64,000 nt of DNA from Gemmatimonadaceae bacterium (GTDB lineage: Bacteria > Gemmatimonadota > Gemmatimonadetes > Gemmatimonadales > Gemmatimonadaceae), in the NCBI GenBank assembly GCA_020851035.1, contig JADZDM010000021.1:1-64000 (forward strand). Reading direction: 5' to 3'. Below the pieces are notes generated by a model that saw only the letters and a list, made by a program, of their open reading frames with translations, did not search any database and was not told where the DNA came from. Positions 1-64,000 of the stretch are shown here, piece after piece; position 1 is the first letter of the stretch; the number at the start of each line of letters is the position of its first letter. The position numbers were made by a program, and so were the translations under genes.

Positions 1-1
1 C

Positions 2-634
2 CCGGGCCCGGGATCGGCGGAGAAGCTGCTGACGTTTGCCACGCAGCAGAACGAGAAGTTCGAGCGCTGGCTGCTGGGTGACGGATCGCTGGCCCGCACC
101 GGCGGCGTGCCGCCGGCGGGGGCGCGCTTCCCGGCGTACTGGATCAGCGACACCGTGCCGGTGTGGGATGTGGCAGCACGCGGCACCTGGCGGCTGGACG
201 TGGGCGGCGCGGTCAGGTCACCGCGCAGTTTCACGCTGGACGAGCTGCGGGCCATGCCACTCACCACCCAGCGCGTGCCGCACTACTGCGTGGAGGGCTG
301 GTCGGCGGTGGCCGACTTCACCGGGCTGCCGATGCGCACGCTGCTTGCGGCGGTGCAGCCCACCGGTGACGCGATGGCGGTGGACTTCCTGAGCTTCGAC
401 GATGGCTACCACGAAAGCTGGGACATCGAGAGCACGATGCACCCGCAGACGATGGTGGTGCTGGCGAAGGACGGGCAGGCGCTCACGCCGGCGTACGGTG
501 CACCGGCGCGGGTGCATGGACCGATCAAGCTCGGTTACAAGAACACCAAGTTCCTGACGAAGATCGTGGTGCTGCCGGGTCCGAATGGTGGGTACTGGAG
601 CGACCGGGGGTACGAGTGGTACGGGGGGACGTGA
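2..634 (+). CDS. Molybdopterin-dependent oxidoreductase (MsrP/sulfite oxidase family), 5' truncated by window edge
   Basis: The open frame enters from the left edge and ends at TGA 632-634. The visible ~210 residues are the Mo-molybdopterin catalytic domain. The motif HYCVEGWSAV (nt ~283-312) carries the cysteine that ligates molybdenum in this superfamily. The C-terminus GGYWSDRGYEWYGGT matches the closing segment of MsrP/YedY-type proteins. The family is normally periplasmic and Tat-exported, but the signal peptide and true start lie outside the window, so substrate (protein methionine sulfoxide, sulfite or other) cannot be decided. The last 135 coding bases are repeated almost exactly at 4516-4650, so the gene end has been duplicated around an insert. 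Family assignment is secure; function within it is not. Confidence 0.88.
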   Translation, partial: PGPGSAEKLLTFATQQNEKFERWLLGDGSLARTGGVPPAGARFPAYWISDTVPVWDVAARGTWRLDVGGAVRSPRSFTLDELRAMPLTTQRVPHYCVEGWSAVADFTGLPMRTLLAAVQPTGDAMAVDFLSFDDGYHESWDIESTMHPQTMVVLAKDGQALTPAYGAPARVHGPIKLGYKNTKFLTKIVVLPGPNGGYWSDRGYEWYGGT

Positions 635-639
635 GCGGG
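500..639 (+). repeat. 140-bp direct repeat, left copy (3' end of oxidoreductase gene)
   Basis: Bases 500-639 align without gaps to 4516-4655, an offset of 4016 bp. The first 101 bases are identical. The last 39 differ at five positions, and all coding differences are synonymous (for example AGC/AGT, GAC/GAT, CGG/CGC). Identity ends sharply on both sides: 499 is T against G at 4515, and the downstream sequences are unrelated. Confidence 0.9.
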
Positions 640-1035
640 TCTGGCGCGTGAACGGCGCTGGCCCAGGGGCGCCGCCGCCGTGCCGCTATCGGGGACGCGA
701 TGCGTTGACGCGTTCCATCGCGCGCGGTGCGGCTCGGCCGGCCCCACGAGCCCCTGCCCCGCGACGACGAGCAGGATGCTGAGCCCCCACCGAGGGGGCA
801 TCGCACTGCAGACCCGCGCGGAACGACTGGCGGCGCGTCTCTGAACAACGTCTTCGTCATCTGCACCTAGCGCACTGCACCGGGCTGTTGTACACTCACA
901 ATGTATACATTAAGGGTGTGGAGGCCGCCCGCTCGGCGGCGCCGCATGCTGTCGCGCGGCCTCGGTGATCAAGACGCCGTGTCCGCGGACGCACGCAGCA
1001 GCCGATCCCTCAGGAACTCTCAATCGAGACAGACG
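635..1035. other. Gene-free stretch upstream of the serine hydrolase, with candidate promoter
   Basis: No convincing coding sequence. A short GC hairpin (GCCCCC 783-788, GGGGGC 794-799) could be a weak terminator for the oxidoreductase gene. An A+T-rich patch at 888-914 contains TATACAT (904-910), a plausible -10 for the gene at 1036, and half-sites TACA (891-894) and TGTA (902-905) separated by 7 bp. No regulator is tied to these half-sites. Confidence 0.4.
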
Positions 1036-2718
1036 ATGAAATACACACTGACACTCGTCGCACTCCTGGCGCCGCAGTGCGTGCTCGGACAAGGCGAGGG
1101 CGCTGCACGTCCCGCGCGCGCAGCTTCCACGTCCGCGTTGACGAGAACCGAAATCGCGGCCGTCGATGCCATCTTCCGACAGGCGTACCCCGCCGATGCT
1201 CCTGGCGCGACCGTCCTGATCGCGCGCGGCGACGACGTCCTCTATCGGAAAGCCTTCGGGATGGCGGATCTCGAACTGCGAGTGCCGATGAGGGCCGACA
1301 ACGTCCTGCAGCTCGCGTCGATCACGAAGCAGTTCACCAGCGTGTCGATCCTCATGCTGATGGAACAGGGGAAACTCGCGCTGCAAGACCCCCTCTCGAA
1401 GTTCATTCCGGACTATCCACGAGGCGACGAAATCACCCTGCACCATCTGCTCAACCACTCGTCCGGCGTGACGAGTTACACCAATCTGGTCACGTTTCGA
1501 TCCAAGACCCGGCAGGATCTGTCGCCCGAAGAGATCGTCGAGAGTGTCAAGCACCTGCCCCTTGAGTTCACCCCTGGCACACAATACGCGTACAGCAACT
1601 CGGGCTACGCGCTCCTGGGCATGATCATCGAAAAGCTGTCGGGGGTCTCCTATGGGGAGTTTGTCCGAAAGAACATCTTCGACAGGCTCGGCATGAAGCA
1701 CTCTTACTACGCGAGCAACTTTACGGTGATCCCGAGCAGGGCGAGCGGCTACCAGCTCTACGAAGGCAACGTCGAGAATCCGGAATACATGAGTCCAACC
1801 GTTGCCTACGCCGCGGGTGCACTGCTCTCCAATGTCGACGACATGTTGCTGTGGAGCCGATCCCTTCGGCGTAACACGCTCGTCTCGGAAAGCGCCAAGC
1901 ACCTGGCGTTCACGAATCACCGGCTGTCGACCGGACGTCTGAGCAACTATGGATATGGCTGGGCGATCAACGAACTCGCTGGCGTGCCTACCCTCGAGCA
2001 CACGGGCGGCATCAACGGCTACGCAACCTCCGGGATCTACGTGCCCGGACGCGACGTGTACGCGATCGTATTGACGAATCGTGATGATGGGAGAGGTCCT
2101 GAATCGTACAACCTGAAGGCTGTCTCGATGCTCCTCGGACAATCGATCGTGGAGAAGGCTGCCGTCGCCCTGAGCGAAGCGCAGTTGCGCCGATGGGTGG
2201 GAGCATATCAGTTCGACGATGTCGTCCGATTCGTGACCTACGATCAAGGTGCGCTGTACAGCACGCGCGAGGGCGGTCGACCGATCAGGCTTCTCGCCGT
2301 CTCAGACAGCCAGTTCAGATTCGAAGGAAGTCTCGCGACGTACGGCTTTTCGCTTAAGGACGGGAAGAGACAGGTGCTGTACCTGGAGCGCATCAGCAGG
2401 AGCGTCGGACACGAAACAGACAAGAAGCCGGCAGCGGAACGCGAGGCGATCACACTCGCGCCAGAAATCCTGGCCAGGTACGTCGGCGTGTATGAGCTGC
2501 AACCGTCCTTCCTGATCGAGGTGAAGAGCCAGAATGGCGTCCTGATCGCCACGGCAACCGGAAGTCCCCCGGTCGAACTTCTGGCGGAAGCTGAGGACCG
2601 ATTCTTCATACGGGAGATCGGCGCGCAGGTCACGTTCAACCTTGGATCGAACGGGGCCGTTCAGAGCCTCACCTTTCTGCAGGGCGGAAACCGGACGGAA
2701 GGCAGGAAGGTCCGTTAG
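1036..2718 (+). CDS. Secreted serine hydrolase, class C beta-lactamase / penicillin-binding-protein-like family
   Basis: The 560-residue product has the three catalytic motifs of the family: SITK (Ser95, Lys98), YSN (Tyr186) and HTG (His322) in place of KTG. Residues ~1-19 form a signal peptide ending in VLGQ, so it probably acts in the periplasm on peptides, esters or beta-lactams. After the catalytic domain (to ~residue 400) comes a C-terminal beta-rich region of two similar lipocalin-like blocks, as in many esterase-like members. I chose ATG 1036 because the 45 codons upstream (from 901) look random and would bury the signal peptide. The gene is visibly less GC-rich than its neighbours and lies inside the direct-repeat-flanked insert, suggesting transfer. 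Confidence 0.85.
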   Translation: MKYTLTLVALLAPQCVLGQGEGAARPARAASTSALTRTEIAAVDAIFRQAYPADAPGATVLIARGDDVLYRKAFGMADLELRVPMRADNVLQLASITKQFTSVSILMLMEQGKLALQDPLSKFIPDYPRGDEITLHHLLNHSSGVTSYTNLVTFRSKTRQDLSPEEIVESVKHLPLEFTPGTQYAYSNSGYALLGMIIEKLSGVSYGEFVRKNIFDRLGMKHSYYASNFTVIPSRASGYQLYEGNVENPEYMSPTVAYAAGALLSNVDDMLLWSRSLRRNTLVSESAKHLAFTNHRLSTGRLSNYGYGWAINELAGVPTLEHTGGINGYATSGIYVPGRDVYAIVLTNRDDGRGPESYNLKAVSMLLGQSIVEKAAVALSEAQLRRWVGAYQFDDVVRFVTYDQGALYSTREGGRPIRLLAVSDSQFRFEGSLATYGFSLKDGKRQVLYLERISRSVGHETDKKPAAEREAITLAPEILARYVGVYELQPSFLIEVKSQNGVLIATATGSPPVELLAEAEDRFFIREIGAQVTFNLGSNGAVQSLTFLQGGNRTEGRKVR

Positions 2719-3243
2719 CCGGGCAACCCCGCATTCCGCGGGCAGCGCTGGGTTGCGCTCCGCTCGACGTCGGAGGTGTCACGTCGAACGACGACGGCGA
2801 GTGCGAGCGCGATGCCGACGCCTGCGGGGGGGGGGGCTTGCCGTGGGGACGATCGCCGGCGGCGCTTTGGCGAGGTGTGCGTCTGGCCCCCGGGATATGG
2901 CGACACCGCGAGGGAACGCCAGGGATATGAAGCGAGACTCGTGACGCATGACGCCACTTGCACGCGCGCGCCCCGGGTTTCAAGCGCGGCATCATCGCAG
3001 GAGATGCAGGGCATCACCCAGTGACGGGTGGCGAGACGCCAGACGGCAGACGTGTCACTTACCGGCATCACCTTCGCGCTTCGCGCTCGATCGAGAAGGT
3101 GACGAGCATACCCGGGTACCTGGTGTCAGCGCGTATCGTCCTTGGGAGTGGGTATCACGGAGACCGACCGCTCTGACGACGAATGGGATGGCGGGGCCGA
3201 GGCTCCCTCGCCAGTATTCGTTTTCTCCTCGACCAGCACCCGA
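2719..3243. other. Gene-free stretch with hairpin and G11 tract
   Basis: No frame here resembles a known protein. Just after the hydrolase stop, GCAACCC (2723-2729) can pair with GGGTTGC (2750-2756), with CCCGC/GCGGG (2728-2732/2738-2742) as a competing inner stem, a plausible terminator. An uninterrupted run of 11 G (2826-2836) follows. The rest shows no clear signal; the promoter of the GntR gene must lie near its right end. Confidence 0.45.
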
Positions 3244-3987
3244 ATGCCTCATCGGCGCTCAATGGTACTCCCCGCCACTCCTGCCACCGCGTCGCTCGCA
3301 GTGCACGACAAGCTTCGTGCCCTGATTGTGCGTGGTCGACTTCTGCCGGGGACGCGCCTCACCGAAATCGACGTTGCGACGCAGCTTCAGGTGAGTCGAA
3401 CGCCGGCCCGCGAGGCGCTGCGGCGACTCCAGCAGGAACGCCTCTTGGTGCCAACCGGGGCGAGCGACGGCGCGAAGGTCCGGCTCGCCGTGGCCCCGAT
3501 GACGGCGGACGAAGCCCGCGAACTGTACACGGCGGCCGGCGCGCTCGAGGGCTTGGTCGCCCGCCGCGTCGAGGAGCGTCGGTCGGCCGAGCGCTTGGCG
3601 CTGGCCGCATCTATGGCGAAGGCGCAAGCGGAGTTCCGATGCGAAGCGTCGAAGGGTGCGCCCGACTGGAACCGGCAGTTCGAGCTTCACAATGCGTTCC
3701 ACCAGACGCTGCGCTCGGCGCTGGCCGGACCGCGACTGCAGTTGCTGTTGGTTGAGCTGCGGCCTCATCTCGACCGCTACGAGTACTTCTACGGACCGCT
3801 CATAGGATCGGGCTTCGAGGAGACCTTCGCGGAGCACGATGCGATCGTGGAGTCGATCGCGTCGGGATCGCCCGCCGCCGCTGAGCGTGCGGTGCGCACG
3901 AACTGGTTCAAGGCCGCGGACCGTCTCGCGCGCGTCGTGCGGCGCGCCGGCGAGGCCGGGTTCCTCCGCCCTTCTGCGACCGCCTAG
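3244..3987 (+). CDS. GntR-family transcriptional regulator, FCD (FadR-type) subgroup
   Basis: The 247-residue protein has an N-terminal winged helix-turn-helix (LRALIVRGRLLPGTRLTE, then VSRTPAREALRRLQQERLL; residues ~15-80) and an all-helical FCD ligand domain. Likely metal/ligand-contacting residues are in LHNAFHQTL and EHDAIVESI. FCD regulators usually sense small carboxylates and repress a neighbouring catabolic gene. Here the only intact neighbour is the serine hydrolase upstream on the same strand, separated by a long gap. ATG 3244 was preferred over the frame opening at 3142 because the upstream codons are low-complexity and unlike the family; ATG 3262 is also possible. It lies in the repeat-bracketed insert. 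Confidence 0.85.
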   Translation: MPHRRSMVLPATPATASLAVHDKLRALIVRGRLLPGTRLTEIDVATQLQVSRTPAREALRRLQQERLLVPTGASDGAKVRLAVAPMTADEARELYTAAGALEGLVARRVEERRSAERLALAASMAKAQAEFRCEASKGAPDWNRQFELHNAFHQTLRSALAGPRLQLLLVELRPHLDRYEYFYGPLIGSGFEETFAEHDAIVESIASGSPAAAERAVRTNWFKAADRLARVVRRAGEAGFLRPSATA

Positions 3988-4090
3988 CTCGGACGCACCA
4001 GCTGTAATTGACGGAGAGGTAGTGCACGGGGCGTAGCGGTTGAAATCTGGGGTTGTCGAGACACTCAACCGGCAACCAGCCAGAGGCCCT

Positions 4091-4515
4091 GTGAACACCC
4101 ACAGGAATGCACGATTGACCCCAGCGGGGCGACTCGCCGTGCTCCAGCGCGTCGACGCCGTGGTGCCGATGGCCGAGGTGTCGCGGGGCGCCTGCGTCTC
4201 CGCGCACCATCTGGAAGTGGTTGAAGCGGTGCCGGACGGAGGGCGAAGCGGGGCTGCAGGATCGGCCGTCCCGGCCGCATCGATTGGCCCGTCGGCTGCC
4301 GCGGCATCGGCACCGACAGGTCGAGAGAGCGCGGCGGAAACGGCGGTCGTCGCTGCGCATTGCGTCACACTACGCGCTGCTCGTCACGATGCTGCAGCGC
4401 CTCCAGCTCAATCGCCTCCCGTCGCTGGCGCCGCCGCAGCCGCTGGTGCGCTACGAGCACGCGCAGCCTGGCGCGCTCCTGCACCTCGACATCAAGAGAC
4501 TCGGGCGGATCAAGG
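4091..4515 (+). pseudogene. IS481-family transposase remnant (frameshifted, truncated)
   Basis: A GTG-initiated frame reads VNTHRNARLTPAGR and continues to CVSAHH, typical of the N-terminus of IS481-family transposases. Near 4206-4212 the homology jumps one frame to WKWLKRCRTEGEAGLQD, then SRPHR and LLHLDIKRLGRIKGTG. This is the helix-turn-helix region plus the lead-in to the DDE domain. The sequence stops at 4515, exactly where the repeated oxidoreductase gene end begins, so the DDE catalytic core is missing. The element cannot encode an active transposase. I could not fix a left terminal inverted repeat; the region 3988-4090 upstream may hold it. Confidence 0.82.
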
Positions 4516-4655
4516 GCACCGGCGCGGGTGCATGGACCGATCAAGCTCGGTTACAAGAACACCAAGTTCCTGACGAAGATCGTGGTGCTGCCGGGTCCGA
4601 ATGGTGGGTACTGGAGTGATCGCGGGTACGAGTGGTACGGCGGAACGTGAGCGGG
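4516..4655 (+). repeat. 140-bp direct repeat, right copy (orphan 3' end of oxidoreductase gene)
   Basis: This copy of 500-639 encodes only the last ~44 residues of the oxidoreductase, through GGYWSDRGYEWYGGT and TGA 4648-4650. It has no start of its own, and the transposase remnant runs into it in a different frame. The five substitutions relative to the left copy lie in its last 39 bases and are silent in the coding part. That points to a stretch that once evolved under coding constraint, not to free decay. Confidence 0.88.
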
Positions 4656-4718
4656 CACGCATCGGACAACTAATTGCGGCGGTGGCCCGTGACGATGCAG
4701 CGGGTGTCACACGAGCCG

Positions 4719-5294
4719 TCAGGGCGGCAGTTCACGGTTGTAGTTCGTGACCGCCCGCTCGAAGTGTCCATCGGCACCCCTGGTCTGGTACTGCCAGTTG
4801 AGCACGCCCGCGCTCGAGATCGCGGCCACGAGCAGCCACCGCTGCTGGATCTGCGAATCGCGAAGGTATTTCGGCGCCACCCAGATGGCGGCATCCGCGA
4901 GCAGGGTGGCGACGGTGCCCACGATCGCGCGACGCAGGGCGCTGCGGGCGCGCGCCGCTTCGACGCCGGCGGCGGGCACGGCCTGCAGCCGACGGATCGA
5001 CGCGCGGCCCGTGAAGCCGATCAACTCCAGCGATCCCGGATGACCCACCCGCAGTCGCGTGCCGTGCACCGTCCCGCGCTCGAGCGTGAGTTCGCACTGC
5101 GCCCGCGGGCAGGACTGCACAGCGGCGAGGTCACGCGGCCCCGGCGGCACGCGCATTGAATCCGGCGCGGCCGCCTGCGCGCGCAGGGACGCGGCGCACG
5201 GCAAGAGCATCGCGAGTACGAGCGCCGCTGTCATCCCGAGGCGCGAGACGACGACGTGGTGCGGCGGCGCTCCTCCGTTGCGTGTGGCGTGCAT
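4719..5294 (-). CDS. Secreted/membrane protein of unknown function
   Basis: I do not recognise this 191-residue protein. From ATG 5294 it has a basic N-terminus and a hydrophobic stretch LVLAMLLPCAASLRAQ that looks like a signal peptide; ATG 5234 would give a more standard signal peptide and is a good alternative. The C-terminal half has two moderately hydrophobic segments (RAIVGTVATLLADAAIWVAP and LLVAAISSAGVLNWQYQ) that may cross or line a membrane. It contains two cysteines, SCPRAQC, in the middle. It lies downstream of the penicillin-binding protein gene on the same strand but appears to have its own promoter. Confidence 0.6.
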   Translation of the reverse strand: MHATRNGGAPPHHVVVSRLGMTAALVLAMLLPCAASLRAQAAAPDSMRVPPGPRDLAAVQSCPRAQCELTLERGTVHGTRLRVGHPGSLELIGFTGRASIRRLQAVPAAGVEAARARSALRRAIVGTVATLLADAAIWVAPKYLRDSQIQQRWLLVAAISSAGVLNWQYQTRGADGHFERAVTNYNRELPP

Positions 5295-5379
5295 GTGCCC
5301 GGACCGGGTTCGCGTGAACTGACGCGCCGTCCCGGGCATCAGTGGGTGTCAGCGGCGTGGGTGACGCGACGCTGCCCCA

Positions 5380-5408
5380 ACATTATTCGCATTTCGTCAA
5401 CTTTGCAA
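5380..5408 (-). promoter_or_regulatory. Candidate sigma70-like promoter for the secreted protein at 4719-5294
   Basis: On the minus strand TTGCAA (5408-5403) and TAATGT (5385-5380) are separated by 17 bp in an A+T-rich patch within otherwise GC-rich DNA. The predicted leader is about 80 nt. An 8-bp inverted repeat, GTGGGTGT (5342-5349) and ACACCCAC (5408-5415), brackets the promoter. Confidence 0.4.
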
Positions 5409-5439
5409 CACCCACCACGTCGCGCAGCCCTGCGCGCAA

Positions 5440-7434
5440 TCAGCGGCCGATGCCGCCCAGCTCCATGAGCTTCCAGATGTCCACCGGGATCGCGCCCGGC
5501 TCGGTGCCGGCGACGAACCACTCGGTGTAGCGCCGCGCCGGTGGCGTGGAGTCGCTGGCGGGGAGGCCGGTGACGCGATCGAGTTCGGCCGAGACGACAC
5601 CCGGCGGAGGGGTCCACGGCATGCTGCTGCGACCGGCCGTGTAGAACGCCTGTACGGTGCGCCCGAAGATCGGTGCCGCGACGGTCCCGCCGGCGGCCTG
5701 GCCCCCGGAGATCGGGCGAGGCGTGTCGTAGCCGACCCACACCGCACCGACGAGTTCCGGCGTCATGCCCACGAACCAGACGTCGGTGCTGCCGTTGGTG
5801 GTGCCGGTCTTGCCGGCCACGGGGATGCGCGCCGGCACGAGGCGGCGCACCGCCGTGGCCGTGCCCCGCTCCACCACGTCGCGCATCATCTCGCGCAGCA
5901 CGAAGGCCACCCGCGTGTCCAGTGCATACTGCGGGGCCGCGATCCGCGGGGACCACACCACGCGGCCGCCGCGGTCCTCGACGCGCGTCACGAAGCGCGG
6001 CTTCACCGACGAGCCGCCGTTGGCGATCACGGCATACGCCGCCGCCATGTCCAGCGGTCGCACACTGGCCGTGCCGATCGCGCTGGACGGGTAGGGCGCG
6101 ATGGTCGCCTCGAGCCCCATACGGTGTGCGAGGGCGGCGATGCTGTCGATCGTGACCTGCATGCCGAGCTGCACCGCCACCGGGTTCCGCGACTGGACCA
6201 GGGCCTCGCGCAGCGTGAGGGGCCCGAGGAACTTCCCGTCGGAGTTCTCCGGCGCGTAGGTCCGCCCCGTCGGCAGGGCGATCTGCAGTGCGGTGTCCTG
6301 CACGATGGTGTTGGCGGGGACGCCCTGCAGCAGCGCCGTGCCGTACACGAACGGCTTGAAGCTGGAGCCCGGCTGGCGCCGACCGTCGATCACACGATCG
6401 AAGGCGCTGGCGGCGAAGTCGCGGCCGCCCACCAGCGCCAGGACCTCACCGGTGAACGGCGACAGCATCACCACCGCGCCCTGCAGCGTGCCGGCTGGCG
6501 CCGGCGCGGCCGCGGGCGCGCCCTTCCGCGTCCGGCGGCGGGGCACGGTCGCCTCGGCCTTCGCGACCACCTCGCGCAGCGCCCGTGCGGCGGCGCGCTG
6601 CAGGGTCGGGTCGAGCGTGGTGAGCACGCGGTAGCCGCCATCGCGCAGGTTCACCCCGCCGCGCTCCGCCTGCACCCGCGCCACGTTCACCATGTAGCTG
6701 AAGCTGGCATCGATGGAGTCACGGGTGGTGACCAGCGGCGCGGCCTGGGCCGCCGCCTTCTCCGCGGCGGTGATGTAGCGCTGCTGCTCCATCAGGGCGA
6801 GCACGAGGTTCCGGCGTTCCCGCACGCGGTCGGGAAACCGCACCGGGTCGTACAGCGCCGGTCCCTTGGGCATCGCGGCCAGCGTCGCCGCCTCGGCCAG
6901 CGAGAGGCGCGTGGCAGGCTTGCCGAAGTAGTGCCGCGCCGCCGCGTCGATCCCGTACCAGCCATGGCCGAAGTGGATCGTGTTGAGGTACGCCTCGAGG
7001 ATCTGGGCCTTGGTGTAGCGGCGCTCCATGTCCCGCGCCGCCGACTGCTCGCGCAGCTTCCGCCCGATCGACGCGTCCCGCCGGTCGATGATGTCGGGGT
7101 GCATGTTGCCGACCAGCTGCTGCGTGATCGTGCTCGCCCCGCGGGCATTCCCGAGCACCGCGTCCTTCACGGCAGCGGCAACGCCGACCATGTCCACGCC
7201 GTCGTGCTGGTAGAAGCGGTGGTCCTCCACCGCCACGAACGCCTGGCCCACGTGGCGTGGCAGCGAGGCGATCGCGACACTGGTCCGCACCTGCCGCCCG
7301 AATTCCCCGATCACCGTCCCGTCGCGGGCCAGCACCATCGACGACTGCGGGAGCGGGACGATGGCGGCGGGATCGGATCCCTGCGCGGCGAGCGGGCCGG
7401 CGGCGAGGGCGAAGCAGAGGATGAGGCGGGACAC
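5440..7434 (-). CDS. Class A penicillin-binding protein (peptidoglycan glycosyltransferase/transpeptidase)
   Basis: The 664-residue protein polymerises and cross-links peptidoglycan outside the inner membrane. Residues 1-18 form a hydrophobic leader/anchor. The GT51 domain follows, with the catalytic-type VEDHRFYQHDG (Glu70) and ARGASTITQQL. The transpeptidase domain has SSFK (Ser357), SRN (415-417) and KTGT (542-545). It is short for PBP1A. Start: the frame is open to 8409, but those codons are the antisense of nadE. GTG 7434 gives a proper leader and lies 6 nt after a TACATT -10 element. It diverges from nadE. Confidence 0.9.
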   Translation of the reverse strand: MSRLILCFALAAGPLAAQGSDPAAIVPLPQSSMVLARDGTVIGEFGRQVRTSVAIASLPRHVGQAFVAVEDHRFYQHDGVDMVGVAAAVKDAVLGNARGASTITQQLVGNMHPDIIDRRDASIGRKLREQSAARDMERRYTKAQILEAYLNTIHFGHGWYGIDAAARHYFGKPATRLSLAEAATLAAMPKGPALYDPVRFPDRVRERRNLVLALMEQQRYITAAEKAAAQAAPLVTTRDSIDASFSYMVNVARVQAERGGVNLRDGGYRVLTTLDPTLQRAAARALREVVAKAEATVPRRRTRKGAPAAAPAPAGTLQGAVVMLSPFTGEVLALVGGRDFAASAFDRVIDGRRQPGSSFKPFVYGTALLQGVPANTIVQDTALQIALPTGRTYAPENSDGKFLGPLTLREALVQSRNPVAVQLGMQVTIDSIAALAHRMGLEATIAPYPSSAIGTASVRPLDMAAAYAVIANGGSSVKPRFVTRVEDRGGRVVWSPRIAAPQYALDTRVAFVLREMMRDVVERGTATAVRRLVPARIPVAGKTGTTNGSTDVWFVGMTPELVGAVWVGYDTPRPISGGQAAGGTVAAPIFGRTVQAFYTAGRSSMPWTPPPGVVSAELDRVTGLPASDSTPPARRYTEWFVAGTEPGAIPVDIWKLMELGGIGR

Positions 7435-7440
7435 GGGTCC

Positions 7441-7446
7441 AATGTA
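7441..7446 (-). promoter_or_regulatory. Candidate -10 element of near-leaderless PBP promoter
   Basis: TACATT on the minus strand (7446-7441) is followed by six bases (GGACCC) and then the GTG start at 7434. There is no room for a Shine-Dalgarno sequence if transcription begins the usual ~7 nt after the -10. Confidence 0.5.
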
Positions 7447-7533
7447 GGTGGTCGGGGTGGGCAGGGCCGCCCGGGAGCGCCCGCGCAGGATTCGTGCGCG
7501 CGGCCCCGCCGCGAACCCGGCGCGTCGTGTGTG

Positions 7534-7539
7534 TATCTT
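7534..7539 (+). promoter_or_regulatory. Candidate -10 element of near-leaderless nadE promoter
   Basis: TATCTT (7534-7539) is followed by six bases (TCCTGC) and the ATG at 7546. The spacing is the same as for the divergent PBP gene. Confidence 0.5.
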
Positions 7540-7545
7540 TCCTGC

Positions 7546-9378
7546 ATGCCACGCCTGCTTCGCCTCGGCCTCGCGCAGTTCCGGCCGTCCAAGGCCGACT
7601 ACACCGCCAATCGCGCCCAGGTTGCCGCCCTCATCGCGGAGGCGGCGGCCCGGGACCCGCGCCCCGAGGTCGTGCACTTCCCGGAAACCGCCCTCACCGG
7701 GTACTTCCTCGAGGGCGGCGTGCGCGACCTGGCGGTCAGTGCCGGCACACTCGCGGCGGACCTGCAGCACGACTTCCGCGAGCGGGCGCCGGACGGCGCC
7801 ACCATCGACGTGGTGATCGGCTTCTACGAACGCTGGCGCAGCACCCTGTACAACAGCGTGATGTACGTGTCGCTCGGTGGCGATGCCGCCGTGATCCGCC
7901 ACGTGCACCGCAAGAACTTCCTGCCCACCTACGGCCTCTTCGACGAGGCCCGCTTCGTGGAAGCCGGCCGCGACATCCGCGCCTTCGACACGCCGTGGGG
8001 ACGCGCCGCGATGCTGGTCTGCGAGGACGCGTGGCACTCCATCACCGGCACGGTGGCGGCGCTGGACGGGGCCGAGGTGGTCTTCGTGTCGTCGGCGGCA
8101 CCGGCGCGCGGGCCCTGGCCGCGGAACGACGCCAATGGCGGCCCGGCGAGCGTCTACCGCTGGGAGAGGCTGATCCGCGACATCGCCGAGGAGCACGGGA
8201 TGTTCGTGTCGCTCAGCAACCTGGTCGGGAGCGAGGGCGGCAAGATGTTCAGCGGCGCGTCGATCCTCGCTGGCCCGCACGGCGACATCCGCCTCACGCT
8301 GCCGCTGTTCGAGCCGGCACTGGCGACGGTCACGCTCGACATGCGTGACCTCGTGCGTGCCCGTGCCGACGCCCCGCTGCTGAGCGACGTGTCGCACGCC
8401 TGGCCGCACCTTGCCGGCAACATCGCCGCCGCGATGGCGCGCGCGCCGTACTCGCTCTCCTTCGACCCCGCCGACGCACCCGCACGACCGATCGTGCCCC
8501 CAACCCCGCCGCGCAGCGCGCCGGCCGTGCGCGTGACGGCTGGCGACGACAGGATCTCCGGCGGCCCCGCCCCGCTCGACATCGACGCCCCGCTGGTCGC
8601 GCAGTGGCTGGTGCAGTTCATCCGCGACGAGATGGCGCGCCGCGGCTTCACCACCGCCGTGATCGGCCTCTCCGGCGGCGTGGACTCGGCGGTGACCACC
8701 TACCTCGCGGCGCGCGCCCTGGGACCGGAGAACGTCTTCGCGGTGCGCATGCCGTACCGGTCATCCAGCGCCGACAGCCTGGCACACGCGCAGCTGGTCA
8801 TCGACGCCCTGGGCATCCAGCACCGGACGATGGAGATCACCGCCGCCGTGGACGGCTACCTCCAGCACGAGCCCGATGCCGATCCCGCGCGTCGCGGCAA
8901 CGTGATGGCCCGCACGCGGATGATCACGCTGTTCGACCTCAGCGCGAAGCACCGCGGGGTGCCGCTGGGCACGGGCAACAAGACGGAGCGACTCTTCGGC
9001 TACTACACCTGGCATGCCGACGACTCGCCCCCGATCAACCCGCTCGGCGACCTGTACAAGTCGCAGGTCTGGGCGCTGGCCCGGCACCTCGGCGTGCCGG
9101 CCGGCATCATCGACAAGCCGGCCAGCGCGGACCTGATCCAGGGCCAGACCGATGAGGGCGACTTCGGCATCAGCTACGCGCGCGCCGACGAACTGCTGAA
9201 CTGGATGCTCAACGGCTGGACGCCGCAGGAACTCGCCGAGCGTGGCTTCGACGCCCGCGACATCGAGATCGTCCGACGGCGCCTCGAGTCGACGCACTGG
9301 AAACGCCGCCTGCCCACCGTTGCGCTCATCGGCCCGACCGCCATCGGCGAGAGTTACCTCCGGCCGGTGGACTACTGA
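7546..9378 (+). CDS. nadE: Glutamine-dependent NAD+ synthetase
   Basis: The 610-residue protein makes NAD+ from deamido-NAD+, ATP and glutamine in the cytoplasm. The N-terminal nitrilase-type glutaminase domain shows its Glu-Lys-Cys triad: Glu47 (HFPETALTGYF), Lys123 (HRKNFLPTYG) and Cys159 (LVCEDAWHS). The C-terminal synthetase domain has the PP-loop SGGVDS at 376-381, GTGNKTERLFGYYT and INPLGDLYKSQVW. Length suits two-domain bacterial enzymes. ATG 7546 begins exactly where the nitrilase fold starts; the open frame continues upstream only as antisense of the PBP gene. Its stop overlaps the next start (TGATG), so the downstream phosphatase-like gene is probably co-translated. Confidence 0.95.
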   Translation: MPRLLRLGLAQFRPSKADYTANRAQVAALIAEAAARDPRPEVVHFPETALTGYFLEGGVRDLAVSAGTLAADLQHDFRERAPDGATIDVVIGFYERWRSTLYNSVMYVSLGGDAAVIRHVHRKNFLPTYGLFDEARFVEAGRDIRAFDTPWGRAAMLVCEDAWHSITGTVAALDGAEVVFVSSAAPARGPWPRNDANGGPASVYRWERLIRDIAEEHGMFVSLSNLVGSEGGKMFSGASILAGPHGDIRLTLPLFEPALATVTLDMRDLVRARADAPLLSDVSHAWPHLAGNIAAAMARAPYSLSFDPADAPARPIVPPTPPRSAPAVRVTAGDDRISGGPAPLDIDAPLVAQWLVQFIRDEMARRGFTTAVIGLSGGVDSAVTTYLAARALGPENVFAVRMPYRSSSADSLAHAQLVIDALGIQHRTMEITAAVDGYLQHEPDADPARRGNVMARTRMITLFDLSAKHRGVPLGTGNKTERLFGYYTWHADDSPPINPLGDLYKSQVWALARHLGVPAGIIDKPASADLIQGQTDEGDFGISYARADELLNWMLNGWTPQELAERGFDARDIEIVRRRLESTHWKRRLPTVALIGPTAIGESYLRPVDY

Positions 9379-9995
9379 TGCGCCTGCGCCCCGGCCTGCC
9401 GAGTGGTGACGCGCCGGTGCTGACGCTGCATTTCGTGCGTGAAGGCAGTGCGTTCCGGGAGGAGGGGCGCTGTCTCGGGCAGGCGGATGCACGGCTCTCG
9501 CAGGCCGGCCGGCGCGAGTGCCGCGTGCTCTCCCGCCAGCTCACCGGCCATCCCGCCCGCGTCGTCAGCAGCGACCTCCAGCGCGCGTGCGAGACCACGA
9601 TGATCCTCACGACTGAGGCGTTCGAGGTCGAGCCGCGGCTCCGCGACATGCACTACGGCGCCTGGGACGGGATGACGTGGGACGACATCGACTCGGCGAT
9701 GGGTCCCGCGGATGATGACTGGTCCCCGGCGTGGCCCTCGATCCGCGCGCCGGGAGGCGAGTCGTTCGACGACGTCGTCCGGCGCGTGCGCAGCTGGCTC
9801 GACTCGCTGCAGCCCGATGGCACCGACCTGCTGGTCGTGGCGCATGCCGCCAGCATCCGGGCCGCCGCCGTCGTCCTCCTCGACATGCCGCCCTCGCGCG
9901 CCATGTCGCTTGCCCTCGATCACGCCCGTGTCAGCACCTTCTCGCTGACCAGCACCGGCGCCTCCCTGGTCCGATGGAACGCTCAACGCTTCTGA
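9378..9995 (+). CDS. Histidine-phosphatase (CobC/phosphoglycerate mutase) family protein with catalytic RHG changed to REG
   Basis: The 205-residue protein has the length and layout of CobC/GpmB-like phosphatases: DLQRACETT (Arg69), YGAWDG, GESFDDVVRRV and the second histidine in VVAHAASIR (His156). The N-terminal RHG motif, whose His becomes phosphorylated in the family, reads VREGSAF, with Glu22 in the His position (codon GAA). Unless another residue substitutes, it should not work by the usual phosphohistidine route. ATG 9378 overlaps the nadE stop by one base, and the gene overlaps the downstream binding-protein gene by 22 bp. That partner resembles BtuF, so a cobalamin-linked role is possible but unproven. 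Confidence 0.8.
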   Translation: MRLRPGLPSGDAPVLTLHFVREGSAFREEGRCLGQADARLSQAGRRECRVLSRQLTGHPARVVSSDLQRACETTMILTTEAFEVEPRLRDMHYGAWDGMTWDDIDSAMGPADDDWSPAWPSIRAPGGESFDDVVRRVRSWLDSLQPDGTDLLVVAHAASIRAAAVVLLDMPPSRAMSLALDHARVSTFSLTSTGASLVRWNAQRF

Positions 9996-10873
9996 CGCTC
10001 GCCGCTGTCCTGTCGTTCGCCGGCACCCTCCCGGCGCAGCCGGTGAGCGTGCGTGACGGGGCCGGCCACACGGTGACGCTGAAGGCACCCGCGCGGCGCG
10101 TCGCAGCGCTGATGTCGTCAGCCGTGGACATCATGATCACCCTCGGCGCCGCCGACCGTGTCGCCGCGCGCACGCGGTACGACACGTCGAACACCGTGGC
10201 GGCGGCGGCGAACGTGGGCGGCGGGATCGACCCGAGCGTGGAGGTGCTGCTGGCGTCGCGGCCGGACCTGCTGATCGCGTGGAAGGGGTCCGCCACGTCG
10301 GCGGCGGTGAACCGGATGCGGGCCGTTGGGGTGCCCGTGTACCTGGTGGAGACCCGTGACACGGCGGCGATGTTCGCGACCGTGCGCGACATCGGCGCGA
10401 TGCTGGGCCTCGAGGCGCGCGCGTCGGCCGCCGCCGGTGCGCTGCGCGCCGAGTTCCGTGCGGTGCAGCGGGGCAGCGCGCAGCGCCCGCGACCGACGGC
10501 GGTGTACCTGATCAGCCGGTCGCCGGTGATCGTCGCCGCGTCGACGAGCTACATCGCCGAGCTGGTGTCGGTGGCCGGCGCCGACAATCCGTTCCGCGAC
10601 GTCGGCGGCGACTTCCCGACGCTCTCGCTGGAGGCGTTCATCGCGCGCGATCCCGACGTGCTGATCGTGGGCCGCCGGCCCGGCGGTCAGGCGCAGCTGT
10701 CGACGCTGCGGGCGACGGCGGGCTGGCGCGACCTCCGCGCCGTGCGCAACGGTGCGGTGGTGGAGGTGGATGGCGAGCAGTGGGGCCGTCCGACGCTCCA
10801 CGCCGGTGCGCTGGTGCGCGAGCTCGCCGCGGCGCTCCAGCGGGTGGGGACCGCGGCGACACGCCGGCCCTGA
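9974..10873 (+). CDS. ABC transporter substrate-binding protein, BtuF/FhuD-like (cobalamin/siderophore type)
   Basis: The 299-residue protein starts with a signal peptide (MERSTLLTLAAVLSFAG, cleavage near LPAQ) and has the two-lobed helical-backbone fold signature of class III binding proteins: RVAALMSSAVDIMITLGAADRV, PDLLIAW, then TLSLEAFIARDPDVLIVG. It should bind vitamin B12, haem or an iron chelate in the periplasm. No permease or ATPase gene is adjacent, so it must work with a transporter encoded elsewhere. ATG 9974 lies inside the end of the previous gene, implying translational coupling with the phosphatase homologue. Confidence 0.8.
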   Translation: MERSTLLTLAAVLSFAGTLPAQPVSVRDGAGHTVTLKAPARRVAALMSSAVDIMITLGAADRVAARTRYDTSNTVAAAANVGGGIDPSVEVLLASRPDLLIAWKGSATSAAVNRMRAVGVPVYLVETRDTAAMFATVRDIGAMLGLEARASAAAGALRAEFRAVQRGSAQRPRPTAVYLISRSPVIVAASTSYIAELVSVAGADNPFRDVGGDFPTLSLEAFIARDPDVLIVGRRPGGQAQLSTLRATAGWRDLRAVRNGAVVEVDGEQWGRPTLHAGALVRELAAALQRVGTAATRRP

Positions 10874-10907
10874 CCGTGCGGGCCTGGCGCGCCACGGCAG
10901 GTGCTGG

Positions 10908-11333
10908 CTAGGCGGCCTCGGCCCAGGCCAGGCTCACCGCGCGGCGCGCCGAGCGTTTCAGCGCGCGGTGCACGGAGCGCGCGTAGCGCATGAAGTTCTC
11001 TCCCGCCGACGGCCAGCGCGCGAAGAAGTCGTGCGGGTGCTGGTCGGCCTTGAGCCGGTTGCAGGGGCTGCAGGCGACGACCACGTTGCCGGGCTGCGAC
11101 CGCCCGCCACGCGCGATCGGGTGCACGTGATCGAGCGTGGCCTCGGCGAAGGGCATGATCCACCCGCAGTACACGCAGCGGCGGTCGCAGTCGCGGTAGG
11201 CGGCGGTCTTGAGGGCCCGCCGCACGGCGGGGGGGAGGCTGTCCCGCCGCTCGAAGCGTTCGCAGCGGGGGGCGCGCGCCAGCGGGCGGCGCAGGTGGTG
11301 CGGGGTCTGGTGCTGGTGCCAGAAGGCGGTCAT
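10908..11333 (-). CDS. HNH endonuclease family protein
   Basis: The product (141 residues from ATG 11333) has a classic zinc-stabilised HNH domain: CVYCGW, then LDHVHPIARGG and NVVVACSPCNRLK. These give two CxxC pairs plus the catalytic His. Such stand-alone HNH proteins are nucleases of unknown biological role in many bacteria. The frame stays open to 11465 with possible starts at 11417 and 11465; I chose 11333 because MTAFWHQHQ begins the region that looks protein-like. A second small HNH protein is encoded at 19491-19826. No toxin, restriction or phage genes accompany it. Confidence 0.8.
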   Translation of the reverse strand: MTAFWHQHQTPHHLRRPLARAPRCERFERRDSLPPAVRRALKTAAYRDCDRRCVYCGWIMPFAEATLDHVHPIARGGRSQPGNVVVACSPCNRLKADQHPHDFFARWPSAGENFMRYARSVHRALKRSARRAVSLAWAEAA

Positions 11334-11532
11334 GCCGATGCCGCCCGACGAATCCCGTAGCGCAGTCCTGAACGAATCATCCAGTGCCCTCGATGGCCGG
11401 TGACGTTCCTGATGCATGCACGTGCGTCTGAGCAACATCTTCAGCAGCGCGATTCGTTTTGGCAAGAGCGGGGGCGCACCAACCGTGTCACGGCGCGGTT
11501 CGAGATCCGGTGCACGATCCCCGTCCCTTCGA

Positions 11533-11576
11533 ACCGTTCAAGATCTCCGTCCCCTTGAACGGTCCCCTTGAACGGT
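11533..11576. repeat. Short hairpin with a duplicated right arm
   Basis: ACCGTTCAAG (11533-11542) is complementary to CTTGAACGGT, which occurs twice (11554-11563 and 11567-11576) inside a perfect 13-bp tandem repeat (11551-11563, 11564-11576). One left arm can therefore pair with either of two right arms. It lies between the HNH gene start and the end of the HIT gene. Confidence 0.6.
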
Positions 11577-11591
11577 CCCGTGGTGCGCGCC

Positions 11592-12077
11592 TCAGCGGGG
11601 GTCCGTACTCCGCCGCGCGAACCGCTCCGCCGACTCCCGCACCCGCATCGGGTCGTGGAGCGCGGTCAGGATCTGCACCGCCGTCGCGTCGAGGTGCTGG
11701 CGCGACGTGGGTTCGCCCCCGGTGAACGGCAGCGGCACGTCCCAGCCGTCGTCGTGCATGCGCGGGATCACGTGGACGTGGTAGTGGAACACGTCCTGCC
11801 CCGCCGCGCTGCCACTGCTCACCAGCAGGTTCATGCCGTCGCAGCGGGTCACGTCGCGGATCACCTCGCCCAGGCGCCAGGCCACATCGAACAGGTGCTT
11901 GCCGAGCGGCCCGGGAATGTCCTCGAGCGACGCGTAGTGCTCACGCGGCACCACCAGCGCATGCCCGCGGTTCACCGGCTGGATGTCCATGAACGCCACC
12001 GCATCGGCGTCCTCGTAGCAGATGGACACTTCGCCAGCACCCTTGATCAGGTCACAGAAGACACAATGTGATGTCAC
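11592..12077 (-). CDS. HIT-family (histidine triad) nucleotide hydrolase/transferase
   Basis: The 161-residue protein has the HIT signature HYHVHVIPR, in which the middle His is the nucleophile attacking nucleotide alpha-phosphates. The N-terminal CVFCDLIKG is the usual start of HINT-type proteins, with one CxxC pair. The pattern NRGHALVVPREHYASLEDIP supports the assignment. Likely substrates are AMP-lysine or similar adenylated compounds; the specific substrate is unknown. It starts with GTG 12077 (VTSHCVF), preceded by a weak purine-poor leader. The C-terminal extension after the HIT motif (~45 residues, ending ARRSTDPR) is somewhat longer than in minimal HINT proteins. Confidence 0.88.
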   Translation of the reverse strand: MTSHCVFCDLIKGAGEVSICYEDADAVAFMDIQPVNRGHALVVPREHYASLEDIPGPLGKHLFDVAWRLGEVIRDVTRCDGMNLLVSSGSAAGQDVFHYHVHVIPRMHDDGWDVPLPFTGGEPTSRQHLDATAVQILTALHDPMRVRESAERFARRSTDPR

Positions 12078-12203
12078 GGAGGGAGCCCCGCTGAACGTGA
12101 AACCGGGGCGGCGGGGACACCCCGCGGCCGGCCGGCACTGCCCACGCCACCGCGCGCCGCGGGTCTCGCGGTGGCGCGACGTCCTCCCTTGAAGTGACAG
12201 CGA

Positions 12204-13448
12204 CTATGGCAGCTTGACCAGTTCCACGCGCCGGTTGGTCTGCCGGCCCTCGGGCGTGGTGTTCGGCTGGGACGGCTTCGAGGCCCCGAACCCGGTCGCC
12301 TCGAGCCGTGCCGCGTCGGCCTTCAGCGTGGTGACGAGATAGGCCTTCACGGCCTCCGCGCGCCGCCGCGACAGCGCGAGGTTGGCCGGCGCCATGCCCA
12401 CGTTGTCGGTGTGGCCCTCGATCCCCAGGCGCAGGTCGGCATGGCTCACGAGCATGTCCGCGATCTCCCGGAGCGTCGGCGCGCTCTCCGGCCGGATCCG
12501 GTCCGAGCCGGTGTCGAAGTAGATGCCCTGCGTCGCCACGCGCCCGTCCGCCGCCAGCGCGTCGTACAACTTCCGGCCCCCCTCGGCCACGCGGATGCCG
12601 CCGAGCGCCATGCCGCCATCACAGTAGAAGCCGATCCGGTTCGCCTTCTCGTCGTTGAAGTTCGGCACGTTCGCCACCCGCCGCTCGTTCACGTACACCT
12701 TGATGTACGTGCCGTCGACCATGATCCGGCCCATGTGGACGAGGTTCACCTGGTCGTAGCCCAGCCCGCCCGAGGCGAGGCCGTTCGGCGTCACGACGCC
12801 GCCGTAGGCACGGGCGCCGAGCTCGATGCGATAGCCGCCGGTGAGCTTGCCGCTCGGGAAGATCCAGCAGACGTTGTCGGCACCCCAGAAATCCATCTCG
12901 ATCGTGTAGCGCTCCGGCAGGACCTGCGGGAGCGGGATGTACATCTGGCCGGTGGAGGTGAACCGCAGCCAGGTGCGCTCACGATAGGTGACGAGTTCCA
13001 CGTTGCCGTTCACGAATTCGTAGCGGCGCGGGAAGTTGCCCACCTGGTCGTTCGAGAAGTCCTCGGCGAAGATCGTGCGGGTACCGGGGACGAAATCGTA
13101 GTTCGTCCACACCGCGTTGCCGGCGCCGCCACCACCGGCACCCGTTCCCACCGCCTCCGGGGTGCCGGCGGGTGGCGTGCCGGCGGGTGCCGCGCCGGAC
13201 GCCGGCGTCGCGCCGGCTGCCCGCGTCGAGTCCACCTTGACCTCGCGTCCCTCGGCCTTCGCCTTGTCGATGCAGGCCTGGTCGCCCATCACGCAATCCA
13301 CGGCGCGCTCGGCGCGGCGGTTGACGTTCTCCTCCACGCGCCGCTTCACGCGCCCCAGCAACCCGCCCTGCGCCGCAGCGGACTCCGGCGCCGCCGTCGT
13401 GATCAGCGCCAGCGCCAGCAGCCCGCCGCGCATCAGTCTCGTGTGCAT
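12204..13448 (-). CDS. Secreted OmpA-like protein with C-terminal peptidoglycan-binding domain
   Basis: The 414-residue product has a signal peptide (MHTRLMRGGLLALALITTAA, cleavage near SAAAQ), then a low-complexity Ala/Gly/Pro stretch. A ~190-residue beta-rich middle domain follows, resembling concanavalin-like/laminin-G folds. The C-terminal OmpA domain reads IYFDTGSDRIRPESAPTL, LGIEGHTDNVG and LSRRRAEAVKAYL, ending TNRRVELVKLP. It would anchor the outer membrane or an extracellular layer to peptidoglycan. I chose ATG 13448 because upstream codons to 13577 do not look like a secretion signal. It diverges from the E1 gene. Confidence 0.85.
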   Translation of the reverse strand: MHTRLMRGGLLALALITTAAPESAAAQGGLLGRVKRRVEENVNRRAERAVDCVMGDQACIDKAKAEGREVKVDSTRAAGATPASGAAPAGTPPAGTPEAVGTGAGGGGAGNAVWTNYDFVPGTRTIFAEDFSNDQVGNFPRRYEFVNGNVELVTYRERTWLRFTSTGQMYIPLPQVLPERYTIEMDFWGADNVCWIFPSGKLTGGYRIELGARAYGGVVTPNGLASGGLGYDQVNLVHMGRIMVDGTYIKVYVNERRVANVPNFNDEKANRIGFYCDGGMALGGIRVAEGGRKLYDALAADGRVATQGIYFDTGSDRIRPESAPTLREIADMLVSHADLRLGIEGHTDNVGMAPANLALSRRRAEAVKAYLVTTLKADAARLEATGFGASKPSQPNTTPEGRQTNRRVELVKLP

Positions 13449-13714
13449 GGTCCGCGACTCCATCCAGTGTGTGTGTCCCCCGAAGATCGCCGCACCCGTC
13501 GCGTCCGCCAATCCCGCCGGCATGTTCCGTTCCCTGCGCCATGTCCGGAGGCCCCCGTCGGGTGTCCCGTGGCGCACGGCGACCCGTATATCGGACGTCG
13601 CTGGATGCTTAGCTTACTCACCGGCCGGTGGCCCCCCACCAGGGCCGTCCCGCCCGCCATGCGTGCCCGTGCGTCACCGCGCGCCGCCGTCCCTTCCCCG
13701 CACCGAGTCGCGGC

Positions 13715-15811
13715 ATGACTTCCCTCGCCACGTCGGACACCTACACCGCCGGCCTCTCCCGCGACCAGCTGCTGGCCGCGTATCGCACGATGCTCCTCTC
13801 GCGGCGCATCGACGACAAGGAGGTGCAGCTCAAGCGGCAGAACAAGATCTTCTTCCAGATCTCCGGTGCCGGCCACGAGGCCGTGCTGACGGCGGCCGGG
13901 ATGGTCCTCCGGCCCGGCCACGACTGGTTCTTCCTCTACTATCGCGACCGCGCCCTCTGCCTGCAGCTCGGCATGACCGCGGTCGACATGCTGTACTCGG
14001 CCGTCGGCGCGGCGCGTGACCCGAATTCCGGCGGACGGCAGATGCCGAGCCACTGGGGCAGCCCGGCGATGAACATCGTCTCCTCGTCGTCACCGACCGG
14101 CACGCAGTTCCTCCAGGCCGTCGGCAGCGCCGAGGCCTCCATGCGGCAGCGCCTGCTGGATGGCAGCACCACCGACGAGGTCACGCTGGTCACCACCGGT
14201 GACGGCACCACGTCCGAGGGCGAGTTCTGGGAGTCGCTCAACACCGCCTGCAACCTGAAGCTGCCGATCGTCTACCTCGTGGAGGACAACGGCTACGCCA
14301 TCAGCGTGCCGGTGGAAGTCGGCACGGCGGGCGGGTCGATCTCGAAGCTGGTGAAGGGATTTCCCGGCCTCTACATCCAGGAAGTGGATGGCTGCGACCT
14401 GCTCGCCAGCTATGAGGCGATGCACCGGGCCGTGCGCTACGCGCGGGAACGCAACGGCCCCGCGTTCGTGCATGCGAAGGTGATCCGGCCGTATTCGCAC
14501 TCGCTCTCGGATGACGAGACCATGTACCGGCCCGCGGAGGAGCGCGAGGCCGACGCCGCCCGCGACCCCCTCCGGACCTTCCCGGCCTGGCTGCAGGAGC
14601 ACGGTTTCGCGACGGCCGAGGACCTGGCCGTGATCGCCGACGGCGTGGAGGCAGAGCTGCTGCTCGCCACCGACGACGCGCTCGCCGCCGCCCAGCCCGA
14701 CCCGAGCACGGTGTACCACGCGGTCTACTCCCCGTCCACCGATCCCACCGGCGAGCAGTTCGACACCGAGGACGATCCGCAGTTCAGCGGTAGCGAGTCG
14801 ACGATGGTCGACCTGCTGAACCAGTGCATGAAGGACGAGATGCGGCGCGACCCGAGGATCCTCATGTTCGGTGAGGACGTGGCCGATGCCAGCCGCGCCG
14901 ACGTGCTGGAGAAGGTCAAGGGCAAGGGGGGCGTCTTCAAGGTCACGCACGGGCTGCAGAAGGAGTTCGGCGCCACGCGCGTCTACAACTCCCCGCTGGC
15001 CGAGGCGAACATCGTGGGACGCGCGATCGGCCTCGCGCTGCGGGGCTTCAAGCCGGTGGTCGAGATCCAGTTCTTCGACTACATCTGGCCGGCGTACATG
15101 CAGATCCGCGACGAGCTCGCGACGATGCGCTGGCGCTCGAACAACGCCTTCGCCGCGCCGGTGGTCATCCGCACCACCTACGGCGGGTACATCCGCGGCG
15201 GCGTGTACCACTCGCAGACGGGGGCCTCACTCTTCACCCACACGCCGGGCCTGCGCGTGGTCTGCCCGAGTAACGCGCTCGACGCCAGCGGACTGCTGCG
15301 CACGGCCATCCGCTGCGACGACCCGGTGCTCTTCCTCGAGCACAAGCACCTCTACCGCCAGACGTACAACAAGGCGATGAACCCCGGGGCGAACTTCCTG
15401 ATCCCCTTCGGCAAGGCACGGGTGGCCCGTGAAGGCACCGACGTCACGGTGGTCACCTACGGCGCCACGGTGCAGCGCGCGCTGGCGGCCGCCAACCAGA
15501 TGGCCGACGAGGGCGTGAGTGCCGAGGTGATCGACCTGCGCACGCTGTCGCCGTGGGACCGCGAGACGGTGTATGCGAGCATCCGGAAGACGAACCGCGT
15601 GATCGTGGGCTACGAGGACGCGCAGTCGTGGGGCTACGGCGCCGAGATCGCCGCCTCCATCGCCGAGGAGTGCTTCGAGCACCTCGATGCGCCGGTGATG
15701 CGCGTGGCGAGCACCGACACCTTCGTCGGCTATGCCCCGAGCCTCGAGGACGCGACGCTCCCGCAGCAGGAGACGTTCCGCCAGGCGTACCGGAAGATCC
15801 TCGCCTACTGA
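13715..15811 (+). CDS. Fused alpha/beta subunit of thiamine-diphosphate-dependent 2-oxoacid dehydrogenase E1 (branched-chain/pyruvate type)
   Basis: The 698-residue protein joins E1-alpha (residues ~1-340; [15 protein letters not shown] and [12 protein letters not shown] are the ThDP/Mg site) with E1-beta (~365-698; [40 protein letters not shown], then EHKHLYRQ and [13 protein letters not shown]). It decarboxylates a 2-oxoacid and passes the acyl group to an E2 lipoyl protein. No E2 or E3 gene lies in the window. The single-chain form is known in several phyla and mostly annotated as branched-chain 2-oxoacid dehydrogenase. ATG 13715 starts where family homology starts; a TAGCTT -10-like element (13610-13615) leaves a ~90-nt leader, and GTG 13628 is possible. 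Confidence 0.92.
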
Positions 15812-15827
15812 GTGCCGCGCCGCGAGC

Positions 15828-15867
15828 GACGACGGCGGTCCGCGATGTGCTGCGGACCGCCGTCGTC
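15828..15867. terminator. Perfect 16-bp hairpin between convergent genes
   Basis: GACGACGGCGGTCCGC (15828-15843) pairs perfectly with 15852-15867 across an 8-nt loop, GATGTGCT. It lies between the E1 stop (15811) and the stop of the minus-strand gene (15906), so it can end transcripts from both sides. No T-tract follows. Confidence 0.8.
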
Positions 15868-15905
15868 GTCTGCGCACCACTCGGCGCGGGCCGAGCGTGG
15901 TGGCG

Positions 15906-16901
15906 TCAGGGTTTCCACGCCGGCTTGCCCGACGAGGGCTTGAACGGCTTCGGGGCCTTGCGGCCGGCCAGGCCCTGCAGCGATGCGCCGAGTGTCTCGA
16001 GTGACTCCACGAGCTTCCGGATCTCCGCGGTGATGTTGATCACCTTGTAGCCCGCCGGTGCGTCGAACACCGAATCGGGCAGCACCCGCCGCTCGATCGA
16101 CGTGACCTCGGCCGAATCGACGGTCACCACCTCACCGGCATCCGCGGTGCCGGGCAGCAGCACCGAGGAGCCGGTGGTGCGCGTGCGGCTGCGGGTGACG
16201 GTGCGGAGCGCGAGGCCGGCCGGCAGCGTCCCGCCACCGCGCACGGTCACCGGGGCCACCGCGGTGCCGAAGATCTGCTCCATCACGCCCGCGAGGCTGG
16301 CCGACGTCAGCGTGAGCACCGAGTTCGCGCCCCACTCGCCGGGCAGCGATGGCGCCACCCACTCGTCCGTCTCGGTGACGATGTGCACGGTCTGGACGCG
16401 CCCGTCGCGCGCACTCGTCATGCGCACCGACCGGCGCACCTGCACATGACGGGTGGCGTGACCCAGCAGCCGGGGGCCCGGGCCCAGGTCCTCGCCCACG
16501 GCCGTCATGCTGTCGAACCGCACCCGCATGAGGGAGTCGAACATCAGCCGGAGGTCGGAGAACCGGAGCACCGCCGTGGAGCGCGAGGCGCGGTTGTGCA
16601 GGCGGATCTCGTCGGGGGCGTTGTCCAGGCTCGCCCAGTCGTCCCCCACACTGTCGTCGACGGCGCGCAGCACGTCCACGCGCTGCCGTGTGCCTTGCCG
16701 GCGCACCAGGAGGCCGACGCCCATGGCCCGCGCGCGGGAGCCCGCCGGCATCGTGCGCACCGTGCTCACGCGCAGGACACTGCCGGTGACGCTGTCGTGC
16801 ACGGCCTGGGCACGAGCCGCCGTGGGCCGCGCGCCAGCCAGCACCACCAGCACCGCCGTCACGCCCGTGAGGGCGGCACGTCCGAGCCGTCTGTCGGTCA
16901 C
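15906..16901 (-). CDS. Secreted protein of unknown function, member 3 of a tandem paralogous family
   Basis: The 331-residue product has a signal peptide (LTGVTAVLVVLAGARPTAARAQ) and no transmembrane segment afterwards. It shares an ordered set of motifs with the two upstream genes: PRLLGHATRHVQVRR in the middle and FDAPAGYKVINIT near the end. These resemble the blocks of DUF4412-type secreted proteins. Function is unknown. GTG 16901 overlaps the stop of the preceding gene by 4 nt (GTGA), so it is translated in tandem with it. The Lys/Pro-rich tail (KAPKPFKPSSGKPAWKP) is unlike its paralogues. A strong hairpin terminator follows. Confidence 0.7.
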   Translation of the reverse strand: MTDRRLGRAALTGVTAVLVVLAGARPTAARAQAVHDSVTGSVLRVSTVRTMPAGSRARAMGVGLLVRRQGTRQRVDVLRAVDDSVGDDWASLDNAPDEIRLHNRASRSTAVLRFSDLRLMFDSLMRVRFDSMTAVGEDLGPGPRLLGHATRHVQVRRSVRMTSARDGRVQTVHIVTETDEWVAPSLPGEWGANSVLTLTSASLAGVMEQIFGTAVAPVTVRGGGTLPAGLALRTVTRSRTRTTGSSVLLPGTADAGEVVTVDSAEVTSIERRVLPDSVFDAPAGYKVINITAEIRKLVESLETLGASLQGLAGRKAPKPFKPSSGKPAWKP

Positions 16902-17881
16902 GGGACCGGCCGGCCCGTCTCCGCGCTCTCCACCGCGCGCCGCATCCGGTCCGCCGCTCCGGCCGCCTGCTGCATCGCCTCGTTCGCCTTCGCCTTCGCA
17001 TCGCGCAGCGAGGCCCCCACGTCGTTCCGCGAGTAGTCGGCCGGGATCGTGAAGTCGGCCGGGCCGACCGCGCTGCGCGAGAACCCGGTGACGCGATACG
17101 CGCTGCGCGTGGTGGTGGTGTCGCCGTCACGGATCACGCGCGACTCCTGCTCCTGGATGAGCGGGAATCCCTTCGGCCGGCTGGCATTGAGCGCCATGAT
17201 GGCCTCCGCCGCCTGGTTGCCGGTGATCCCGTTCATCGACGAGGTGAACGCCTTGTCGAAGGCCGAGAAGCCGGCATCGAGCAGCGCGACATCGTTGCTC
17301 AGGTGCACCACGGAGCTCTGCTCGGTGCGCATCGGCAGGGCGCGACCCATCATCGACATCTCGATCGTGTACCGCGTGGTGACGCGATACTTCCGCGTGG
17401 CGAAGCCGAGCACGGTCTCACCGGCCCCGAGATCCTCCACCTGGGACGAGGTGTCCTTCACCGTCATCTGCATCATCCCGCCCATGCCCCCCATGCCTTC
17501 CTTGCCGAGCAGGCCGTCCATCGTCATCACCTTCTTCGCGACCGGGTCCACCATCGACATGCGCGCGCCATCCGACTCGACGAGCATCCAGCCTCCGGTC
17601 GACAGGCCGTTGGCGGCGCCGCGCGAGAAGTCGATCCGGGCCTTGCCGTCGAGCACACGCACGGTGGTGATGGTGGTGTCGGTACCGGCGGCCTGCGGGC
17701 CCGCCGCCGGCCGCTCGACCGTGCCGGTCATCGTGACCTGGAACCCGTCGCCACTGCCGGGAATGGTCCCACCCTTCACGCTGCTGGCGCCACCGGCAGC
17801 GGCGCCGCCGTCGGCGGACTTCCCGGAACAGGCGGCGAGGGTGAGGCAGGCGACGAGCAGTCGGCCGGTACGGCGGATCAT
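16898..17881 (-). CDS. DUF4412-like lipoprotein, member 2 of the tandem family
   Basis: The 327-residue product has a lipoprotein signal peptide with lipobox LAAC (RLLVACLTLAACSG). The body contains a Met-rich loop (MEGMGGMMQM-like, in GKEGMGGMGGMMQMTVKD), the shared block VLGFATRKYRVTTRYTIEM and the closing motif FTIPADYSRND. It probably sits in the outer membrane facing the periplasm. ATG 17881 is chosen over the frame opening at 17929 because it places the lipobox at the normal distance. The C-terminal ~45 residues are Ala/Lys-rich and helical. Substrate and partner are unknown; the Met-rich loop hints at metal contact but is not proof. Confidence 0.72.
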   Translation of the reverse strand: MIRRTGRLLVACLTLAACSGKSADGGAAAGGASSVKGGTIPGSGDGFQVTMTGTVERPAAGPQAAGTDTTITTVRVLDGKARIDFSRGAANGLSTGGWMLVESDGARMSMVDPVAKKVMTMDGLLGKEGMGGMGGMMQMTVKDTSSQVEDLGAGETVLGFATRKYRVTTRYTIEMSMMGRALPMRTEQSSVVHLSNDVALLDAGFSAFDKAFTSSMNGITGNQAAEAIMALNASRPKGFPLIQEQESRVIRDGDTTTTRSAYRVTGFSRSAVGPADFTIPADYSRNDVGASLRDAKAKANEAMQQAAGAADRMRRAVESAETGRPVP

Positions 17882-17989
17882 CGACACGGGAGTCTCCGGA
17901 GCCAGGGGAATGGAGCGGGCGACCGGCACGGCAAGACATCTCGCGCCGGTCCGGACCGATCGTACGACGTCACGGAACGTGCGCGGACG

Positions 17990-18859
17990 CTACCGACGCT
18001 GCCCGGGCCGGAGCAACCGGCTCAGCTCCGTGACGCGATAGTCCGATGGTACCGTGAACAGCAGCGTGTCCACAACCTCGCGGCGCAGGCCGCTGACCAG
18101 CGACTCGGATGTGGTGGCGAGCGAGTCGGTCCCCGCGATCGAGACGCCGGTCGTCGCGCTGTGCAGGGGGAAACCCGCCGGCATGCCGCGCTGCGACGCG
18201 CGGAGGGCACGCCGCGCCGCCTCGGGCGCGCCGGCCGCGCGCGCCACCTGCTCCGCGAACGCCCCGAACCCCGGATCGAGCCGCGCCAGGCTGGCGCTCA
18301 GGTCCAGCTCCACGCGCTGCTCGGTGCGGATCGACCGCCGCATCGTGGCCGGGCCGGCGGTGATGGTGAAGCGCTGCTCGAGCACCACGTGCTGCGTCTC
18401 GTGGCCGACGATGCGCGGGCCGGCGCCACTGCGCCGGATGGTGCTCGCCACGTCGCTCACCTCGATCGCCATGCCGCCGGTCGGCATGCCGCCCAATACC
18501 GAGTTCAGCTGGCCGGCGGGCAGCACGAACACCTCCCTCTTGTCGGGATTCACCACCGACATCAGCGTGTCGCCGGCACGCACCAGCAGCGCGCCGCGCG
18601 CGCCCGTGAGCGCGGTCAGCGCCCCGCCGCGAAAGGTCACGCGCGCCACGCCGTTCCGCACCGCGACGTCCAGCGTGAGCCCGGTGCCACCCACTGCCCG
18701 CCCGCCCGCGTGCACGGCGGTGGCATAACTGAACAACCACGCCTGCGTGCGCGGCGCGGGTCGGGACGACGGCACCTGCGCCATGAGTGCCGCGCCAGGC
18801 GCGGCGATCGTGGCGAGCGCGCACAGCAGCCGACGACACCGTCGGATGGCGACGGTCAT
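17990..18859 (-). CDS. Secreted DUF4412-like protein, member 1 of the tandem family
   Basis: The 289-residue product has a signal peptide (LLCALATIAAPGAALMAQ) and the two blocks seen in the next two genes: PRIVGHETQHVVLEQRFTI in the middle and LLFTVPSDYRVTELS at the end. It starts at ATG 18859, overlapping the amidohydrolase-like gene upstream by 4 nt (ATGA). The three homologues in a row, all exported, suggest repeated duplication of one periplasmic protein. I cannot assign a biochemical role. Confidence 0.7.
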   Translation of the reverse strand: MTVAIRRCRRLLCALATIAAPGAALMAQVPSSRPAPRTQAWLFSYATAVHAGGRAVGGTGLTLDVAVRNGVARVTFRGGALTALTGARGALLVRAGDTLMSVVNPDKREVFVLPAGQLNSVLGGMPTGGMAIEVSDVASTIRRSGAGPRIVGHETQHVVLEQRFTITAGPATMRRSIRTEQRVELDLSASLARLDPGFGAFAEQVARAAGAPEAARRALRASQRGMPAGFPLHSATTGVSIAGTDSLATTSESLVSGLRREVVDTLLFTVPSDYRVTELSRLLRPGQRR

Positions 18860-19161
18860 GGCAGCACGTCCAGCTCGATCACCCCGTTCACCATGCGGAA
18901 GAGCTCCCGGGCGTCCGGCGCCGTCACGGTGACGCTGGCCACCTCCCCCCGTCGCAGCACGGCGTCCGGTGGCACGGCGCGCAGCATGGCGCCACGCAGA
19001 TCCACGACCCTGGCCGCGGGACCCGCCAGCTTGCGCACCTCCGCACTCGACCCCACCAGCGCCAGCCGTGCACCGTCCACGGCGATCGCGTCGGCCACGG
19101 GCCGCCGCGGATCCCCGGTCCGGATCCGTCCGTTGACGAGGGCCAGCGTGACCGGCGCCAC
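18856..19161 (-). CDS. Amidohydrolase-like small protein lacking the catalytic barrel
   Basis: The 101-residue product begins TLALVNGRIRTGDPRRPVAD and continues GARLALVGSSAEVRKLAG to VVDLRGAMLRA. This is the N-terminal beta-sandwich lead-in of YtcJ-type metal-dependent amidohydrolases. Where the ~400-residue TIM barrel should follow, it goes directly to a segment resembling the enzymes' C-terminal strands (GEVASVTV, RMVNGVIELDVLP). No HxH or other metal site remains. GTG 19161 lies 1 nt after the preceding stop, with GAGG just before it. Either an in-frame internal deletion left a relic, or a small beta-sandwich protein has been retained. The ATGA overlap downstream argues it is still translated. 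Confidence 0.6.
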   Translation of the reverse strand: MAPVTLALVNGRIRTGDPRRPVADAIAVDGARLALVGSSAEVRKLAGPAARVVDLRGAMLRAVPPDAVLRRGEVASVTVTAPDARELFRMVNGVIELDVLP

Positions 19162-19162
19162 C

Positions 19163-19489
19163 TCAGGTGGGGCGACGGTCCATCGAGTCGCGCAGGTCGA
19201 GCAGGATCTCGAAGTACAGCTGCTCCCGACGGTACGCGAAGTCGAGCGCGACCATCTGCGACGGATCCTCGGTGGCCCTCGCACGGTCGAAGGCTTCCTT
19301 GTACATCTCTTCCAGGTTGCTCAGAATGCGGTCGCGGGTGCGTGCCATGCGGGCCCTGTCCAGTGAATGTGGCGTGAGTCGCGGGATGTCCTGCACATCG
19401 TCGAGCGACGCGGCCGGGGCATCGGGATCGTAAATCAGCTTGCGCGCGGCCTCGAAGAAGGTCCGCCGTGGATCAGGAAACTCGACCAT
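19163..19489 (-). CDS. Small conserved-looking protein of unknown function, first gene of the operon
   Basis: I do not recognise this 108-residue soluble protein. It is charged and predicted largely helical (LDRARMARTRDRILSNLEEM, ARATEDPSQMVALDFAYRRE), with no signal peptide, cysteine or histidine motif. It ends in MDRRPT. Its ATG (19489) lies back to back with the GTG (19491) of the divergent HNH gene, with one base between the codons. It heads a five-gene minus-strand series with 4-nt overlaps or tiny gaps, so it is likely co-transcribed with the secreted proteins. Confidence 0.65.
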   Translation of the reverse strand: MVEFPDPRRTFFEAARKLIYDPDAPAASLDDVQDIPRLTPHSLDRARMARTRDRILSNLEEMYKEAFDRARATEDPSQMVALDFAYRREQLYFEILLDLRDSMDRRPT

Positions 19490-19490
19490 C

Positions 19491-19826
19491 GTGAATCGCG
19501 GGGAGATCTTCGGGCGGGACGAGTGGCGCTGCGTCTACTGCGGCGTGCAGTGTGCGCCGGCGGCACTCACGATTGACCATGTGCAACCACTGCTGCGCGG
19601 CGGGGACAGCTCCGGCGGCAACGTAGTGACGGCCTGTAGTGCCTGCAATTTACGGAAGGGACACCGTCGGCTGGCGGAATTCCTGCTCGACGAACCGGAG
19701 GCGCTCGCCAGCTTCCGTGCCCGTGCCCTGCACGTCTGGCCACGACACCTGCGCGCCCTGGACGAGGCGATCGCAGCCGAGCAGCGCCGGCGCGAGACCG
19801 CTCACCGGGGGCCGTCGAGCCGGTGA
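19491..19826 (+). CDS. HNH endonuclease family protein
   Basis: The 111-residue protein is essentially an HNH domain: VNRGEIFGRDEWRCVYCG, LTIDHVQPLLRGG, then NVVTACSACNLRK. Two CxxC pairs bind structural zinc, and the His of IDH is the general base. VNRxxIFxRD-type N-termini are common in this subfamily, which supports the GTG start at 19491. The frame opens at TTG 19440, but that would overlap the divergent gene by 50 bp. Its 3' end overlaps the convergent ferredoxin-like gene by 25 bp. Biological role unknown. Confidence 0.82.
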   Translation: MNRGEIFGRDEWRCVYCGVQCAPAALTIDHVQPLLRGGDSSGGNVVTACSACNLRKGHRRLAEFLLDEPEALASFRARALHVWPRHLRALDEAIAAEQRRRETAHRGPSSR

Positions 19827-20119
19827 GACACCGCCTCCTCCACCACCCGGCCCTGGCCCAGGTGCTCCACCACGATCCGCTCGAGCAGGGCGGACGTGAC
19901 GCCGGCGTACCACACGCCCTCCGGATACACCACCAGGACCGGGCCACCGGCGCAGACACCGAGGCACGGCGTCTCGCCGCGCTTCACCCGCTGCGGCCCG
20001 AACAGCAGGTCCTCCCGCTGCAGCAGCCGCGCGAGCTCGGCATAGAGATGGCGTCCCCGCCGGTCGGGGCTGCAGTACGTCCCGGTGCACACCAGCACAT
20101 GGCGGGCATACGGATCCAT
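19802..20119 (-). CDS. Thioredoxin-like [2Fe-2S] ferredoxin family protein
   Basis: The 105-residue protein has the four-cysteine pattern of thioredoxin-fold 2Fe-2S proteins (NuoE-C-terminal-like): VLVCTGTYCSPDRRG and TPCLGVCAGGPVLVVYPEGVWYAGV. It carries electrons or regulates redox partners; no partner is adjacent. ATG 20119 (MDPYARHVLVCTG) matches where the fold begins. Upstream codons to 20212 look unstructured. Its last 25 bases overlap the convergent HNH gene. Confidence 0.85.
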   Translation of the reverse strand: MDPYARHVLVCTGTYCSPDRRGRHLYAELARLLQREDLLFGPQRVKRGETPCLGVCAGGPVLVVYPEGVWYAGVTSALLERIVVEHLGQGRVVEEAVSHRLDGPR

Positions 20120-20349
20120 CGCCGCCCCCGTCACGCGAGACACCACGACACCGGACTGCAGGGGCGAACCGGACGATCGGAAGGCATGGCTGAAGCTACT
20201 CCCGCAGTGCATGGATGATTCCTGTCACTGGCGGGATGCCACCCCAGTGGCGACGATACGCCGTGCCCGTGCCGTGTGCCGTCGCTCGCGGGAGCAAAGC
20301 CGAGCATTCCAGTCCCGTACGCTTCGTCGTCTTCCCTCGTTCCCCACCC

Positions 20350-21261
20350 ATGCCTGACACCCTGCGCGCCCCGGACCCCGGAATCGCCGGCCGCGGCTAC
20401 GCCACCCCCGACGTCCTCGTGACGACGGCGTGGCTCGCCGACCACCTCCACGATCCCGCGCTCCGCCTGCTGGAGTGCGACGAGGACGTGCTGCTGTTCG
20501 ACTTCGGGCACATCCCGAACGCGCAGAAGATCGACTGGCACACCGACCTGAACGACCCGGTCATGCGTGACTACGTCGGCCCGGCGCAGTTCCAGGCGCT
20601 CCTGCGGCGTCTGGGCATCGACGACACCACGACCGTGGTGTTCTACGGCGACAAGAACAACTGGTGGGCGGCGTACGCGTTCTGGGTGTTCCGCCTGTTC
20701 GGCTTCCGGAATGCCCGCCTGCTGGACGGCGGCCGCATGAAGTGGGAGCAGGAGGGCCGCGCACTGGTCACGGAGCTCGCGTCGTTTGCCGCGTCGTCGT
20801 ACGTGGCGCCGGCGCGGAACGATGCACCGCTGCGGGCCTTCCTGCCCGACGTCCTGGCCCACTCGGCACGGCACGGGCAGCTCGTCGACGTGCGCTCCAC
20901 GCCGGAGTACACCGGCGAGCGGCTGCACATGCCCGAGTACCCGCAGGAAGGGGCGATGCGCGGCGGGCACGTGCCCGGCGCCCGCAGCGTGCCGTGGGCC
21001 CGTGCGGCCAACACCGACGGCACGTTCCGGTCGGCGGACGAGCTGCGCGCGATCTACGAGGCAGAGCAGCACCTGGACCCGGCCAGGCCGACGATCACCT
21101 ACTGCCGCATCGGCGAGCGGTCGTCGCACACCTGGTTTGCACTCACCTACCTCCTCGGCTACCGTGACGTGAAGAACTACGACGGGAGCTGGACCGAGTA
21201 CGGCAACGCCGTCCGCACGCCCATCGCCACCGGCGCGGACGCAGGCGGCACCCCCTCATGA
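20350..21261 (+). CDS. Thiosulfate sulfurtransferase (two-domain rhodanese)
   Basis: The 303-residue protein has an inactive N-terminal rhodanese domain and a catalytic C-terminal one. The C-terminal domain carries the active-site loop [11 protein letters not shown], whose Cys forms the persulfide; the loop composition is of the thiosulfate sulfurtransferase type, not the 3-mercaptopyruvate type. [11 protein letters not shown] and [11 protein letters not shown] are the usual rhodanese blocks. It transfers sulfane sulfur to cyanide or thiols in the cytoplasm. ATG 20350 was chosen over the frame start at 20215 because homology starts at [11 protein letters not shown]. The OsmC gene follows 67 bp downstream. 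Confidence 0.92.
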
Positions 21262-21328
21262 TGCCACGGTGCGCACACCCACCCCGCGGGTGCGCGGCGG
21301 CGGTGGCGGGACCCGGAGACGCAGGACG

Positions 21329-21796
21329 ATGAGCACTCCACCAAAGCGAGTGGCCGAGATCCGGCTCGACTGGCAGGGCGAGCACCGCTTCGACACCGGA
21401 AGGCCCGGCGGCCCGACGCTGCGGCTGGATGGCGATGGCGTCACCGGTCAGAGCCCGGTGGACGCCGTCGTGAGCGCGCTCGCCGCGTGCACCGCCGTCG
21501 ACGTGGTCGACATCATGGCGAAGCGGCGGACCCCGCTGGCGTCACTCGGCATCGACGCCGTGGGGTCGCGCGCGGAAACCATCCCCCGGCGGCTGACCGA
21601 GATCACGCTCACCTACCATGTGGCAGGCGAGGGGGTGGAGCGCGTGCACGTGGAGCGCGCGATCGACCTCGCGATCACGCGCTACTGCAGCGTGCGGGAG
21701 TCGCTCGACCCGGCGATGCCCGTGCGCTATCGCGCGGTGGTCAATGGCGAGGACGGCGCGATGCAGACCCCGGGCTCCGTCTCGCAGGACGGCTGA
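21329..21796 (+). CDS. OsmC-family peroxiredoxin-like protein
   Basis: The 155-residue protein has both redox cysteines of the Ohr/OsmC fold: ALAACTAVDVVDIM and RYCSVRESLDP. The first is the peroxidatic Cys and the second the resolving Cys. ITLTYHVAGEG is the central strand. It reduces organic hydroperoxides or related thiol substrates. ATG 21329 is chosen because codons from 21269 are a Gly/Arg repeat. Position directly after the rhodanese suggests a shared sulfur/redox transcript. A hairpin terminator follows. Confidence 0.88.
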   Translation: MSTPPKRVAEIRLDWQGEHRFDTGRPGGPTLRLDGDGVTGQSPVDAVVSALAACTAVDVVDIMAKRRTPLASLGIDAVGSRAETIPRRLTEITLTYHVAGEGVERVHVERAIDLAITRYCSVRESLDPAMPVRYRAVVNGEDGAMQTPGSVSQDG

Positions 21797-21817
21797 CGAC
21801 CGCGGTGCAGTGGAATG

Positions 21818-21844
21818 ACCGCATGGCGCAGTGGGCCATGCGGT
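21818..21844. terminator. Perfect 10-bp hairpin between convergent osmC-like and merC-like genes
   Basis: ACCGCATGGC (21818-21827) pairs with GCCATGCGGT (21835-21844) across a 7-nt loop. It lies 22 bp after the OsmC stop and 7 bp before the end of the minus-strand gene. Confidence 0.7.
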
Positions 21845-21851
21845 GACGCCG

Positions 21852-22268
21852 TCAGTGGTGGTGCGCCGGGCCGCAGCGGCAGCGATGCATCGCGCCGCGG
21901 TTCTGCCAGTGTGCGGACACCAGGCACCCGGCTGCCACGATCACCACCAGCATCTCCGCCAGCGACGGCGACGCGTGCGTCGCGCGGAGCACGGCGAGCA
22001 TCGCGATGCCGGCGGTGAAGAGCAGCAGCGGCGTCTTCAGGCCGTGCGAGCGGTAGCCCGGGAGCAGGGAGGCGAGGCCGATCAGTGTGGACGCTGCGAG
22101 GAAGATCCACTCGATCCACGGGGCGGCCAGGAATGACGCAGCGGCAGGCATCGCGCCAAGGAATACCGCCACCACCGCACAGTGCACCGCACATGCGAGC
22201 GACGCCGTGGCACCCACGACGTCGAGTGACGGCCTGACCGGCTGGCTGGTGCGGAGGGACATGCCCAT
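21852..22268 (-). CDS. MerC-domain inner-membrane protein
   Basis: The 138-residue protein has four predicted membrane helices and the MerC-type cysteine motif in helix 1 (SLACAVHCAVVAVF). The tail ends CRCGPAHHH, a Cys/His-rich cluster that could bind metal. MerC proteins were described as mercury importers, but chromosomal copies are often associated with zinc or other metal homeostasis. Neighbours are a zinc-free ribosomal L31 gene and a Fur-family regulator, and the intergenic palindrome at 22352-22367 overlaps its likely promoter. Start ATG 22268 (MGMSLRT) or ATG 22262. Confidence 0.8.
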   Translation of the reverse strand: MGMSLRTSQPVRPSLDVVGATASLACAVHCAVVAVFLGAMPAAASFLAAPWIEWIFLAASTLIGLASLLPGYRSHGLKTPLLLFTAGIAMLAVLRATHASPSLAEMLVVIVAAGCLVSAHWQNRGAMHRCRCGPAHHH

Positions 22269-22338
22269 GAATCGTCCGTCGGGTGGCGGTCTGCGTGGCG
22301 CCCTGTCGACGCCCTGAACCAGACCGGAACGGCATTAA

Positions 22339-22367
22339 TGATACCGGCAACTGATACGCGAGTATCA
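22339..22367. promoter_or_regulatory. Candidate Zur/Fur-family operator between merC-like and L31 genes
   Basis: TGATAC-GCGA-GTATCA (22352-22367) is a perfect 6-4-6 palindrome, with an additional TGATAC half-site at 22339-22344, in a strikingly A+T-rich patch. It lies 84 bp upstream of the merC-like gene and ~170 bp upstream of the L31 gene. Zur operators in several phyla have the form TGATA...TATCA, and both flanking genes are of types often repressed by Zur. Binding is inferred. Confidence 0.5.
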
Positions 22368-22536
22368 ATAAATACCGAGTGACGGGGGGCCGCAAGGGGT
22401 GGTGCTGCCCGGGTCTCGCTGGGGTCACGGGCGGCCCCTGCCATCCGGCCACCTGCCCTGCTACGTTTCGAGGCTACCCGGGAACCCGGGACCAAGGCCC
22501 TGCCCGGCGCGTGACCCCAAGACGAGATCAGCTGCT

Positions 22537-22779
22537 ATGAAGGAAGGCATTCATCCCGCGTACCACCCGGTGATCTTCAAGGACGCCTCGTCGGGTTTCG
22601 CGTTCGTGACCCGCTCGACCCAGTCCAGCGACCAGATGATGGAGTGGACCGACGGCAAGTCGTACCCCGTGATCACCATGGAAATCACCAGCCACTCGCA
22701 CCCGTTCTATACGGGCCAGCAGCGCATGATCGACACGCAGGGCCGTGTCGACCGCTTCAAGAAGCGTTACGCGCGCTGA
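22537..22779 (+). CDS. rpmE2: Ribosomal protein bL31, type B (zinc-free)
   Basis: The 80-residue protein reads [20 protein letters not shown] and ends with [20 protein letters not shown] followed by KKRYAR. It lacks the CxxC zinc ribbon of type A L31, so it is the C- form. Zinc-free L31 copies are usually induced under zinc limitation and replace the zinc form on the ribosome, releasing metal. A TACGTT -10-like element (22463-22468) is followed by a CCCGGG-AA-CCCGGG hairpin in a ~65-nt leader. Two hairpin terminators follow the gene. Confidence 0.95.
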
Positions 22780-22801
22780 GTGGCAGCAGGCAGGACACGA
22801 C

Positions 22802-22833
22802 GGGCGGGCGGTGCCGGATGGCATCGCCCGCCC
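22802..22833 (+). terminator. Intrinsic terminator of the L31 gene
   Basis: GGGCGGGCG (22802-22810) pairs with CGCCCGCCC (22825-22833). The stem extends inward with GTGCC/GGCAT and is followed by TTTC. It lies 22 bp after the stop codon. Confidence 0.8.
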
Positions 22834-22854
22834 TTTCGCATGCGGGCCACGATG

Positions 22855-22894
22855 CACGAGGCGGGCGATGCACGCATGCATCGCCCGCCTCGTG
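22855..22894. terminator. Perfect 18-bp hairpin between convergent genes
   Basis: Bases 22855-22872 pair perfectly with 22877-22894 across a 4-nt loop CGCA. The arms share the GCGGGCGAT core with the L31 terminator just upstream. It serves transcripts from L31 and from the minus-strand gene ending at 22932. Confidence 0.8.
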
Positions 22895-22931
22895 TGGGCG
22901 CCGCGACGAGGCGCGGCACCCGTGACTCCGA

Positions 22932-23465
22932 CTACTTGCTCAGCTTGATCGTCAGGCCGACGTTCAGCGTCGCAGCACCGGCACCCGCATCGGCATACAC
23001 CGACGTGCGCGGCGTCAGGAAGTAGCGGCCACCCGCGCGGCCGATGAAATACACGCCGCTGTTGAAGCCGCTGCATCCGATGCTCGAACCGGGGAAGTCG
23101 CAGGACACGACCTGGAAGCCGAGACCGGCGCCGAGGAAGGCGTCGAGCTTCTTCTTCGGGTCGATCTTGAAGTGGTAGTTCGCGGTCGCGCCGATCGGGA
23201 TGTACCGGAAGCTCGCGGACCCCGCGCTCCAGCTGTACACGTCGGCACTGACGCCGATGCCGAGCAGGCCGTCTCCAAGGTCCGGGAGACTCTTGAACAC
23301 GCGCTCGTACCGCCCACCGAATGAGATGCTTGCACTGCCGATGTTGCCGAGGCCGACCACACCGCCCACGTCGGAGTAGCCGAGCTTGACCTGGGCAGAC
23401 GCCTGTGACGGCGCGGCAAGCAGCACGACGGCCACTGCCAGAGAGCTTGCGAGTTTCTTGATCAT
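22932..23465 (-). CDS. Secreted outer-membrane beta-barrel protein (opacity/porin-like)
   Basis: The 177-residue product has a clear signal peptide (MIKKLASSLAVAVVLLAAPS, cleavage after ASAQ). The rest alternates amphipathic strands with Gly/Ser turns (FGGRYERVF, GIGVSADVYSW, IPIGATANYHFKID, AFLGAGLGFQVVS, GGRYFLTPRTSVYADAG) and ends in LTIKLSK. This pattern fits an 8-stranded small outer-membrane barrel. Two cysteines (VSCDF and IGCSG) may form a loop disulfide. ATG 23465 begins the signal peptide. Function unknown. Confidence 0.78.
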   Translation of the reverse strand: MIKKLASSLAVAVVLLAAPSQASAQVKLGYSDVGGVVGLGNIGSASISFGGRYERVFKSLPDLGDGLLGIGVSADVYSWSAGSASFRYIPIGATANYHFKIDPKKKLDAFLGAGLGFQVVSCDFPGSSIGCSGFNSGVYFIGRAGGRYFLTPRTSVYADAGAGAATLNVGLTIKLSK

Positions 23466-23671
23466 GTGCGGAGATGGTGGAGGGAAGACCAGCGTCTCGG
23501 GACACCGCTGTTCGGTGACCCTGGGCGTGCGAACGGCAAGTCCCATGAGCCACTTTACGCTGCGGTCACCGAGGCCGAAAGAGGCCGGTTGGAGATGAAC
23601 GCACCGATCGGCACAGCCTGCTCACCGGGACCCGGACACTGGAGATCGTCAGCGTCGGGACAGAATGCGGA

Positions 23672-24046
23672 TCAGGCCGCCTTGCATCCGACGCACCGAC
23701 CGAAGAGCATGACCTCATGTCCTTCGGTGGTGAAGCCGGCGGGGGCCAGCTTCTGGATGTCGGCAGGACACCCCTCCACCTCGAACACGCGGTCGCAGGT
23801 GCGACAGTGGAAGTGGTGGTGGTGCCCCAGGTGTGCCACCTCGTACCGCGGCGCCTCACCGGGCACATCGATGCCCTTGATCTCCCCTTCGTCCAGCAGC
23901 GTCTTGATGGTGCGATAGACGGTGGCGATCCCCATGCTCGGCACCTCCGCCTTCGCGGCCTCGAGCACTTCGGCCGGCGACAACGGGCGGTGCAGCGCAC
24001 TGAACACCCGCCGGATGGCGCCCCGCTGCTTCGTGTTCCGTTCCAT
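23672..24046 (-). CDS. Fur-family metal-dependent regulator (Zur/PerR/Fur not resolved)
   Basis: The 124-residue protein has an N-terminal winged helix (AEVLEAAKAEVPSMGIATVYRTI) and a C-terminal dimer domain with HLGHHHHFHCRTCDRVFEV and GRCVGCKAA. The latter hold the two CxxC pairs of the structural zinc site and the His cluster of the regulatory site. Neighbouring MerC-like and zinc-free L31 genes favour a Zur role; PerR or Fur is possible. ATG 24046 is preceded by GGAGG 7 nt upstream. A palindromic site at 24100-24124 lies in its promoter region, shared with the divergent Sco1 operon, so it may be autoregulated. Confidence 0.85.
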   Translation of the reverse strand: MERNTKQRGAIRRVFSALHRPLSPAEVLEAAKAEVPSMGIATVYRTIKTLLDEGEIKGIDVPGEAPRYEVAHLGHHHHFHCRTCDRVFEVEGCPADIQKLAPAGFTTEGHEVMLFGRCVGCKAA

Positions 24047-24099
24047 TCCGCCTCCGGGGCCCTGACGTGACGTCACACCCGCACCGCTCCTGACGGCAG

Positions 24100-24124
24100 G
24101 GTTATTGAGAATCAGATGATAACC
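24100..24124. promoter_or_regulatory. Candidate Fur-box-like operator between fur-family gene and sco1
   Basis: GGTTAT (24100-24105) and ATAACC (24119-24124) are perfect inverted arms around TGAGAATCAGATG in an A+T-rich patch. TGAGAATCA plus ATGATAA resembles Fur-family boxes. A separate 10-bp palindrome, GTGACGTCAC, lies at 24067-24076, closer to the regulator gene. Confidence 0.45.
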
Positions 24125-24190
24125 AGACAGTGCCCGATGGGCGAGTGGGGCTCGAGGGCCGCGTGCGCCCGCGCCGCACACCGGCACCGG

Positions 24191-24196
24191 TAGCTT
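24191..24196 (+). promoter_or_regulatory. Candidate -10 element of near-leaderless sco1 promoter
   Basis: TAGCTT (24191-24196) is followed by six bases (TCAGGG) and ATG 24203, the same geometry as at nadE and the PBP gene. Confidence 0.5.
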
Positions 24197-24202
24197 TCAG
24201 GG

Positions 24203-24772
24203 ATGCGATCTTCCGCCGTCCTTCTTGCCTGCCTCTTCGCCGCCGGCTGCGCGGCACCGTCGTTCAACGGCGTGGTGCTGGATCCGCCCGACGCCGCGCC
24301 CGCCCTGCGGCTCGCCGATTCCACCGGCACGGCCTTCGACCTGGGCGCGCAGCGCGGCCAGGTCGTCATGGTGTTCTTCGGCTACACGCACTGCCCCGAC
24401 GTCTGCCCGACGACGCTGGTGGAATGGAAGCGGGCCGCGACCGCGCTCGGCGACGCGGCGCAGCGCGTGCGCTTCGTCTTCGTGAGCGTGGACCCGGAAC
24501 GCGACACACCGGCGGGTGCGCAGCGGTACGCGGCCGGCTTCTCCCCCACCTTCACGGGACTGACGGGCACGCGGGCCCAGATCGATGCGACGCTCGCCAC
24601 GTGGAAGCTCGCCGCCTACCGGGACGGCAACCCGGCCGACACCAGCACGACGTACACGGTGAGCCACCCGAGCCAGGTGTTCGTGATCGATCCCGAGGGC
24701 AGGCTCCGGCTCATGCATCGTGCCGGCTTGACACCGGCCCAGATCGCGGACGACATCCGGGCGCTGCTGTGA
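24203..24772 (+). CDS. Sco1/SenC-family copper chaperone lipoprotein
   Basis: The 189-residue protein has a lipobox (CLFAAGC, Cys16) and a thioredoxin fold with the Sco signature FFGYTHCPDVCPTTL. The CPDVC cysteines and the distal His (VSHPSQVFVID) bind Cu(I)/Cu(II). Sco proteins deliver copper to the CuA centre of cytochrome c oxidase from the periplasmic face. It is followed with a GTGA overlap by a PCuAC chaperone and then a cupredoxin, a coherent copper-delivery operon. The possible Fur-family operator upstream could tie it to metal status. Confidence 0.92.
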   Translation: MRSSAVLLACLFAAGCAAPSFNGVVLDPPDAAPALRLADSTGTAFDLGAQRGQVVMVFFGYTHCPDVCPTTLVEWKRAATALGDAAQRVRFVFVSVDPERDTPAGAQRYAAGFSPTFTGLTGTRAQIDATLATWKLAAYRDGNPADTSTTYTVSHPSQVFVIDPEGRLRLMHRAGLTPAQIADDIRALL

Positions 24773-25200
24773 GTGCTGCCCGACGCAGGAGCCTGGTGGT
24801 GCTGCTCGCGTGCGCGGCAGCGGGTGCGTGCAGCAGCACGGGTGCGCCCTCCGCCGCCACCGGCCCGTGGATGCGGCCCGCCGAGCAGGGGGCCTCGTCC
24901 GCGATCTACTTCACCCTGCGGAACCCAGGGGACACGGCGCTCGTGCTCCACGACGTGCAGGTGGACGTGGCGGGACGTGCGATGTTCCACCTCTCGACCG
25001 ACGCCAACGACATGGCGAGCATGCAGGCACAGGACTCGCTCACCGTGCCGCCGCACGATTCGCTGGTGTTCGCCGAGCGTGGCCTGCATGTGATGGTGCT
25101 GGGCCTGCGCGCCGCACTGGTGCCGGGCGACACCGTCGTGATGCGACTGCTGCTGCGCCCGTCGCGGGTGGACACGGTGCGGGTGGCCGTCCGTGAGTGA
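24769..25200 (+). CDS. PCu(A)C-type periplasmic copper chaperone lipoprotein
   Basis: The 143-residue product has a signal peptide with a likely lipobox (AAAGAC) and the copper-binding pattern of the family. AMFHLSTDANDMASM and, after about 20 residues, GLHVMVLGL supply the His and Met ligands. Such proteins pass Cu(I) to Sco or directly to CuA. GTG 24769 overlaps the sco1 stop by 4 nt, and its end overlaps the next gene by 8 nt. A second PCuAC gene with the same motif order is at 58766-59215. Confidence 0.88.
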   Translation: MSAARRRSLVVLLACAAAGACSSTGAPSAATGPWMRPAEQGASSAIYFTLRNPGDTALVLHDVQVDVAGRAMFHLSTDANDMASMQAQDSLTVPPHDSLVFAERGLHVMVLGLRAALVPGDTVVMRLLLRPSRVDTVRVAVRE

Positions 25201-25549
25201 GCCGCACCGGCGGTTCGCGGCGATGGCCGGGGTGCTGGTGCTGACGCTGGTGGCGACCTGGTGGGCATGGCCGCGACCGGCGGTGGAGCTGCGGGTGGAG
25301 CTCGGCGGCCGTGGGGTGGTGGTGGACTGGTTCGGCCGCACGACGGCGCTGCCGGAGACCATCCGGGTGAGCGCCCGGGGCCGGAACACGCGCATCCGCA
25401 TCGAGAACCGCGACACCACGTTCCAGTCGCTGGGCATGTTCGGTGTGGCAGCGAACTCGACGCGCAGCTTCAGCGTGCCGCTGCCCGGCAGCTACGGCGG
25501 CTACTGCTCCGCGCACCCCACCGGGCAGATCACCTACCTCGTGCAGTAG
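25193..25549 (+). CDS. Small membrane-anchored cupredoxin-like protein (cytochrome oxidase subunit II-like)
   Basis: The 118-residue product has one N-terminal membrane helix (MAGVLVLTLVATWWAW) and a short beta-domain ending GSYGGYCSAHPTGQITYLVQ. The YCSAH arrangement resembles the Cys/His region of cupredoxins and CuA domains, but the second Cys of CuA is absent and a full ligand set is not evident, so copper binding is uncertain. GTG 25193 lies within the end of the PCuAC gene (8-nt overlap), strongly implying co-translation in the copper operon. Confidence 0.7.
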   Translation: MSEPHRRFAAMAGVLVLTLVATWWAWPRPAVELRVELGGRGVVVDWFGRTTALPETIRVSARGRNTRIRIENRDTTFQSLGMFGVAANSTRSFSVPLPGSYGGYCSAHPTGQITYLVQ

Positions 25550-25582
25550 GGTAGGTTCCAGCGTCCGCCACACAGGTGCCGC

Positions 25583-26227
25583 ATGGCTGTCACGGCAGAG
25601 GCAGTGCACAGGGAAGAGATCGCCAACGCCGTGACGCACGGTGTGGGGGCGCTGGCGAGCGCCGCCGCGGGCGCGGTGCTGGTGACACTCGCCGCACAGT
25701 CGGGCACGCGGCTGCAGATGGTGAGTGCGATCGTGTTCTGCAGCTCGATGCTGCTGCTCTACACGGCCTCCACGCTGTATCACGCGATCCCGAACCCGGT
25801 GACGAAGCGCCGGCTGAAGGTCTTCGACCACTGTGCGATCTACATGCTCATCGCCGGGACGTACACGCCCTTCACGCTGGTGGCGCTGAACGGGACCCTG
25901 GGCTGGTGGCTGTTCGGCGTGGTGTGGGGGCTGGCGGCGCTGGGGGTGACGTTCAAGCTGTTCTTCACCGGCCGGTTCAAGCTGTTCTCGACGCTGGTCT
26001 ACATCGGCATGGGGTGGATGGCGATCTTCGCGGTGCGGCCGATGCTGCAGGCCATCCCGGTGGCGGCGCTGGCCTGGCTGCTGGCCGGCGGCGTGGCCTA
26101 CACGGCGGGCACGGTGTTCTACCACAACGAGAAGCTCCGCTACTCGCACGCCGTGTGGCACCTCTTCGTGCTGGCGGGCAGCGCCTGCCATTTCGTCGCC
26201 GTGATGAGCCAGGTGGTGCCGGCCTAG
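25583..26227 (+). CDS. Hemolysin III / PAQR-family membrane protein
   Basis: The 214-residue protein has seven predicted helices and the PAQR/HlyIII signature: EEIANAVTHGVGAL, LLYTASTLYHAIP, FDHCAIYMLIAGTYTPF and the C-terminal YSHAVWHLFVLAGSACHF. The conserved Ser/His/Asp residues form the zinc-dependent hydrolase-like site seen in the superfamily. Bacterial members affect membrane properties; a haemolytic role is not established for most. ATG 25583 lies 33 bp after the cupredoxin gene, with TAGGTT at 25552-25557 as a possible -10. Confidence 0.9.
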   Translation: MAVTAEAVHREEIANAVTHGVGALASAAAGAVLVTLAAQSGTRLQMVSAIVFCSSMLLLYTASTLYHAIPNPVTKRRLKVFDHCAIYMLIAGTYTPFTLVALNGTLGWWLFGVVWGLAALGVTFKLFFTGRFKLFSTLVYIGMGWMAIFAVRPMLQAIPVAALAWLLAGGVAYTAGTVFYHNEKLRYSHAVWHLFVLAGSACHFVAVMSQVVPA

Positions 26228-26345
26228 CCCGCGGCGCGCGACCGGGGCCGGCCCCCGGCCGTGACGCGCCGACCGGCTATCTTGCGGCGTTCGCCTCCGT
26301 GCCACCGATTTCCGCGCGCCACCAGCGGCGCCGACCTTCCCGACC

Positions 26346-27332
26346 ATGACTCCATCGACTGCTGCGCCGGTCTCGGCGTTCCTGCGCCACAACTTCCGCC
26401 ACTTCAACGCCGCGGCCCTGATCGAGGCGGCGGACGGGTACACGGCGCACCTCGACGCCGGCGGCAAGATGTTCGTGACCATCGCTGGCGCCATGAGCAC
26501 GGCCGAACTCGGCGTGTCACTGGCCGAGATGATCCGGCAGGACAAGATCCACGGCATCAGCTGCACCGGGGCGAACCTCGAGGAGGATGTGTTCAACCTC
26601 GTGGCCCACGACTTCTACGAGCGGATCCCGAACTGGCGTGACCTGACGCCGGAACAGGAGCAGGACCTGCTGGACCGGCACATGAACCGCGTGACCGACA
26701 CCTGCATCCCCGAGATGGAGGCGATGCGTCGCATCGAGAGCGTGGTGCTGGAGGAGTGGGTGGCGGCCGACCGGGCGGGCGAGCGGTACTTCCCGCACGA
26801 GTTCATGTACAAGATCCTGCTGTCGGGGAAGCTGAAGGACAGCTACCAGATCGACCCGCGGAACTCATGGCTGCTGGCTGCGGCCGAAAAGAACCTGCCG
26901 ATCATCGTGCCGGGCTGGGAGGATGCGACGCTGGCGAACATGTATGCGGGCCACGTGATCACCGGTGACGTGAAGCACGTGCACACGGTGAAGACCGGCA
27001 TCGAGTACATGATGTTCCTGGCGGAGTGGTACACGCAGGTGACGACGGATGCGTCCCTCGGCTTCTTCCAGATCGGCGGCGGCATCGCGGGTGACTTCCC
27101 GATCTGCGTGGTGCCGATGCTGCACCAGGACCTGCAGCGCGAGGAGGTGCCGCTGTGGGGCTACTTCTGCCAGATCAGCGACAGCACGACGAGCTACGGC
27201 TCATACTCCGGCGCGGTGCCGAACGAGAAGATCACCTGGGGCAAGCTGGGCGTGGACACACCGAAGTTCATGATCGAGAGCGATGCGTCGATCGTGGCCC
27301 CGCTGGTGTTCGCGCTGGTGCTGGGCCAGTGA
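26346..27332 (+). CDS. Deoxyhypusine synthase family protein (bacterial homologue, possibly homospermidine synthase-like)
   Basis: The 328-residue protein matches deoxyhypusine synthases throughout: VTIAGAMSTAELG, ISCTGANLEEDVFNL, SLGFFQIGGGIAGDFP, DSTTSYGSYSGA and ITWGKLGVDTPKFMIESDAS. The Lys in ITWGKL corresponds to the one forming the imine intermediate in eukaryotic DHS. Bacteria lack hypusinated eIF5A, and characterised bacterial homologues make homospermidine from putrescine/spermidine using NAD+; that activity is the best guess. TATCTT at 26278-26283 is a likely -10 with a ~60-nt leader. Its stop overlaps the copC-like start (GTGA). Confidence 0.9.
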   Translation: MTPSTAAPVSAFLRHNFRHFNAAALIEAADGYTAHLDAGGKMFVTIAGAMSTAELGVSLAEMIRQDKIHGISCTGANLEEDVFNLVAHDFYERIPNWRDLTPEQEQDLLDRHMNRVTDTCIPEMEAMRRIESVVLEEWVAADRAGERYFPHEFMYKILLSGKLKDSYQIDPRNSWLLAAAEKNLPIIVPGWEDATLANMYAGHVITGDVKHVHTVKTGIEYMMFLAEWYTQVTTDASLGFFQIGGGIAGDFPICVVPMLHQDLQREEVPLWGYFCQISDSTTSYGSYSGAVPNEKITWGKLGVDTPKFMIESDASIVAPLVFALVLGQ

Positions 27333-27727
27333 GGGGCGGGCCGGCACGGCGACGCGCGGCAGCGCTCCTGCTGCTGGTGATCGCGCCGGTGGCCGCCGGT
27401 GCGGCGGCACGGCACCTGAAGCTGCTGCGCAGCGAGCCGATGGCGAACCAGGCGCTCACGGCATCGCCGGTGCAGGTGAAGCTCTGGTTCTCGCAGCGTC
27501 CGGAGCTGGCGGTGACGTCGATCAAGGTGACGTCGGGCGTGGGGGCGGCGGCGGTGGAGCGCGCGCTGGCTCCGCTCAGCCGTGCCTCGGCCCCGAACTC
27601 GCCGATCACGGCGCCGGTGGGTGCCGCGCTGGCCCCGGGGCACTACCAGGTGGTGTGGCGCACGATGGCACGGGACGGGCACGTGCTGAACGGCGTGATC
27701 CCGTTCGACGTCGGCGCACCGCGCTGA
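27329..27727 (+). CDS. CopC-domain periplasmic copper-binding protein
   Basis: The 132-residue product has a signal peptide (AAALLLLVIAPVAAGAAA) ending just before RHLKLLRSEPMANQALT, so a His lies near the mature N-terminus as in CopC. The C-terminal DGHVLNGVIPFDV supplies the Asp/His of the Cu(II) site. GTG 27329 overlaps the stop of the deoxyhypusine-synthase-like gene, and the CopD gene begins 13 bp downstream. It probably feeds copper to CopD or buffers it in the periplasm. Confidence 0.85.
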   Translation: MRGGPARRRAAALLLLVIAPVAAGAAARHLKLLRSEPMANQALTASPVQVKLWFSQRPELAVTSIKVTSGVGAAAVERALAPLSRASAPNSPITAPVGAALAPGHYQVVWRTMARDGHVLNGVIPFDVGAPR

Positions 27728-27740
27728 CCGACTGGCGCGC

Positions 27741-28664
27741 GTGGAGTGGATCGTCGCACGGTGGCTGACGTTCATCGCCACGCTGGTGATGGCAGGGAGC
27801 TGCGCCGTGGCGCTGGGCGTGGTTCCCCGGGCCGGCGGCGATGCGGCGGCACGTGACGGCATCGTGCGCGGCGCGGCACGGGCAGGTGTCGTCGCCGGCC
27901 TGCTGCTGATCCCGGCGCTGCTGGTGCGGCTGGCCGGCCAGCTCATTGCCCTCCGTTCACCGGGTGACCCGCTGGGCGCCGGACTCGGCACGCTGCTCGG
28001 ATCCACCACCTGGGGCGCGGGATTCGCGTGGCAGGCGGTGCTGGCGCTGGCGACGCTGCTGGCCCTGTGGTTCGCGTCACGACACGTGCAGCCGCGGCCC
28101 TGGCTCATGGCCGCCGCGCCCTGCGCCGCCGGCCTGTGCGCGGCGCCGGCGTGGCAGGGACACGCCATCGGCAGCGAGACCGCCACCCTGCTTGCCGTGG
28201 CGATGGACGTGACCCACGTCAGCGGCGCCTCTCTCTGGCTGGGAAGCCTGCTGGTGATTGCCTGGCTCGGCTCCGCCATTCCTGACCGCGACGGGCAGGT
28301 GCACCACCGGGATGCCGAGACGGCCGACGTGCGGCTGCGCTTGCTGGTCCCGCTGGTGCCGCGGGTGGCGCTGGCTGGAGCCGCCCTGCTGCTCTCGAGT
28401 GGTGTCGCGAGCACCGTGCTGCACGTCACGGCCGTGGACGATCTCTGGCGCACCTCCTGGGGGCAGCTCGTGCTGGGCAAGACCCTGCTGGCCTGCGTGG
28501 TGGTGGGGCTCGGCGCACTGAACTGGCGTCGGCTCGGTCCACAGGTGGAGTCGTCTCGTGGCACGATCCTGCTGCGTCGCGCGCTGTTCACGGAGGTCGG
28601 CCTCGCGCTGGTCGTGCTCCTGATCACCGCGGTGCTGGTGGAGACGCCGCTGCCGGGAGAATGA
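27741..28664 (+). CDS. CopD-family copper transport membrane protein
   Basis: The 307-residue protein is polytopic, with about eight hydrophobic segments. It has the CopD-family features WQGHAIG, MDVTHVSGASLWLGSLLV and LVLGKTLLACVVVGLGALNW, whose histidines lie in or near membrane helices. With CopC it is thought to bring copper across the inner membrane. It starts at GTG 27741 right behind copC. A His-containing loop (GQVHHRDAETAD) lies between helices. No other cop genes follow. Confidence 0.85.
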   Translation: MEWIVARWLTFIATLVMAGSCAVALGVVPRAGGDAAARDGIVRGAARAGVVAGLLLIPALLVRLAGQLIALRSPGDPLGAGLGTLLGSTTWGAGFAWQAVLALATLLALWFASRHVQPRPWLMAAAPCAAGLCAAPAWQGHAIGSETATLLAVAMDVTHVSGASLWLGSLLVIAWLGSAIPDRDGQVHHRDAETADVRLRLLVPLVPRVALAGAALLLSSGVASTVLHVTAVDDLWRTSWGQLVLGKTLLACVVVGLGALNWRRLGPQVESSRGTILLRRALFTEVGLALVVLLITAVLVETPLPGE

Positions 28665-28830
28665 GCGGGGGCCGTTCAACAGTCGGGTTCGGCAGTACGT
28701 CTGACGGCATGGTGCCGTGTGGCGAACTCTTCCGCTCGGCTGAACAGGGTTGCGGGTTCATCCGTATCTTGCGGATCGGGAACCGATTCCGCCGATCGAC
28801 TGGGGCGGCACTGCATTTCGGGGGTCAGCG

Positions 28831-29382
28831 ATGCGGCATGGGGTGAAGGTCCTGGTGCTGTCGGCCATGCTCACGGGCTGTGGTGCGCGTGACGCTGCGC
28901 CACCGCCCGCGGCGGCGTCCGCCGCGGCGGGCGTGGCCATCGGGGGTGTGGTGCCGGCGTTCGTGGTGGCGACGATCGGGGGCGACAGCGCCCGCGTCGG
29001 CGGGAGCCAGCGCCAGCCGGTGACCCTCGTGAACGTGTGGGCCACCTGGTGCGCCCCGTGCAAGGCGGAGTTCCCGGAGCTGCAGGCCCTGCACACCGCG
29101 TACGCGCCGAAGGGGCTGCGGGTGCTGGCCGTCTCGATCGACACCGACGGTGATGGCGCGGTGGCAGCGAGTGCGAAGGGCATGGGTGCCACGTTTCCCC
29201 TCGGGCGTGACCCGGAGGATGCGGTGCGCGGCCGGTTCGCCGCGGTGGGCATTCCGGAATCGTGGCTGGTGTCGGCCGACGGGCGCCTGCTCTGGCGCCA
29301 CACCGGCGCGATCCCGTCAGGGGACATGGAAGTCCGGACAGCGATCGAGGCGGCGTTGGGTGCCGGCGGGGCCGCGCAATGA
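28831..29382 (+). CDS. TlpA/ResA-like thiol-disulfide oxidoreductase lipoprotein
   Basis: The 183-residue protein has a lipobox (AMLTGCG) and a thioredoxin fold with the active site WATWCAPCKAEFPEL and the cis-Pro region GIPESWLVSADGRLLWRHTG. Such proteins reduce apocytochrome c or CuA-site cysteines in the periplasm, which fits the adjacent copper genes and the cytochrome genes elsewhere in the window. ATG 28831 follows a TATCTT -10-like element at 28765-28770 by ~60 nt. Confidence 0.9.
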   Translation: MRHGVKVLVLSAMLTGCGARDAAPPPAAASAAAGVAIGGVVPAFVVATIGGDSARVGGSQRQPVTLVNVWATWCAPCKAEFPELQALHTAYAPKGLRVLAVSIDTDGDGAVAASAKGMGATFPLGRDPEDAVRGRFAAVGIPESWLVSADGRLLWRHTGAIPSGDMEVRTAIEAALGAGGAAQ

Positions 29383-29460
29383 CCGCCGATGTCCGCTGTC
29401 GGTGGCGGCGTGCCCGCGTGGCAGTGACGGCCGGAGTGTCGCGTTGACCGGCCCCTCGTG

Positions 29461-29466
29461 TAGTTT
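29461..29466 (+). promoter_or_regulatory. Candidate -10 element upstream of the histidine kinase
   Basis: TAGTTT is followed by seven bases and ATG 29474, which opens a 7-codon frame whose stop overlaps the kinase start. Confidence 0.45.
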
Positions 29467-29473
29467 CCCCCGC

Positions 29474-29497
29474 ATGTGCACCGGCAGCACGTCCTGA
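29474..29497 (+). CDS. Tiny upstream ORF (MCTGSTS) coupled to the histidine kinase
   Basis: ATG 29474 opens a 7-residue frame ending at TGA 29495-29497. The last base of that stop is the first base of the kinase ATG (TGATG). If transcription starts ~7 nt after the TAGTTT element, this ORF is translated from a leaderless start and hands ribosomes to the kinase, which has no Shine-Dalgarno sequence. It is inferred from geometry only. Confidence 0.35.
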   Translation: MCTGSTS

Positions 29498-31461
29498 TGG
29501 ATCCGCGTCCACCACGCGCCACACCGATGGCATTCGAGGCCATTGGCGCACCTGGCCGCGACCTCTCTCGGCTGCTGGCCGAGACGCTGGAGGCGGCGGT
29601 CGTCGCGATCGACCCGGCCGGCATCGTCACCTACGCCTCGAGCTACTGCGAGGACCTGTTCGGCATCCGGCTGCCGCTGCTGGTGCGGACGCACTTCACG
29701 TCGCTGATGTCGCAGACGGAGCGTCGCATCGCGCTGATGCTGCTCGAGCAGATGACGGCCGGCACGCGCTTCCCGATCGCCACCTGGCTGCTGCGACGCG
29801 CCGACGGCACGTCGATCTGGGTGGAGTCGCGCGTGACGATCATCCGCGACGCCGACGACACCGTGACGGGCTACATCACCGTCACGCGCGACATGAGCGA
29901 GCGCCGCCTGGCGCAGCAGACGCTGATGCGCACGCGCGCCAACTACGACGCACTGGTGCGCCGTGCGGTGTACGGCGTGTACCGCGCCGAGCGCAACCAG
30001 CGGATGCTGGACGTGAACCCGGCGATGCTCGAGCTGCTCGGCTACGACACGCGCGAGGAGCTCCTCGCCCTCGACCTCGCCCGGGACGTCTACGCCGACA
30101 CCTCCGACCACGAGTGGCTGGTGCGCACGGCGCAGGCCGGCGAGCTGGATGACTGGGTGGAGGTGACCTGGCGCCGGCGTGACGGGGAGCTGATCGACGT
30201 CCGCCTCTCGCTGCGCATGGTGGAGGACGAGGACGGGGGACCGCCGGTGTTCGAGGGCATCGCCGAGGACGTGACCGAGCGGCACCGGCGTGACGAGCGG
30301 CTGCGCCGCAGCGAGCGCATGGCCTCGCTGGGACACATGCTGGCCGGCGTGGCGCACGAGCTGAACAACCCGCTCGCCGCCATCAGCGGCTTCTCGCAGC
30401 TGCTGCTGCGCGGCTCGTGGCCCGACGACGACCGCAAGGCGCTCGAGACCATCGGCCGTGAGGCGCGCCGCGCCGAGCGCGTGGTGCGCGACCTGCTCAC
30501 CTTCGCGCGACAGGGGAACGTCACGCGCAGCGAGCTCGTGGACCTGCACGGCGTGATCCGCCACATCGTCGACACGCAGCGCTACGCCCTCGACACGCGC
30601 GGCGTGCGCGTGATCCTGACGCTCGCCGAGCAGCCGGTCTACGTGCAGGGCGACACGGCGCGGCTGGAGCAGGTGATGCTGAACCTGGTGGTGAACGCGC
30701 GGCAGGCGCTCGAGGCGATGCGCGGTGAGCGCGCCATGAAGCAGGCGCCACTGGAACTGCGGATCTCCACCGAGACGGAGGACGACGATACCTTCGTGCT
30801 GGTGAAGGTCTCGGACAACGGTGCCGGGATCTCCCCCTCGCTGCTGGGCCGGATCTGGGAGCCCTTCTTCACGACCAAGGAAGAGGGTGTGGGCACGGGG
30901 CTGGGCCTGAGCGTGGTGCACAGCATCGTCACCGAGCATGGTGGCGTGGTGGACGTGCAGAGCGAGCTGGGACGCGGCACCGAGTTCATTGTGCGGCTGC
31001 CGCTGGTGGGGGCCCCGGAGGTGGACGAGGACGTGGAACTGGCGCCTGCCGCCGCCGCCCCGCCAGCAGCGGACAGCGTGCCGATCGGCCGCGCCCTGGA
31101 CATCCTGGTGGTGGACGACGAGGCGGCGATCATCAGCTTCCTCACCCGCTTCCTGACCTCGCGCGGCCATGCCGTGGTGGGGGCGAGCGACGGGCTGCAT
31201 GCCCTGCGGATCGCGGAGCAGTTCACCTTCGACGTGGTGGTGTGCGACCTGCACATGCCGGAGATGGACGGCGTGGAGCTGATCCGGCGCATGCGGATGC
31301 TCCCGAGCTGCAGCGGGACGCGCTACGTCCTGAGCTCGGGCGATGGCCCGGGGTCGCCGATGATGGGCCGTGCCGAGGCGCTGAACGTGGACGGCCTGCT
31401 GGCCAAGCCGTACACCATCGACCAGCTGGTGGCCGTGGTGGAGGGCACCCCGGCACTCTGA
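29497..31461 (+). CDS. Hybrid sensor histidine kinase (PAS-PAS-HisKA-HATPase-receiver)
   Basis: The 654-residue protein is soluble. Two PAS domains (residues ~15-135 and ~145-260) precede the dimerisation/phosphoacceptor domain with MLAGVAHELNNPLAAISGFSQ (phospho-His in AHELNNP). The ATPase domain has NLVVNARQAL, DNGAGISP and GTGLGLSVVHSIV. A C-terminal receiver has DILVVDDEAA, phospho-acceptor Asp in VVVCDLHMPEMDG and the Lys in AKPYT. No membrane segment, DNA-binding output or partner gene is nearby, so it is an orphan hybrid kinase sensing a cytoplasmic cue. ATG 29497 was chosen because its first base is the last base of a tiny upstream ORF; GTG 29476 is in frame too. Confidence 0.9.
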   Translation: MDPRPPRATPMAFEAIGAPGRDLSRLLAETLEAAVVAIDPAGIVTYASSYCEDLFGIRLPLLVRTHFTSLMSQTERRIALMLLEQMTAGTRFPIATWLLRRADGTSIWVESRVTIIRDADDTVTGYITVTRDMSERRLAQQTLMRTRANYDALVRRAVYGVYRAERNQRMLDVNPAMLELLGYDTREELLALDLARDVYADTSDHEWLVRTAQAGELDDWVEVTWRRRDGELIDVRLSLRMVEDEDGGPPVFEGIAEDVTERHRRDERLRRSERMASLGHMLAGVAHELNNPLAAISGFSQLLLRGSWPDDDRKALETIGREARRAERVVRDLLTFARQGNVTRSELVDLHGVIRHIVDTQRYALDTRGVRVILTLAEQPVYVQGDTARLEQVMLNLVVNARQALEAMRGERAMKQAPLELRISTETEDDDTFVLVKVSDNGAGISPSLLGRIWEPFFTTKEEGVGTGLGLSVVHSIVTEHGGVVDVQSELGRGTEFIVRLPLVGAPEVDEDVELAPAAAAPPAADSVPIGRALDILVVDDEAAIISFLTRFLTSRGHAVVGASDGLHALRIAEQFTFDVVVCDLHMPEMDGVELIRRMRMLPSCSGTRYVLSSGDGPGSPMMGRAEALNVDGLLAKPYTIDQLVAVVEGTPAL

Positions 31462-31601
31462 CCCCCGGCGGGGCGCTTCCCGCCGGTGTTATTGTCGTCC
31501 ACAGTCATTTCGTGCGCCAGGTCCGCAGTCCGGGCGCACGCTGAGTCCTGCCAGCCGGAGGAAGTCCCCCGGCATCCCGTCGCACGAGGAGCTTTCGCCC
31601 G

Positions 31602-31844
31602 ATGGCCAGCCATACCGAAGGACGTCACGTCCCGATCAACCCGACGAAGGAAGGCTGGCCCTACGCCATCCTCACCACGGTCGTCGCCATTGCGCTCTGG
31701 TTCGGCGCCTGGTCCATCCACAAGGCCACGTGGCGCGAGCCGACGGACCCGATGTTCCACGCCAAGGGCTCCATCCCGCAGTCCTCGATGGCGAAGCCGG
31801 CTGGTGGTGCCGCTCCGGCCGCCGCCGCCGAGGCGAAGCACTGA
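31602..31844 (+). CDS. Small single-helix membrane protein of unknown function
   Basis: The 80-residue product has a hydrophilic N-terminus (HTEGRHVPINPTKEGWPYAI), one membrane helix (ILTTVVAIALWFGAWSIH) and an Ala/Pro-rich tail. AGGAG at 31586-31590 is a plausible ribosome-binding site 11 nt before ATG. It is a monocistronic gene with a strong terminator, suggesting substantial expression. I do not recognise a family. Confidence 0.7.
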   Translation: MASHTEGRHVPINPTKEGWPYAILTTVVAIALWFGAWSIHKATWREPTDPMFHAKGSIPQSSMAKPAGGAAPAAAAEAKH

Positions 31845-31871
31845 GGTCCGGTCAGGTCGCAACGGCATGAC

Positions 31872-31920
31872 GAGACGAAGGCGGCGCGCACCACTCTGAG
31901 GTGCGCGCCGCCTTCGTCTC
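31872..31920. terminator. Perfect 21-bp hairpin terminator between convergent genes
   Basis: Bases 31872-31892 pair perfectly with 31900-31920 across a 7-nt loop ACTCTGA and are followed by TT. It separates the small membrane protein gene from the minus-strand DUF4097 gene. A CCCCCG triplet repeat (31923-31940) follows. Confidence 0.85.
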
Positions 31921-31949
31921 TTCCCCCGCCCCCGCCCCCGCCCACCGCG

Positions 31950-33035
31950 TCAGATCGTGCGCCGGATGCTGGCCGGACGCACGAGCACACCGCCGGACCC
32001 CGTCTCGATGGTCACGCGCGAGCGGCCGGTCCCGATGCGACCATCCAGCTCCCCCCGCTCACGGCGGGAGACCGCCATCGGTACGGCGGACTCGACCCCG
32101 CCGGAGCCAGCCGAGAGACGCAGCTCCGCGTTGAAGTCGTCAGGTGCGATGAGGGTGACGGAGCCGCTGCCCGTTTCCACATCCAGGTCGCCCGCCGAGC
32201 TGCGCGGCGCCACTTCCACCGACCCGCTGCCCGTCTCGAGCCGCATCGACGCCGCCTCGATGCCGAGGGCGCTGATGCGTCCGGATCCGGTCTCGAGCGC
32301 GAGGTGGTCGGTGGCCCGGCAGCGCACCACACTCAGTGCACCGCTCCCCGATTCGATCCGCACCGCGGTCGCGCCATCGATGTCACTCGCGGTCACCGAT
32401 CCACTCCCGGTCTCGACGTCGAGGTCGCCGTCGTGCCGCGTGACGGCGACGGCACCCGATCCAGTCTCGAGCCGGAGCGGACCGCGCGTCTCACCAGTGC
32501 GGATGGTGCCCGAGCCGGTCTCCAGCGACAGCGCGCGCATCGTTCCGCGTGCGGCGATGTCCCCGAGACCCAGGTGCAGTTCGAGCGACACCCCGGCCGG
32601 CACGCGTACCACGAGGTCGGCCGACGCCTCGGCGCCGCCGTCGTGACTGAGCCGGACTCGCCGGCCATCGCCGCCGGACATTCCGAACCGCCCGTCGTCG
32701 CGGAGGCGGATCGTGGTGGAGTAGCGCCGCGCCGCATGCGCCTCGTCCGCGGCCCGGATCACGTCGGCGGGGTGGAAGATCCGCAGCGTCTGCGCGCCAT
32801 CGAGGACGCCGGTGCGGGTCACGAGCTGTCCGGCATGTGCGCCGAGCCGCGTGACCTCCACCTCGACGTCGTCGGAGGTGCCCTGCTCCACCCGCACCGT
32901 GCCGATGAGGTTCCAGATGGCGACGCGACCGCTGGCGGGGGTGAGTCGCACGACCTGCTGCGCGCCGAGTCGTGAACCCACGGCAAGGCAGGCCAGGCTG
33001 GCGACCAGGACGACGGAACGGCGGGAAGCCGGCAT
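31950..33035 (-). CDS. Secreted DUF4097-type beta-repeat protein
   Basis: The 361-residue product has a signal peptide (RSVVLVASLACLAVGSRLGAQ). From about residue 150 it contains nine degenerate ~20-residue units built around [LVI]-E-T-G-S-G-x-[VIL], for example SLETGSGTIRT, DVETGSGSVTA, RIESGSGALSV and TIETGSGGVLV. This is the parallel beta-helix pattern of DUF4097/DUF2807 proteins. The regular ladder would form an elongated periplasmic or surface rod; no enzyme motif is visible. ATG 33035 begins the signal peptide, whereas the frame upstream to 33107 is Pro-rich. Confidence 0.88.
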   Translation of the reverse strand: MPASRRSVVLVASLACLAVGSRLGAQQVVRLTPASGRVAIWNLIGTVRVEQGTSDDVEVEVTRLGAHAGQLVTRTGVLDGAQTLRIFHPADVIRAADEAHAARRYSTTIRLRDDGRFGMSGGDGRRVRLSHDGGAEASADLVVRVPAGVSLELHLGLGDIAARGTMRALSLETGSGTIRTGETRGPLRLETGSGAVAVTRHDGDLDVETGSGSVTASDIDGATAVRIESGSGALSVVRCRATDHLALETGSGRISALGIEAASMRLETGSGSVEVAPRSSAGDLDVETGSGSVTLIAPDDFNAELRLSAGSGGVESAVPMAVSRRERGELDGRIGTGRSRVTIETGSGGVLVRPASIRRTI

Positions 33036-33154
33036 CGGGATGCTCCGGGAATGGGGAGGGCGATGGAATGGAGGTCCGTACGGCGCGGCGCCGGTGCCGG
33101 GTTTCACCGCCGCCGGTGGTTGGCAGAAGGGCGCCGCCGCACGAGTTTGTCTGC

Positions 33155-33907
33155 ATGTCCACTGACGCCAGCACCGGTGCCGGGGCCGCCGGCGGAGCGG
33201 CGCTCCTGCCCGGATTCGCGGTCACCGCACTCACGCCCGACGACACCTCGGCGCTGGCGTGCGCGATGCTGATCGCGCTGCTGGCCTCGGAGGGGGGCAA
33301 CGTGGCGGCGATGGTCCCGGTGGAGACCGGGGTGGACGATCCCTGCGAGCAGGGGAGCCGTGGCGCGCTCATCCGCTGGGCGGCCGGCCACCTGGACAAC
33401 CCGCGCGACGTGACGCCGTTCGCGCTGGAGCATCCGCGATCCGCGATGCACGCGGCCGATGCCTCGGGCACGCTGCTGCACCACGCGGCGTTCGATCGCG
33501 CTCGGGAGGAACTCTCGGACGGGCGGTCCGTGCTGGTGGTGCACGATGCGGTCGGCCTGCTCGACCCGATCTCGCCATCGCAGTCGATGCTCGAGATGGT
33601 GGCGCGGTGGCGGCTGTCGGTGGTGATCGTGGAACCGGTGACCCGGTGGGCCGTCGGGCATGTGCGGCTGATCGCGGCCGCGCTTCTGGCCCATGACGTG
33701 CGGATTGCTGGCGTGATACTGGCAGACGCACACCTTCTGCACGAGGAGCCGGAGATCATCGGCGCGACCTGCGAGACGCTGGGTGCGCTGCTGGAGTGCC
33801 CGGTGGTCCTGATGCCGCGGGTGATCTCGGTGCACGATCGTGGTGAACTCCTGACGGCGGCGCACGAGTGCGGGCTGCATCGTATCACAGCGCGTCGGCT
33901 GGCCTGA
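33155..33907 (+). CDS. BioD (dethiobiotin synthetase)-like protein without a Walker A motif
   Basis: The 250-residue protein follows the BioD fold: an early strand-helix region, then [14 protein letters not shown] (BioD: KPVETG), [15 protein letters not shown] (BioD: VEGAGGLLVP), [26 protein letters not shown] and VAGVIL-like IAGVILADA. The P-loop that should read GTDTxVGKT is [14 protein letters not shown] (residues ~25-38). It lacks the glycines and the Lys/Thr that bind ATP and Mg. No biotin genes are adjacent. It may be a non-catalytic or repurposed relative. ATG 33155 was chosen over upstream in-frame codons because homology starts there. Confidence 0.65.
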
Positions 33908-33965
33908 CCCGGCGCCCCGGAGCCCGCCGCCAGGCGGCGCACGCTTCCCTCACCGATCGACCCTG

Positions 33966-34607
33966 ATGACTTCCATCGCTGACCTCCGGCGCGACTACGC
34001 GCTGGCGTCACTCGACACGGCCGACGTGGTCCCCGACCCGATCGAGCAGTTCTCGCGCTGGTTCGCGAACGCCGTGGATGCGGCCGCGACCGAGCCGAAC
34101 GCCATGACGCTCGCCACGGTCGATGCCGATGGCGCGCCAGATGCCCGCGTGGTGCTGCTCAAGGGTGTGGATTCCCGCGGCTTCACCTTCTTCACCGACT
34201 ACCGGAGTCAGAAGGGGCGCGACCTGCTGGCACGGCCCGCGGCGGCGCTGGTGTTCTTCTGGCACGAGCTGGAGCGCCAGGTCCGCATCCGGGGCACGGT
34301 GCAGCAGCTCGGCCGGGACGAGTCGGCGGCGTACTACGAGTCCCGTCCGCGGGGCAGCCGGATCGGCGCCTGGGCCAGTGAGCAGAGCAGCACCCTCCCC
34401 GACCGCGCCACGCTGGAATCGCGCGTCCGGGACGCCGACGCGCGGTTCCCGGGTGAGACGGAGGTGCCGCTTCCGCCGCACTGGGGCGGCTACCTCGTCG
34501 CGCCGGTGATGCTCGAATTCTGGCAGGGCCGGCAGAGCCGCCTGCACGACCGGCTGCGCTACCGGCGCACCGAGGGCGGCTGGGTGCTGGAGCGGCTCTC
34601 GCCCTGA
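33966..34607 (+). CDS. pdxH: Pyridoxamine 5'-phosphate oxidase
   Basis: The 213-residue protein has the FMN split-barrel and family signatures: [82 protein letters not shown] and the C-terminal [17 protein letters not shown]. The last is the signature loop contacting PLP. It oxidises PNP/PMP to PLP in the cytoplasm. Length is normal. It stands alone between the BioD-like and SDR genes on the same strand. Confidence 0.95.
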
Positions 34608-34656
34608 GGGTGCGGGCGGATGAAACCGGGAGGGTGCCGGTGTCATTCGCCCCAGC

Positions 34657-35403
34657 ATGACGCCTTCCGTTCATCTCATCCTCGGTGCCACCGGTGGCAT
34701 CGGGTCCGTGCTCGCGCGACAGCTCGCCGCCTCCGGTGCGCAGCTGATGCTCGGTGCGCGCAATGCGGACGCCCTCCACGCGCTGGCCACGGAGCTGGGG
34801 GCCGGCCAGCAGGTGGTCGATGCGACGCGGGCCGAGGAGATCGAGCAGGTGGTGGAGGCGACGGTGTCGCGGTTCGGGCGGCTGGATGGTGCGGTGAACT
34901 GCGTGGGCTCGCTGCTGCTCAAGCCGGCGCACCTCACGCGGCCGGAGGAGTTCGACGAGGTGATCGCCGTGAACCTCCGCTCGGCGTTCGCCCTGGTGCG
35001 CTCGGCCACGCGCGCGATGATGACCAACACCGCGCCGGCGGGCGGCAGCATCGTGCTGGTGTCCTCGGCGGCGGCGCGCATCGGGCTCGCGAATCACGAG
35101 GCGATCGCCGCGGCGAAGGCCGGCATCATCGGCCTGACGCTGTCGGCCGCCGCGAGTTACGCGGCGAAGCAGGTCCGCGTGAACGCCGTCGCACCGGGGC
35201 TGGTGCGCACACCGCTCACCGCGCGCATCACGGTCAGTGCCCCGGCCGAACAGGCGTCGGTGGCGATGCATGCGCTCGGCCGGCTCGGTGAGCCGTCGGA
35301 CGTGGCGAATGCGATCGCCTTCCTGCTCGACCCACGGAACGCGTGGACCACCGGGCAGGTGCTGGGCGTGGATGGCGGGCTCGGGACACTGCGCAGCCGG
35401 TGA
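34657..35403 (+). CDS. Short-chain dehydrogenase/reductase with the catalytic Tyr replaced
   Basis: The 248-residue protein has the Rossmann motif GATGGIG (10-16), NCVG, NLRSAF and Ser137 (VLVSSAAAR). The YxxxK catalytic motif reads I150-A-A-A-K154 (in LANHEAIAAAKAGIIGL), so the active-site Tyr is an Ile while the Lys is kept. The C-terminal GEPSDVANAIAFLLDPRNAWTTG block is intact. Catalysis by the standard Ser-Tyr-Lys mechanism is unlikely; it may be non-enzymatic or use another acid. The clean fold and codon pattern argue against a pseudogene. It lies 49 bp after pdxH, possibly in the same transcript. Confidence 0.82.
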   Translation: MTPSVHLILGATGGIGSVLARQLAASGAQLMLGARNADALHALATELGAGQQVVDATRAEEIEQVVEATVSRFGRLDGAVNCVGSLLLKPAHLTRPEEFDEVIAVNLRSAFALVRSATRAMMTNTAPAGGSIVLVSSAAARIGLANHEAIAAAKAGIIGLTLSAAASYAAKQVRVNAVAPGLVRTPLTARITVSAPAEQASVAMHALGRLGEPSDVANAIAFLLDPRNAWTTGQVLGVDGGLGTLRSR

Positions 35404-35412
35404 GCGCCTGCG

Positions 35413-35772
35413 TCAGCGGCGCGCGCGCGGTGCGGACTGCGCCGCATGCCACGCGCGCGCGGCGGGCGAGAACAGGCCCGCCAGCCCGGTGACCAGCACG
35501 AGGGCGGCCACCGCGTAGGGCAACATCGCGACACGGTGCGGCCAGGTGAGCACGAGGCCCACCGTGAGCGGCAGGAGCGCAATGCCGGCCACGAGGCAGA
35601 GCGCAGCGCGGCTGAATCGCCACCGGCGCCAGCATGCGGCCGCGAGCAGTGGCAGGAGCAGGAAGAGCAGGCCGGCGAGCGGCGCGCCGCCCCGCGTGGT
35701 GGTGACCGAGAGGGCGACGCCGGTGAGTGCGATCGCCGCGAGGGACGCGAGCACCGTCCGCGGCGGGTGCAT
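35413..35772 (-). CDS. Small polytopic membrane protein of unknown function
   Basis: The 119-residue product has four hydrophobic segments (LASLAAIALTGVALSV, LAGLLFLLLPLLAAACW, ALCLVAGIALLPLTVGLVL, AVAALVLVTGLAGLF) and a basic tail. ATG 35772 overlaps the stop of the upstream TPR gene by one base (TGATG), so the two are co-translated. It is convergent with the SDR gene 9 bp away. No family recognised. Confidence 0.65.
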   Translation of the reverse strand: MHPPRTVLASLAAIALTGVALSVTTTRGGAPLAGLLFLLLPLLAAACWRRWRFSRAALCLVAGIALLPLTVGLVLTWPHRVAMLPYAVAALVLVTGLAGLFSPAARAWHAAQSAPRARR

Positions 35773-36743
35773 CAGCGCACGCGGTCGAGCGACACCTGCG
35801 CATCACGCATCTTCGGGTTCGATCGCAGCGCCGCCTGGTACTCGGCGCGGGCCTCGGCATTTCGCTTCTGGCGCTCGTAGATCTGCCCGAGGCGATAGTG
35901 GGCATTGGCGACCGGTGGATCCGACGGTCCCCGGGTGCCGCGCAGGTACTGCTGCAGCGCCTGCTCGCCGAGTGCGAGCTGTGCGCCGGTGACGGCGGCG
36001 GTGCGTCCGAGGCTGAAGAGTGCGAACATGCGGTGGGTGCCGCGGGCCTGCCAGCGGGTGATGGTGGCGAACGCCGCAGCAGCCCGCTGTCCGTCGGCCT
36101 GCACGGCGGAGAGGTTGGCCCATCCCAGCAGGCTGTCGGGGAACTGCACGGTGGCCTGCGTGAGGAGGCGCTCGACGGCGACGTTGTCGTGGCCCGCCGA
36201 GGCAACGGCGAGGCTGGCGCCGAGGCCGCGGAAAGCATTCAGGCGCGTGATGGCCTCGGCCTGCTGGCCGGCGAGCGTGAGGCTCCCGCCGAGGGTGGCG
36301 GGCACCTCGATGAGGTACTGCATCAGCCCTTCACGCGCGTCGATGTTCGTGCCGTCGAGGGCGATGGCGGTGCTGTAGGCATCGCGGACCTGCGGGGCGA
36401 GGCGCGCCTTGGTCGCGGCATCGCCGATGCGCGCGAGTTGCCCGGTGATGTTGCCGACCCAGAGGAAGGCGGCACTGCTGCGCGGGTTGCCGCGCGCGGC
36501 GCGCCGGAACTGCGCGGCAGCGCTGTCCCACCGCGCCCCCATGACGCTCATGCAGCCGGCCGCGAACTCGGCCACCGGCGTGACCGGTCGTGCCGCCATC
36601 GCCCGTTGCACGGCGACGCGGTCGACGGCGCTGCCGGTGATGGCGCGTTCGCAGGTCCGTGCGTCGGCGAGGGTCTGACCGTGCACCGGCGCGGCGAGCA
36701 GGGCGACGGCGCAGGCAGCGAGGGAGTGCCGGTGGGGCAGCAT
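35772..36743 (-). CDS. Secreted tetratricopeptide-repeat protein
   Basis: The 323-residue product has a signal peptide (LAACAVALLAAPVHGQ) and helical TPR-like repeats. The clearest is near the C-terminus: ANAHYRLGQIYERQKRNAEA followed by RAEYQAALRSNPK. Earlier units include SSAAFLWVGNITGQLARIGD and DSLLGWANLSAVQADGQR. It probably acts as a periplasmic scaffold. ATG 36743 starts the signal peptide; the open frame continues to 36926 only because it crosses the palindromic repeat upstream. It is coupled to the small membrane protein downstream. Confidence 0.78.
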   Translation of the reverse strand: MLPHRHSLAACAVALLAAPVHGQTLADARTCERAITGSAVDRVAVQRAMAARPVTPVAEFAAGCMSVMGARWDSAAAQFRRAARGNPRSSAAFLWVGNITGQLARIGDAATKARLAPQVRDAYSTAIALDGTNIDAREGLMQYLIEVPATLGGSLTLAGQQAEAITRLNAFRGLGASLAVASAGHDNVAVERLLTQATVQFPDSLLGWANLSAVQADGQRAAAAFATITRWQARGTHRMFALFSLGRTAAVTGAQLALGEQALQQYLRGTRGPSDPPVANAHYRLGQIYERQKRNAEARAEYQAALRSNPKMRDAQVSLDRVR

Positions 36744-36772
36744 GGACTCGGGGGTGTGCGAAGTGGGACTCG

Positions 36773-36930
36773 TGGCGTGTAATCGAAGTTCCGGACGCAG
36801 TCGCCGGGCGGGGCATCCCGGCTGGCGGCGTTGAACATCCTCGCAATACCGCTGGTATTGCTGCGGTGTTCGCCTGGCCATCCGGGCGCCCCATCCGGCT
36901 TTGTGCCATCCGAACTTCGAATACACGCCA
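36773..36930. repeat. 158-bp imperfect palindrome with ~22-bp terminal inverted repeats (MITE-like or cruciform element)
   Basis: The left arm TGGCGTGTAATCGAAGTTCC (from 36773) is matched by the right arm ending CGAACTTCGAATACACGCCA (to 36930), with one mismatch and one bulge. Complementarity continues inward (GCCGG...GGGGC...CCCGG blocks, GAACA/TGTTC) to a perfect central hairpin, GCAATACC (36843-36850) and GGTATTGC (36854-36861), with a 3-nt loop. It sits between the TPR gene start and the end of the thioredoxin-like gene. No obvious target-site duplication flanks it. Confidence 0.7.
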
Positions 36931-37491
36931 TTAGCGGCCGCGCATGACCGGCAGCCATCGCCCGATCACGTCGGGACCGGGATAGCCCGGCACCGTCTCG
37001 ACGATGCGGCCGGTGCTGTCGGTGCGCGCGAAGACGGGCGTGCCGGGAATGTTGAAGGTGAGCAGGACCTGGTCGCCCTCACCATCCGGGCCGGCGCTGA
37101 AGGCCCCGCGCACGCCCATCTCGGCGAGCATCGCGCGACCGGCAGCGGCCCCTTCCAGGGTCACGACGCGCAGCATCGGAACCGGGTCACTCCCCTGCAG
37201 CGACGCGATGTCGCGCAGTGCGAGGCGGCAGAACGAGCAGGTCTTCGAGTTCACCATCAGGATGGCCGGCCGGCCCGCCGGTGCGAGCGGCAGGCGCAGG
37301 TTGGCGCTGTCGCGCACGACGATGCCGGTGACGGCCGCGCGGGCCTGTCCGACCGCCGGATCGTCGGTGCGCAACGTCGGATCGGGGCTGCGCTCGATCG
37401 TGAGGCGGCCGATGAGCGCGAGTGCGAGTGCGCCGGCGATGACCCAGGCCACCATCTCCCGCCGTTCGATGCCGCCGCTGCCGCCGCTCAT
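36931..37491 (-). CDS. Membrane-anchored thioredoxin-like protein
   Basis: The 186-residue product has one N-terminal membrane helix (EMVAWVIAGALALALIGRL) and a periplasmic thioredoxin-like domain with the redox pair in NSKTCSFCRLALRDI and the cis-Pro loop NIPGTPVFARTDSTGRI. It may transfer electrons or oxidise thiols outside the inner membrane. ATG 37491 overlaps the RsgA stop by 4 nt (ATGA), so it is translated with rsgA and the small gene before it. Its last codons abut the palindromic repeat. Confidence 0.78.
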   Translation of the reverse strand: MSGGSGGIERREMVAWVIAGALALALIGRLTIERSPDPTLRTDDPAVGQARAAVTGIVVRDSANLRLPLAPAGRPAILMVNSKTCSFCRLALRDIASLQGSDPVPMLRVVTLEGAAAGRAMLAEMGVRGAFSAGPDGEGDQVLLTFNIPGTPVFARTDSTGRIVETVPGYPGPDVIGRWLPVMRGR

Positions 37492-38543
37492 GCCTTCTCC
37501 CAGCTGGCCGCCTCGCCTGCCAGTTCATCGAGCAGGCGCACGTACGTGTCGTACCGCGTGGCGGAGATCACGTCGCGGGCACGGGCCTCGCGCACGGCAC
37601 ACCCGGGTTCGACGACATGCACACAATCCGCGAACCGGCACTCACCGAGGAACGGCCGGAACTCGGGGAAGTATCCGTCGAGGTGTTCGGCCGTGAGCCC
37701 CCACATGCCGATCTCGCGGAGGCCGGGCGTGTCGACGACGTAGCCGCCGCCGGGCAGCGGGTGGAGCAACGCACCGACGGTGGTGTGCCGGCCCTTGTTC
37801 ACGCTCTGCGAGATCTCGCCGACACGCAGGTCGAGGCCCGCGAACATGGCGTTCATCAGGCTGCTCTTCCCGACGCCACTCGGCCCGCTGAGCACCGTGG
37901 TGCGGTCCTCGAGCACGCCGCGCAGCGCGTCGAGCCCGCGGCCGGTGGTGGTGCTGGTGACGTGCACCGGGTAGCCCGCGCGTTCGTAGTCGGCGAAGCG
38001 CAGGCGCACGCTTTCCGGCGAGACGAGGTCCGACTTGTTGATCACCACGCGGGCGGCGATGTCGTTGGCTTCCGCGATGATGAGGAAGCGGTCGATCATG
38101 CGCGGGTGCGGTTCCGGGTTCGCGGCGGCGAAGACGAGCAGCACCTGGTCGACGTTGGCGGCGACGATGCGCTCGCCGTGGGCGCCGCCGGGCGCGCGGC
38201 GTGCGAGTTGCGACCGACGCGGCTGGATGGCCGCGATGGTCCAGCTCCCGCCGTCACCGTCCTGCTCCAGCTGCACCTCGTCGCCCACGGCGAGCTTGAG
38301 CGCGGGCGCGTCGAGGTCGTCGGTGCGCTCGGTGGCGCGGGACCGCACGCTGGCGCGGGCGCGGTTGCCGTCGCGGTCGGCGCGGGCCTGCTTGGCCTTC
38401 GCGTCATCGTGGCGCTTGAGCCGCCCGCGCAGTGCCGCATCAACCACCTCGCCGCCATCGGTGCGCTGCACGCGCCAGATGCCGCCGGTGCCACCGAGGA
38501 CCCGCCCGAGCATGGGAGTGGGGAGCGTCCCGGGGTCAGTCAT
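37488..38543 (-). CDS. rsgA: Ribosome small-subunit-dependent GTPase A
   Basis: The 351-residue protein has an N-terminal OB-fold (residues ~10-110), a circularly permuted GTPase domain with NKSDL (G4) before SGPSGVGKSSL (G1) and DTPGLRE (G3), and a C-terminal zinc finger (CRFADCVHVVEPGCAV). It helps mature the 30S subunit. ATG 38543 (MTDPGTLPTPMLGRVL) fits the usual start; upstream in-frame codons to 38786 are antisense-like Arg-rich sequence. The linker between OB strands is unusually basic and long (RGRLKRHDDAKAKQARADRD). The gene overlaps both neighbours by 4 nt. Confidence 0.95.
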   Translation of the reverse strand: MTDPGTLPTPMLGRVLGGTGGIWRVQRTDGGEVVDAALRGRLKRHDDAKAKQARADRDGNRARASVRSRATERTDDLDAPALKLAVGDEVQLEQDGDGGSWTIAAIQPRRSQLARRAPGGAHGERIVAANVDQVLLVFAAANPEPHPRMIDRFLIIAEANDIAARVVINKSDLVSPESVRLRFADYERAGYPVHVTSTTTGRGLDALRGVLEDRTTVLSGPSGVGKSSLMNAMFAGLDLRVGEISQSVNKGRHTTVGALLHPLPGGGYVVDTPGLREIGMWGLTAEHLDGYFPEFRPFLGECRFADCVHVVEPGCAVREARARDVISATRYDTYVRLLDELAGEAASWEKA

Positions 38544-38947
38544 GCGCCGCCGGGGCTGACGTCGTCGTCGCGCATCACGTCGAACCACCGGCGCGCCGGC
38601 GCCGGTGCCGTCTCCGCGATGCGCTGCTCGAGGCAGGCGCGTGCGGCCTGCAGCGGGAAGGCACCGAGCGCATCGCACGCGGCCGCCTGCGAACCGGCGC
38701 GGGTGAGGTAGTCGGTCTCGAGGTGCCCGTCGACGCCCGACGCACCGATGCGGCGCCAGCGCAGGAACATCAGGTAGGCGGCCCACTGCGTGCCGGCGTC
38801 GTTCACCTGGTCCACGCAGAGCTCGACCGAGTAGGAGAAGCCGTCGCTGCCCTCGAAGGCGGCCGGGCGGCCGTGCACCAGCGCGTAGCCGCCGATGGTG
38901 CCGGCGTCACCCAGCGCGTGGTCGGCGGGCAGGTGCTGGCCGCTCAC
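38540..38947 (-). CDS. Hypothetical protein upstream of rsgA
   Basis: I do not recognise this 135-residue soluble protein. Recognisable stretches are GTIGGYALVHGRPAAFEGSD, YSVELCVDQVNDAGTQWAAY and LMFLRWRRIGASGVDGHLET. It has no signal peptide. Its TGA overlaps the rsgA ATG (4 nt), and it begins 7 bp after the proline dehydrogenase stop, so the four genes from 39896 down to 36931 form one likely operon. Codon use matches the surroundings. Confidence 0.7.
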   Translation of the reverse strand: MSGQHLPADHALGDAGTIGGYALVHGRPAAFEGSDGFSYSVELCVDQVNDAGTQWAAYLMFLRWRRIGASGVDGHLETDYLTRAGSQAAACDALGAFPLQAARACLEQRIAETAPAPARRWFDVMRDDDVSPGGA

Positions 38948-38954
38948 GCGGCAC

Positions 38955-39896
38955 TCACGCGCCGCGGCGTCCGCCGACCCACTCGCGCACCACGTTGCCC
39001 GTCATGAAGGCCACGTTCGCCGGCCGTTCCGCCAGCCGGCGCATGAGGTACGGGTACCACTGCGTGCCGAACGGCACGTAGCAGCGCATGCGGTAGCCGT
39101 CGCGCACCAGCGCCTCCTGGAGGTCGCGCCGCACGCCGTAGAGCATCTGGAACTCGAAGCGGTCGCTGGCGATGCCCTTCTCGGTCGCGAAGCGCCGCGC
39201 CTCGGCGATGATCGCCTCGTCATGGGTGGCGATGCCGGGGTAGTTGCCGTGCTCGATCAGGTGGTGCATGGCCTTCACGTAGTTCCGGTCCACGTCGGCC
39301 TTGTCGGGGAATGCCACCTCGGCGGGCTCCTTGTAGGCACCCTTGCAGATGCGCACCCGGGCGCCGATCTCGACTGCACGCTGCACGTCCTTCTCGGTGC
39401 GGTACAGGTAGCTCTGGAGCACCACCCCGACGTTGGCGCGATAGTCGGGGTAGAAGTGCTGCTCGAACAGGTCGAGCGTCTTCTGCGTGTACGCGCTGGA
39501 CTCCATGTCGAGGCGCACGAAGGTGCCGTACTGCTTCGCGCGGTCGAGGATCTCGCGGGTGACGCGGATGCAGAGCTCGTCACTGATGTCCATGCCCATC
39601 GCGGTGAGCTTCAGCGAGACGTTGGCGTCGAGCTTCTGCCGGTGGATCAGGTCCAGCAGGCCGAGGTACTCGCGCTGCGTGGCGTATGCCTCCTTCTCGT
39701 TCGTCGTGCTCTCGCCGAGGAGGTCGAGCGAGGCGCTGATGCCCTTGCCGTTCAGCACCCGCACCGCCTCGATGGCCGTCGTGACCGTCTCGCCGGCCAC
39801 GAAGCGGGAGGCGAAGCTCTTCGCGACACCGTTGTGCCGGACGAAGTTGAAGATGCCCTGCTGGCCGGAGAGGTAGAGGAGCGCGTTGCGCAGCAT
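38955..39896 (-). CDS. Proline dehydrogenase (monofunctional)
   Basis: The 313-residue protein is a flavin-dependent TIM-barrel enzyme oxidising proline to pyrroline-5-carboxylate. Family blocks include SLDLLGEST, LDANVSLKLTAMGMDISDEL, FVRLDMESSAYTQ, VVLQSYLYRTEKD, RICKGAYKEPAEVAFPDK, FEFQMLYGVRRDLQ and the C-terminal VPFGTQWYPYLMRRLAERP, which binds substrate. Length matches single-domain PRODHs; the P5C dehydrogenase must be elsewhere. ATG 39896 (MLRNALLYLSG) is the usual start; the upstream in-frame ATG at 39947 would add 17 unlikely residues. Confidence 0.94.
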   Translation of the reverse strand: MLRNALLYLSGQQGIFNFVRHNGVAKSFASRFVAGETVTTAIEAVRVLNGKGISASLDLLGESTTNEKEAYATQREYLGLLDLIHRQKLDANVSLKLTAMGMDISDELCIRVTREILDRAKQYGTFVRLDMESSAYTQKTLDLFEQHFYPDYRANVGVVLQSYLYRTEKDVQRAVEIGARVRICKGAYKEPAEVAFPDKADVDRNYVKAMHHLIEHGNYPGIATHDEAIIAEARRFATEKGIASDRFEFQMLYGVRRDLQEALVRDGYRMRCYVPFGTQWYPYLMRRLAERPANVAFMTGNVVREWVGGRRGA

Positions 39897-39954
39897 CAGG
39901 ATGGCGGGAGTCTGGTGGGCGCGCCGCGGCGGTTCGCCGGGGTGCAAGCCCCCG

Positions 39955-39960
39955 AATATA
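39955..39960 (-). promoter_or_regulatory. Candidate -10 element for proline dehydrogenase operon
   Basis: TATATT on the minus strand (39960-39955) is a near-consensus -10, 58 nt before the ATG at 39896. It lies in the short gap to the M14 peptidase gene stop (39988). Confidence 0.4.
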
Positions 39961-39987
39961 GCCGCGGGGTCGCGCCAGTCCCGCTGC

Positions 39988-41754
39988 TCAGCGCGGGCTC
40001 ACTTGTGACACGAGCCGCATGACGGGGTGGAACTTGCCCATCAGCAGCCGCTCGTCGAAGAAGTTCCAGGTGGTGGCCCCGTCATTGGACTGCGGTTCCA
40101 GGAGCTGGGCCGCGACGAGCACCTGCCGCTGGGCCGCAGGCACCCACCGGAAGTCAGGGGATGGCAACATCCGGTTGCGGATCCAGCGGCCCTGCACGCG
40201 CACCTCGCGGTGTCCCTGGAACGCCCGCCCGACCTGCTGCACCGAGTCGAGCTGGAAGCGTTCCACGTCCATGCTGCGGATGCCGCTGACCCGAGGCAGC
40301 ACCCTCACGCCGTGTCGCGCGAGGAGGGACAACACGGCGGTGTCAGCCGCCTCGACGAGCCAGCCGCCGGCGGGCACGCCCGTCGCATGCGTGACCTCGA
40401 AGCGGTCGTGCACGGCCATCCACTGCGGCACGATGCGGCCGCTGCGGCGGATCCCGACGGGCACCCCGGGCTCGGCGGCGAGGCTGTCGCGGTCGGGGAG
40501 CAGTTCCTCCACCAGCACGCTGTCACGGAAGGGGGTGGTGGTGAGGGCGGTCTCGAGCACCACACCGCGCGGCGGGCGTCCGGCGGCGAGCAGGCGGCGC
40601 GCGGCAGAGACGCGGGCGAGGATCGACGGATCGGCCCCGACGGTGCCGAGCAGCTCGCGCACGAAGGCGTAGGTGCTGGCGACGCGCACCGCGAAGGGGT
40701 CGTGTGAGTAGGCCTCGCTGAGGATCGAGATGCCGCCGGTGAGGCCGAAGTAGTTGGAGCCGAATCGCGGGCGCGAATCGTAGGTGAACCAACCTTCCTT
40801 CCGCGTGTCGAGCGAGACCTCGCGTGCGAAGGAGCTGCTGAAGTTGCCGTACGGATACGTCTTCACGCCGCGCGGCCAGAGGCGGCGGCGGACGCCGGCG
40901 AGGAGCGTGTCGCTGGTGAACCGCGCCAGCGGTGCGCCCGGATGGAGCGAGGGCGAGAAAGTGAGGTTGTAGCCGTGGTAGCTGCCGTTGGTGGTGTGCA
41001 GGTCGACGAAGACGTCGATGCCGCCGCCGGAGAGCATCGGCAGGAGCGCCCGTGTCTCGGGGGCCTCGGACTTGATGTAGTCGCGGTTCAGGTCCAGCCC
41101 GTCGCCGTTGGCGCGCTCACCGATGATGGCGGGGCCGAGCTGTGCGCCGCGGTTCCGCGCCTGCGGGCCGAGGGCCTCGTTGCCATCGGCGTTGTACATC
41201 GGCACCACCACCAGCGTGACACTGTCGAGCAGGTTCGCACGCGGGTCGGTGACGACGGTGCGCAGCAGTGCGAGCACGGCCTCCTTCCCCTCCACCTCGC
41301 CGGCGTGGATGTTCGCCTGCAGCAGCACGACCGGCCGGCGTCGCGAGGCGTACATGAGCTCATCGCAGCTGAGCATCGTGCGGGCGAGGCGCGCGCAGGC
41401 CGTAACGGCCATCAGCGGCCGCCCGCGCGGCGAGGCGCCCAGCCGCGTGATGCGCATCAGCCGGTTCGGCGCGGCCTTCGCGCGCACGGTGTCGAGGAAG
41501 GCCATCGCCTCCTCGTACGGCGTGGTCTCGCAGAAGCCGGTGCGCTCGGCGCGCGTGGCCGGTGACGGCATCGGCGAGGGCATCGCCGGCGTGCAGCGCC
41601 AGGCGGGGGCGCGGCGCGGGGCGGTGCGCACGGCCTCGCCCGCGATCCGCTGGCGCTCCGCGAGGTCGGTGCGCGCCGGCGACGGCGGGGTGGCGCAGGC
41701 CGGCAATGACAGCGCGCAGGTGATGCCGAGGGTCGCGGCGCAGACGGGGCGCAT
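39988..41754 (-). CDS. Secreted M14-family zinc carboxypeptidase
   Basis: The 588-residue product has a signal peptide with a possible lipobox (TCALSLPACAT). The M14 zinc site is visible as NIHAGEVEGKE (HxxE) and, further on, the third ligand in VFVDLHTTNGSYHG. LDLNRDYIK is the substrate-binding Arg region and SILSEAYSHDPF the catalytic Glu. It should trim C-terminal residues from peptides in the periplasm or outside. The C-terminal ~200 residues are a separate beta-rich domain. ATG 41754 overlaps the stop of the S9 peptidase gene by one base (TGATG); the last gene of the peptidase operon. Confidence 0.88.
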   Translation of the reverse strand: MRPVCAATLGITCALSLPACATPPSPARTDLAERQRIAGEAVRTAPRRAPAWRCTPAMPSPMPSPATRAERTGFCETTPYEEAMAFLDTVRAKAAPNRLMRITRLGASPRGRPLMAVTACARLARTMLSCDELMYASRRRPVVLLQANIHAGEVEGKEAVLALLRTVVTDPRANLLDSVTLVVVPMYNADGNEALGPQARNRGAQLGPAIIGERANGDGLDLNRDYIKSEAPETRALLPMLSGGGIDVFVDLHTTNGSYHGYNLTFSPSLHPGAPLARFTSDTLLAGVRRRLWPRGVKTYPYGNFSSSFAREVSLDTRKEGWFTYDSRPRFGSNYFGLTGGISILSEAYSHDPFAVRVASTYAFVRELLGTVGADPSILARVSAARRLLAAGRPPRGVVLETALTTTPFRDSVLVEELLPDRDSLAAEPGVPVGIRRSGRIVPQWMAVHDRFEVTHATGVPAGGWLVEAADTAVLSLLARHGVRVLPRVSGIRSMDVERFQLDSVQQVGRAFQGHREVRVQGRWIRNRMLPSPDFRWVPAAQRQVLVAAQLLEPQSNDGATTWNFFDERLLMGKFHPVMRLVSQVSPR

Positions 41755-44024
41755 CAGAGATTCTCGCGAATGAAGCGCGTGAGCGACTCGTAGAGGTGCA
41801 CCGAGGTGTTCCCGCCACTGAGGGAGTGGGTGCGATTGGGGTAGAACAGCTGCTGCATCGGGCGGTTGGCGCGGACCATGCGTTCGATGAGCTGCACGGA
41901 GTTCTGCGGATGGACGTTGTCGTCGCCGGTGCCGTGCACCAGCAGGAACCGTGCGCGCATGCCGGCCACCGCGAGCTGCGGCGACGTCTCCTGGTAGCCG
42001 GCGGCGTTCTGCTGCGGCGTCCACATGAACCGCTCGGTGTAGATCGTGTCGTAGAGGCGCCAGTCGGTCACGGGCGCGACGGCGATGACCGCCCGGAAGA
42101 GCTCCCCGCCCTTCGCGGCCACCATCGACGCGAGGTAGCCGCCGAAGCTCCAGCCCCAGAAGCCGATCCGCCCGGCGTCCACCCATGGCTGTCGGCCCAG
42201 CCAGCGGGCGGCGTCGAGCTGGTCCTGCGTCTCCAGCAGGCCCAGTCGCAGCTGTGTGGCCTTCCGGAAGTCGCGGCCGCGGAAGGCAGCCCCGCGGTTG
42301 TCCACCACGACCACGACGTACCCCTGCTGCGCGAGCGAGACGTGCCACAGGTACCGGCTGCCGCCCCACTGGTCGATCACCTGCGGCGCGGCGGGGCCAC
42401 CGTAGGCGTGCATCAGCACGGGATACCGGCGCGTGCTGTCGAACCCCGGCGGCAGGATGCGATAGGCGTCGAGGGCGGTGCCGTCGGGCATCGGCACGCG
42501 GAAGAGCTGCGGCGGCTGGATGTCCTGCGCCACCAGCCGCGCGCGCACGGCCGCGTTGTCGGTGAGCTCGCGCACCTTCACCATGCGCGGCAGCGAGTGG
42601 AGCGACACCACCGGGGGCACGCCGAGGCGGGACCAGGCCTCGAAGACGAAGGTCGCGGTGGGACTCACGAGCAGCGCGTGCGCCCCGTCGCCCTGCGTGA
42701 GCCGCGTGGCGCGGCGGCCGTCGAGCGACACGCGCAGCAGCTGCTGCTGCGTCGGGGTGGGGGCCGCCACCTGCACGTACGCCGCGCCCGCCTTCAGGTC
42801 CACCGCGAGCAGGTCGAGCACGTCCATGCTGTCCGGCGTGATGCGGCCCACCAGGGTCCCGTCACGCCGGTAGAGGTAATACTGCTGCCATCCGCTGCGG
42901 TCGCTGCGCAGCAGGAAGCGGCGGTGGTCGGCGAGCCAGGTGACGGCCTCGCCCTCGCTGTTCACGTAGGCCGTGTCGCGCTCGGTGACGACGGTGCGCC
43001 CGGCGCCGGAGGTGGCGCTGAGCAGCAGCAGGTCGAGCTGCACCTGGTGGCGCGGCACCCGTTGCACCGAGATCGAGTCGGCGTCGACCCATTCCATGCG
43101 CGTGATGTACTGGCCGGTGTCGGGCCCCACGTCGAGCGGATGCCGGTTGCTGCCATCGGCGCCGATGACGTGGATGGTCACGCGGGAGTTGGCGTCACCC
43201 GCCTTCGGGTAGCGGAGCACCGACACCCGCGGGTACGGCGCCATGTCATCCACGATCGGATAGGCCGGCACGGCCGACTGGTCGAAGCGCCAGAAGGCGA
43301 GGCGCCGGCTGTCGGGGCTCCACCGGAACGCGTCGCGCAGCCCGAGCTCCTCCTCGTACACCCAGTCGGTGGTGCCGTTGATGATGTCGTCGCTGCCATC
43401 GGTGGTGAGGCGCGTCTCGGTGCCGGTCTGCAGGTCCTTCACCCAGAGGTCGTTCGCCCGGCCGAAGGCCACCTTGCGGCCGTCGGGGGAGAACTTCGCG
43501 AACATCTGCAGGTTCGGGTCGGCGGCACCGCTGCCGAGACCGGGGGCCAGGAAGCCCGGTCCCTGTGCCTGGCGCAGCGGCGCAGCGGCGAGGGTGGCGA
43601 CGAGTGGCGTGACGGTCTTCGTCGCGAAGTCCGCGACGTGGTACAGACCGCGCGTGTTGGTGCGCCACACGCGCACGGAGGAATGGAAGACCAGCGCCTT
43701 CGTCTCGTCGGCCGAGAGGGTCACGTCCTCGACGTCGATCGGGGTGCCGCTCGCATCCCGCAGCGTCCCGGCGGGCATCAGGACCGTCTCGGCCCCGCTG
43801 ACGGCATCCACCCGGACCAGCATGGCGCCGCCGATGTCCGTCTTCACGCTGAGGTAGCTGCGCCCGTCCTTCATCCACTGCACGAACGGGAGGCCCTGCG
43901 CCGCGAACTCGCGACTGCGGAAGATCCGCTCGACAGTGAGCGGCGGCACCGGGGCCTGGGCGGGAAGTGCGCCGGCCAGCGGCGTGGCGAGTGCGGCGAC
44001 GAGCGCGAGACGGCGACGGATCAT
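41754..44024 (-). CDS. Secreted prolyl-oligopeptidase family serine peptidase (S9, DPP IV-like)
   Basis: The 756-residue protein has a signal peptide (RLALVAALATPLAGALPAQ), an N-terminal eight-bladed propeller (for example FSPDGRKVAFGRANDLWVKD, WSPDSRRLAFWRFDQS) and a C-terminal alpha/beta-hydrolase domain. The triad is Ser in GFWGWSFGGYLAS, Asp in GTGDDNVHPQNS and His in NRTHSLSGG. The DEEL-like EEELGLRDAFRW segment matches the Glu motif of DPP IV that reads the peptide N-terminus. It would release N-terminal dipeptides from peptides. It is flanked on both sides by overlapping genes of the same operon. Confidence 0.93.
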   Translation of the reverse strand: MIRRRLALVAALATPLAGALPAQAPVPPLTVERIFRSREFAAQGLPFVQWMKDGRSYLSVKTDIGGAMLVRVDAVSGAETVLMPAGTLRDASGTPIDVEDVTLSADETKALVFHSSVRVWRTNTRGLYHVADFATKTVTPLVATLAAAPLRQAQGPGFLAPGLGSGAADPNLQMFAKFSPDGRKVAFGRANDLWVKDLQTGTETRLTTDGSDDIINGTTDWVYEEELGLRDAFRWSPDSRRLAFWRFDQSAVPAYPIVDDMAPYPRVSVLRYPKAGDANSRVTIHVIGADGSNRHPLDVGPDTGQYITRMEWVDADSISVQRVPRHQVQLDLLLLSATSGAGRTVVTERDTAYVNSEGEAVTWLADHRRFLLRSDRSGWQQYYLYRRDGTLVGRITPDSMDVLDLLAVDLKAGAAYVQVAAPTPTQQQLLRVSLDGRRATRLTQGDGAHALLVSPTATFVFEAWSRLGVPPVVSLHSLPRMVKVRELTDNAAVRARLVAQDIQPPQLFRVPMPDGTALDAYRILPPGFDSTRRYPVLMHAYGGPAAPQVIDQWGGSRYLWHVSLAQQGYVVVVVDNRGAAFRGRDFRKATQLRLGLLETQDQLDAARWLGRQPWVDAGRIGFWGWSFGGYLASMVAAKGGELFRAVIAVAPVTDWRLYDTIYTERFMWTPQQNAAGYQETSPQLAVAGMRARFLLVHGTGDDNVHPQNSVQLIERMVRANRPMQQLFYPNRTHSLSGGNTSVHLYESLTRFIRENL

Positions 44025-44443
44025 GGCTGCGGCAGCGGTGGCATGCGGCGTCCCTCGCCCTCGAGCCGGAAGACGGCAACCGGTGAGCGCCAGGCGGTGG
44101 AGTCGCGGTCGCGGTACGCGGTCACGTACCAGCGGTAGTTCTGGGAGAGCGAGTACCGGAAGCCCTCGGGAATGGTGACCTGCGTGTCGCGGGTGACCGA
44201 GGTGAAGACCGGCACCTCGACGGAATCGGAGACGACGACCTCATAGCGCGACACACCGGGTGAGGCGTGCCAGGTGATGAGGCGCTCGTTCTCCTTCACG
44301 TACCCGATGGGTGCGACGAGCGCCACCGCGATGGGGTCATTGCCGCGCCGCACGGGCGGGGTCTCGCCCTCGGCAGCGGGACGGCAGGCACCCAGCAGGC
44401 CAAGCAGGACCGGAAGGGAGCGCGACAGGCGGAATCGGGGCAT
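44021..44443 (-). CDS. Lipoprotein with fibronectin/Ig-like sensor domain shared with the anti-sigma factor
   Basis: The 140-residue product has a lipobox (LLGLLGACRP) and one Ig/Fn3-like domain (residues ~50-135). That domain, SRYEVVVSDSVEVPVFTSVT then QNYRWYVTAYRDRDSTAW, aligns with the periplasmic domain of the anti-sigma factor at 48825-49553 (DRYTVEVLDASDAPVFTGDT, GTYRWFVRARG). The shared pattern is YxVxVxD...PVFT..T...(V/I)xIP......YRWxV. ATG 44443 overlaps the preceding gene by one base, and its stop overlaps the S9 gene by 4 nt. It probably binds the same kind of ligand or surface as the anti-sigma factor. Confidence 0.72.
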   Translation of the reverse strand: MPRFRLSRSLPVLLGLLGACRPAAEGETPPVRRGNDPIAVALVAPIGYVKENERLITWHASPGVSRYEVVVSDSVEVPVFTSVTRDTQVTIPEGFRYSLSQNYRWYVTAYRDRDSTAWRSPVAVFRLEGEGRRMPPLPQP

Positions 44444-45621
44444 CAGCGCGGGCGTCGTGATCGTGGGGTGGACCGTGCCGGCCGCGGGCGGGCGGTCCGG
44501 TTCGGGCGTCGTGGGGTGTCGGCGAGGCGGCGTGGGGGGTCGGCAGCGATCCGGGGGACGCGGCCGAGGAGGATCTGGCCGGCGATGGCGTCCACGGGGC
44601 GCGCGGTGTTGCTGACGACCGTCGCCATGCGCTGGCGGGCGGGATCGATGGCGAGGTAGAGCGCGAAGCCCGGCACATCCAATGCATCGTGCCAGTAGAT
44701 GTCGCGGCCGTCGAGGCGCAGCACGCGCCACCCGAGGGCCACCGGCAGGGTTGGATCCGCACCGAGACTCCGGGTTCGCATCATGAGCGCAAAGGTACTG
44801 GCCAGCGGTCCGTCGACCGTGTCGCTGGCGGCGACGGCAAGCTGGGCGAGCCGGCTCACCGAGGCATGCCACCGCCCTTCCGGGAGGGGACCGAGCGGCA
44901 GGGGCGTGCCGTCCCTGGCGTGACCGGAGGCATCCTCGCCCGCGCGCGAACCGCCGCTGCTGAACCGGATGCCGGCGAGCCCCAGCGGCTTGAGGATCCT
45001 GGCCTCGACGGCGGCGTCGAGCGGCATCCGGAGCTGCGTGGCGAGCGCGGCGCCGAGGAGGTCGATGCCGAGCTGCGAGTAGGCGTAGCGGGAGCCGATG
45101 TCACCGGCGAGCGTGACGCCGTTGACGGCATTGGCGAGCCGCTGCCGTACGGTGCCGCCGGTGGTGGGCGGCTGGTTGGGCAACCCGGCCCGATGCAGGG
45201 CGAGATCGCCGAGGGTGATGCTGCGGCCGTTCCTGATGGGGAGGCGGATGGGCTCCGGCAGGAGGGGCTGCGCCGGCTGGTCGAACGCGAGCTCACCGGC
45301 GGCCACCAGGTTGGCGAACAGGGCTGCCGTGAGGAGGGCACCGGCCTCACCGAGGGGCACCCGGATTCCGGGAGACATGAGCGTGCCGCCGGGGCCGCTG
45401 ACACCCGCGGTGGCGAACCGGATGGAGTCGCCGTCACGCCAGGCGGCGGCGAGGCCGCGGAAGGTCCGATCCGCGGTGCGTTCGGCGAAGGCCGCGCGGA
45501 CGGCAGCGGGCTCGGGCGCGCGGGATCCCTGCGCGGCCACGGACGCCGCCGGCAGGCAGAGCAGCCACGCCGTCGCTGTCCGGCCGATCCTGTGCAGGTG
45601 CCGGGGGGTCATGCCGTTCAT
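44443..45621 (-). CDS. Beta-lactamase/PBP-fold protein with all three catalytic motifs degraded
   Basis: The 392-residue secreted protein (signal peptide ATAWLLCLPAASVAAQ) follows the class C beta-lactamase-family order, but the catalytic positions are lost. SxxK is GEAG (91-94, in RVPLGEAGALLTAALFANLV), YxN is YSQ (181-183) and (K/H)TG is HDA (311-313). Flanking helices (LVAAGELAFDQPAQPLLPE, LTLGDL-like ITLGDLALHRAGLPN) are well kept, so the fold is under selection. It may bind peptides without cleaving them. The tail is Arg/Pro-rich. ATG 45621 or 45612 starts the first gene of the peptidase operon, which diverges from the CHAT gene with 129 bp between. Confidence 0.8.
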   Translation of the reverse strand: MNGMTPRHLHRIGRTATAWLLCLPAASVAAQGSRAPEPAAVRAAFAERTADRTFRGLAAAWRDGDSIRFATAGVSGPGGTLMSPGIRVPLGEAGALLTAALFANLVAAGELAFDQPAQPLLPEPIRLPIRNGRSITLGDLALHRAGLPNQPPTTGGTVRQRLANAVNGVTLAGDIGSRYAYSQLGIDLLGAALATQLRMPLDAAVEARILKPLGLAGIRFSSGGSRAGEDASGHARDGTPLPLGPLPEGRWHASVSRLAQLAVAASDTVDGPLASTFALMMRTRSLGADPTLPVALGWRVLRLDGRDIYWHDALDVPGFALYLAIDPARQRMATVVSNTARPVDAIAGQILLGRVPRIAADPPRRLADTPRRPNRTARPRPARSTPRSRRPR

Positions 45622-45735
45622 GCCGAGGCGGTCCGGTCTGGGAGGAGGTGCATGAGATCGACGGTGCATCCTAGCGCGGCCGGCGTGGACGCGCAGCCCG
45701 GGACGGCGCGCGCCTCCGGAAGCGGGAGGCCGGCG

Positions 45736-45741
45736 TACATT
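45736..45741 (+). promoter_or_regulatory. Candidate -10 element for the CHAT protease gene
   Basis: TACATT (45736-45741) is followed by nine bases and ATG 45751, leaving almost no leader. Confidence 0.4.
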
Positions 45742-45750
45742 CTTCGTCCA

Positions 45751-48546
45751 ATGCAACGACTCCGAGCGCTGACCCTGGCCGCGATCGGCCTGGCCCTGCC
45801 ACTGCAGGCCCAGCCGGGCAGTCCATACGACACACTGGCGCCGCGCGTGCTCTGGCGTCTTGCGGGGCGCGCGAAGGCGCAGGACAGCATGCCGTCCCGG
45901 ATGGCGGAGTGGCGGACGTGGGCGGCCGCGCGTCCCGAGGCCGCGGCGCCGCGGTTGGGGCTGGCGATGCTGTCGCGCTTCGACTCGCGGTACGCCGATG
46001 CGATGGCCTGGCTGGACAGCGCCGCCCGAGTGGCCCGTGAACCACTCTGGCGTGCGGCGATCGCGCGGGAGCGGGTGGGAGCGATGCTGGTGCGTGGCGA
46101 CTTCCGCGACGTGGAGCGCCTGATGGCGGTCGCGCTCGCCGACAGCGCGGGCATGCCGCGCGAGGAGTGGGCCGAGACGCGATTCGTCCAGCTGGCGCTG
46201 GAGCGCCGGGTGCACCAGCGCACCACGCTGGCCGGGATCGAGGCGGTGGCGGCGCTGGCGACGTCGCAGGATTCGGTGCTGCAGGCGCGCCTCTCCTGCC
46301 TGCGGGTGGTGGCCGATCCCGAGCGCCGGATGGCGCATGCGTCGGCGAGCTTCGCGCTCGCGGATGCGGTGGGGTTGCCGGCGCTGCGTGCGAATTGCGA
46401 GCTGGCGCTGGGCTCGCAGCTGATGGGGCAGGGCCTGGTGAACCAGGCGGTGACCTGGCTGGAGCGTGCACAGGCCACGGCGCGGGCGGCGCATGACGAC
46501 CCGACGCTCGCAGCGGCGCTGCAGTGGCATGGGTATGCGCTGCGCACGGTGGGGATGATCCGGTCTTCGCGTGCGCAACTGACGGCCGCGATCCGTGTCG
46601 CGCAGCGGATCGACGACCGGAACATCGAGGCGTGGGCGCTGCTGAGCGTGGCCGGGGTGGCGCGCCAGACGGGGGACGCCGCCGCCGCGACGGCCGCGTT
46701 GCGTCGCGCACTGCGGCTGTTCGAGGCCAGCGGCGACCGGGTCGGATACGAGGAGGGGCTGCTGGAGCAGGCGCAGGCGATGCTGCTGGTGGGTGACCTG
46801 CAGAACGCCGAGCGGGTGGCGCAGCACAGTGCGCTGGTGAGCGACTCGCTGGGCTTGCCATCGATGCGGATCCGGTCGACCTACGCGCTGGCCGACATCG
46901 CGGTGCGCACCAACCGGACCGACGTGGCCCGCGACCTGCTCGACCGCATCGAGCCGGTGGTGCGGGAGCGGGGTGCGGCCTGGATGACGCAGCTCACGGA
47001 GTATCGCGGGCTGCTGGCGCTGCGCAACGGCCGCAGCGACGAGGCGATCCGCCTGCTGGCGGGGGTGCGCGACACCTATTCCCGCGCGTCGCAGCCGTTG
47101 TTCCGTCACAACGTGGATGGCGCACTGGCGCTGGCGTCGCTGCTGGCCGGCGACTCGGTGAGCGCGGCGCGCACGCTGGTGGAGGCGAACCGCGAGCTGG
47201 ACGACATGCGGGACACGCTGGCCGAGGCTGGGCTGCGGAAGGTGCTGATGCCGCCGGACATGTGGGGGGGCACCAGCGGCAACGTGGACCGGGTGCTGGC
47301 CGCGTTCGTGCAATCGCCACGCTGGCTGCCGACGGTGTTCGCGGTGGCGGAGCGTTCGCGCGCGCGTGCGCTGCTCAACGGCACGCTGGGCTCGGAGACG
47401 ACGCGGGACACGGCAGTGCTGCGTGAGGCGCGCCGGCGCGTGCGGGCGAGCGCCACGGTGCTGGCCGACGTGCAACGGGCGCTCAAGCCGCACACGGCGC
47501 TGCTGGTGTACGCCGGTGGCTCCGACATCGCGCGCACCTCGCTGATGGTGATCACGTCGACGCAGGCGCGGGGGGTGACGCTGGCGCCGCTCGATTCACT
47601 GGATCGCGACATCGTGCGATGGCTCGCCCTGCTCGAGAGTGGTGAGACGGGCGCGGGCGCCGGCCGGCGCGTGGCGACGGCGGTGCTGGGGGACGCGCTG
47701 CGCAGCCTGCCGGCGGGGATCCGCCACCTGGTGGTGGTGCCGCAGGGGGCGCTGTACCGGGTGCCGTTCCAGGCGCTGCCGATGACGGCGCGCGGGGTGC
47801 TGGGCGACCGGATGGTGGTGACGATCGCCCCCTCGGTGTCGCTGGCGCTGGCGTACGCGGCGGCGCCGCGTGCGGTGGATGCGCGAGTGCTCGCGCTGGG
47901 CGCCGGCGACACCGAGGTGGCGAGCGAGACGCCGCAGTCGATGGAGCTGAGCGTGGAACGCAGTGAGCGCGGCAACCCGCTGGCGCCGCTGCTGGCCGCC
48001 GCCGACGAGGCGCGCGCCGCGGCGGCGTGGGGGCGCGGCTCGCTGGCGCTGACGGGCGGTGACGCGTCGGAGTCGGCGCTCAAGCGTGCGGCGCGCAGCT
48101 CCTACACGGTGCTGCACACCGCCGCGCACGCGCTCACGAGCGACCAGGCACTGGGTGCGAACTGGCTGATCCTGCGCCCGGACTCGCTGGAGGACGGCTA
48201 CGTCTCGGGCGGGGAGCTGGCGGAGCTGAGCTCGGGGGCGTCGATGGTGGTGCTGTCGGGGTGCCGGACGACGGGCGACTTCGGCTCGCGCGGCGACGCG
48301 ATCGACGGGCTGGTCGCACCGCTGCTCGCCCGCGGTGTGCGCACGGTGGTGGCGAGCCACTGGGCGGTGAGCGATCGCTGGACGCGGGTGCTGATGGAGC
48401 GGTTCTACCGGAACCTGGCCGAGGGGCGCCCGGCGGCGGATGCGATGAACGCGGCCCAGACGTCCCTCCGTCGCGCGGGCGTCCCGGCGCGCTTCTGGGC
48501 GGCGTTCAGCGTGATCGGTGACGGGGCGCTCACGTTCACGCGCTGA
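45751..48546 (+). CDS. Secreted TPR-CHAT domain protein (caspase-like cysteine protease)
   Basis: The 931-residue product has a signal peptide (LTLAAIGLALPLQAQ), about 500 residues of helical TPR repeats (for example LALGSQLMGQGLVNQAVTWL, GDAAAATAALRRALRLFEAS, VGDLQNAERVAQHS), and a C-terminal CHAT domain from ~residue 600. The predicted dyad is His793 (VLHTAAHALTSDQ) and Cys838 (MVVLSGCRTTGDFGSRGD), followed by GLVAPLLARGVRTVVASHWAV and RFYRNLAEGRPAADAMNAAQ. CHAT proteases are separase/caspase relatives, often activated by partner binding to the TPRs. Export is notable, because well-studied CHAT systems are cytoplasmic. The long upstream open frame (from 44689) is antisense to the divergent gene. 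Confidence 0.9.
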   Translation: MQRLRALTLAAIGLALPLQAQPGSPYDTLAPRVLWRLAGRAKAQDSMPSRMAEWRTWAAARPEAAAPRLGLAMLSRFDSRYADAMAWLDSAARVAREPLWRAAIARERVGAMLVRGDFRDVERLMAVALADSAGMPREEWAETRFVQLALERRVHQRTTLAGIEAVAALATSQDSVLQARLSCLRVVADPERRMAHASASFALADAVGLPALRANCELALGSQLMGQGLVNQAVTWLERAQATARAAHDDPTLAAALQWHGYALRTVGMIRSSRAQLTAAIRVAQRIDDRNIEAWALLSVAGVARQTGDAAAATAALRRALRLFEASGDRVGYEEGLLEQAQAMLLVGDLQNAERVAQHSALVSDSLGLPSMRIRSTYALADIAVRTNRTDVARDLLDRIEPVVRERGAAWMTQLTEYRGLLALRNGRSDEAIRLLAGVRDTYSRASQPLFRHNVDGALALASLLAGDSVSAARTLVEANRELDDMRDTLAEAGLRKVLMPPDMWGGTSGNVDRVLAAFVQSPRWLPTVFAVAERSRARALLNGTLGSETTRDTAVLREARRRVRASATVLADVQRALKPHTALLVYAGGSDIARTSLMVITSTQARGVTLAPLDSLDRDIVRWLALLESGETGAGAGRRVATAVLGDALRSLPAGIRHLVVVPQGALYRVPFQALPMTARGVLGDRMVVTIAPSVSLALAYAAAPRAVDARVLALGAGDTEVASETPQSMELSVERSERGNPLAPLLAAADEARAAAAWGRGSLALTGGDASESALKRAARSSYTVLHTAAHALTSDQALGANWLILRPDSLEDGYVSGGELAELSSGASMVVLSGCRTTGDFGSRGDAIDGLVAPLLARGVRTVVASHWAVSDRWTRVLMERFYRNLAEGRPAADAMNAAQTSLRRAGVPARFWAAFSVIGDGALTFTR

Positions 48547-48576
48547 CGGCCTGCCGGGACAACGGCAACTGCTTTA

Positions 48577-48792
48577 ACGCAAAGACGCAAAGCGGCCTGC
48601 GGCCGCCGCAAAGGAACAGCAACGGCAGGTCTGCGCAGCACGCTGACTTCCATGTGCGGGCGAGCATCGCGAGGGTTGAGGGAACTGCAACAACCACGGC
48701 TGTTCCTCTCAACTCTTCGGACTGTCGTGCGTGCGAAGCCTGCGACGCGCATCGATCCCTTTGCGTCCTCTCACTCCCCTTTGCGTCTCTGC
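48577..48792. repeat. Intergenic region with inverted CGCAAAG repeats
   Basis: ACGCAAAG occurs twice in tandem at 48577-48592 and CGCAAAGG again at 48607-48614. In opposite orientation CCCTTTGCGT lies at 48757-48766 and CTTTGCGTCTCTGC at 48779-48792. GCAAAGACGCAAAG (48579-48592) pairs with 48779-48792 at 13 of 14 positions. Inside, GGTTGAGGGAAC and GTTCCTCTCAACT form a second near-palindrome. The region is non-coding and lies tail-to-tail between the CHAT gene and the anti-sigma gene, so it could be an RNA or a two-way terminator. Confidence 0.65.
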
Positions 48793-48824
48793 GGCTGAGC
48801 GGTTCGCAGTTGACAGTCTGAGCG

Positions 48825-49553
48825 TCAGCGGACGGTGAAGGACTCGACGCGGGAGCGGATCTCGGAGCGGTCGGTGCCGCGGGCGCGGACGAACCAGCGA
48901 TAGGTGCCGCGCTTGAGGGTGGCGGCGGGGATCACGAGGCGGGTGGTGTGCGTGTCGCCGGTGAACACCGGGGCGTCGGAGGCATCGAGGACCTCGACGG
49001 TGTAGCGGTCGTCGGTGCGCAGCATCTTCCACGACAGCGTGATGGGCGCGGTGGCCGGCATCGGCGGCACGGCGAGCAGTTCCACGGCCGAGCCGGCGGA
49101 GCGGATCGCCTGGGCCGCCGTCTCCTGCTCCGGCAGGGTGTACACGTACCAGCTCGTGCCGGCGACGAGGATGAGCGAGGCGGCGAGGAGGATGGGCTTG
49201 AGTCCCGCCATCGCCCCCCGACCGCGAGGGGCCGCGGCGGCGAAGGCGCGCGATGCCGCGGGCTCGGCCTCCCGGCGGGTGAAATAGGCGTGGGGGGTGC
49301 CGGCCGTGCTGGCGCGTGCGGCCACGACATGGGCCAGCTCGCGGGCACCGGCCGGCGTGGCCAGGAGCTGCTCGATGACGGCCAGGCGTGCCTCGTCGGC
49401 AGCCTCGGGATCGGCGAGCACATCCAGCGACTCCGGCAGCCCCATCGAGGACGAGGCGCGCTCCGCGTCACGGGCCCAGCCGAACGCGTCGCGCAGCGCC
49501 GCGGGCATGGGCCCCGGATCACGGGGAAGCTGCAGGTCCTCAGGATTCGTCAT
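48825..49553 (-). CDS. Membrane-spanning anti-sigma-factor-like protein with periplasmic Fn3/Ig-like domain
   Basis: The 242-residue protein has a cytoplasmic N-terminal ~120 residues (helical, LDVLADPEAADEARLAVIEQ; no HxxxCxxC zinc motif), one membrane helix (LKPILLAASLILVAGTSWYVY) and a periplasmic domain. That domain, DRYTVEVLDASDAPVFTGDT and GTYRWFVRARG, matches the lipoprotein at 44021-44443. ATG 49553 overlaps the ECF sigma gene stop by 4 nt, the standard arrangement for a sigma/anti-sigma pair. The N-terminus would hold the sigma factor until the periplasmic domain senses a signal. The anti-sigma role is inferred from context and topology. Confidence 0.75.
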   Translation of the reverse strand: MTNPEDLQLPRDPGPMPAALRDAFGWARDAERASSSMGLPESLDVLADPEAADEARLAVIEQLLATPAGARELAHVVAARASTAGTPHAYFTRREAEPAASRAFAAAAPRGRGAMAGLKPILLAASLILVAGTSWYVYTLPEQETAAQAIRSAGSAVELLAVPPMPATAPITLSWKMLRTDDRYTVEVLDASDAPVFTGDTHTTRLVIPAATLKRGTYRWFVRARGTDRSEIRSRVESFTVR

Positions 49554-50104
49554 GCGTCACTCCCCCATTCGATCCCACGTGCCACCAGGTACTCGCGCAA
49601 GTCGGACAGCCCACGGTAGAGCAGGTTACGGGTCTTGGCTTCGGTCCAGCCCAGCAGCACCTCGATTTCGTCGCGACGATACCCGTCGAGGTGCAGCTTC
49701 ACCACTGCGCGCCGGGCCAGGCCAAGGGACTCCACACCCGACCGGACCACGGCCCCGAGCGACGCCGCCTCGACGTCGGCGTCGGGACCCGGCCCGGGAG
49801 CGGGCAGCGGGAGATCCTCGACCGGGTCGTGCGTCGCGGCGCGGCGGCGACGGCGCAGGAGATCCAGGACTGCCGTCGTGACCACGCGTTGGAGATAGGA
49901 CGCCGAAAGGCGCGAGATGTTCTCAGTCGACCCGCAGACCCGCCAGAGCCGGATCCGGACCTCCTGCTCGGCCTCCCCGATGTCACTTGGTGGCAGCCGG
50001 TACCGTGCGCCGGTGGCACGGATCGAGCCGGCGAACCGCCGGACGATGTCGTCCAGCAGCGCCGACAGCTCGCGATCATCGGGCGGGGCAGGCGGGGCGA
50101 GCAC
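49550..50104 (-). CDS. ECF-type RNA polymerase sigma factor
   Basis: The 184-residue protein has sigma-2 (LDDIVRRFAGSIRATGARYR, EAEQEVRIRLWRVCGS and RLSASYLQRVVTTAVLDLLR) and sigma-4 (LARRAVVKLHLDGYRRDEIE, VLLGWTEAKTRNLLYRGLSD) regions joined by a Pro/Gly-rich linker. It is short, with no sigma-3. GTG 50104 was chosen because homology starts at once. It is followed with a 4-nt overlap by the anti-sigma gene and lies 32 bp after fadJ on the same strand, so read-through from the fad genes is possible. Its regulon may include the CHAT gene beyond. Confidence 0.88.
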   Translation of the reverse strand: MLAPPAPPDDRELSALLDDIVRRFAGSIRATGARYRLPPSDIGEAEQEVRIRLWRVCGSTENISRLSASYLQRVVTTAVLDLLRRRRRAATHDPVEDLPLPAPGPGPDADVEAASLGAVVRSGVESLGLARRAVVKLHLDGYRRDEIEVLLGWTEAKTRNLLYRGLSDLREYLVARGIEWGSDA

Positions 50105-50136
50105 GGCCTCGCCCCCGTGGACTTCGGGCTGGTCAG

Positions 50137-52302
50137 TCAGACTGGCTTCCCCGTCTCGGGATAGAAGCGATCACCGCGCTCAGCCATGGCGCGCAGGCGT
50201 GCGGCCGCCTGGTACCGTCCGGGGAACAATCGCTCCAGACCATCGAGGGTGGCAACCACCCGGGCGGCCCCGAGGCGGTCGACGTAGCGGAACGGCCCGC
50301 CGCGGAAGGGCGGGAAGCCGATCCCGAAGACCGCGCCGATGTCGCCGTCGCGTGCCGAGCGCAGGATGCCATCCTCGAGGCAGAGCACGGCCTCGTTGAG
50401 CATCGCGTAGACGCAGCGCTGCACGATGTCCTCGGCGGGCACCACGGTGCGCTTCTGGCCGGTCGGCAGCAGCTCGTACACCGAGCCGTCCACGCCACCC
50501 TTCTTGCCGGCATCATCGTACGCATAGAACCCGCGACGGCCCTTGCGACCCAGCCGGCCCGCCTTGATCACGCGCTGGATCGACTCGTTCGGTGCCATCC
50601 GGCCACCAAAGGCCTCGGCCACGATCGCGCCGGCCTTTGTCGCCACGTCGAGCCCGACCTCGTCCACCAGCGTCACCGGGCCGACGGGGAAGCCGAACTT
50701 CACCAGCGCGTCATCGATCGCGTCGATCGCCACCCCCTCGTCCAGCAGCAGGCCGGCCGCATTCACGTACGGCGCGAGCACGCGGTTGGCGTAGAACCCC
50801 GGGCCGTCGCGCACCACGATCACCGTCTTGCCGAGCTTCCGGCCGTACGCCACCGCGCTCACCACCACCTGCGGATCGTTGCCGTCGTGGGTGATGACCT
50901 CCAGCAGCGGCATCTTGTGCACGGGCGAGAAAAAGTGCATGCCGAGCACGCGCTCGGGGCGCGCGCTGGCCACCGCGATGCGGCTGATCGGGATGGTGCT
51001 GGTGTTGCTGGCGATGATGGTGCGCGCCGGCACCACGTGCTCGAGCTCGCGCAGCACCTGCTGCTTCACCTGCAGGTCCTCGAACACGGCCTCGATCACG
51101 AGGTCCACGTTGCCGAAGCCGGTGTAGTCGGTGGTGCCGCTGACGGCGAGCACGAGGTCGTCGAACTGGGTGCGCGTGATCTGCTTCTTCACCAGCTTCT
51201 CGCGGAGCACCTCGCGCACGGCGGCCAGGCCCTTCGCCACGCGGGTGGTGTCGGCATCCTTCATCCGCACGATGGTGCCCGCCGGGCTGGCGACGCTGGC
51301 GATGCCTGCCCCCATGAAGCCGGCACCGAGGATGCCCAGCCTGCCGATGGGCAGCGCCGCCGGCAGCGGCGTCACGTCCACGCCCATGTCGCGCTTGAGC
51401 GCGGTGGTGGCGAAGAAGAGGAACACCAGCTCCTGCGACTCCGGCGTCATGGCGAGCTCGCCGAAGAGCCGCGCCTCGGTCTGGTAGCCGTCACCGTCGC
51501 TGCTGTAGCCCGCGGCGACGGCATCGAGGGCCGCCAGCGGCGCGGGATAGAGCCCCTTCGTCTTCTCCAGCACGCCTTCCTTCGCCTTGCGGAAGACGAT
51601 CGCGCGGCCGATGGGGTTCTCGTCGAGCAGCATCTCGCCGGCGCCCTTCGGCTTCGCCTCGCGCCGGCGGGTGCCGGCCGCGAGCTCGGTGGCGCGCTGC
51701 AGTGCCACGCGCCGCAGGATGCTGGGATGCACCATCTCATCGACGAGGCCGAGCTGCAGCGCCTTCTTCGCGCGTACGGTCTTGCCGGTGAGGATCATGT
51801 CGAGCGCCGCCTGCAGCCCGATGAGCGCCGGGAGGCGCTGGGTGCCTCCGGCGCCGGGGATCAGGCCCAGTTGCACCTCGGGCAGCGAGAGCGAGGTCTT
51901 CGGGCTGTCGGAGGCGATGCGCCAGTGGCAGGCCAGCGCGAGCTCGGTGCCGCCGCCGAGGCAGCTGCCATGGATGGCGCAGACGACGGGCTTCCCGTCG
52001 GCGAGGCGCTGGAAGTCGGCATGACCGGCGCGGCAGGCCGCCTCGGCATCGGCCGCGGTGCGGAATCCGAGGAACGCCTCGATGTCGGCGCCGGCGATGA
52101 AGTTGTCGCGCTTGCCGCTGAGCACGACGGCCGCGCGGATGGCAGGGTCCCGTTGCACCCGCTCGAAGAGCCCGCGCAGCTCGTCCTGGGCGGCGGCAGT
52201 GAAGGTGTTCACCGGCACCGACGGGTCGTCGAAGGTGACCACGGCGATGCCCTGCTCCACCTCGAAGGTGAAGGCGGACGGCGTGTTGGCGGGTGCGGTC
52301 AT
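50137..52302 (-). CDS. fadJ: Fatty-acid oxidation multifunctional protein: enoyl-CoA hydratase/3-hydroxyacyl-CoA dehydrogenase
   Basis: The 721-residue protein has an N-terminal crotonase domain (GADIEAFLGF oxyanion region, GGGTELALACHWRIA, PEVQLGLIPGAGGTQRLP with the catalytic Glu residues) and a C-terminal NAD-dependent dehydrogenase (GILGAGFMGAGIASVAS, then SNTSTIPIS, GMHFFSPVHKMPLLEVI with the catalytic His, and GFYANRVLAPY). It hydrates enoyl-CoA and oxidises the 3-hydroxy product in the cytoplasm. The thiolase gene lies 16 bp upstream, giving a complete beta-oxidation cycle core. Length is typical of FadJ/FadB. Confidence 0.94.
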   Translation of the reverse strand: MTAPANTPSAFTFEVEQGIAVVTFDDPSVPVNTFTAAAQDELRGLFERVQRDPAIRAAVVLSGKRDNFIAGADIEAFLGFRTAADAEAACRAGHADFQRLADGKPVVCAIHGSCLGGGTELALACHWRIASDSPKTSLSLPEVQLGLIPGAGGTQRLPALIGLQAALDMILTGKTVRAKKALQLGLVDEMVHPSILRRVALQRATELAAGTRRREAKPKGAGEMLLDENPIGRAIVFRKAKEGVLEKTKGLYPAPLAALDAVAAGYSSDGDGYQTEARLFGELAMTPESQELVFLFFATTALKRDMGVDVTPLPAALPIGRLGILGAGFMGAGIASVASPAGTIVRMKDADTTRVAKGLAAVREVLREKLVKKQITRTQFDDLVLAVSGTTDYTGFGNVDLVIEAVFEDLQVKQQVLRELEHVVPARTIIASNTSTIPISRIAVASARPERVLGMHFFSPVHKMPLLEVITHDGNDPQVVVSAVAYGRKLGKTVIVVRDGPGFYANRVLAPYVNAAGLLLDEGVAIDAIDDALVKFGFPVGPVTLVDEVGLDVATKAGAIVAEAFGGRMAPNESIQRVIKAGRLGRKGRRGFYAYDDAGKKGGVDGSVYELLPTGQKRTVVPAEDIVQRCVYAMLNEAVLCLEDGILRSARDGDIGAVFGIGFPPFRGGPFRYVDRLGAARVVATLDGLERLFPGRYQAAARLRAMAERGDRFYPETGKPV

Positions 52303-52318
52303 GGCGGTGAGGAGGACA

Positions 52319-53614
52319 TCAGGCGCGTTCGATGATCATCGCGAAACCCAGGCCGCCCGCGGCGCAGACGGTGAGCATGCCGAACTGCCCGCCACGCCGC
52401 GCGAGTTCGTTGGCGAGCGTGGTGGTCACGCGGGCACCGGTGGCCCCGAACGGGTGCCCGATGGCAAGCGAGCCGCCCATCACGTTCAGCTTGGCCCGGT
52501 CGACCTCCCCGAGCGGCTGTGACAGGCCGGCGCGGGCCGCCCACTCCGGGCTCTCGAAGCCGCGCAGGTTGCTGAGCACCTGGGCGGCGAAGGCCTCGTG
52601 CATTTCGATCAGGTCGAGGTCGCGCAGCGTGAGGCCGGCGCGCTGCAGGGCGCGCGGCGCAGCGATGACGGGCGCCTGGAGGAGCTGCGCACCCGGATCG
52701 ACGGCGGCGCTGGCGTACGAGCGGATGTAGGCCAGCGGCGTGTAGCCGAGCGCGGCGGCCTTCTCCTCGCTCATCAGCAGCACGGCACCGGCGCCGTCGG
52801 TGAGCGGCGAGGCGTTGCCGGCGGTGACGGTGCCGTACCGCTTGTCGAAGACCGGCTTGAGCGCGGCGAGCTGCTCGAGGGTGCCATCCTCGCGCACGCC
52901 GTTGTCGGTGGTGGCGATCTTCTCGTAGCGCGGCGGCACGTAGACCGGGAACATCTCCTGCGCCAGCCGCCCGTCACGCAGGCCGGCGGCGGCCAGCCGG
53001 TGCGAGCGGAGCGCGAACTCGTCCTGCTCCTGGCGCGAGATGTCGTTGAGCTTGGCCATCTTCTCGGCGCTCTGCCCCATCGTCTCGCCGGTGGACGGCT
53101 CGGCGATGGCGGGGGCCACGGGCACGAGGTCCTTCGGGCGGACGCGCGAGAAGGCGCTGAGCTTCTGGCTGAGGTTCTTCGCCTTGTTGGCGGACATCAG
53201 CACGTCGGAGAAGCCGGCCGAGTGCAGGATCGGCACGTTCGACAGCGACTCCGCGCCGCCGGCGATGACGCAGTCCATGTGGCCGAGGGCGATCTGGTCG
53301 GCGGCATCGGCGATGGCCTGGTTGGCGCTGGCGCAGGCGCGGCTCACCGACCAGGCGTCCACCGCCTTGGGCAGGAGCGGGATCAGCGAGACTTCGCGGG
53401 CGATGTTCGGCGCCTGCACGTTCTGGACGACCGTCCCGAAGACGACCGCGTCCACGTCGCTGCCGTTGAGGTTCGTCCGCTGCAGGAGCTCGGCGACACA
53501 GAGTCGGCCCAGCTCGATCGCGGAGAGCGACTTGTACAGGGTGCCCGCCTTGGCGAACGGGGTACGAACCCCGGTGACGATGGCCACGCGGCGCAGCGAT
53601 CCGATCGATGTCAT
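52319..53614 (-). CDS. fadI: Acetyl-CoA C-acyltransferase (3-ketoacyl-CoA thiolase), FadI type
   Basis: The 431-residue protein has the thiolase nucleophile Cys in SVSRACASANQAIADAAD, the central His in IEMHEAFAAQVLSNLRGF, NVMGGSLAIGHPFGATGAR and the C-terminal Cys motif VCAAGGLGFAMI. It cleaves 3-ketoacyl-CoA to acetyl-CoA. Length and the SKLSAFSRVRPKD-type insertion match the FadI group. Two Met codons compete: ATG 53620 and ATG 53614. I chose 53614 because TAAGTT directly upstream is exactly 6 nt from it, the spacing seen at other near-leaderless starts here. fadJ follows. Confidence 0.93.
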   Translation of the reverse strand: MTSIGSLRRVAIVTGVRTPFAKAGTLYKSLSAIELGRLCVAELLQRTNLNGSDVDAVVFGTVVQNVQAPNIAREVSLIPLLPKAVDAWSVSRACASANQAIADAADQIALGHMDCVIAGGAESLSNVPILHSAGFSDVLMSANKAKNLSQKLSAFSRVRPKDLVPVAPAIAEPSTGETMGQSAEKMAKLNDISRQEQDEFALRSHRLAAAGLRDGRLAQEMFPVYVPPRYEKIATTDNGVREDGTLEQLAALKPVFDKRYGTVTAGNASPLTDGAGAVLLMSEEKAAALGYTPLAYIRSYASAAVDPGAQLLQAPVIAAPRALQRAGLTLRDLDLIEMHEAFAAQVLSNLRGFESPEWAARAGLSQPLGEVDRAKLNVMGGSLAIGHPFGATGARVTTTLANELARRGGQFGMLTVCAAGGLGFAMIIERA

Positions 53615-53620
53615 TCCCAT

Positions 53621-53626
53621 AACTTA
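53621..53626 (-). promoter_or_regulatory. Candidate -10 element of near-leaderless fadIJ promoter
   Basis: TAAGTT on the minus strand (53626-53621) abuts ATG 53620 and is 6 nt upstream of ATG 53614. Transcription would begin at or next to the second ATG. Confidence 0.5.
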
Positions 53627-53697
53627 GCCGTCGGTGACTGGCCACTGCCACGCGCATCGCTCCCGGGCGCCGCGCCACCTTCCCGAACCGCATCGCC

Positions 53698-55368
53698 GTG
53701 TCACAGCCGTCTGCGCATCCGCCGGGCTCCCGCCTGCTGCCTGGCCTTGGCCAGCGGGGGGAGGCGTGGGCGCGCCTGCAGGGCGAGCCCTTCGACCTCC
53801 TGGTGGTGGGTGGCGGGATCACCGGTGCCGGTGTGGCGCGCGATGCGGCGCTGCGTGGCCTGCGCACGGCGCTGGTGGAGGCGGACGACTGGGCGAGCGG
53901 CACGTCGTCCCGTTCGTCGAGACTGGTGCACGGCGGCGTGCGGTACCTGGAGCATGGGCACCTGCACCTGGTGTTCGAGGCGAGCCGCGAGCGGCGGACG
54001 CTGCTGGCGATCGCGCCGCACCTCGTGCGCCCGCTGCGGTTCGTGTGGCCGGTGTATCGCGGCGCTCGCATCCCGCGCTGGAAGCTGCGCGCCGGGCTGC
54101 TGGCGTACGACGCGCTCTCGCTGTTCCGGAACGTGGGCCCGCACCATGGCGCGTCCCGGCGCGAGATCCTGCGGCGCGAGCGCGGACTGCGGCCGGAGGG
54201 GCTGGTGGGTGGCGCGGAGTACTGGGATGCCGCCACCGACGACGTGCGGCTGACGCTCGCGAACGTGCTGGCGGCTGCGGAGGCGGGCGCCGTGGCGCTC
54301 AACCACGCCCGGGTGGGCGGGTTCCTGCACGACGGTGGTGGCCGCCTGCGTGGCGCGTGCATCACGGACGGGGTGACGGGCGCATCGACCGACGTCGTGG
54401 CGCGGGTGGTCGTGAATGCCACCGGCCCCTGGAGCGACGTCACGCGCCGGCTGGACGATGGCGTCGCGCACGAGTCGGTGCTGGGGAGCAAGGGAGTGCA
54501 CATCGCCGTTGCCCGCGGCCTGGTTCCCGTCACCGATGCGCTCACGCTGCTGCACCCGTCGGATGGCCGTGTGTTCTTCATCCTGCCGTCGCCGGTGCAC
54601 ACGATCATCGGCACCACGGAGACGGCCGCCGAGTCGGGTCCGCACGAGGTGCGCGCCAGCCGGCGTGACGTGTCGTACCTGCTGGATGCGGCGAACCACT
54701 TCTTCCCGCAGGCGGCGCTCTCACCGGCCGACGTGATCAGCGCGTGGGCCGGCATCCGGCCGCTGGTGGCGCACGCCGACACGAGCGCGAACGACGCCTC
54801 GCGTGAGCACGAGATCGCCACGTCGGCCTCGGGGCTGGTCTCGATCACCGGCGGCAAGCTGACGACCTACCGGGCCATGGCCTCGGAGATCGTCGACGTG
54901 GTGGAGCGCGCGCTGGGTCGCGCCGCACCGACGCCGTCGATGACGGGCGAGGCGGCGCTCCCGGGAGCGGGTGACGAAGGACACGAGGCCGAGGTGCGAG
55001 CCGCGCGCGGGGTCATTCCGGAGTCCGAGACGGCGGACCAGCTCGTGCGCGCGTACGGCACTCGGTGGCGGCTGGTGTGGGGCCTGGTGGAGCGGGAGCC
55101 GCTGCTGGGCGACCGGCTGGACCCCGACCTGCCCTACATCCCGGCTGAGGTCCTGTGGGCCGCCGTGACGGAGGGGGCGTGGACGGTGGCCGACGTGCTG
55201 GTGCGACGGATGCCGATCGCATACGAGCGGCGCGATGCGGGCCGCGCGCTGGCGCCACAGGTGGCGGCGCTGCTGGGCCGCGTGCACGGGTGGGATGCGG
55301 CGACGGTGGATGCCGCGAGCGCGGCGTACGATGCAGAGGCGGCGCGGCTCTTCGCGATCGACGACTGA
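53698..55368 (+). CDS. glpD: Aerobic glycerol-3-phosphate dehydrogenase
   Basis: The 556-residue flavoprotein oxidises glycerol-3-phosphate to DHAP at the inner membrane and feeds electrons to quinone. The FAD site DLLVVGGGITGAGVARDAAL is followed by the GlpD-specific ASGTSSRSSRLVHGGVRYLE, later NATGPWSD, GSKGVHIAV, TIIGTTET and SITGGKLTTYRAMA. The C-terminal cap domain is complete. GTG 53698 starts 40 residues before the dinucleotide fold. It diverges from fadI. No glycerol kinase or facilitator gene is adjacent, so it may serve phospholipid-derived glycerol-3-phosphate together with the fad genes. Confidence 0.95.
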   Translation: MSQPSAHPPGSRLLPGLGQRGEAWARLQGEPFDLLVVGGGITGAGVARDAALRGLRTALVEADDWASGTSSRSSRLVHGGVRYLEHGHLHLVFEASRERRTLLAIAPHLVRPLRFVWPVYRGARIPRWKLRAGLLAYDALSLFRNVGPHHGASRREILRRERGLRPEGLVGGAEYWDAATDDVRLTLANVLAAAEAGAVALNHARVGGFLHDGGGRLRGACITDGVTGASTDVVARVVVNATGPWSDVTRRLDDGVAHESVLGSKGVHIAVARGLVPVTDALTLLHPSDGRVFFILPSPVHTIIGTTETAAESGPHEVRASRRDVSYLLDAANHFFPQAALSPADVISAWAGIRPLVAHADTSANDASREHEIATSASGLVSITGGKLTTYRAMASEIVDVVERALGRAAPTPSMTGEAALPGAGDEGHEAEVRAARGVIPESETADQLVRAYGTRWRLVWGLVEREPLLGDRLDPDLPYIPAEVLWAAVTEGAWTVADVLVRRMPIAYERRDAGRALAPQVAALLGRVHGWDAATVDAASAAYDAEAARLFAIDD

Positions 55369-55383
55369 GCCGCGCAGCCGCGA

Positions 55384-55863
55384 TCAGTCCATCAGCTCGA
55401 GCTGATGGAAGGTGAGCAGCTCGACGATCTTCAGCCGGCGGGTGCGGGCCGGGAGCTTGAGCAGCGCCATGTCGCCGATGGCCTTGTTCTGCAGTGCGAG
55501 CCCGATCGGCGACGACATGCTCACCTGCCCGTCGATCAGTTCCCCGCCGTCGCCGAACACCAGTTCGTACACCTCGCGCTCCTCGGAGACGAGATCCTCC
55601 ACCGTGACGCGGCTGCCGAGTCCCACGCGATCGGTGGGGATCTGCGTGATGTCGATGTCGGAGAGCTTGGAGAGGCGCTGCACGAGCTGCCCGAGGCGCG
55701 CCTGCACGAAGCGCTGGCGCTCGAGGGCGGCCTTATACTCACTGTTCTCGCGCAGGTCGCCGTGATCCACCGCCTTCTTGATTTCCTGCGGGAGCGTGAC
55801 GGTCAGCTCATGCCGCAGCTTGGCGACTTCGCTCGAGAGCTTTTCCTTGAGGGCTTCGATCAT
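55384..55863 (-). CDS. greA: Transcript cleavage factor GreA-like
   Basis: The 159-residue protein has an N-terminal coiled coil (MIEALKEKLSSEVAKLRHEL) with the acidic tip DHGDLRENSEYKAALERQRF and a C-terminal FKBP-like domain (VGLGSRVTVEDLVSEEREVY, SPIGLALQNKAIGDMALLKL). It enters the RNA polymerase secondary channel to rescue backtracked complexes. The tip keeps the acidic residues that position Mg2+. ATG 55863 starts the coiled coil. It is convergent with glpD; GACTGA (55363-55368) and TCAGTC (55384-55389) at the two stops form a small inverted repeat. Confidence 0.93.
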   Translation of the reverse strand: MIEALKEKLSSEVAKLRHELTVTLPQEIKKAVDHGDLRENSEYKAALERQRFVQARLGQLVQRLSKLSDIDITQIPTDRVGLGSRVTVEDLVSEEREVYELVFGDGGELIDGQVSMSSPIGLALQNKAIGDMALLKLPARTRRLKIVELLTFHQLELMD

Positions 55864-56000
55864 GGACCAACCGTTGCTGCACGGGGGAAACGACTTCGCC
55901 CGGCCATCGGGGCCGGGCGGAAACGGGAACCTACGGCGCGCGGATTCCGCGCACAATCAGCGCGCGGCCGGCGCCAGCCAGGGCCGGGCCAGGCCGGTCA

Positions 56001-56798
56001 GTGGTTGAGCAGATAGTGCATGCCGGGGTGACGGAGTGGAAGTTCTCCACCCGTCGCAGCCGCCTGATCGGATACACCGCGAGCGCGTTCCTCACCGCCG
56101 ACGGGGTGCTGGTCGACACGGGAATCCCGGCAAGGCGCGCGGAACTGGAGGCACTGCTGGACCGGCACCCGGTGCGCGGCGTGATGGTCACGCACCACCA
56201 CGAGGACCACGCCGGGAACGTGGAGGCGGTGGCGCGTCGCGGCCTTCCACTCTGGCTGCCCGCCGCCACGCGTCCGCTGGTGACCGCGGTGGCACCGATC
56301 CGGCTCTACCGGAGCCTCACCTGGACGCCGATGCCGCCGCTGGTGACACCCGAGGAGGCGTTCGTGCCCGACTCCCTGGTGCCGGTGGCAACGCCGGGGC
56401 ACAGCGTCGATCACCACGCCTTCTGGGATGGAAGCACGCGCACCCTGTTCTCGGGTGACCTGTTCCTGGGCGTGAAGGTCCGCATCGCGCACCATGACGA
56501 GGACCCATGGACGCTGCTGGCCTCGCTCGAGCGCGCTGCCGCTCTGGAACCACTGCGGCTCTTCGACGCCCATCGCGGGCTGGTGCCCGATGCCGCGGCC
56601 GCGCTGCGCGCGAAGGCGGCGTGGACGCGTGACCTCATCACCCGCATCGCGCACCGGATCGACCGCGGCGACAGCGATGCCCGGATCCTGCGCGAGCAGC
56701 TCGGCGGCGAGTCGATGACCGGGCGAGCCAGCTTCGGCGAGTACTCGCGGCGCAACCTCGTGGCGGCGGTGCGGCGCCGGCCTCGCGACCAGCGCTGA
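56001..56798 (+). CDS. Metallo-beta-lactamase-fold hydrolase
   Basis: The 265-residue protein has the dinuclear zinc motifs VMVTHHHEDHAGN (HxHxDH-type, here HHEDH), ATPGHSVDH, LFSGDLFLG and LFDAHRGLV. The fold is that of soluble glyoxalase II-like hydrolases. Substrate is unknown: thioesters, lactones or phosphodiesters are all possible. GTG 56001 is used because the start strand (YTASAFLTADGVLVDTGIPA) follows closely. It stands alone and is convergent with the cytochrome c gene; a 6-bp hairpin (56802-56816) lies between. Confidence 0.88.
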   Translation: MVEQIVHAGVTEWKFSTRRSRLIGYTASAFLTADGVLVDTGIPARRAELEALLDRHPVRGVMVTHHHEDHAGNVEAVARRGLPLWLPAATRPLVTAVAPIRLYRSLTWTPMPPLVTPEEAFVPDSLVPVATPGHSVDHHAFWDGSTRTLFSGDLFLGVKVRIAHHDEDPWTLLASLERAAALEPLRLFDAHRGLVPDAAAALRAKAAWTRDLITRIAHRIDRGDSDARILREQLGGESMTGRASFGEYSRRNLVAAVRRRPRDQR

Positions 56799-56834
56799 CG
56801 GACCGGCGAGGCCGGTTACGTCAGGCCGGTGCCG

Positions 56835-57332
56835 TCACCGGATGGCGCGCAGCTCGGCCGCGGTCCACGGGGTGGTGCGGGACGCGAACCGGGCGCGGGT
56901 GGCGCGGACCTGGGCGGCGGTGATGGGCGCCGCCCTGTTGCCCCACTGGCTGCGAGCATACGTGAGCGTGGCGGCCAGGTCCTCGTCGTTCAGGACGCCG
57001 CCCCACGGCATCATGGCGCTGTTGAACTTCGCGCCCTTGACGGTGATCTCGCCCTGCAGGCCATGCAGGACGATGGCGATCGGGATGTCGGGGCGTCCGT
57101 TCAGCCACTCCGAGCCGGCGAGCGGCGGGAAGGCTCCAGGCAGGCCCTGCCCTGTGGCCTGATGGCAGACGGCACAGACCTCGGCGTACTTGTTGACCGG
57201 CGGCAGCGGGGCGACGGCGTGCACGGCCGGCGCCTCGGCGGCGACGGCGGGACGATCGCTGAGGCCGAGGAGTGCCACGGCTCCGCAGAGGCCGGCGCCA
57301 AGGAGCAGGGAGCGAGTGACGGAAGCGGTCAT
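56835..57332 (-). CDS. Secreted class I cytochrome c (copy A)
   Basis: The 165-residue product has a signal peptide (LLLGAGLCGAVALLGLS) and one haem-c site, CAVCH, in YAEVCAVCHQATGQGLPGAF. The block PLAGSEWLNGRPDIPIAIVLHG and a distal Met-containing segment (FNSAMMPWGG) follow. It shuttles electrons in the periplasm or donates to an oxidase or dehydrogenase. A close relative lies at 59298-59819; both share the C-terminal WTAAELRAIR/WSPAELAPLR pattern. Between them are CcmH-like and copper chaperone genes. Confidence 0.88.
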   Translation of the reverse strand: MTASVTRSLLLGAGLCGAVALLGLSDRPAVAAEAPAVHAVAPLPPVNKYAEVCAVCHQATGQGLPGAFPPLAGSEWLNGRPDIPIAIVLHGLQGEITVKGAKFNSAMMPWGGVLNDEDLAATLTYARSQWGNRAAPITAAQVRATRARFASRTTPWTAAELRAIR

Positions 57333-57421
57333 GTGCGTGGCCGGAGAATGGACCAGTGAAACGGCGGCGGGGCGCAGTCTATCGGCGCGTGTCCCGTCCT
57401 GTCGATGGGGATACGGGGCGT

Positions 57422-57940
57422 TCAGCGCGAACGTTCCACCCGGTCGGCGATCCGCTGCAGTCGCTCGGCGTCGCCCGGCACTGCGGCGACGGCGGCCACC
57501 GCCGGTGCCGCCGGTGCCGCGGCAGGCCGCTGGCGCCGGATCCAGCGGGCGATCACGCCGCCGGCGAGCAGGATGAGAAGGAAGGGCACGAGCCACGCGA
57601 CCGCGCCCATCCCGCGCAGGCGGGGCGCGGCGAGCACACCCTCGCCGTAGACCGCGACGAGTTCCGCGCGGAGGTCGGCCTCGGTGGCCCCCGCGGCGGC
57701 ACGCGCGACGATCGCGCGGCGCAACGAGTCGGCCGAGGGGCTGGGGCAGTTGGAGAGCAGCAGGCCGGGGCAGTATGGGCTCATGACCGTCGCAATCACC
57801 TCGCTCGCCACGCGCGGCACCTCGCCGGCAGCGCCGGAGGGGCGTGACTGCGCGTGGGCCGCGGGTGCGCCGGCGCAACACACCGCGAACAGGACGACGA
57901 GACGGCGGCAGGCCGGACCGGTGCGGGTCGGGCGGTTCAT
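57422..57940 (-). CDS. CcmH-like cytochrome c maturation protein
   Basis: The 172-residue product has a signal peptide (LVVLFAVCCAGAPAAHAQ), the CcmH helical-bundle region with cysteines in SPYCPGLLLSNCPSPSADSL, and a C-terminal membrane anchor (AWLVPFLLILLAGGVIARWI). Standard CcmH has an LRCxxC pair; here the two cysteines are spaced C-x7-C, a variant I recall from other CcmH-like proteins. It would reduce apocytochrome thiols for haem attachment. ATG 57940 starts the signal peptide. No other ccm gene is adjacent, only cytochrome c genes. Confidence 0.72.
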   Translation of the reverse strand: MNRPTRTGPACRRLVVLFAVCCAGAPAAHAQSRPSGAAGEVPRVASEVIATVMSPYCPGLLLSNCPSPSADSLRRAIVARAAAGATEADLRAELVAVYGEGVLAAPRLRGMGAVAWLVPFLLILLAGGVIARWIRRQRPAAAPAAPAVAAVAAVPGDAERLQRIADRVERSR

Positions 57941-58064
57941 CGGCACTCCATGGAAAAATCGAGGCTGCACCGTGCAGCGGGTGTTCGGGCAACTGACCGG
58001 GCGGAGGCGCGGGCCGCCTCACGCGGTGCGCCGCCGCGCGGCCGTCGATACGTTTCGTCACAGC

Positions 58065-58520
58065 ATGCGACAGCGTTCACTCACGCAGCGGCTCGTCACC
58101 GCCCTGTTCGGCGTCTGGTTCTGCCTCCTGGTGGCGGAACCGCTGCCGCTGCATGTGTGCCCGATGCACGACGGGCTGCCGCCGAGTGCCACGGCAGGAT
58201 ACACCGCAGACCTGTCGGAGGATCGTTGTGCCCCCCCTGGCCAGGCGGCCATCACACATGCGCCCGACGCGCATGATGCGCCGGCCACGGACACACCGGC
58301 GGGGCACGCCGCGCATCAGTGCCTCTGTCTTGGCTGCTGCGCGGGCACCCCGGCAATCGCGTTGCCTGGGGCGCCCGTCGTCAATGTGCCGTGCGCACTT
58401 GCCGACGTGCAAGTGTTGCAGGTTGCAGCACGCAACGATACGCTGGTCGCAACACGCTTCGCGCATGTGCTGCCGTTCGCCAACGGGCCACCGCCCACGC
58501 GGCACCTCCGGCACGGCTGA
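58065..58520 (+). CDS. Secreted Cys/His-rich protein (DUF2946-like)
   Basis: The 151-residue product starts with a hydrophobic segment (LVTALFGVWFCLLVAEPLPL) followed by a region rich in potential metal ligands: HVCPMHDG, a His/Asp/Ala stretch (THAPDAHDAPATDTPAGHAA) and HQCLCLGCCAG. Similar small exported proteins occur beside copper genes. Here a PCuAC gene follows on the same strand after ~245 bp with no other gene. TACGTT (58049-58054) precedes ATG 58065 by 10 nt. A copper-binding role is inferred. Confidence 0.68.
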   Translation: MRQRSLTQRLVTALFGVWFCLLVAEPLPLHVCPMHDGLPPSATAGYTADLSEDRCAPPGQAAITHAPDAHDAPATDTPAGHAAHQCLCLGCCAGTPAIALPGAPVVNVPCALADVQVLQVAARNDTLVATRFAHVLPFANGPPPTRHLRHG

Positions 58521-58765
58521 GCAGGCACGACGTCCTGCACGCTGGCGGACCTGTGCGTCGAACACGCGTCGACCACCGTGCCGTGCCGGAAACGGGCGCA
58601 GAGCGCCGACGTGCGACAGTGCAGGCAGGCCTTGGCGCCGGGCTTTCCGCTCCGGGCCCCCGGACGCCACACGCCTGTGCTGTCGTGCCGCGCGTGAGCC
58701 GGACAGACTCCCTTTCCTTCCACTCCATCCCGGAGACCGGTGACAGCCGGTGCTCCAGCGGAGCC

Positions 58766-59215
58766 ATGCCCTTGATGTCCATGCTTCGCGCCGCCCGCGC
58801 TCTCGGGTGCGGCGCCGCGGTGGCGTGTGCGGCCGGCTGCACACGCGCACCTGAACGCACGTCACCAGCCCTCGACGCCGCCTGGGTCCGACCCACCCCG
58901 GCCGGCGCCATGGCTGCGATCTATCTCACCATCCACAACCCGACGGACACCACGCTGGTGCTGACGGGCGTGAGCGTGGAGGGCGTCGCACACTCCACGT
59001 TCCACGAATCACGCGACTCGGCGGGCATGTCGCACATGGCCGACTTCGACTCGCTGCCGGTGCCATCACACGATTCCGTGGTCCTGGGCCCCCGTGGCCT
59101 GCACATCATGGCCCACGGCCTGCCGCGGGCGCTCACGATGCGTGACTCGGTGCGGGTGACCGTGCGCACGCGCAGCGGCGCATCCCTCACCGCGGTGGCA
59201 AAGGTGCGCGAGTAG
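58766..59215 (+). CDS. PCu(A)C-type periplasmic copper chaperone, second copy
   Basis: The 149-residue product has a probable lipoprotein signal (GCGAAVACAAGC) and the copper motif in the same order as the first copy: STFHESRDSAGMSHM and then GLHIMAHGLPRAL. The first site is richer in Met/His here (MSHM). It probably hands Cu(I) to cytochrome oxidase or a related copper protein. Start is ATG 58766 or the in-frame ATGs at 58775 and 58781, which give a shorter leader. A strong hairpin follows the stop. Confidence 0.86.
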   Translation: MPLMSMLRAARALGCGAAVACAAGCTRAPERTSPALDAAWVRPTPAGAMAAIYLTIHNPTDTTLVLTGVSVEGVAHSTFHESRDSAGMSHMADFDSLPVPSHDSVVLGPRGLHIMAHGLPRALTMRDSVRVTVRTRSGASLTAVAKVRE

Positions 59216-59239
59216 CCCGCGTGCCGGTGCACGATGTGA

Positions 59240-59276
59240 CACTGGCCGGCCGCGCGAGGTGCGCGGCCGGCCAGTG
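59240..59276. terminator. Perfect 16-bp hairpin between convergent genes
   Basis: CACTGGCCGGCCGCGC (59240-59255) pairs with 59261-59276 across a 5-nt loop GAGGT. It lies between the PCuAC stop (59215) and the minus-strand cytochrome c stop (59298). Confidence 0.8.
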
Positions 59277-59297
59277 CCTGCATTCGTGCGACGGCGG

Positions 59298-59819
59298 TCA
59301 GCGAAGCGGTGCGAGCTCCGCCGGGGACCAGGCTGCGGTACGCGACGCGTACTTCGCGCGCACCGTCTTCACCTCCTCCTCCGTGACGGCCGGCGCGCTG
59401 TTACCCCAGGAGCTGCGCTCATGGGTCAGCACGGCGGCGATCTCGGCATCCGTCATCGCACCACCCCACGGCGCCATGGCGCCATTGTACTTCTTGCCCT
59501 TCACCTCGATCTCGCCCTGCATGCCGTGCAGGACGATCGCGATCGGCACCTCGGCCTTGCCATTGAGCCACTCCGAGCCGGCCAGCGGCGGGAAGTTGCC
59601 CTCGAGCCCTTCGCCGTTGGCCTGGTGGCAGGCCCCGCACACCTGCGTGTACTTCTCGGCGCCCGGGCTCGTGGCAGCCGCCGCGGCGCCTGCTGCCGTG
59701 TCGGCCGCGACGGCAACCGTCGTGGCCGTGGCGCTGTCGCCAGCCGCCTTCTTCTCACCGCCGCCGCATGCTGCCAACGCCAGCAACAACACCGGTCCTG
59801 TCCACGCAATGCTACGCAT
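59298..59819 (-). CDS. Cytochrome c lipoprotein (copy B)
   Basis: The 173-residue product has a lipobox (LLALAACGGG), an Ala/Thr-rich linker and a cytochrome c domain closely matching copy A: YTQVCGACHQANGEGLEGNF, PLAGSEWLNGKAEVPIAIVL, YNGAMAPWGGAMTDAEIAAV. The haem is held by CGACH and the axial Met is probably in the GAMAPWGG segment. As a lipoprotein it is membrane-tethered, unlike copy A. GGAGAG lies 7 nt before ATG 59819, one of the clearer Shine-Dalgarno sequences here. Confidence 0.88.
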   Translation of the reverse strand: MRSIAWTGPVLLLALAACGGGEKKAAGDSATATTVAVAADTAAGAAAAATSPGAEKYTQVCGACHQANGEGLEGNFPPLAGSEWLNGKAEVPIAIVLHGMQGEIEVKGKKYNGAMAPWGGAMTDAEIAAVLTHERSSWGNSAPAVTEEEVKTVRAKYASRTAAWSPAELAPLR

Positions 59820-59926
59820 TCTAAACTCTCCGTGACTTGTGCTCCGAGCCTGTGATGTCGCCCGCCGGCCGTCGAACCGGCATCGGACACCCGAAATTTC
59901 CAGACATGCGCGGCGCGGCGCAACCG

Positions 59927-61129
59927 TCAGGCCGAGCGCGCCACGGCCTGCGCGATGTCGGCGATGATGTCGTCCACATGCTCCAGCCCGACAGAGATCC
60001 GGACCATCCCCGGCACGATCCCGACCTGCTGCCGCTCCTCCTCGCTCAGCCTGGAATGCGTGGTCGACGTGGGATGCGTGACGATGCTGCGCGCATCGCC
60101 CAGGTTCGGCGTGTGCGAGAGCAGCTCGACGGCGTCGAGGAAGCGGCGCGCGCGCTCCAGCCCGCCCTCGAGCTCCAGCACCACGATGCCCCCGCCGGCC
60201 GACATCTGCCGCCGGGCCAGCGCGTGGTCGGGGTGGCTCTTCAGGAACGGGTAGCGCACCCGGGAGACACCCGCGTGTCCCTCGAAGTGCGTGGCCACCG
60301 CCAGCGCACTGGCGCAGTGCCGCTCCATGCGGAGGGCGAGCGTCTCCAGGCTCTTCGACAGCACCCAGGCGTTGAAGGCCGACATCGCCGGGCCGGTGTG
60401 CCGGATGAAGAACCGCAGCTCGGCGATGAGCTCCGCCGTGCCGACCACCACGCCGCCGAGCACCCGTCCCTGCCCGTCCATGTACTTGGTGGCGGAGTGC
60501 ACCACGAGGTGGGCGCCGTGGCGGATCGGCTGCTGCAGGACGGGGGTGGTGAAGCAGTTGTCGACCACGAACAGCAATCCCCGCTGGGCGCAGAGCTGGC
60601 CGAGCATCGCGAGGTCGATCAGCGCGAGGCCCGGATTGGAGGGGGTCTCGACGAACAGCATCATGGTGGCCGGCGTGCAGGCGGCTGCCCACTGCTCGGG
60701 GGTCGCATCGGCATCGACGTAGGTGGCCGTGATGCCCCAGCGCGGGAAGAGCTTGGTGAAGAGCTGGTGCGTGGAGCCGAACAGGGCCCGCGAGGCCACC
60801 ACGTGATCGCCGCTGCGCAGGAAGGCCGCGAGGCTGCCGAAGACCGCCGCCATGCCGCTGGCGAACGCGATGCCGTCGGCCGCGCCCTCCAGCAGTGCCA
60901 CCTTGCGGACGAACTCGTCGGTGTTCGGGTTGGAGTACCGGCTGTAGATGTTCCCCTGCTCCTCGTCGGCGAAGAGCGCCCGCGCCTGCTCGGCATCGTC
61001 GAACACGAAGCTCGACGTGAGGAAGAGCGGCACCGCGTGTTCGCGTTCGGGGCCGCGCGCGACCTGGGTGCGGATGGCGAGGGTCTCGGGATGGAGCGGG
61101 CGCGGCGCGGGATCGGGCTGGTCGGCCAA
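59927..61129 (-). CDS. Trans-sulfuration PLP enzyme (O-succinylhomoserine sulfhydrylase / cystathionine gamma-synthase family)
   Basis: The 400-residue protein has the Cys/Met metabolism PLP fold: SSFVFDDAEQARALFADEEQ, YSRYSNPNTDEF, DGIAFASGMAAV, VETPSNPGLALIDLA, then VVDNCFTTPVLQQP and the PLP lysine in VHSATKYMDGQGRVLGG. DPTHSRL-like THPTSTTHSRLSEEER and a C-terminal SVGLEHVDDI close the family signature. Specificity (MetZ, MetB or lyase) cannot be fixed, though YMDGQGR favours MetZ-like sulfhydrylases. TTG 61129 is chosen just before DQPDPAPRPLHPETLAIRTQ; an ATG at 61225 is possible but places a TAGGAT promoter-like element inside the gene. Confidence 0.87.
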   Translation of the reverse strand: MADQPDPAPRPLHPETLAIRTQVARGPEREHAVPLFLTSSFVFDDAEQARALFADEEQGNIYSRYSNPNTDEFVRKVALLEGAADGIAFASGMAAVFGSLAAFLRSGDHVVASRALFGSTHQLFTKLFPRWGITATYVDADATPEQWAAACTPATMMLFVETPSNPGLALIDLAMLGQLCAQRGLLFVVDNCFTTPVLQQPIRHGAHLVVHSATKYMDGQGRVLGGVVVGTAELIAELRFFIRHTGPAMSAFNAWVLSKSLETLALRMERHCASALAVATHFEGHAGVSRVRYPFLKSHPDHALARRQMSAGGGIVVLELEGGLERARRFLDAVELLSHTPNLGDARSIVTHPTSTTHSRLSEEERQQVGIVPGMVRISVGLEHVDDIIADIAQAVARSA

Positions 61130-61359
61130 TCTGACCTCAAACGGCGGGACGGTGTTCGGCGCATTCTGGCAGAGCCGAATCCTATCGCGACCTGGCCGGC
61201 TCGTCAGTGCAGGCGTGCCCGGCATCGTGCACCAACGGAATCGCGTGCTCCGGGGTACGGGATGGTGAGGGCGGACGGCGTCACGCCGTTGGCGCCCGGC
61301 CAGCCCCGCCATGTGCGGAGCCAACTGACCTGTACGACCACACCTCCACGGAGACCCTG

Positions 61360-61833
61360 ATGATGCGTTCCATGCGTGCTGCAGCCCTCGCGGCGGCGCT
61401 CCTGATCGGTTCGACTGTCACTGCTGGCGCCCAGGGCGGGCCGCCGGGCGGTGGCGGACCGGGCGGCATGCGGCGCGCGCCGGATGCGATGGCGCTGCTC
61501 GAGCGGCCACTGGCCGGCGTCGAGGGGCTGACCGATGCACAGAAGGACACGCTCGGCAAGCTCGAGGCAGCCTACAAGCCGAAGTTCGTGACGATGAACA
61601 CGGCGATGCGCGAGGCGATGATGGCCGCGCGCCAGAGCGGGAACACGCCGGACATGGCGTCGATGATGAAGATGCGCGAGGCGATGGTGGCGATGCGGAA
61701 GGAAGAGCTGGCCGCGGCCCGCGCGCTCCTGACGGCGGCGCAGCACCCGAAGTTCGACGAGAACGTGAAGGCGGAGGACGCCGAGCGTGATGCGATGCGC
61801 GGGCGGATGGGTGGCGGTGGCCCGCCGCGGTAG
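61360..61833 (+). CDS. Secreted Spy/CpxP-like protein (LTxxQ family), copy 1
   Basis: The 157-residue product has a signal peptide (AAALAAALLIGSTVTAGAQ), a Gly/Pro-rich start and a helical body with the LTxxQ hallmark (GLTDAQKDTLGKLEAAYKPK). A second, weaker LTAAQ occurs in ARALLTAAQHPKF. Such periplasmic proteins are chaperones or envelope-stress modulators. The body is unusually Met-rich (MMKMREAMVAM), which may reflect oxidative or copper stress. Its neighbour 61962-62474 is a related protein on the same strand. Confidence 0.78.
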   Translation: MMRSMRAAALAAALLIGSTVTAGAQGGPPGGGGPGGMRRAPDAMALLERPLAGVEGLTDAQKDTLGKLEAAYKPKFVTMNTAMREAMMAARQSGNTPDMASMMKMREAMVAMRKEELAAARALLTAAQHPKFDENVKAEDAERDAMRGRMGGGGPPR

Positions 61834-61853
61834 GCGTTCGCACACCGCAGGAT

Positions 61854-61899
61854 GAACGGGGCGGGGCGACAGGCGAGACTTGCCTGCCCCGCCCCGTTC
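61854..61899. terminator. 14-bp hairpin with inner stem between the two Spy-like genes
   Basis: GAACGGGGCGGGGC (61854-61867) pairs perfectly with 61886-61899. An inner AGGC/GCCT (61871-61874/61882-61885) continues the stem. It separates the two LTxxQ genes, so the second is probably transcribed on its own. Confidence 0.75.
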
Positions 61900-61961
61900 C
61901 GGCATCGTGCAGGCCGGCTCCGGCCCGATGACACGTGGCCCCACTTCCGCAGGAGTGCAGC

Positions 61962-62474
61962 ATGGAACAGCGCACGACGGTTCAGCGCACCATCCGCCGG
62001 CGCATGGCGCAGGTCACCCTGGTCGCCCTGGTGATGTTCCCGATGGCCGTCCGTCCCGCCGCGGCACAGCAGGTGGCGAGCAACGCGCCGGTGCGGCTGT
62101 CGATCGAGGAGCTGACGGCGCAGTGGGCCTCGCTGGAGCGCCCCCTGCTGGGTGTCACCGAGCTGACGGACCTGCAGCGCGATGCGATCGAGCTGCTGGA
62201 GGAGAAGTATCGCAAGCTCTTCAACGACGAGGCCGGCCCGATCCGCGCCGCACGAAGCGCGCTGCTGCAGAACAGCCAGAACTTCGCGCGGCAGGACGTG
62301 GAGCGGGCGCTGTCGCGCATGGCCGCGCTGCGCAAGCGTGAGCTGGAGCTGCTGCGCACCATCCTGACCGACGCACAGCGGGTGCGGTACGACGAGAACC
62401 TGAAGGTGCTGGACGCCGAGGAGGAGGATGCGCGGCTGCGTCGGGCGCGCGAGGAAGCCTTCTACACGCCGTGA
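61962..62474 (+). CDS. Secreted Spy/CpxP-like protein (LTxxQ family), copy 2
   Basis: The 170-residue product has an extended N-terminal region and a signal segment (VTLVALVMFPMAVRPAAAQ). The body ERPLLGVTELTDLQRDAIEL then EEKYRKLFNDE parallels copy 1 (ERPLAGVEGLTDAQKDTLGK). The helical part, RMAALRKRELELLRTILTDA, has the second LTDAQ. AGGAG at 61951-61955 sits 6 nt before ATG 61962. It is convergent with the FAD oxidase gene 9 bp away. Role likely as envelope chaperone-like protein. Confidence 0.78.
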   Translation: MEQRTTVQRTIRRRMAQVTLVALVMFPMAVRPAAAQQVASNAPVRLSIEELTAQWASLERPLLGVTELTDLQRDAIELLEEKYRKLFNDEAGPIRAARSALLQNSQNFARQDVERALSRMAALRKRELELLRTILTDAQRVRYDENLKVLDAEEEDARLRRAREEAFYTP

Positions 62475-62483
62475 CGGCGCCGG

Positions 62484-63599
62484 TCAGCCGGGCATCGTCC
62501 GGGTGGCCCACTCCACCGCGTCGCGGGCACAGAGTCCGCCGATGATGTTGCCGGTGCCGCTGTAGGCGCCGATGGCGAACACGCCGTCGCGCACCTCCTC
62601 GCAGATCGGCGCACCGTCCTCCGTGTAGGCCACGCTCGCGGCCCAGCGGTGCGTGATCGGTGCCGCGGTGCCGATATGCCCGCGCAGGAACTGCTCGATG
62701 CGTGCCTGGATGGTGTCGGTCGGCACGTCGAGCGGCGTCCACTCCGTCTCGAGCTCCGTGTCCCGGAACCCGCCCACCGCCACGCACCCGTCGTCGAGCT
62801 GGCGCCAGTACTCGAAGCCGTCGTGGAAGTAGATGGGTCGCGGGATGCTGACGTCGGTGGCCGGTGCGGTCGCGAGCATCTGCAGTCGCGCCGTCGTCAC
62901 GCGCGGCTGCAACTCGGGGAGCACCAGCTCGATGCGGCCGTCGACGGCCACGATCACGCGGCGGCAGGTGATGGTGCCGCGATCGGTGACGACGCGGGTG
63001 CCGCTGATCGCGGTGGCGCGGGTGGCACCGTGGAGTCGCGCGCCGGCCGCGAGTGCGTGTCGCGCCATGCCGCGCACGCGCTGCAGCGGCTGCATCACGC
63101 CATCGGTGGGCATCAGCAGCCCCTCGCCATCCGGGCCGCGGTACCATTCCACCGGCAGTCCATCGCGCACCATCGCGTCGAACTGCACGCGGCAGTCGTC
63201 CAGCTCGGCCGGTGACGCGGCCAGCCGCAGCGATCCCGTGCGGCGCGTGCACTCCGGGAACTCGTCGAAGATGGCATCCATCTCGGCCAGCGTGCGACGG
63301 TACATCGTGACGGCGGTGTCGTGCCCGAGCAGGCGCACGGCATCGTGGTGGAAGTCGGCGAGGCCGGCGAGCAGCAGGCCACCGTTGCGACCGGCGGCAC
63401 CCGCACCGACATCGGCGGCATCGATGCCGATCACGTCGAGCTGCCGCGCGCGCAGCGTGCGCACGGCGACCAGTCCGCTGCCGCCGAGTCCGACCACGCA
63501 GACGTCGCAGGTGGCATCACCGGCGAGGGGTGGCGTGGCGATCCAGCCGCCGGCATCCCAGGCGGGGGTGTTGAACGGGACCGGGGCGACGGTGGCCAT
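62484..63599 (-). CDS. FAD-dependent oxidoreductase (DAO family, D-amino-acid/glycine oxidase-like)
   Basis: The 371-residue protein has the dinucleotide fold VCVVGLGGSGLVAVRTLRAR with the DAO-typical GAGAAGRNGGLLLAG shortly after, and the C-terminal GAYSGTGNIIGGLCARDAVE closing the FAD site. The middle domain (RRTGSLRLAASPAELDD, YFHDGFEYWRQLDDGCVAVG) suits amine or amino-acid oxidation. The substrate is not predictable. ATG 63599 leads a 9-bp gap to the next minus-strand gene. Confidence 0.85.
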   Translation of the reverse strand: MATVAPVPFNTPAWDAGGWIATPPLAGDATCDVCVVGLGGSGLVAVRTLRARQLDVIGIDAADVGAGAAGRNGGLLLAGLADFHHDAVRLLGHDTAVTMYRRTLAEMDAIFDEFPECTRRTGSLRLAASPAELDDCRVQFDAMVRDGLPVEWYRGPDGEGLLMPTDGVMQPLQRVRGMARHALAAGARLHGATRATAISGTRVVTDRGTITCRRVIVAVDGRIELVLPELQPRVTTARLQMLATAPATDVSIPRPIYFHDGFEYWRQLDDGCVAVGGFRDTELETEWTPLDVPTDTIQARIEQFLRGHIGTAAPITHRWAASVAYTEDGAPICEEVRDGVFAIGAYSGTGNIIGGLCARDAVEWATRTMPG

Positions 63600-63608
63600 G
63601 GGGCGTCC

Positions 63609-63794
63609 TCAGCGGGGGCGGCAGGTCTTCGTGGAGTCCACGTACACGCGGCCCGCGGCGGTGCACTCCGCCCGCGGGTCCACGCGCAGCGACTTGCTGG
63701 CGACGATGCGCAGGCCGACGAGGGCGAGCGCACCGAGGGTGATCATGGCAATGAGCACCTTGATCGCCCGGTCCAGGCGCTGCATCGCGTCCAT
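63609..63794 (-). CDS. Small single-helix membrane protein of unknown function
   Basis: The 61-residue product has one membrane helix (IKVLIAMITLGALALVGLRIV) and a short C-terminal domain with two cysteines (ECTAAGRVYVDSTKTCRPR), probably disulfide-linked if exported. ATG 63794 overlaps the stop of the LOG-family gene by one base (TGATG), so it is co-translated with it. Confidence 0.6.
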   Translation of the reverse strand: MDAMQRLDRAIKVLIAMITLGALALVGLRIVASKSLRVDPRAECTAAGRVYVDSTKTCRPR

Positions 63795-64000
63795 CAGCGG
63801 CCCTTGCCGGCGGGGCGGCTCTTCTGTGCCGCGTGGGCCTCGATCACGGCACGTGCGGCCTCGCGGGGATCGTCGGTGAGCAGGAGCAGGTCGAGGTCGC
63901 CGGGGCTGATCTTGCGTTCGCCGGCCACGCGCGACTGCAGCCAGCGAATGAGGCCAGCCCAGTAGTGGGTGCCGAAGAGGATCACGGGGAACTGGAAGAT
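63794..64000 (-). CDS. LOG-family protein (putative cytokinin riboside 5'-monophosphate phosphoribohydrolase), 3' part only
   Basis: The frame enters from the right edge. The visible C-terminal ~68 residues, beginning IFQFPVILFGTHYWAGLIRW and continuing ISPGDLDLLLLTDDPREAAR, match the end of LOG/TIGR00730 nucleotide-binding proteins. The PGGxGTxxE signature lies outside the window. The last ~14 residues (HAAQKSRPAGKGR) are basic. The family cleaves ribose-5-phosphate from nucleoside monophosphates; substrate in bacteria is often unclear. Confidence 0.8.
   Translation of the reverse strand: MFQFPVILFGTHYWAGLIRWLQSRVAGERKISPGDLDLLLLTDDPREAARAVIEAHAAQKSRPAGKGR

Follow-up and report, generated by a model that had tools for sequence, protein, structure and literature searches.

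Conserved pairing of an exported TPR-CHAT protein with a membrane anti-sigma factor in Gemmatimonadota: a candidate envelope-to-transcription module

Does a predicted exported CHAT protease encoded beside an ECF sigma factor and its membrane anti-sigma factor act on that anti-sigma factor, and which of the neighboring genes belong to the same system? The window, the whole stretch of 64,000 nucleotides of Gemmatimonadaceae DNA that was analyzed, carries such a CHAT gene between a peptidase operon and the sigma/anti-sigma pair, with open reading frames and strands as given in a preliminary description of this DNA. To our knowledge, caspase- and separase-like CHAT proteins are common in bacteria, and most are without known targets; the conserved pairing described here points to a membrane anti-sigma factor as a definite candidate substrate, with one particular residue to mutate. 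We consider a functional link between the CHAT protein and the anti-sigma factor to be close to certain; how it operates is a matter of graded likelihood, which we set out below. The features of the locus are collected in Table 1.

Table 1. Features of the locus, with positions in the window
Feature	Position	Strand	Basis
Exported TPR-CHAT protein (predicted export), 931 aa	45751..48546	+	PF12770, PF13424, AlphaFold2, fold matches (separase/Csx29/DdvA)
Signal-peptide-like N terminus of the CHAT protein, residues 1-21	45751..45813	+	Hydrophobic segment; similar in relatives
CHAT (separase-like) domain, residues 639-924	47665..48522	+	PF12770; superposition on separase
Catalytic His793 codon	48127..48129	+	Kept in 43/43 convergent-type relatives covering the position
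Catalytic Cys838 codon	48262..48264	+	Kept in every CHAT covering the position
Membrane anti-sigma factor, 242 aa (cytoplasmic domain, TM, linker, Fn3-like)	48825..49553	-	Profile, topology, AlphaFold2
Predicted sigma-binding domain of the anti-sigma factor, residues 1-84	49302..49553	-	Sequence relatives
Anti-sigma TM helix, residues about 113-139	49137..49217	-	Topology, AlphaFold2
Linker Arg151 codon, candidate cleavage or recognition site	49101..49103	-	Near-invariance; linker pLDDT <50; shuffle test
Fn3-like periplasmic domain, residues about 155-242	48828..49091	-	pLDDT >90 over most; Foldseek Fn3 matches
ECF sigma factor, 184 aa	49550..50104	-	Sigma-70 domain matches; overlaps anti-sigma start
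Lipoprotein with homologous Fn3-like domain; genus-level neighbor, not a conserved part	44021..44443	-	BLASTP, profile; L083/L219 homologues

The CHAT protein matches PF12770 with an E value of 9.9e-49 (166.8 bits against a cut-off of 24), carries a TPR_12 match (PF13424) upstream of that domain and begins with a signal-peptide-like hydrophobic segment, MQRLRALTLAAIGLALPLQAQ; a similar segment is present in most complete relatives, some of which also have a C-terminal membrane anchor, and export of the protein to the periplasm is predicted. In the AlphaFold2 model (pLDDT 85.4, pTM 0.80), residues 526 to 931 superpose on the catalytic region of separase from Chaetomium (5fc2; Z 25.0, rmsd 3.3 A, 302 aligned residues), and the other fold matches are Csx29 (Z about 25) and DdvA (Foldseek TM 0.52-0.56). 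A search of PDB sequences with the full CHAT alignment was dominated by TPR proteins; the best match of the CHAT profile was DdvA of Myxococcus (8ROT, E 2.7e-11), the CHAT domain of which aligns with both the His and the Cys. The dyad proposed earlier, His793 and Cys838, indeed occupies the conserved CHAT catalytic positions and, together with the domain score, identifies the protein as a predicted CHAT protease. Both residues are intact in all 43 CHAT proteins of convergent-type loci covering the positions, and the His is replaced by Tyr, Phe, Ala, Ser or Gln in 23 of 45 operon-type proteins, which keep the Cys. Glu753 is invariant in 77 of 77 CHAT proteins and is a candidate S1 residue only. 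A separase-like S1 Asp was considered as support for Arg specificity and dropped, as the Cys+41 position is R879 in this protein and mostly Ala or Val in its relatives; D875, the Asp of a WxVxD motif, was also rejected for this role, given that Cys+41 counting (PMC10317155) points to the nonacidic residue 879.

The sigma protein matches the Pfam sigma-70 r2 and r4_2 domains with E values of about 4e-4, both below the gathering score, and reaches 40.3 bits against TIGR02937, just under the cut-off of 42.9; it has regions 2 and 4 only, as is characteristic of ECF factors. Its stop overlaps the anti-sigma start at 49550-49553, and the pair (minus strand, 48825-50104) is convergent with the CHAT gene on the plus strand. 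The protein encoded by the adjoining gene has the build of a membrane anti-sigma factor: a helical N-terminal domain, one TM segment, a linker and a predicted periplasmic Fn3-like beta sandwich (AlphaFold2, Foldseek). From its sequence relatives it is predicted to hold the ECF factor through residues 1 to 84; the N-terminal domain contains a CxxC, ZAS-like motif in relatives and occurs alone, as a soluble protein of 73 to 83 residues, at loci that lack a CHAT gene. The linker between the TM segment and the Fn3-like domain (residues 140 to 153) is predicted to be disordered (pLDDT <50) and contains Arg151, which is invariant in the 35 anti-sigma factors of our first alignment and present in 104 of 106 members of a wider set that includes a few non-anti-sigma Fn3 proteins. 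Of the three exceptions, two (L190 and L218) have no CHAT neighbor or are not anti-sigma factors, and the third (L216) ends at a contig edge. The residue that follows is usually Gly, Asp, Ala, Ser or Glu. The spacing of the Arg within the linker is not due to chance, since the same offset was observed in 33 of the 35 proteins against a maximum of 27 when linker residues were shuffled.

The grouping of CHAT, sigma and anti-sigma genes is widely conserved. A second convergent trio lies in the same genome (contig 146-150 kb), and the arrangement recurs in close relatives. When GTDB genomes were scanned with the sigma alignment (pattern scan), 38 related ECF loci were recovered, mostly from Gemmatimonadota but also from Aminicenantes, other Acidobacteriota, one Planctomycetota MAG and one "Clostridiales" MAG. 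Within this set, a CHAT gene accompanied 28 of 31 anti-sigma factors of the TM/Fn3 type and none of the seven sigma loci with a short soluble anti-sigma factor or none at all (usable flanks only), an association for which the Fisher p of 1e-5 is indicative only because the loci are related by descent. A census of 395 Gemmatimonadota genomes, using an anti-sigma profile that was not selected for CHAT and flanks fetched afterwards, placed a CHAT gene next to 68 of the 77 anti-sigma genes with enough flank, against a chance expectation near 1% estimated from the density of CHAT genes in this genome (four per 5 Mb); in two further cases (L168 and L189), what can be made out, by eye, is no more than the beginning of a similar TPR gene. 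About 20 of these loci are convergent, about 45 are codirectional operons and one has the CHAT gene upstream. Sigma factors at the operon-type loci belong to several different sigma-70 types, and the stable unit is therefore the anti-sigma factor with its CHAT partner and not one sigma lineage. Divergence of the anti-sigma factor correlates with that of the CHAT protein (r 0.90), also when divergence of the sigma factor is taken into account (partial r 0.72). In one genome (G001), the CHAT gene is only a relic beside an intact sigma/anti-sigma pair. The proposal that CHAT, sigma and Fn3-type anti-sigma factor form a linked system is thus upheld, within the phylum and beyond it; neither a loss of the neighborhood across the phylum nor an Fn3 domain distributed independently of CHAT genes, the observations named in the preliminary description as speaking against it, was found.

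The CHAT and anti-sigma proteins are also joined in nature. At locus L179 (genome G027), one uninterrupted open reading frame of 1371 residues encodes the cytoplasmic domain, TM segment, linker, Fn3-like domain, TPR and CHAT in that order. The CHAT part begins where the signal peptide of its relatives would end, the signal peptide itself being gone, and the protein therefore has the appearance of a genuine fusion instead of a frameshift product; its predicted topology would leave the CHAT domain on the same side of the membrane as the Fn3-like domain. A Tyr occupies the position of the catalytic His.

We suggest that these genes encode a widespread envelope alarm in which a CHAT protein acts on the restrainer of a sigma factor and so switches genes on. 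The ECF factor would be held by a membrane-spanning anti-sigma factor with its Fn3-like domain in the periplasm, the compartment to which the TPR-CHAT protein would be exported; the TPR superhelix would probably sense an envelope signal or a misplaced ligand, and the anti-sigma factor would be the target of the separase-like CHAT domain, which would most likely cut it near Arg151, within the disordered TM-Fn3 linker. Loss of the Fn3-like domain would then permit intramembrane proteolysis of the RseP type and release of the sigma factor, and the genome does contain one strong RseP-type M50 site-2 protease. Action on the anti-sigma factor is favored because, among the related sigma loci, CHAT genes occur only where the anti-sigma factor has the TM segment and Fn3-like domain, because the two proteins are fused in L179 and diverge together, and because the nearest relative of the CHAT domain with a solved structure is the anti-sigma factor DdvA. 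Cutting is favored because the dyad is complete throughout the convergent-type proteins and Arg151 is conserved in a disordered linker, and it is weakened by the missing His of many operon-type proteins and by the absent separase Asp. Separase and many other clan CD proteases cleave after Arg (PMC4357240, PMC10317155), which is why the Arg151 linker is put forward, as a hypothesis, as the cut site; cleavage of the anti-sigma factor by CHAT proteins of the lineage with an intact dyad is proposed as likely. We regard the chances as evenly balanced that the locus is a three-component module in which the exported CHAT protein acts on the anti-sigma factor, probably by cutting its linker, and thereby frees the sigma factor. 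More tentative, and in its full form somewhat doubtful, is the general case: that such proteins are dedicated periplasmic separase-like site-1 proteases whose TPRs sense envelope signals and which activate an ECF factor by cutting the linker, with its conserved Arg, of the anti-sigma factor that they are paired with. The class would be common across Gemmatimonadota and occur also in Acidobacteriota/Aminicenantes, and in a side branch the protease would have become a pseudoenzyme or been fused to the anti-sigma factor.

The wider system originally envisaged, in which peptidase operon, lipoprotein, CHAT protein and anti-sigma factor all respond to a single envelope signal by way of a common Fn3 domain, is very improbable. 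Its starting point was sound, as the domain common to the lipoprotein and the anti-sigma factor reflects genuine homology (37% identity over 71 residues in BLASTP; a match of the anti-sigma profile to the lipoprotein at E 5.2e-18; an Fn3-like fold), and the operon, a head-to-tail series of overlapping genes for beta-lactamase, lipoprotein, DPP-IV and M14 proteins (the lipoprotein starting at an ATG at 44443 that overlaps the beta-lactamase stop, which corrects the earlier annotation), is kept within the genus (L083 and L219). It is seen only there, however, and is absent from the other conserved trios, so that we place it outside the system; moreover, the L083 and L219 lipoproteins lack the linker Arg, and similar lipoproteins are encoded away from any CHAT gene (L218 and L222). 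The probable origin of the lipoprotein is the periplasmic half of an anti-sigma factor of this kind. ECF sigma factors frequently control the genes next door, and the CHAT protein might accordingly be produced under the control of the sigma factor, as an exported effector protease that belongs to the regulon and does not act on the anti-sigma factor, a reading with which the separate promoter region of the CHAT gene at convergent loci is compatible. We consider it improbable: the CHAT gene is missing where the anti-sigma factor lacks a periplasmic part, the two proteins are fused in L179, the CHAT protein tracks the anti-sigma factor more closely than the sigma factor and stays paired with it across different sigma families, and gapped-dyad enumeration in CHAT and sigma upstream regions (24 and 26) found no shared ECF promoter motif clearly above shuffles.

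A more serious alternative, although still an unlikely one, makes the CHAT protein a nonproteolytic periplasmic sensor or coregulator that binds the Fn3-like domain or linker and alters the hold on the sigma factor by a conformational change, as the fused TPR-CHAT parts of DdvA and L179 might do. About half of the operon-type CHAT proteins have lost the catalytic His with the gene pair still kept, L179 has a Tyr in its place and a fused anti-sigma/CHAT protein is known in Myxococcus; the anti-sigma partners of the His-less proteins retain the linker Arg, which may therefore serve recognition or structure and not cutting. On the other side stand the uniformly intact dyad of the convergent-type proteins, the alignment of DdvA with both catalytic residues and the conservation of an Arg in a disordered linker, which would be unusual for a purely structural partner. 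The best mechanism, we infer, is that the CHAT protein cleaves or displaces the anti-sigma factor, a preference weakened by the CHAT relic in G001, by retention of the Arg in several anti-sigma factors with no CHAT gene nearby (L092, L101 and L103) and by the lack of a clear shared promoter motif.

Among known systems, the closest is DdvS-DdvA of Myxococcus xanthus (PDB 8ROT, 8RW5), in which a TM anti-sigma factor carrying a CHAT domain homologous to that described here restrains the ECF factor DdvS and is activated by a signal that is not known (PMC4374960). DdvA is one fused polypeptide, whereas here the anti-sigma factor, with its Fn3 domain, and the TPR-CHAT protein, with its own signal peptide, are separate and joined only in L179, which is a fused intermediate between the split arrangement and DdvA; DdvA thereby joins a large family in which the two parts are either separate or fused. 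CHAT genes have also been mentioned near ECF54 sigma factors, together with subtilases, and place CHAT in a sigma context, but ECF54 is described as lacking an anti-sigma factor (PMC8999054), in contrast to the clear membrane anti-sigma factor here. The claim that an exported CHAT protein tied to sigma regulation would be a new arrangement must be tempered in the light of DdvA and ECF54, and what stands of it is the split, exported form, for which we found no description in the literature searched (subscription papers lay outside its scope). The likeness to separase lies in the catalytic fold; separase is eukaryotic, has other targets and binds the P1 Arg through an Asp that is not conserved here. 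Craspase, in which the TPR-CHAT protease Csx29 cleaves a protein that inhibits an ECF sigma factor (PMC10028731), combines the same fold with the same logic of TPR-CHAT and sigma inhibitor (Csx29, Csx30, CASP-sigma), but its TPR-CHAT protein is cytoplasmic, it is driven by the CRISPR Cas7-11 complex (type III-E) and its inhibitor is unrelated; no CRISPR-like repeat arrays were seen between 40000 and 56000, and PADLOC gave no match for the three trio proteins. With DegS/RseP-RseA-RpoE, finally, the proposed module would share a two-step logic, in which an anti-sigma factor with one membrane pass is first cut at site 1 in the periplasm and then by a site-2 protease, the candidate site-1 enzyme here being a separase-like cysteine protease that is dedicated to the anti-sigma factor and encoded with it, so that the topology of DegS-RseA is paralleled with different parts.

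Among the operon-type loci L165-L200, in which the CHAT gene is co-directional with that of the anti-sigma factor, one branch of anti-sigma-linked CHAT proteins carries Tyr at the position of the catalytic His (HLATYG, as at L187), or else Phe, Ala, Ser, or Gln. The Cys is retained, which suggests that these proteins are pseudoproteases still held in the same gene pair.

A natural fusion at L179 joins an anti-sigma domain, transmembrane (TM) helix, Fn3-like domain, TPR, and CHAT in a single reading frame; sigma, anti-sigma, and CHAT form one operon at L086 and L089, two other Gemmatimonadota loci, and the periplasmic part of the L089 anti-sigma factor has TPR-like repeats in place of Fn3. In a genome of the window's genus, the CHAT gene has shrunk to a remnant some 95 bp long with 88% identity, and the sigma and anti-sigma reading frames are still open. 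Soluble ZAS-like anti-sigma proteins of 73 to 83 amino acids adjoin close kin of the window sigma factor at four loci without TM, Fn3, or CHAT.

A further CHAT gene of the window's genome adjoins SARP/BAD-type regulators, not a sigma factor. In two genomes, a secreted protein with an AQIxVxPTGVNVASQGATTVFLTFGGLSADQ-like N terminus is encoded close to CHAT, and the C-terminal Fn3-like domain of the L111 protein matches the anti-sigma profile. In other genomes, genes resembling glpD adjoin the family's Fn3-domain lipoproteins or anti-sigma factors (L203, L218, and L222), and one is also found close to the window trio.

Coordinates of features at the window and related loci
Feature	Locus	Position	Strand
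Anti-sigma/CHAT fusion	L179 (G027:C36)	826-4938	-
Sigma/anti-sigma/CHAT operon	L086	3937-8972	
Sigma/anti-sigma/CHAT operon	L089	3269-7739	
CHAT relic	L083	about 8770-8865	
Soluble ZAS-like protein	L098	1818-2069	
Soluble ZAS-like protein	L108	7626-7847	
Soluble ZAS-like protein	L109	7531-7779	
Soluble ZAS-like protein	L113	7894-8136	
Locus of further CHAT gene	L077 (G000:C5)	480000-499000	
Secreted protein	L111	7527-9062	
Secreted protein	L081	4170-5594	
glpD-like association	L218	4062-4460	
glpD-like association	L222	near 4000	
glpD-like association	L203		
glpD-like gene	Window	53698-55368
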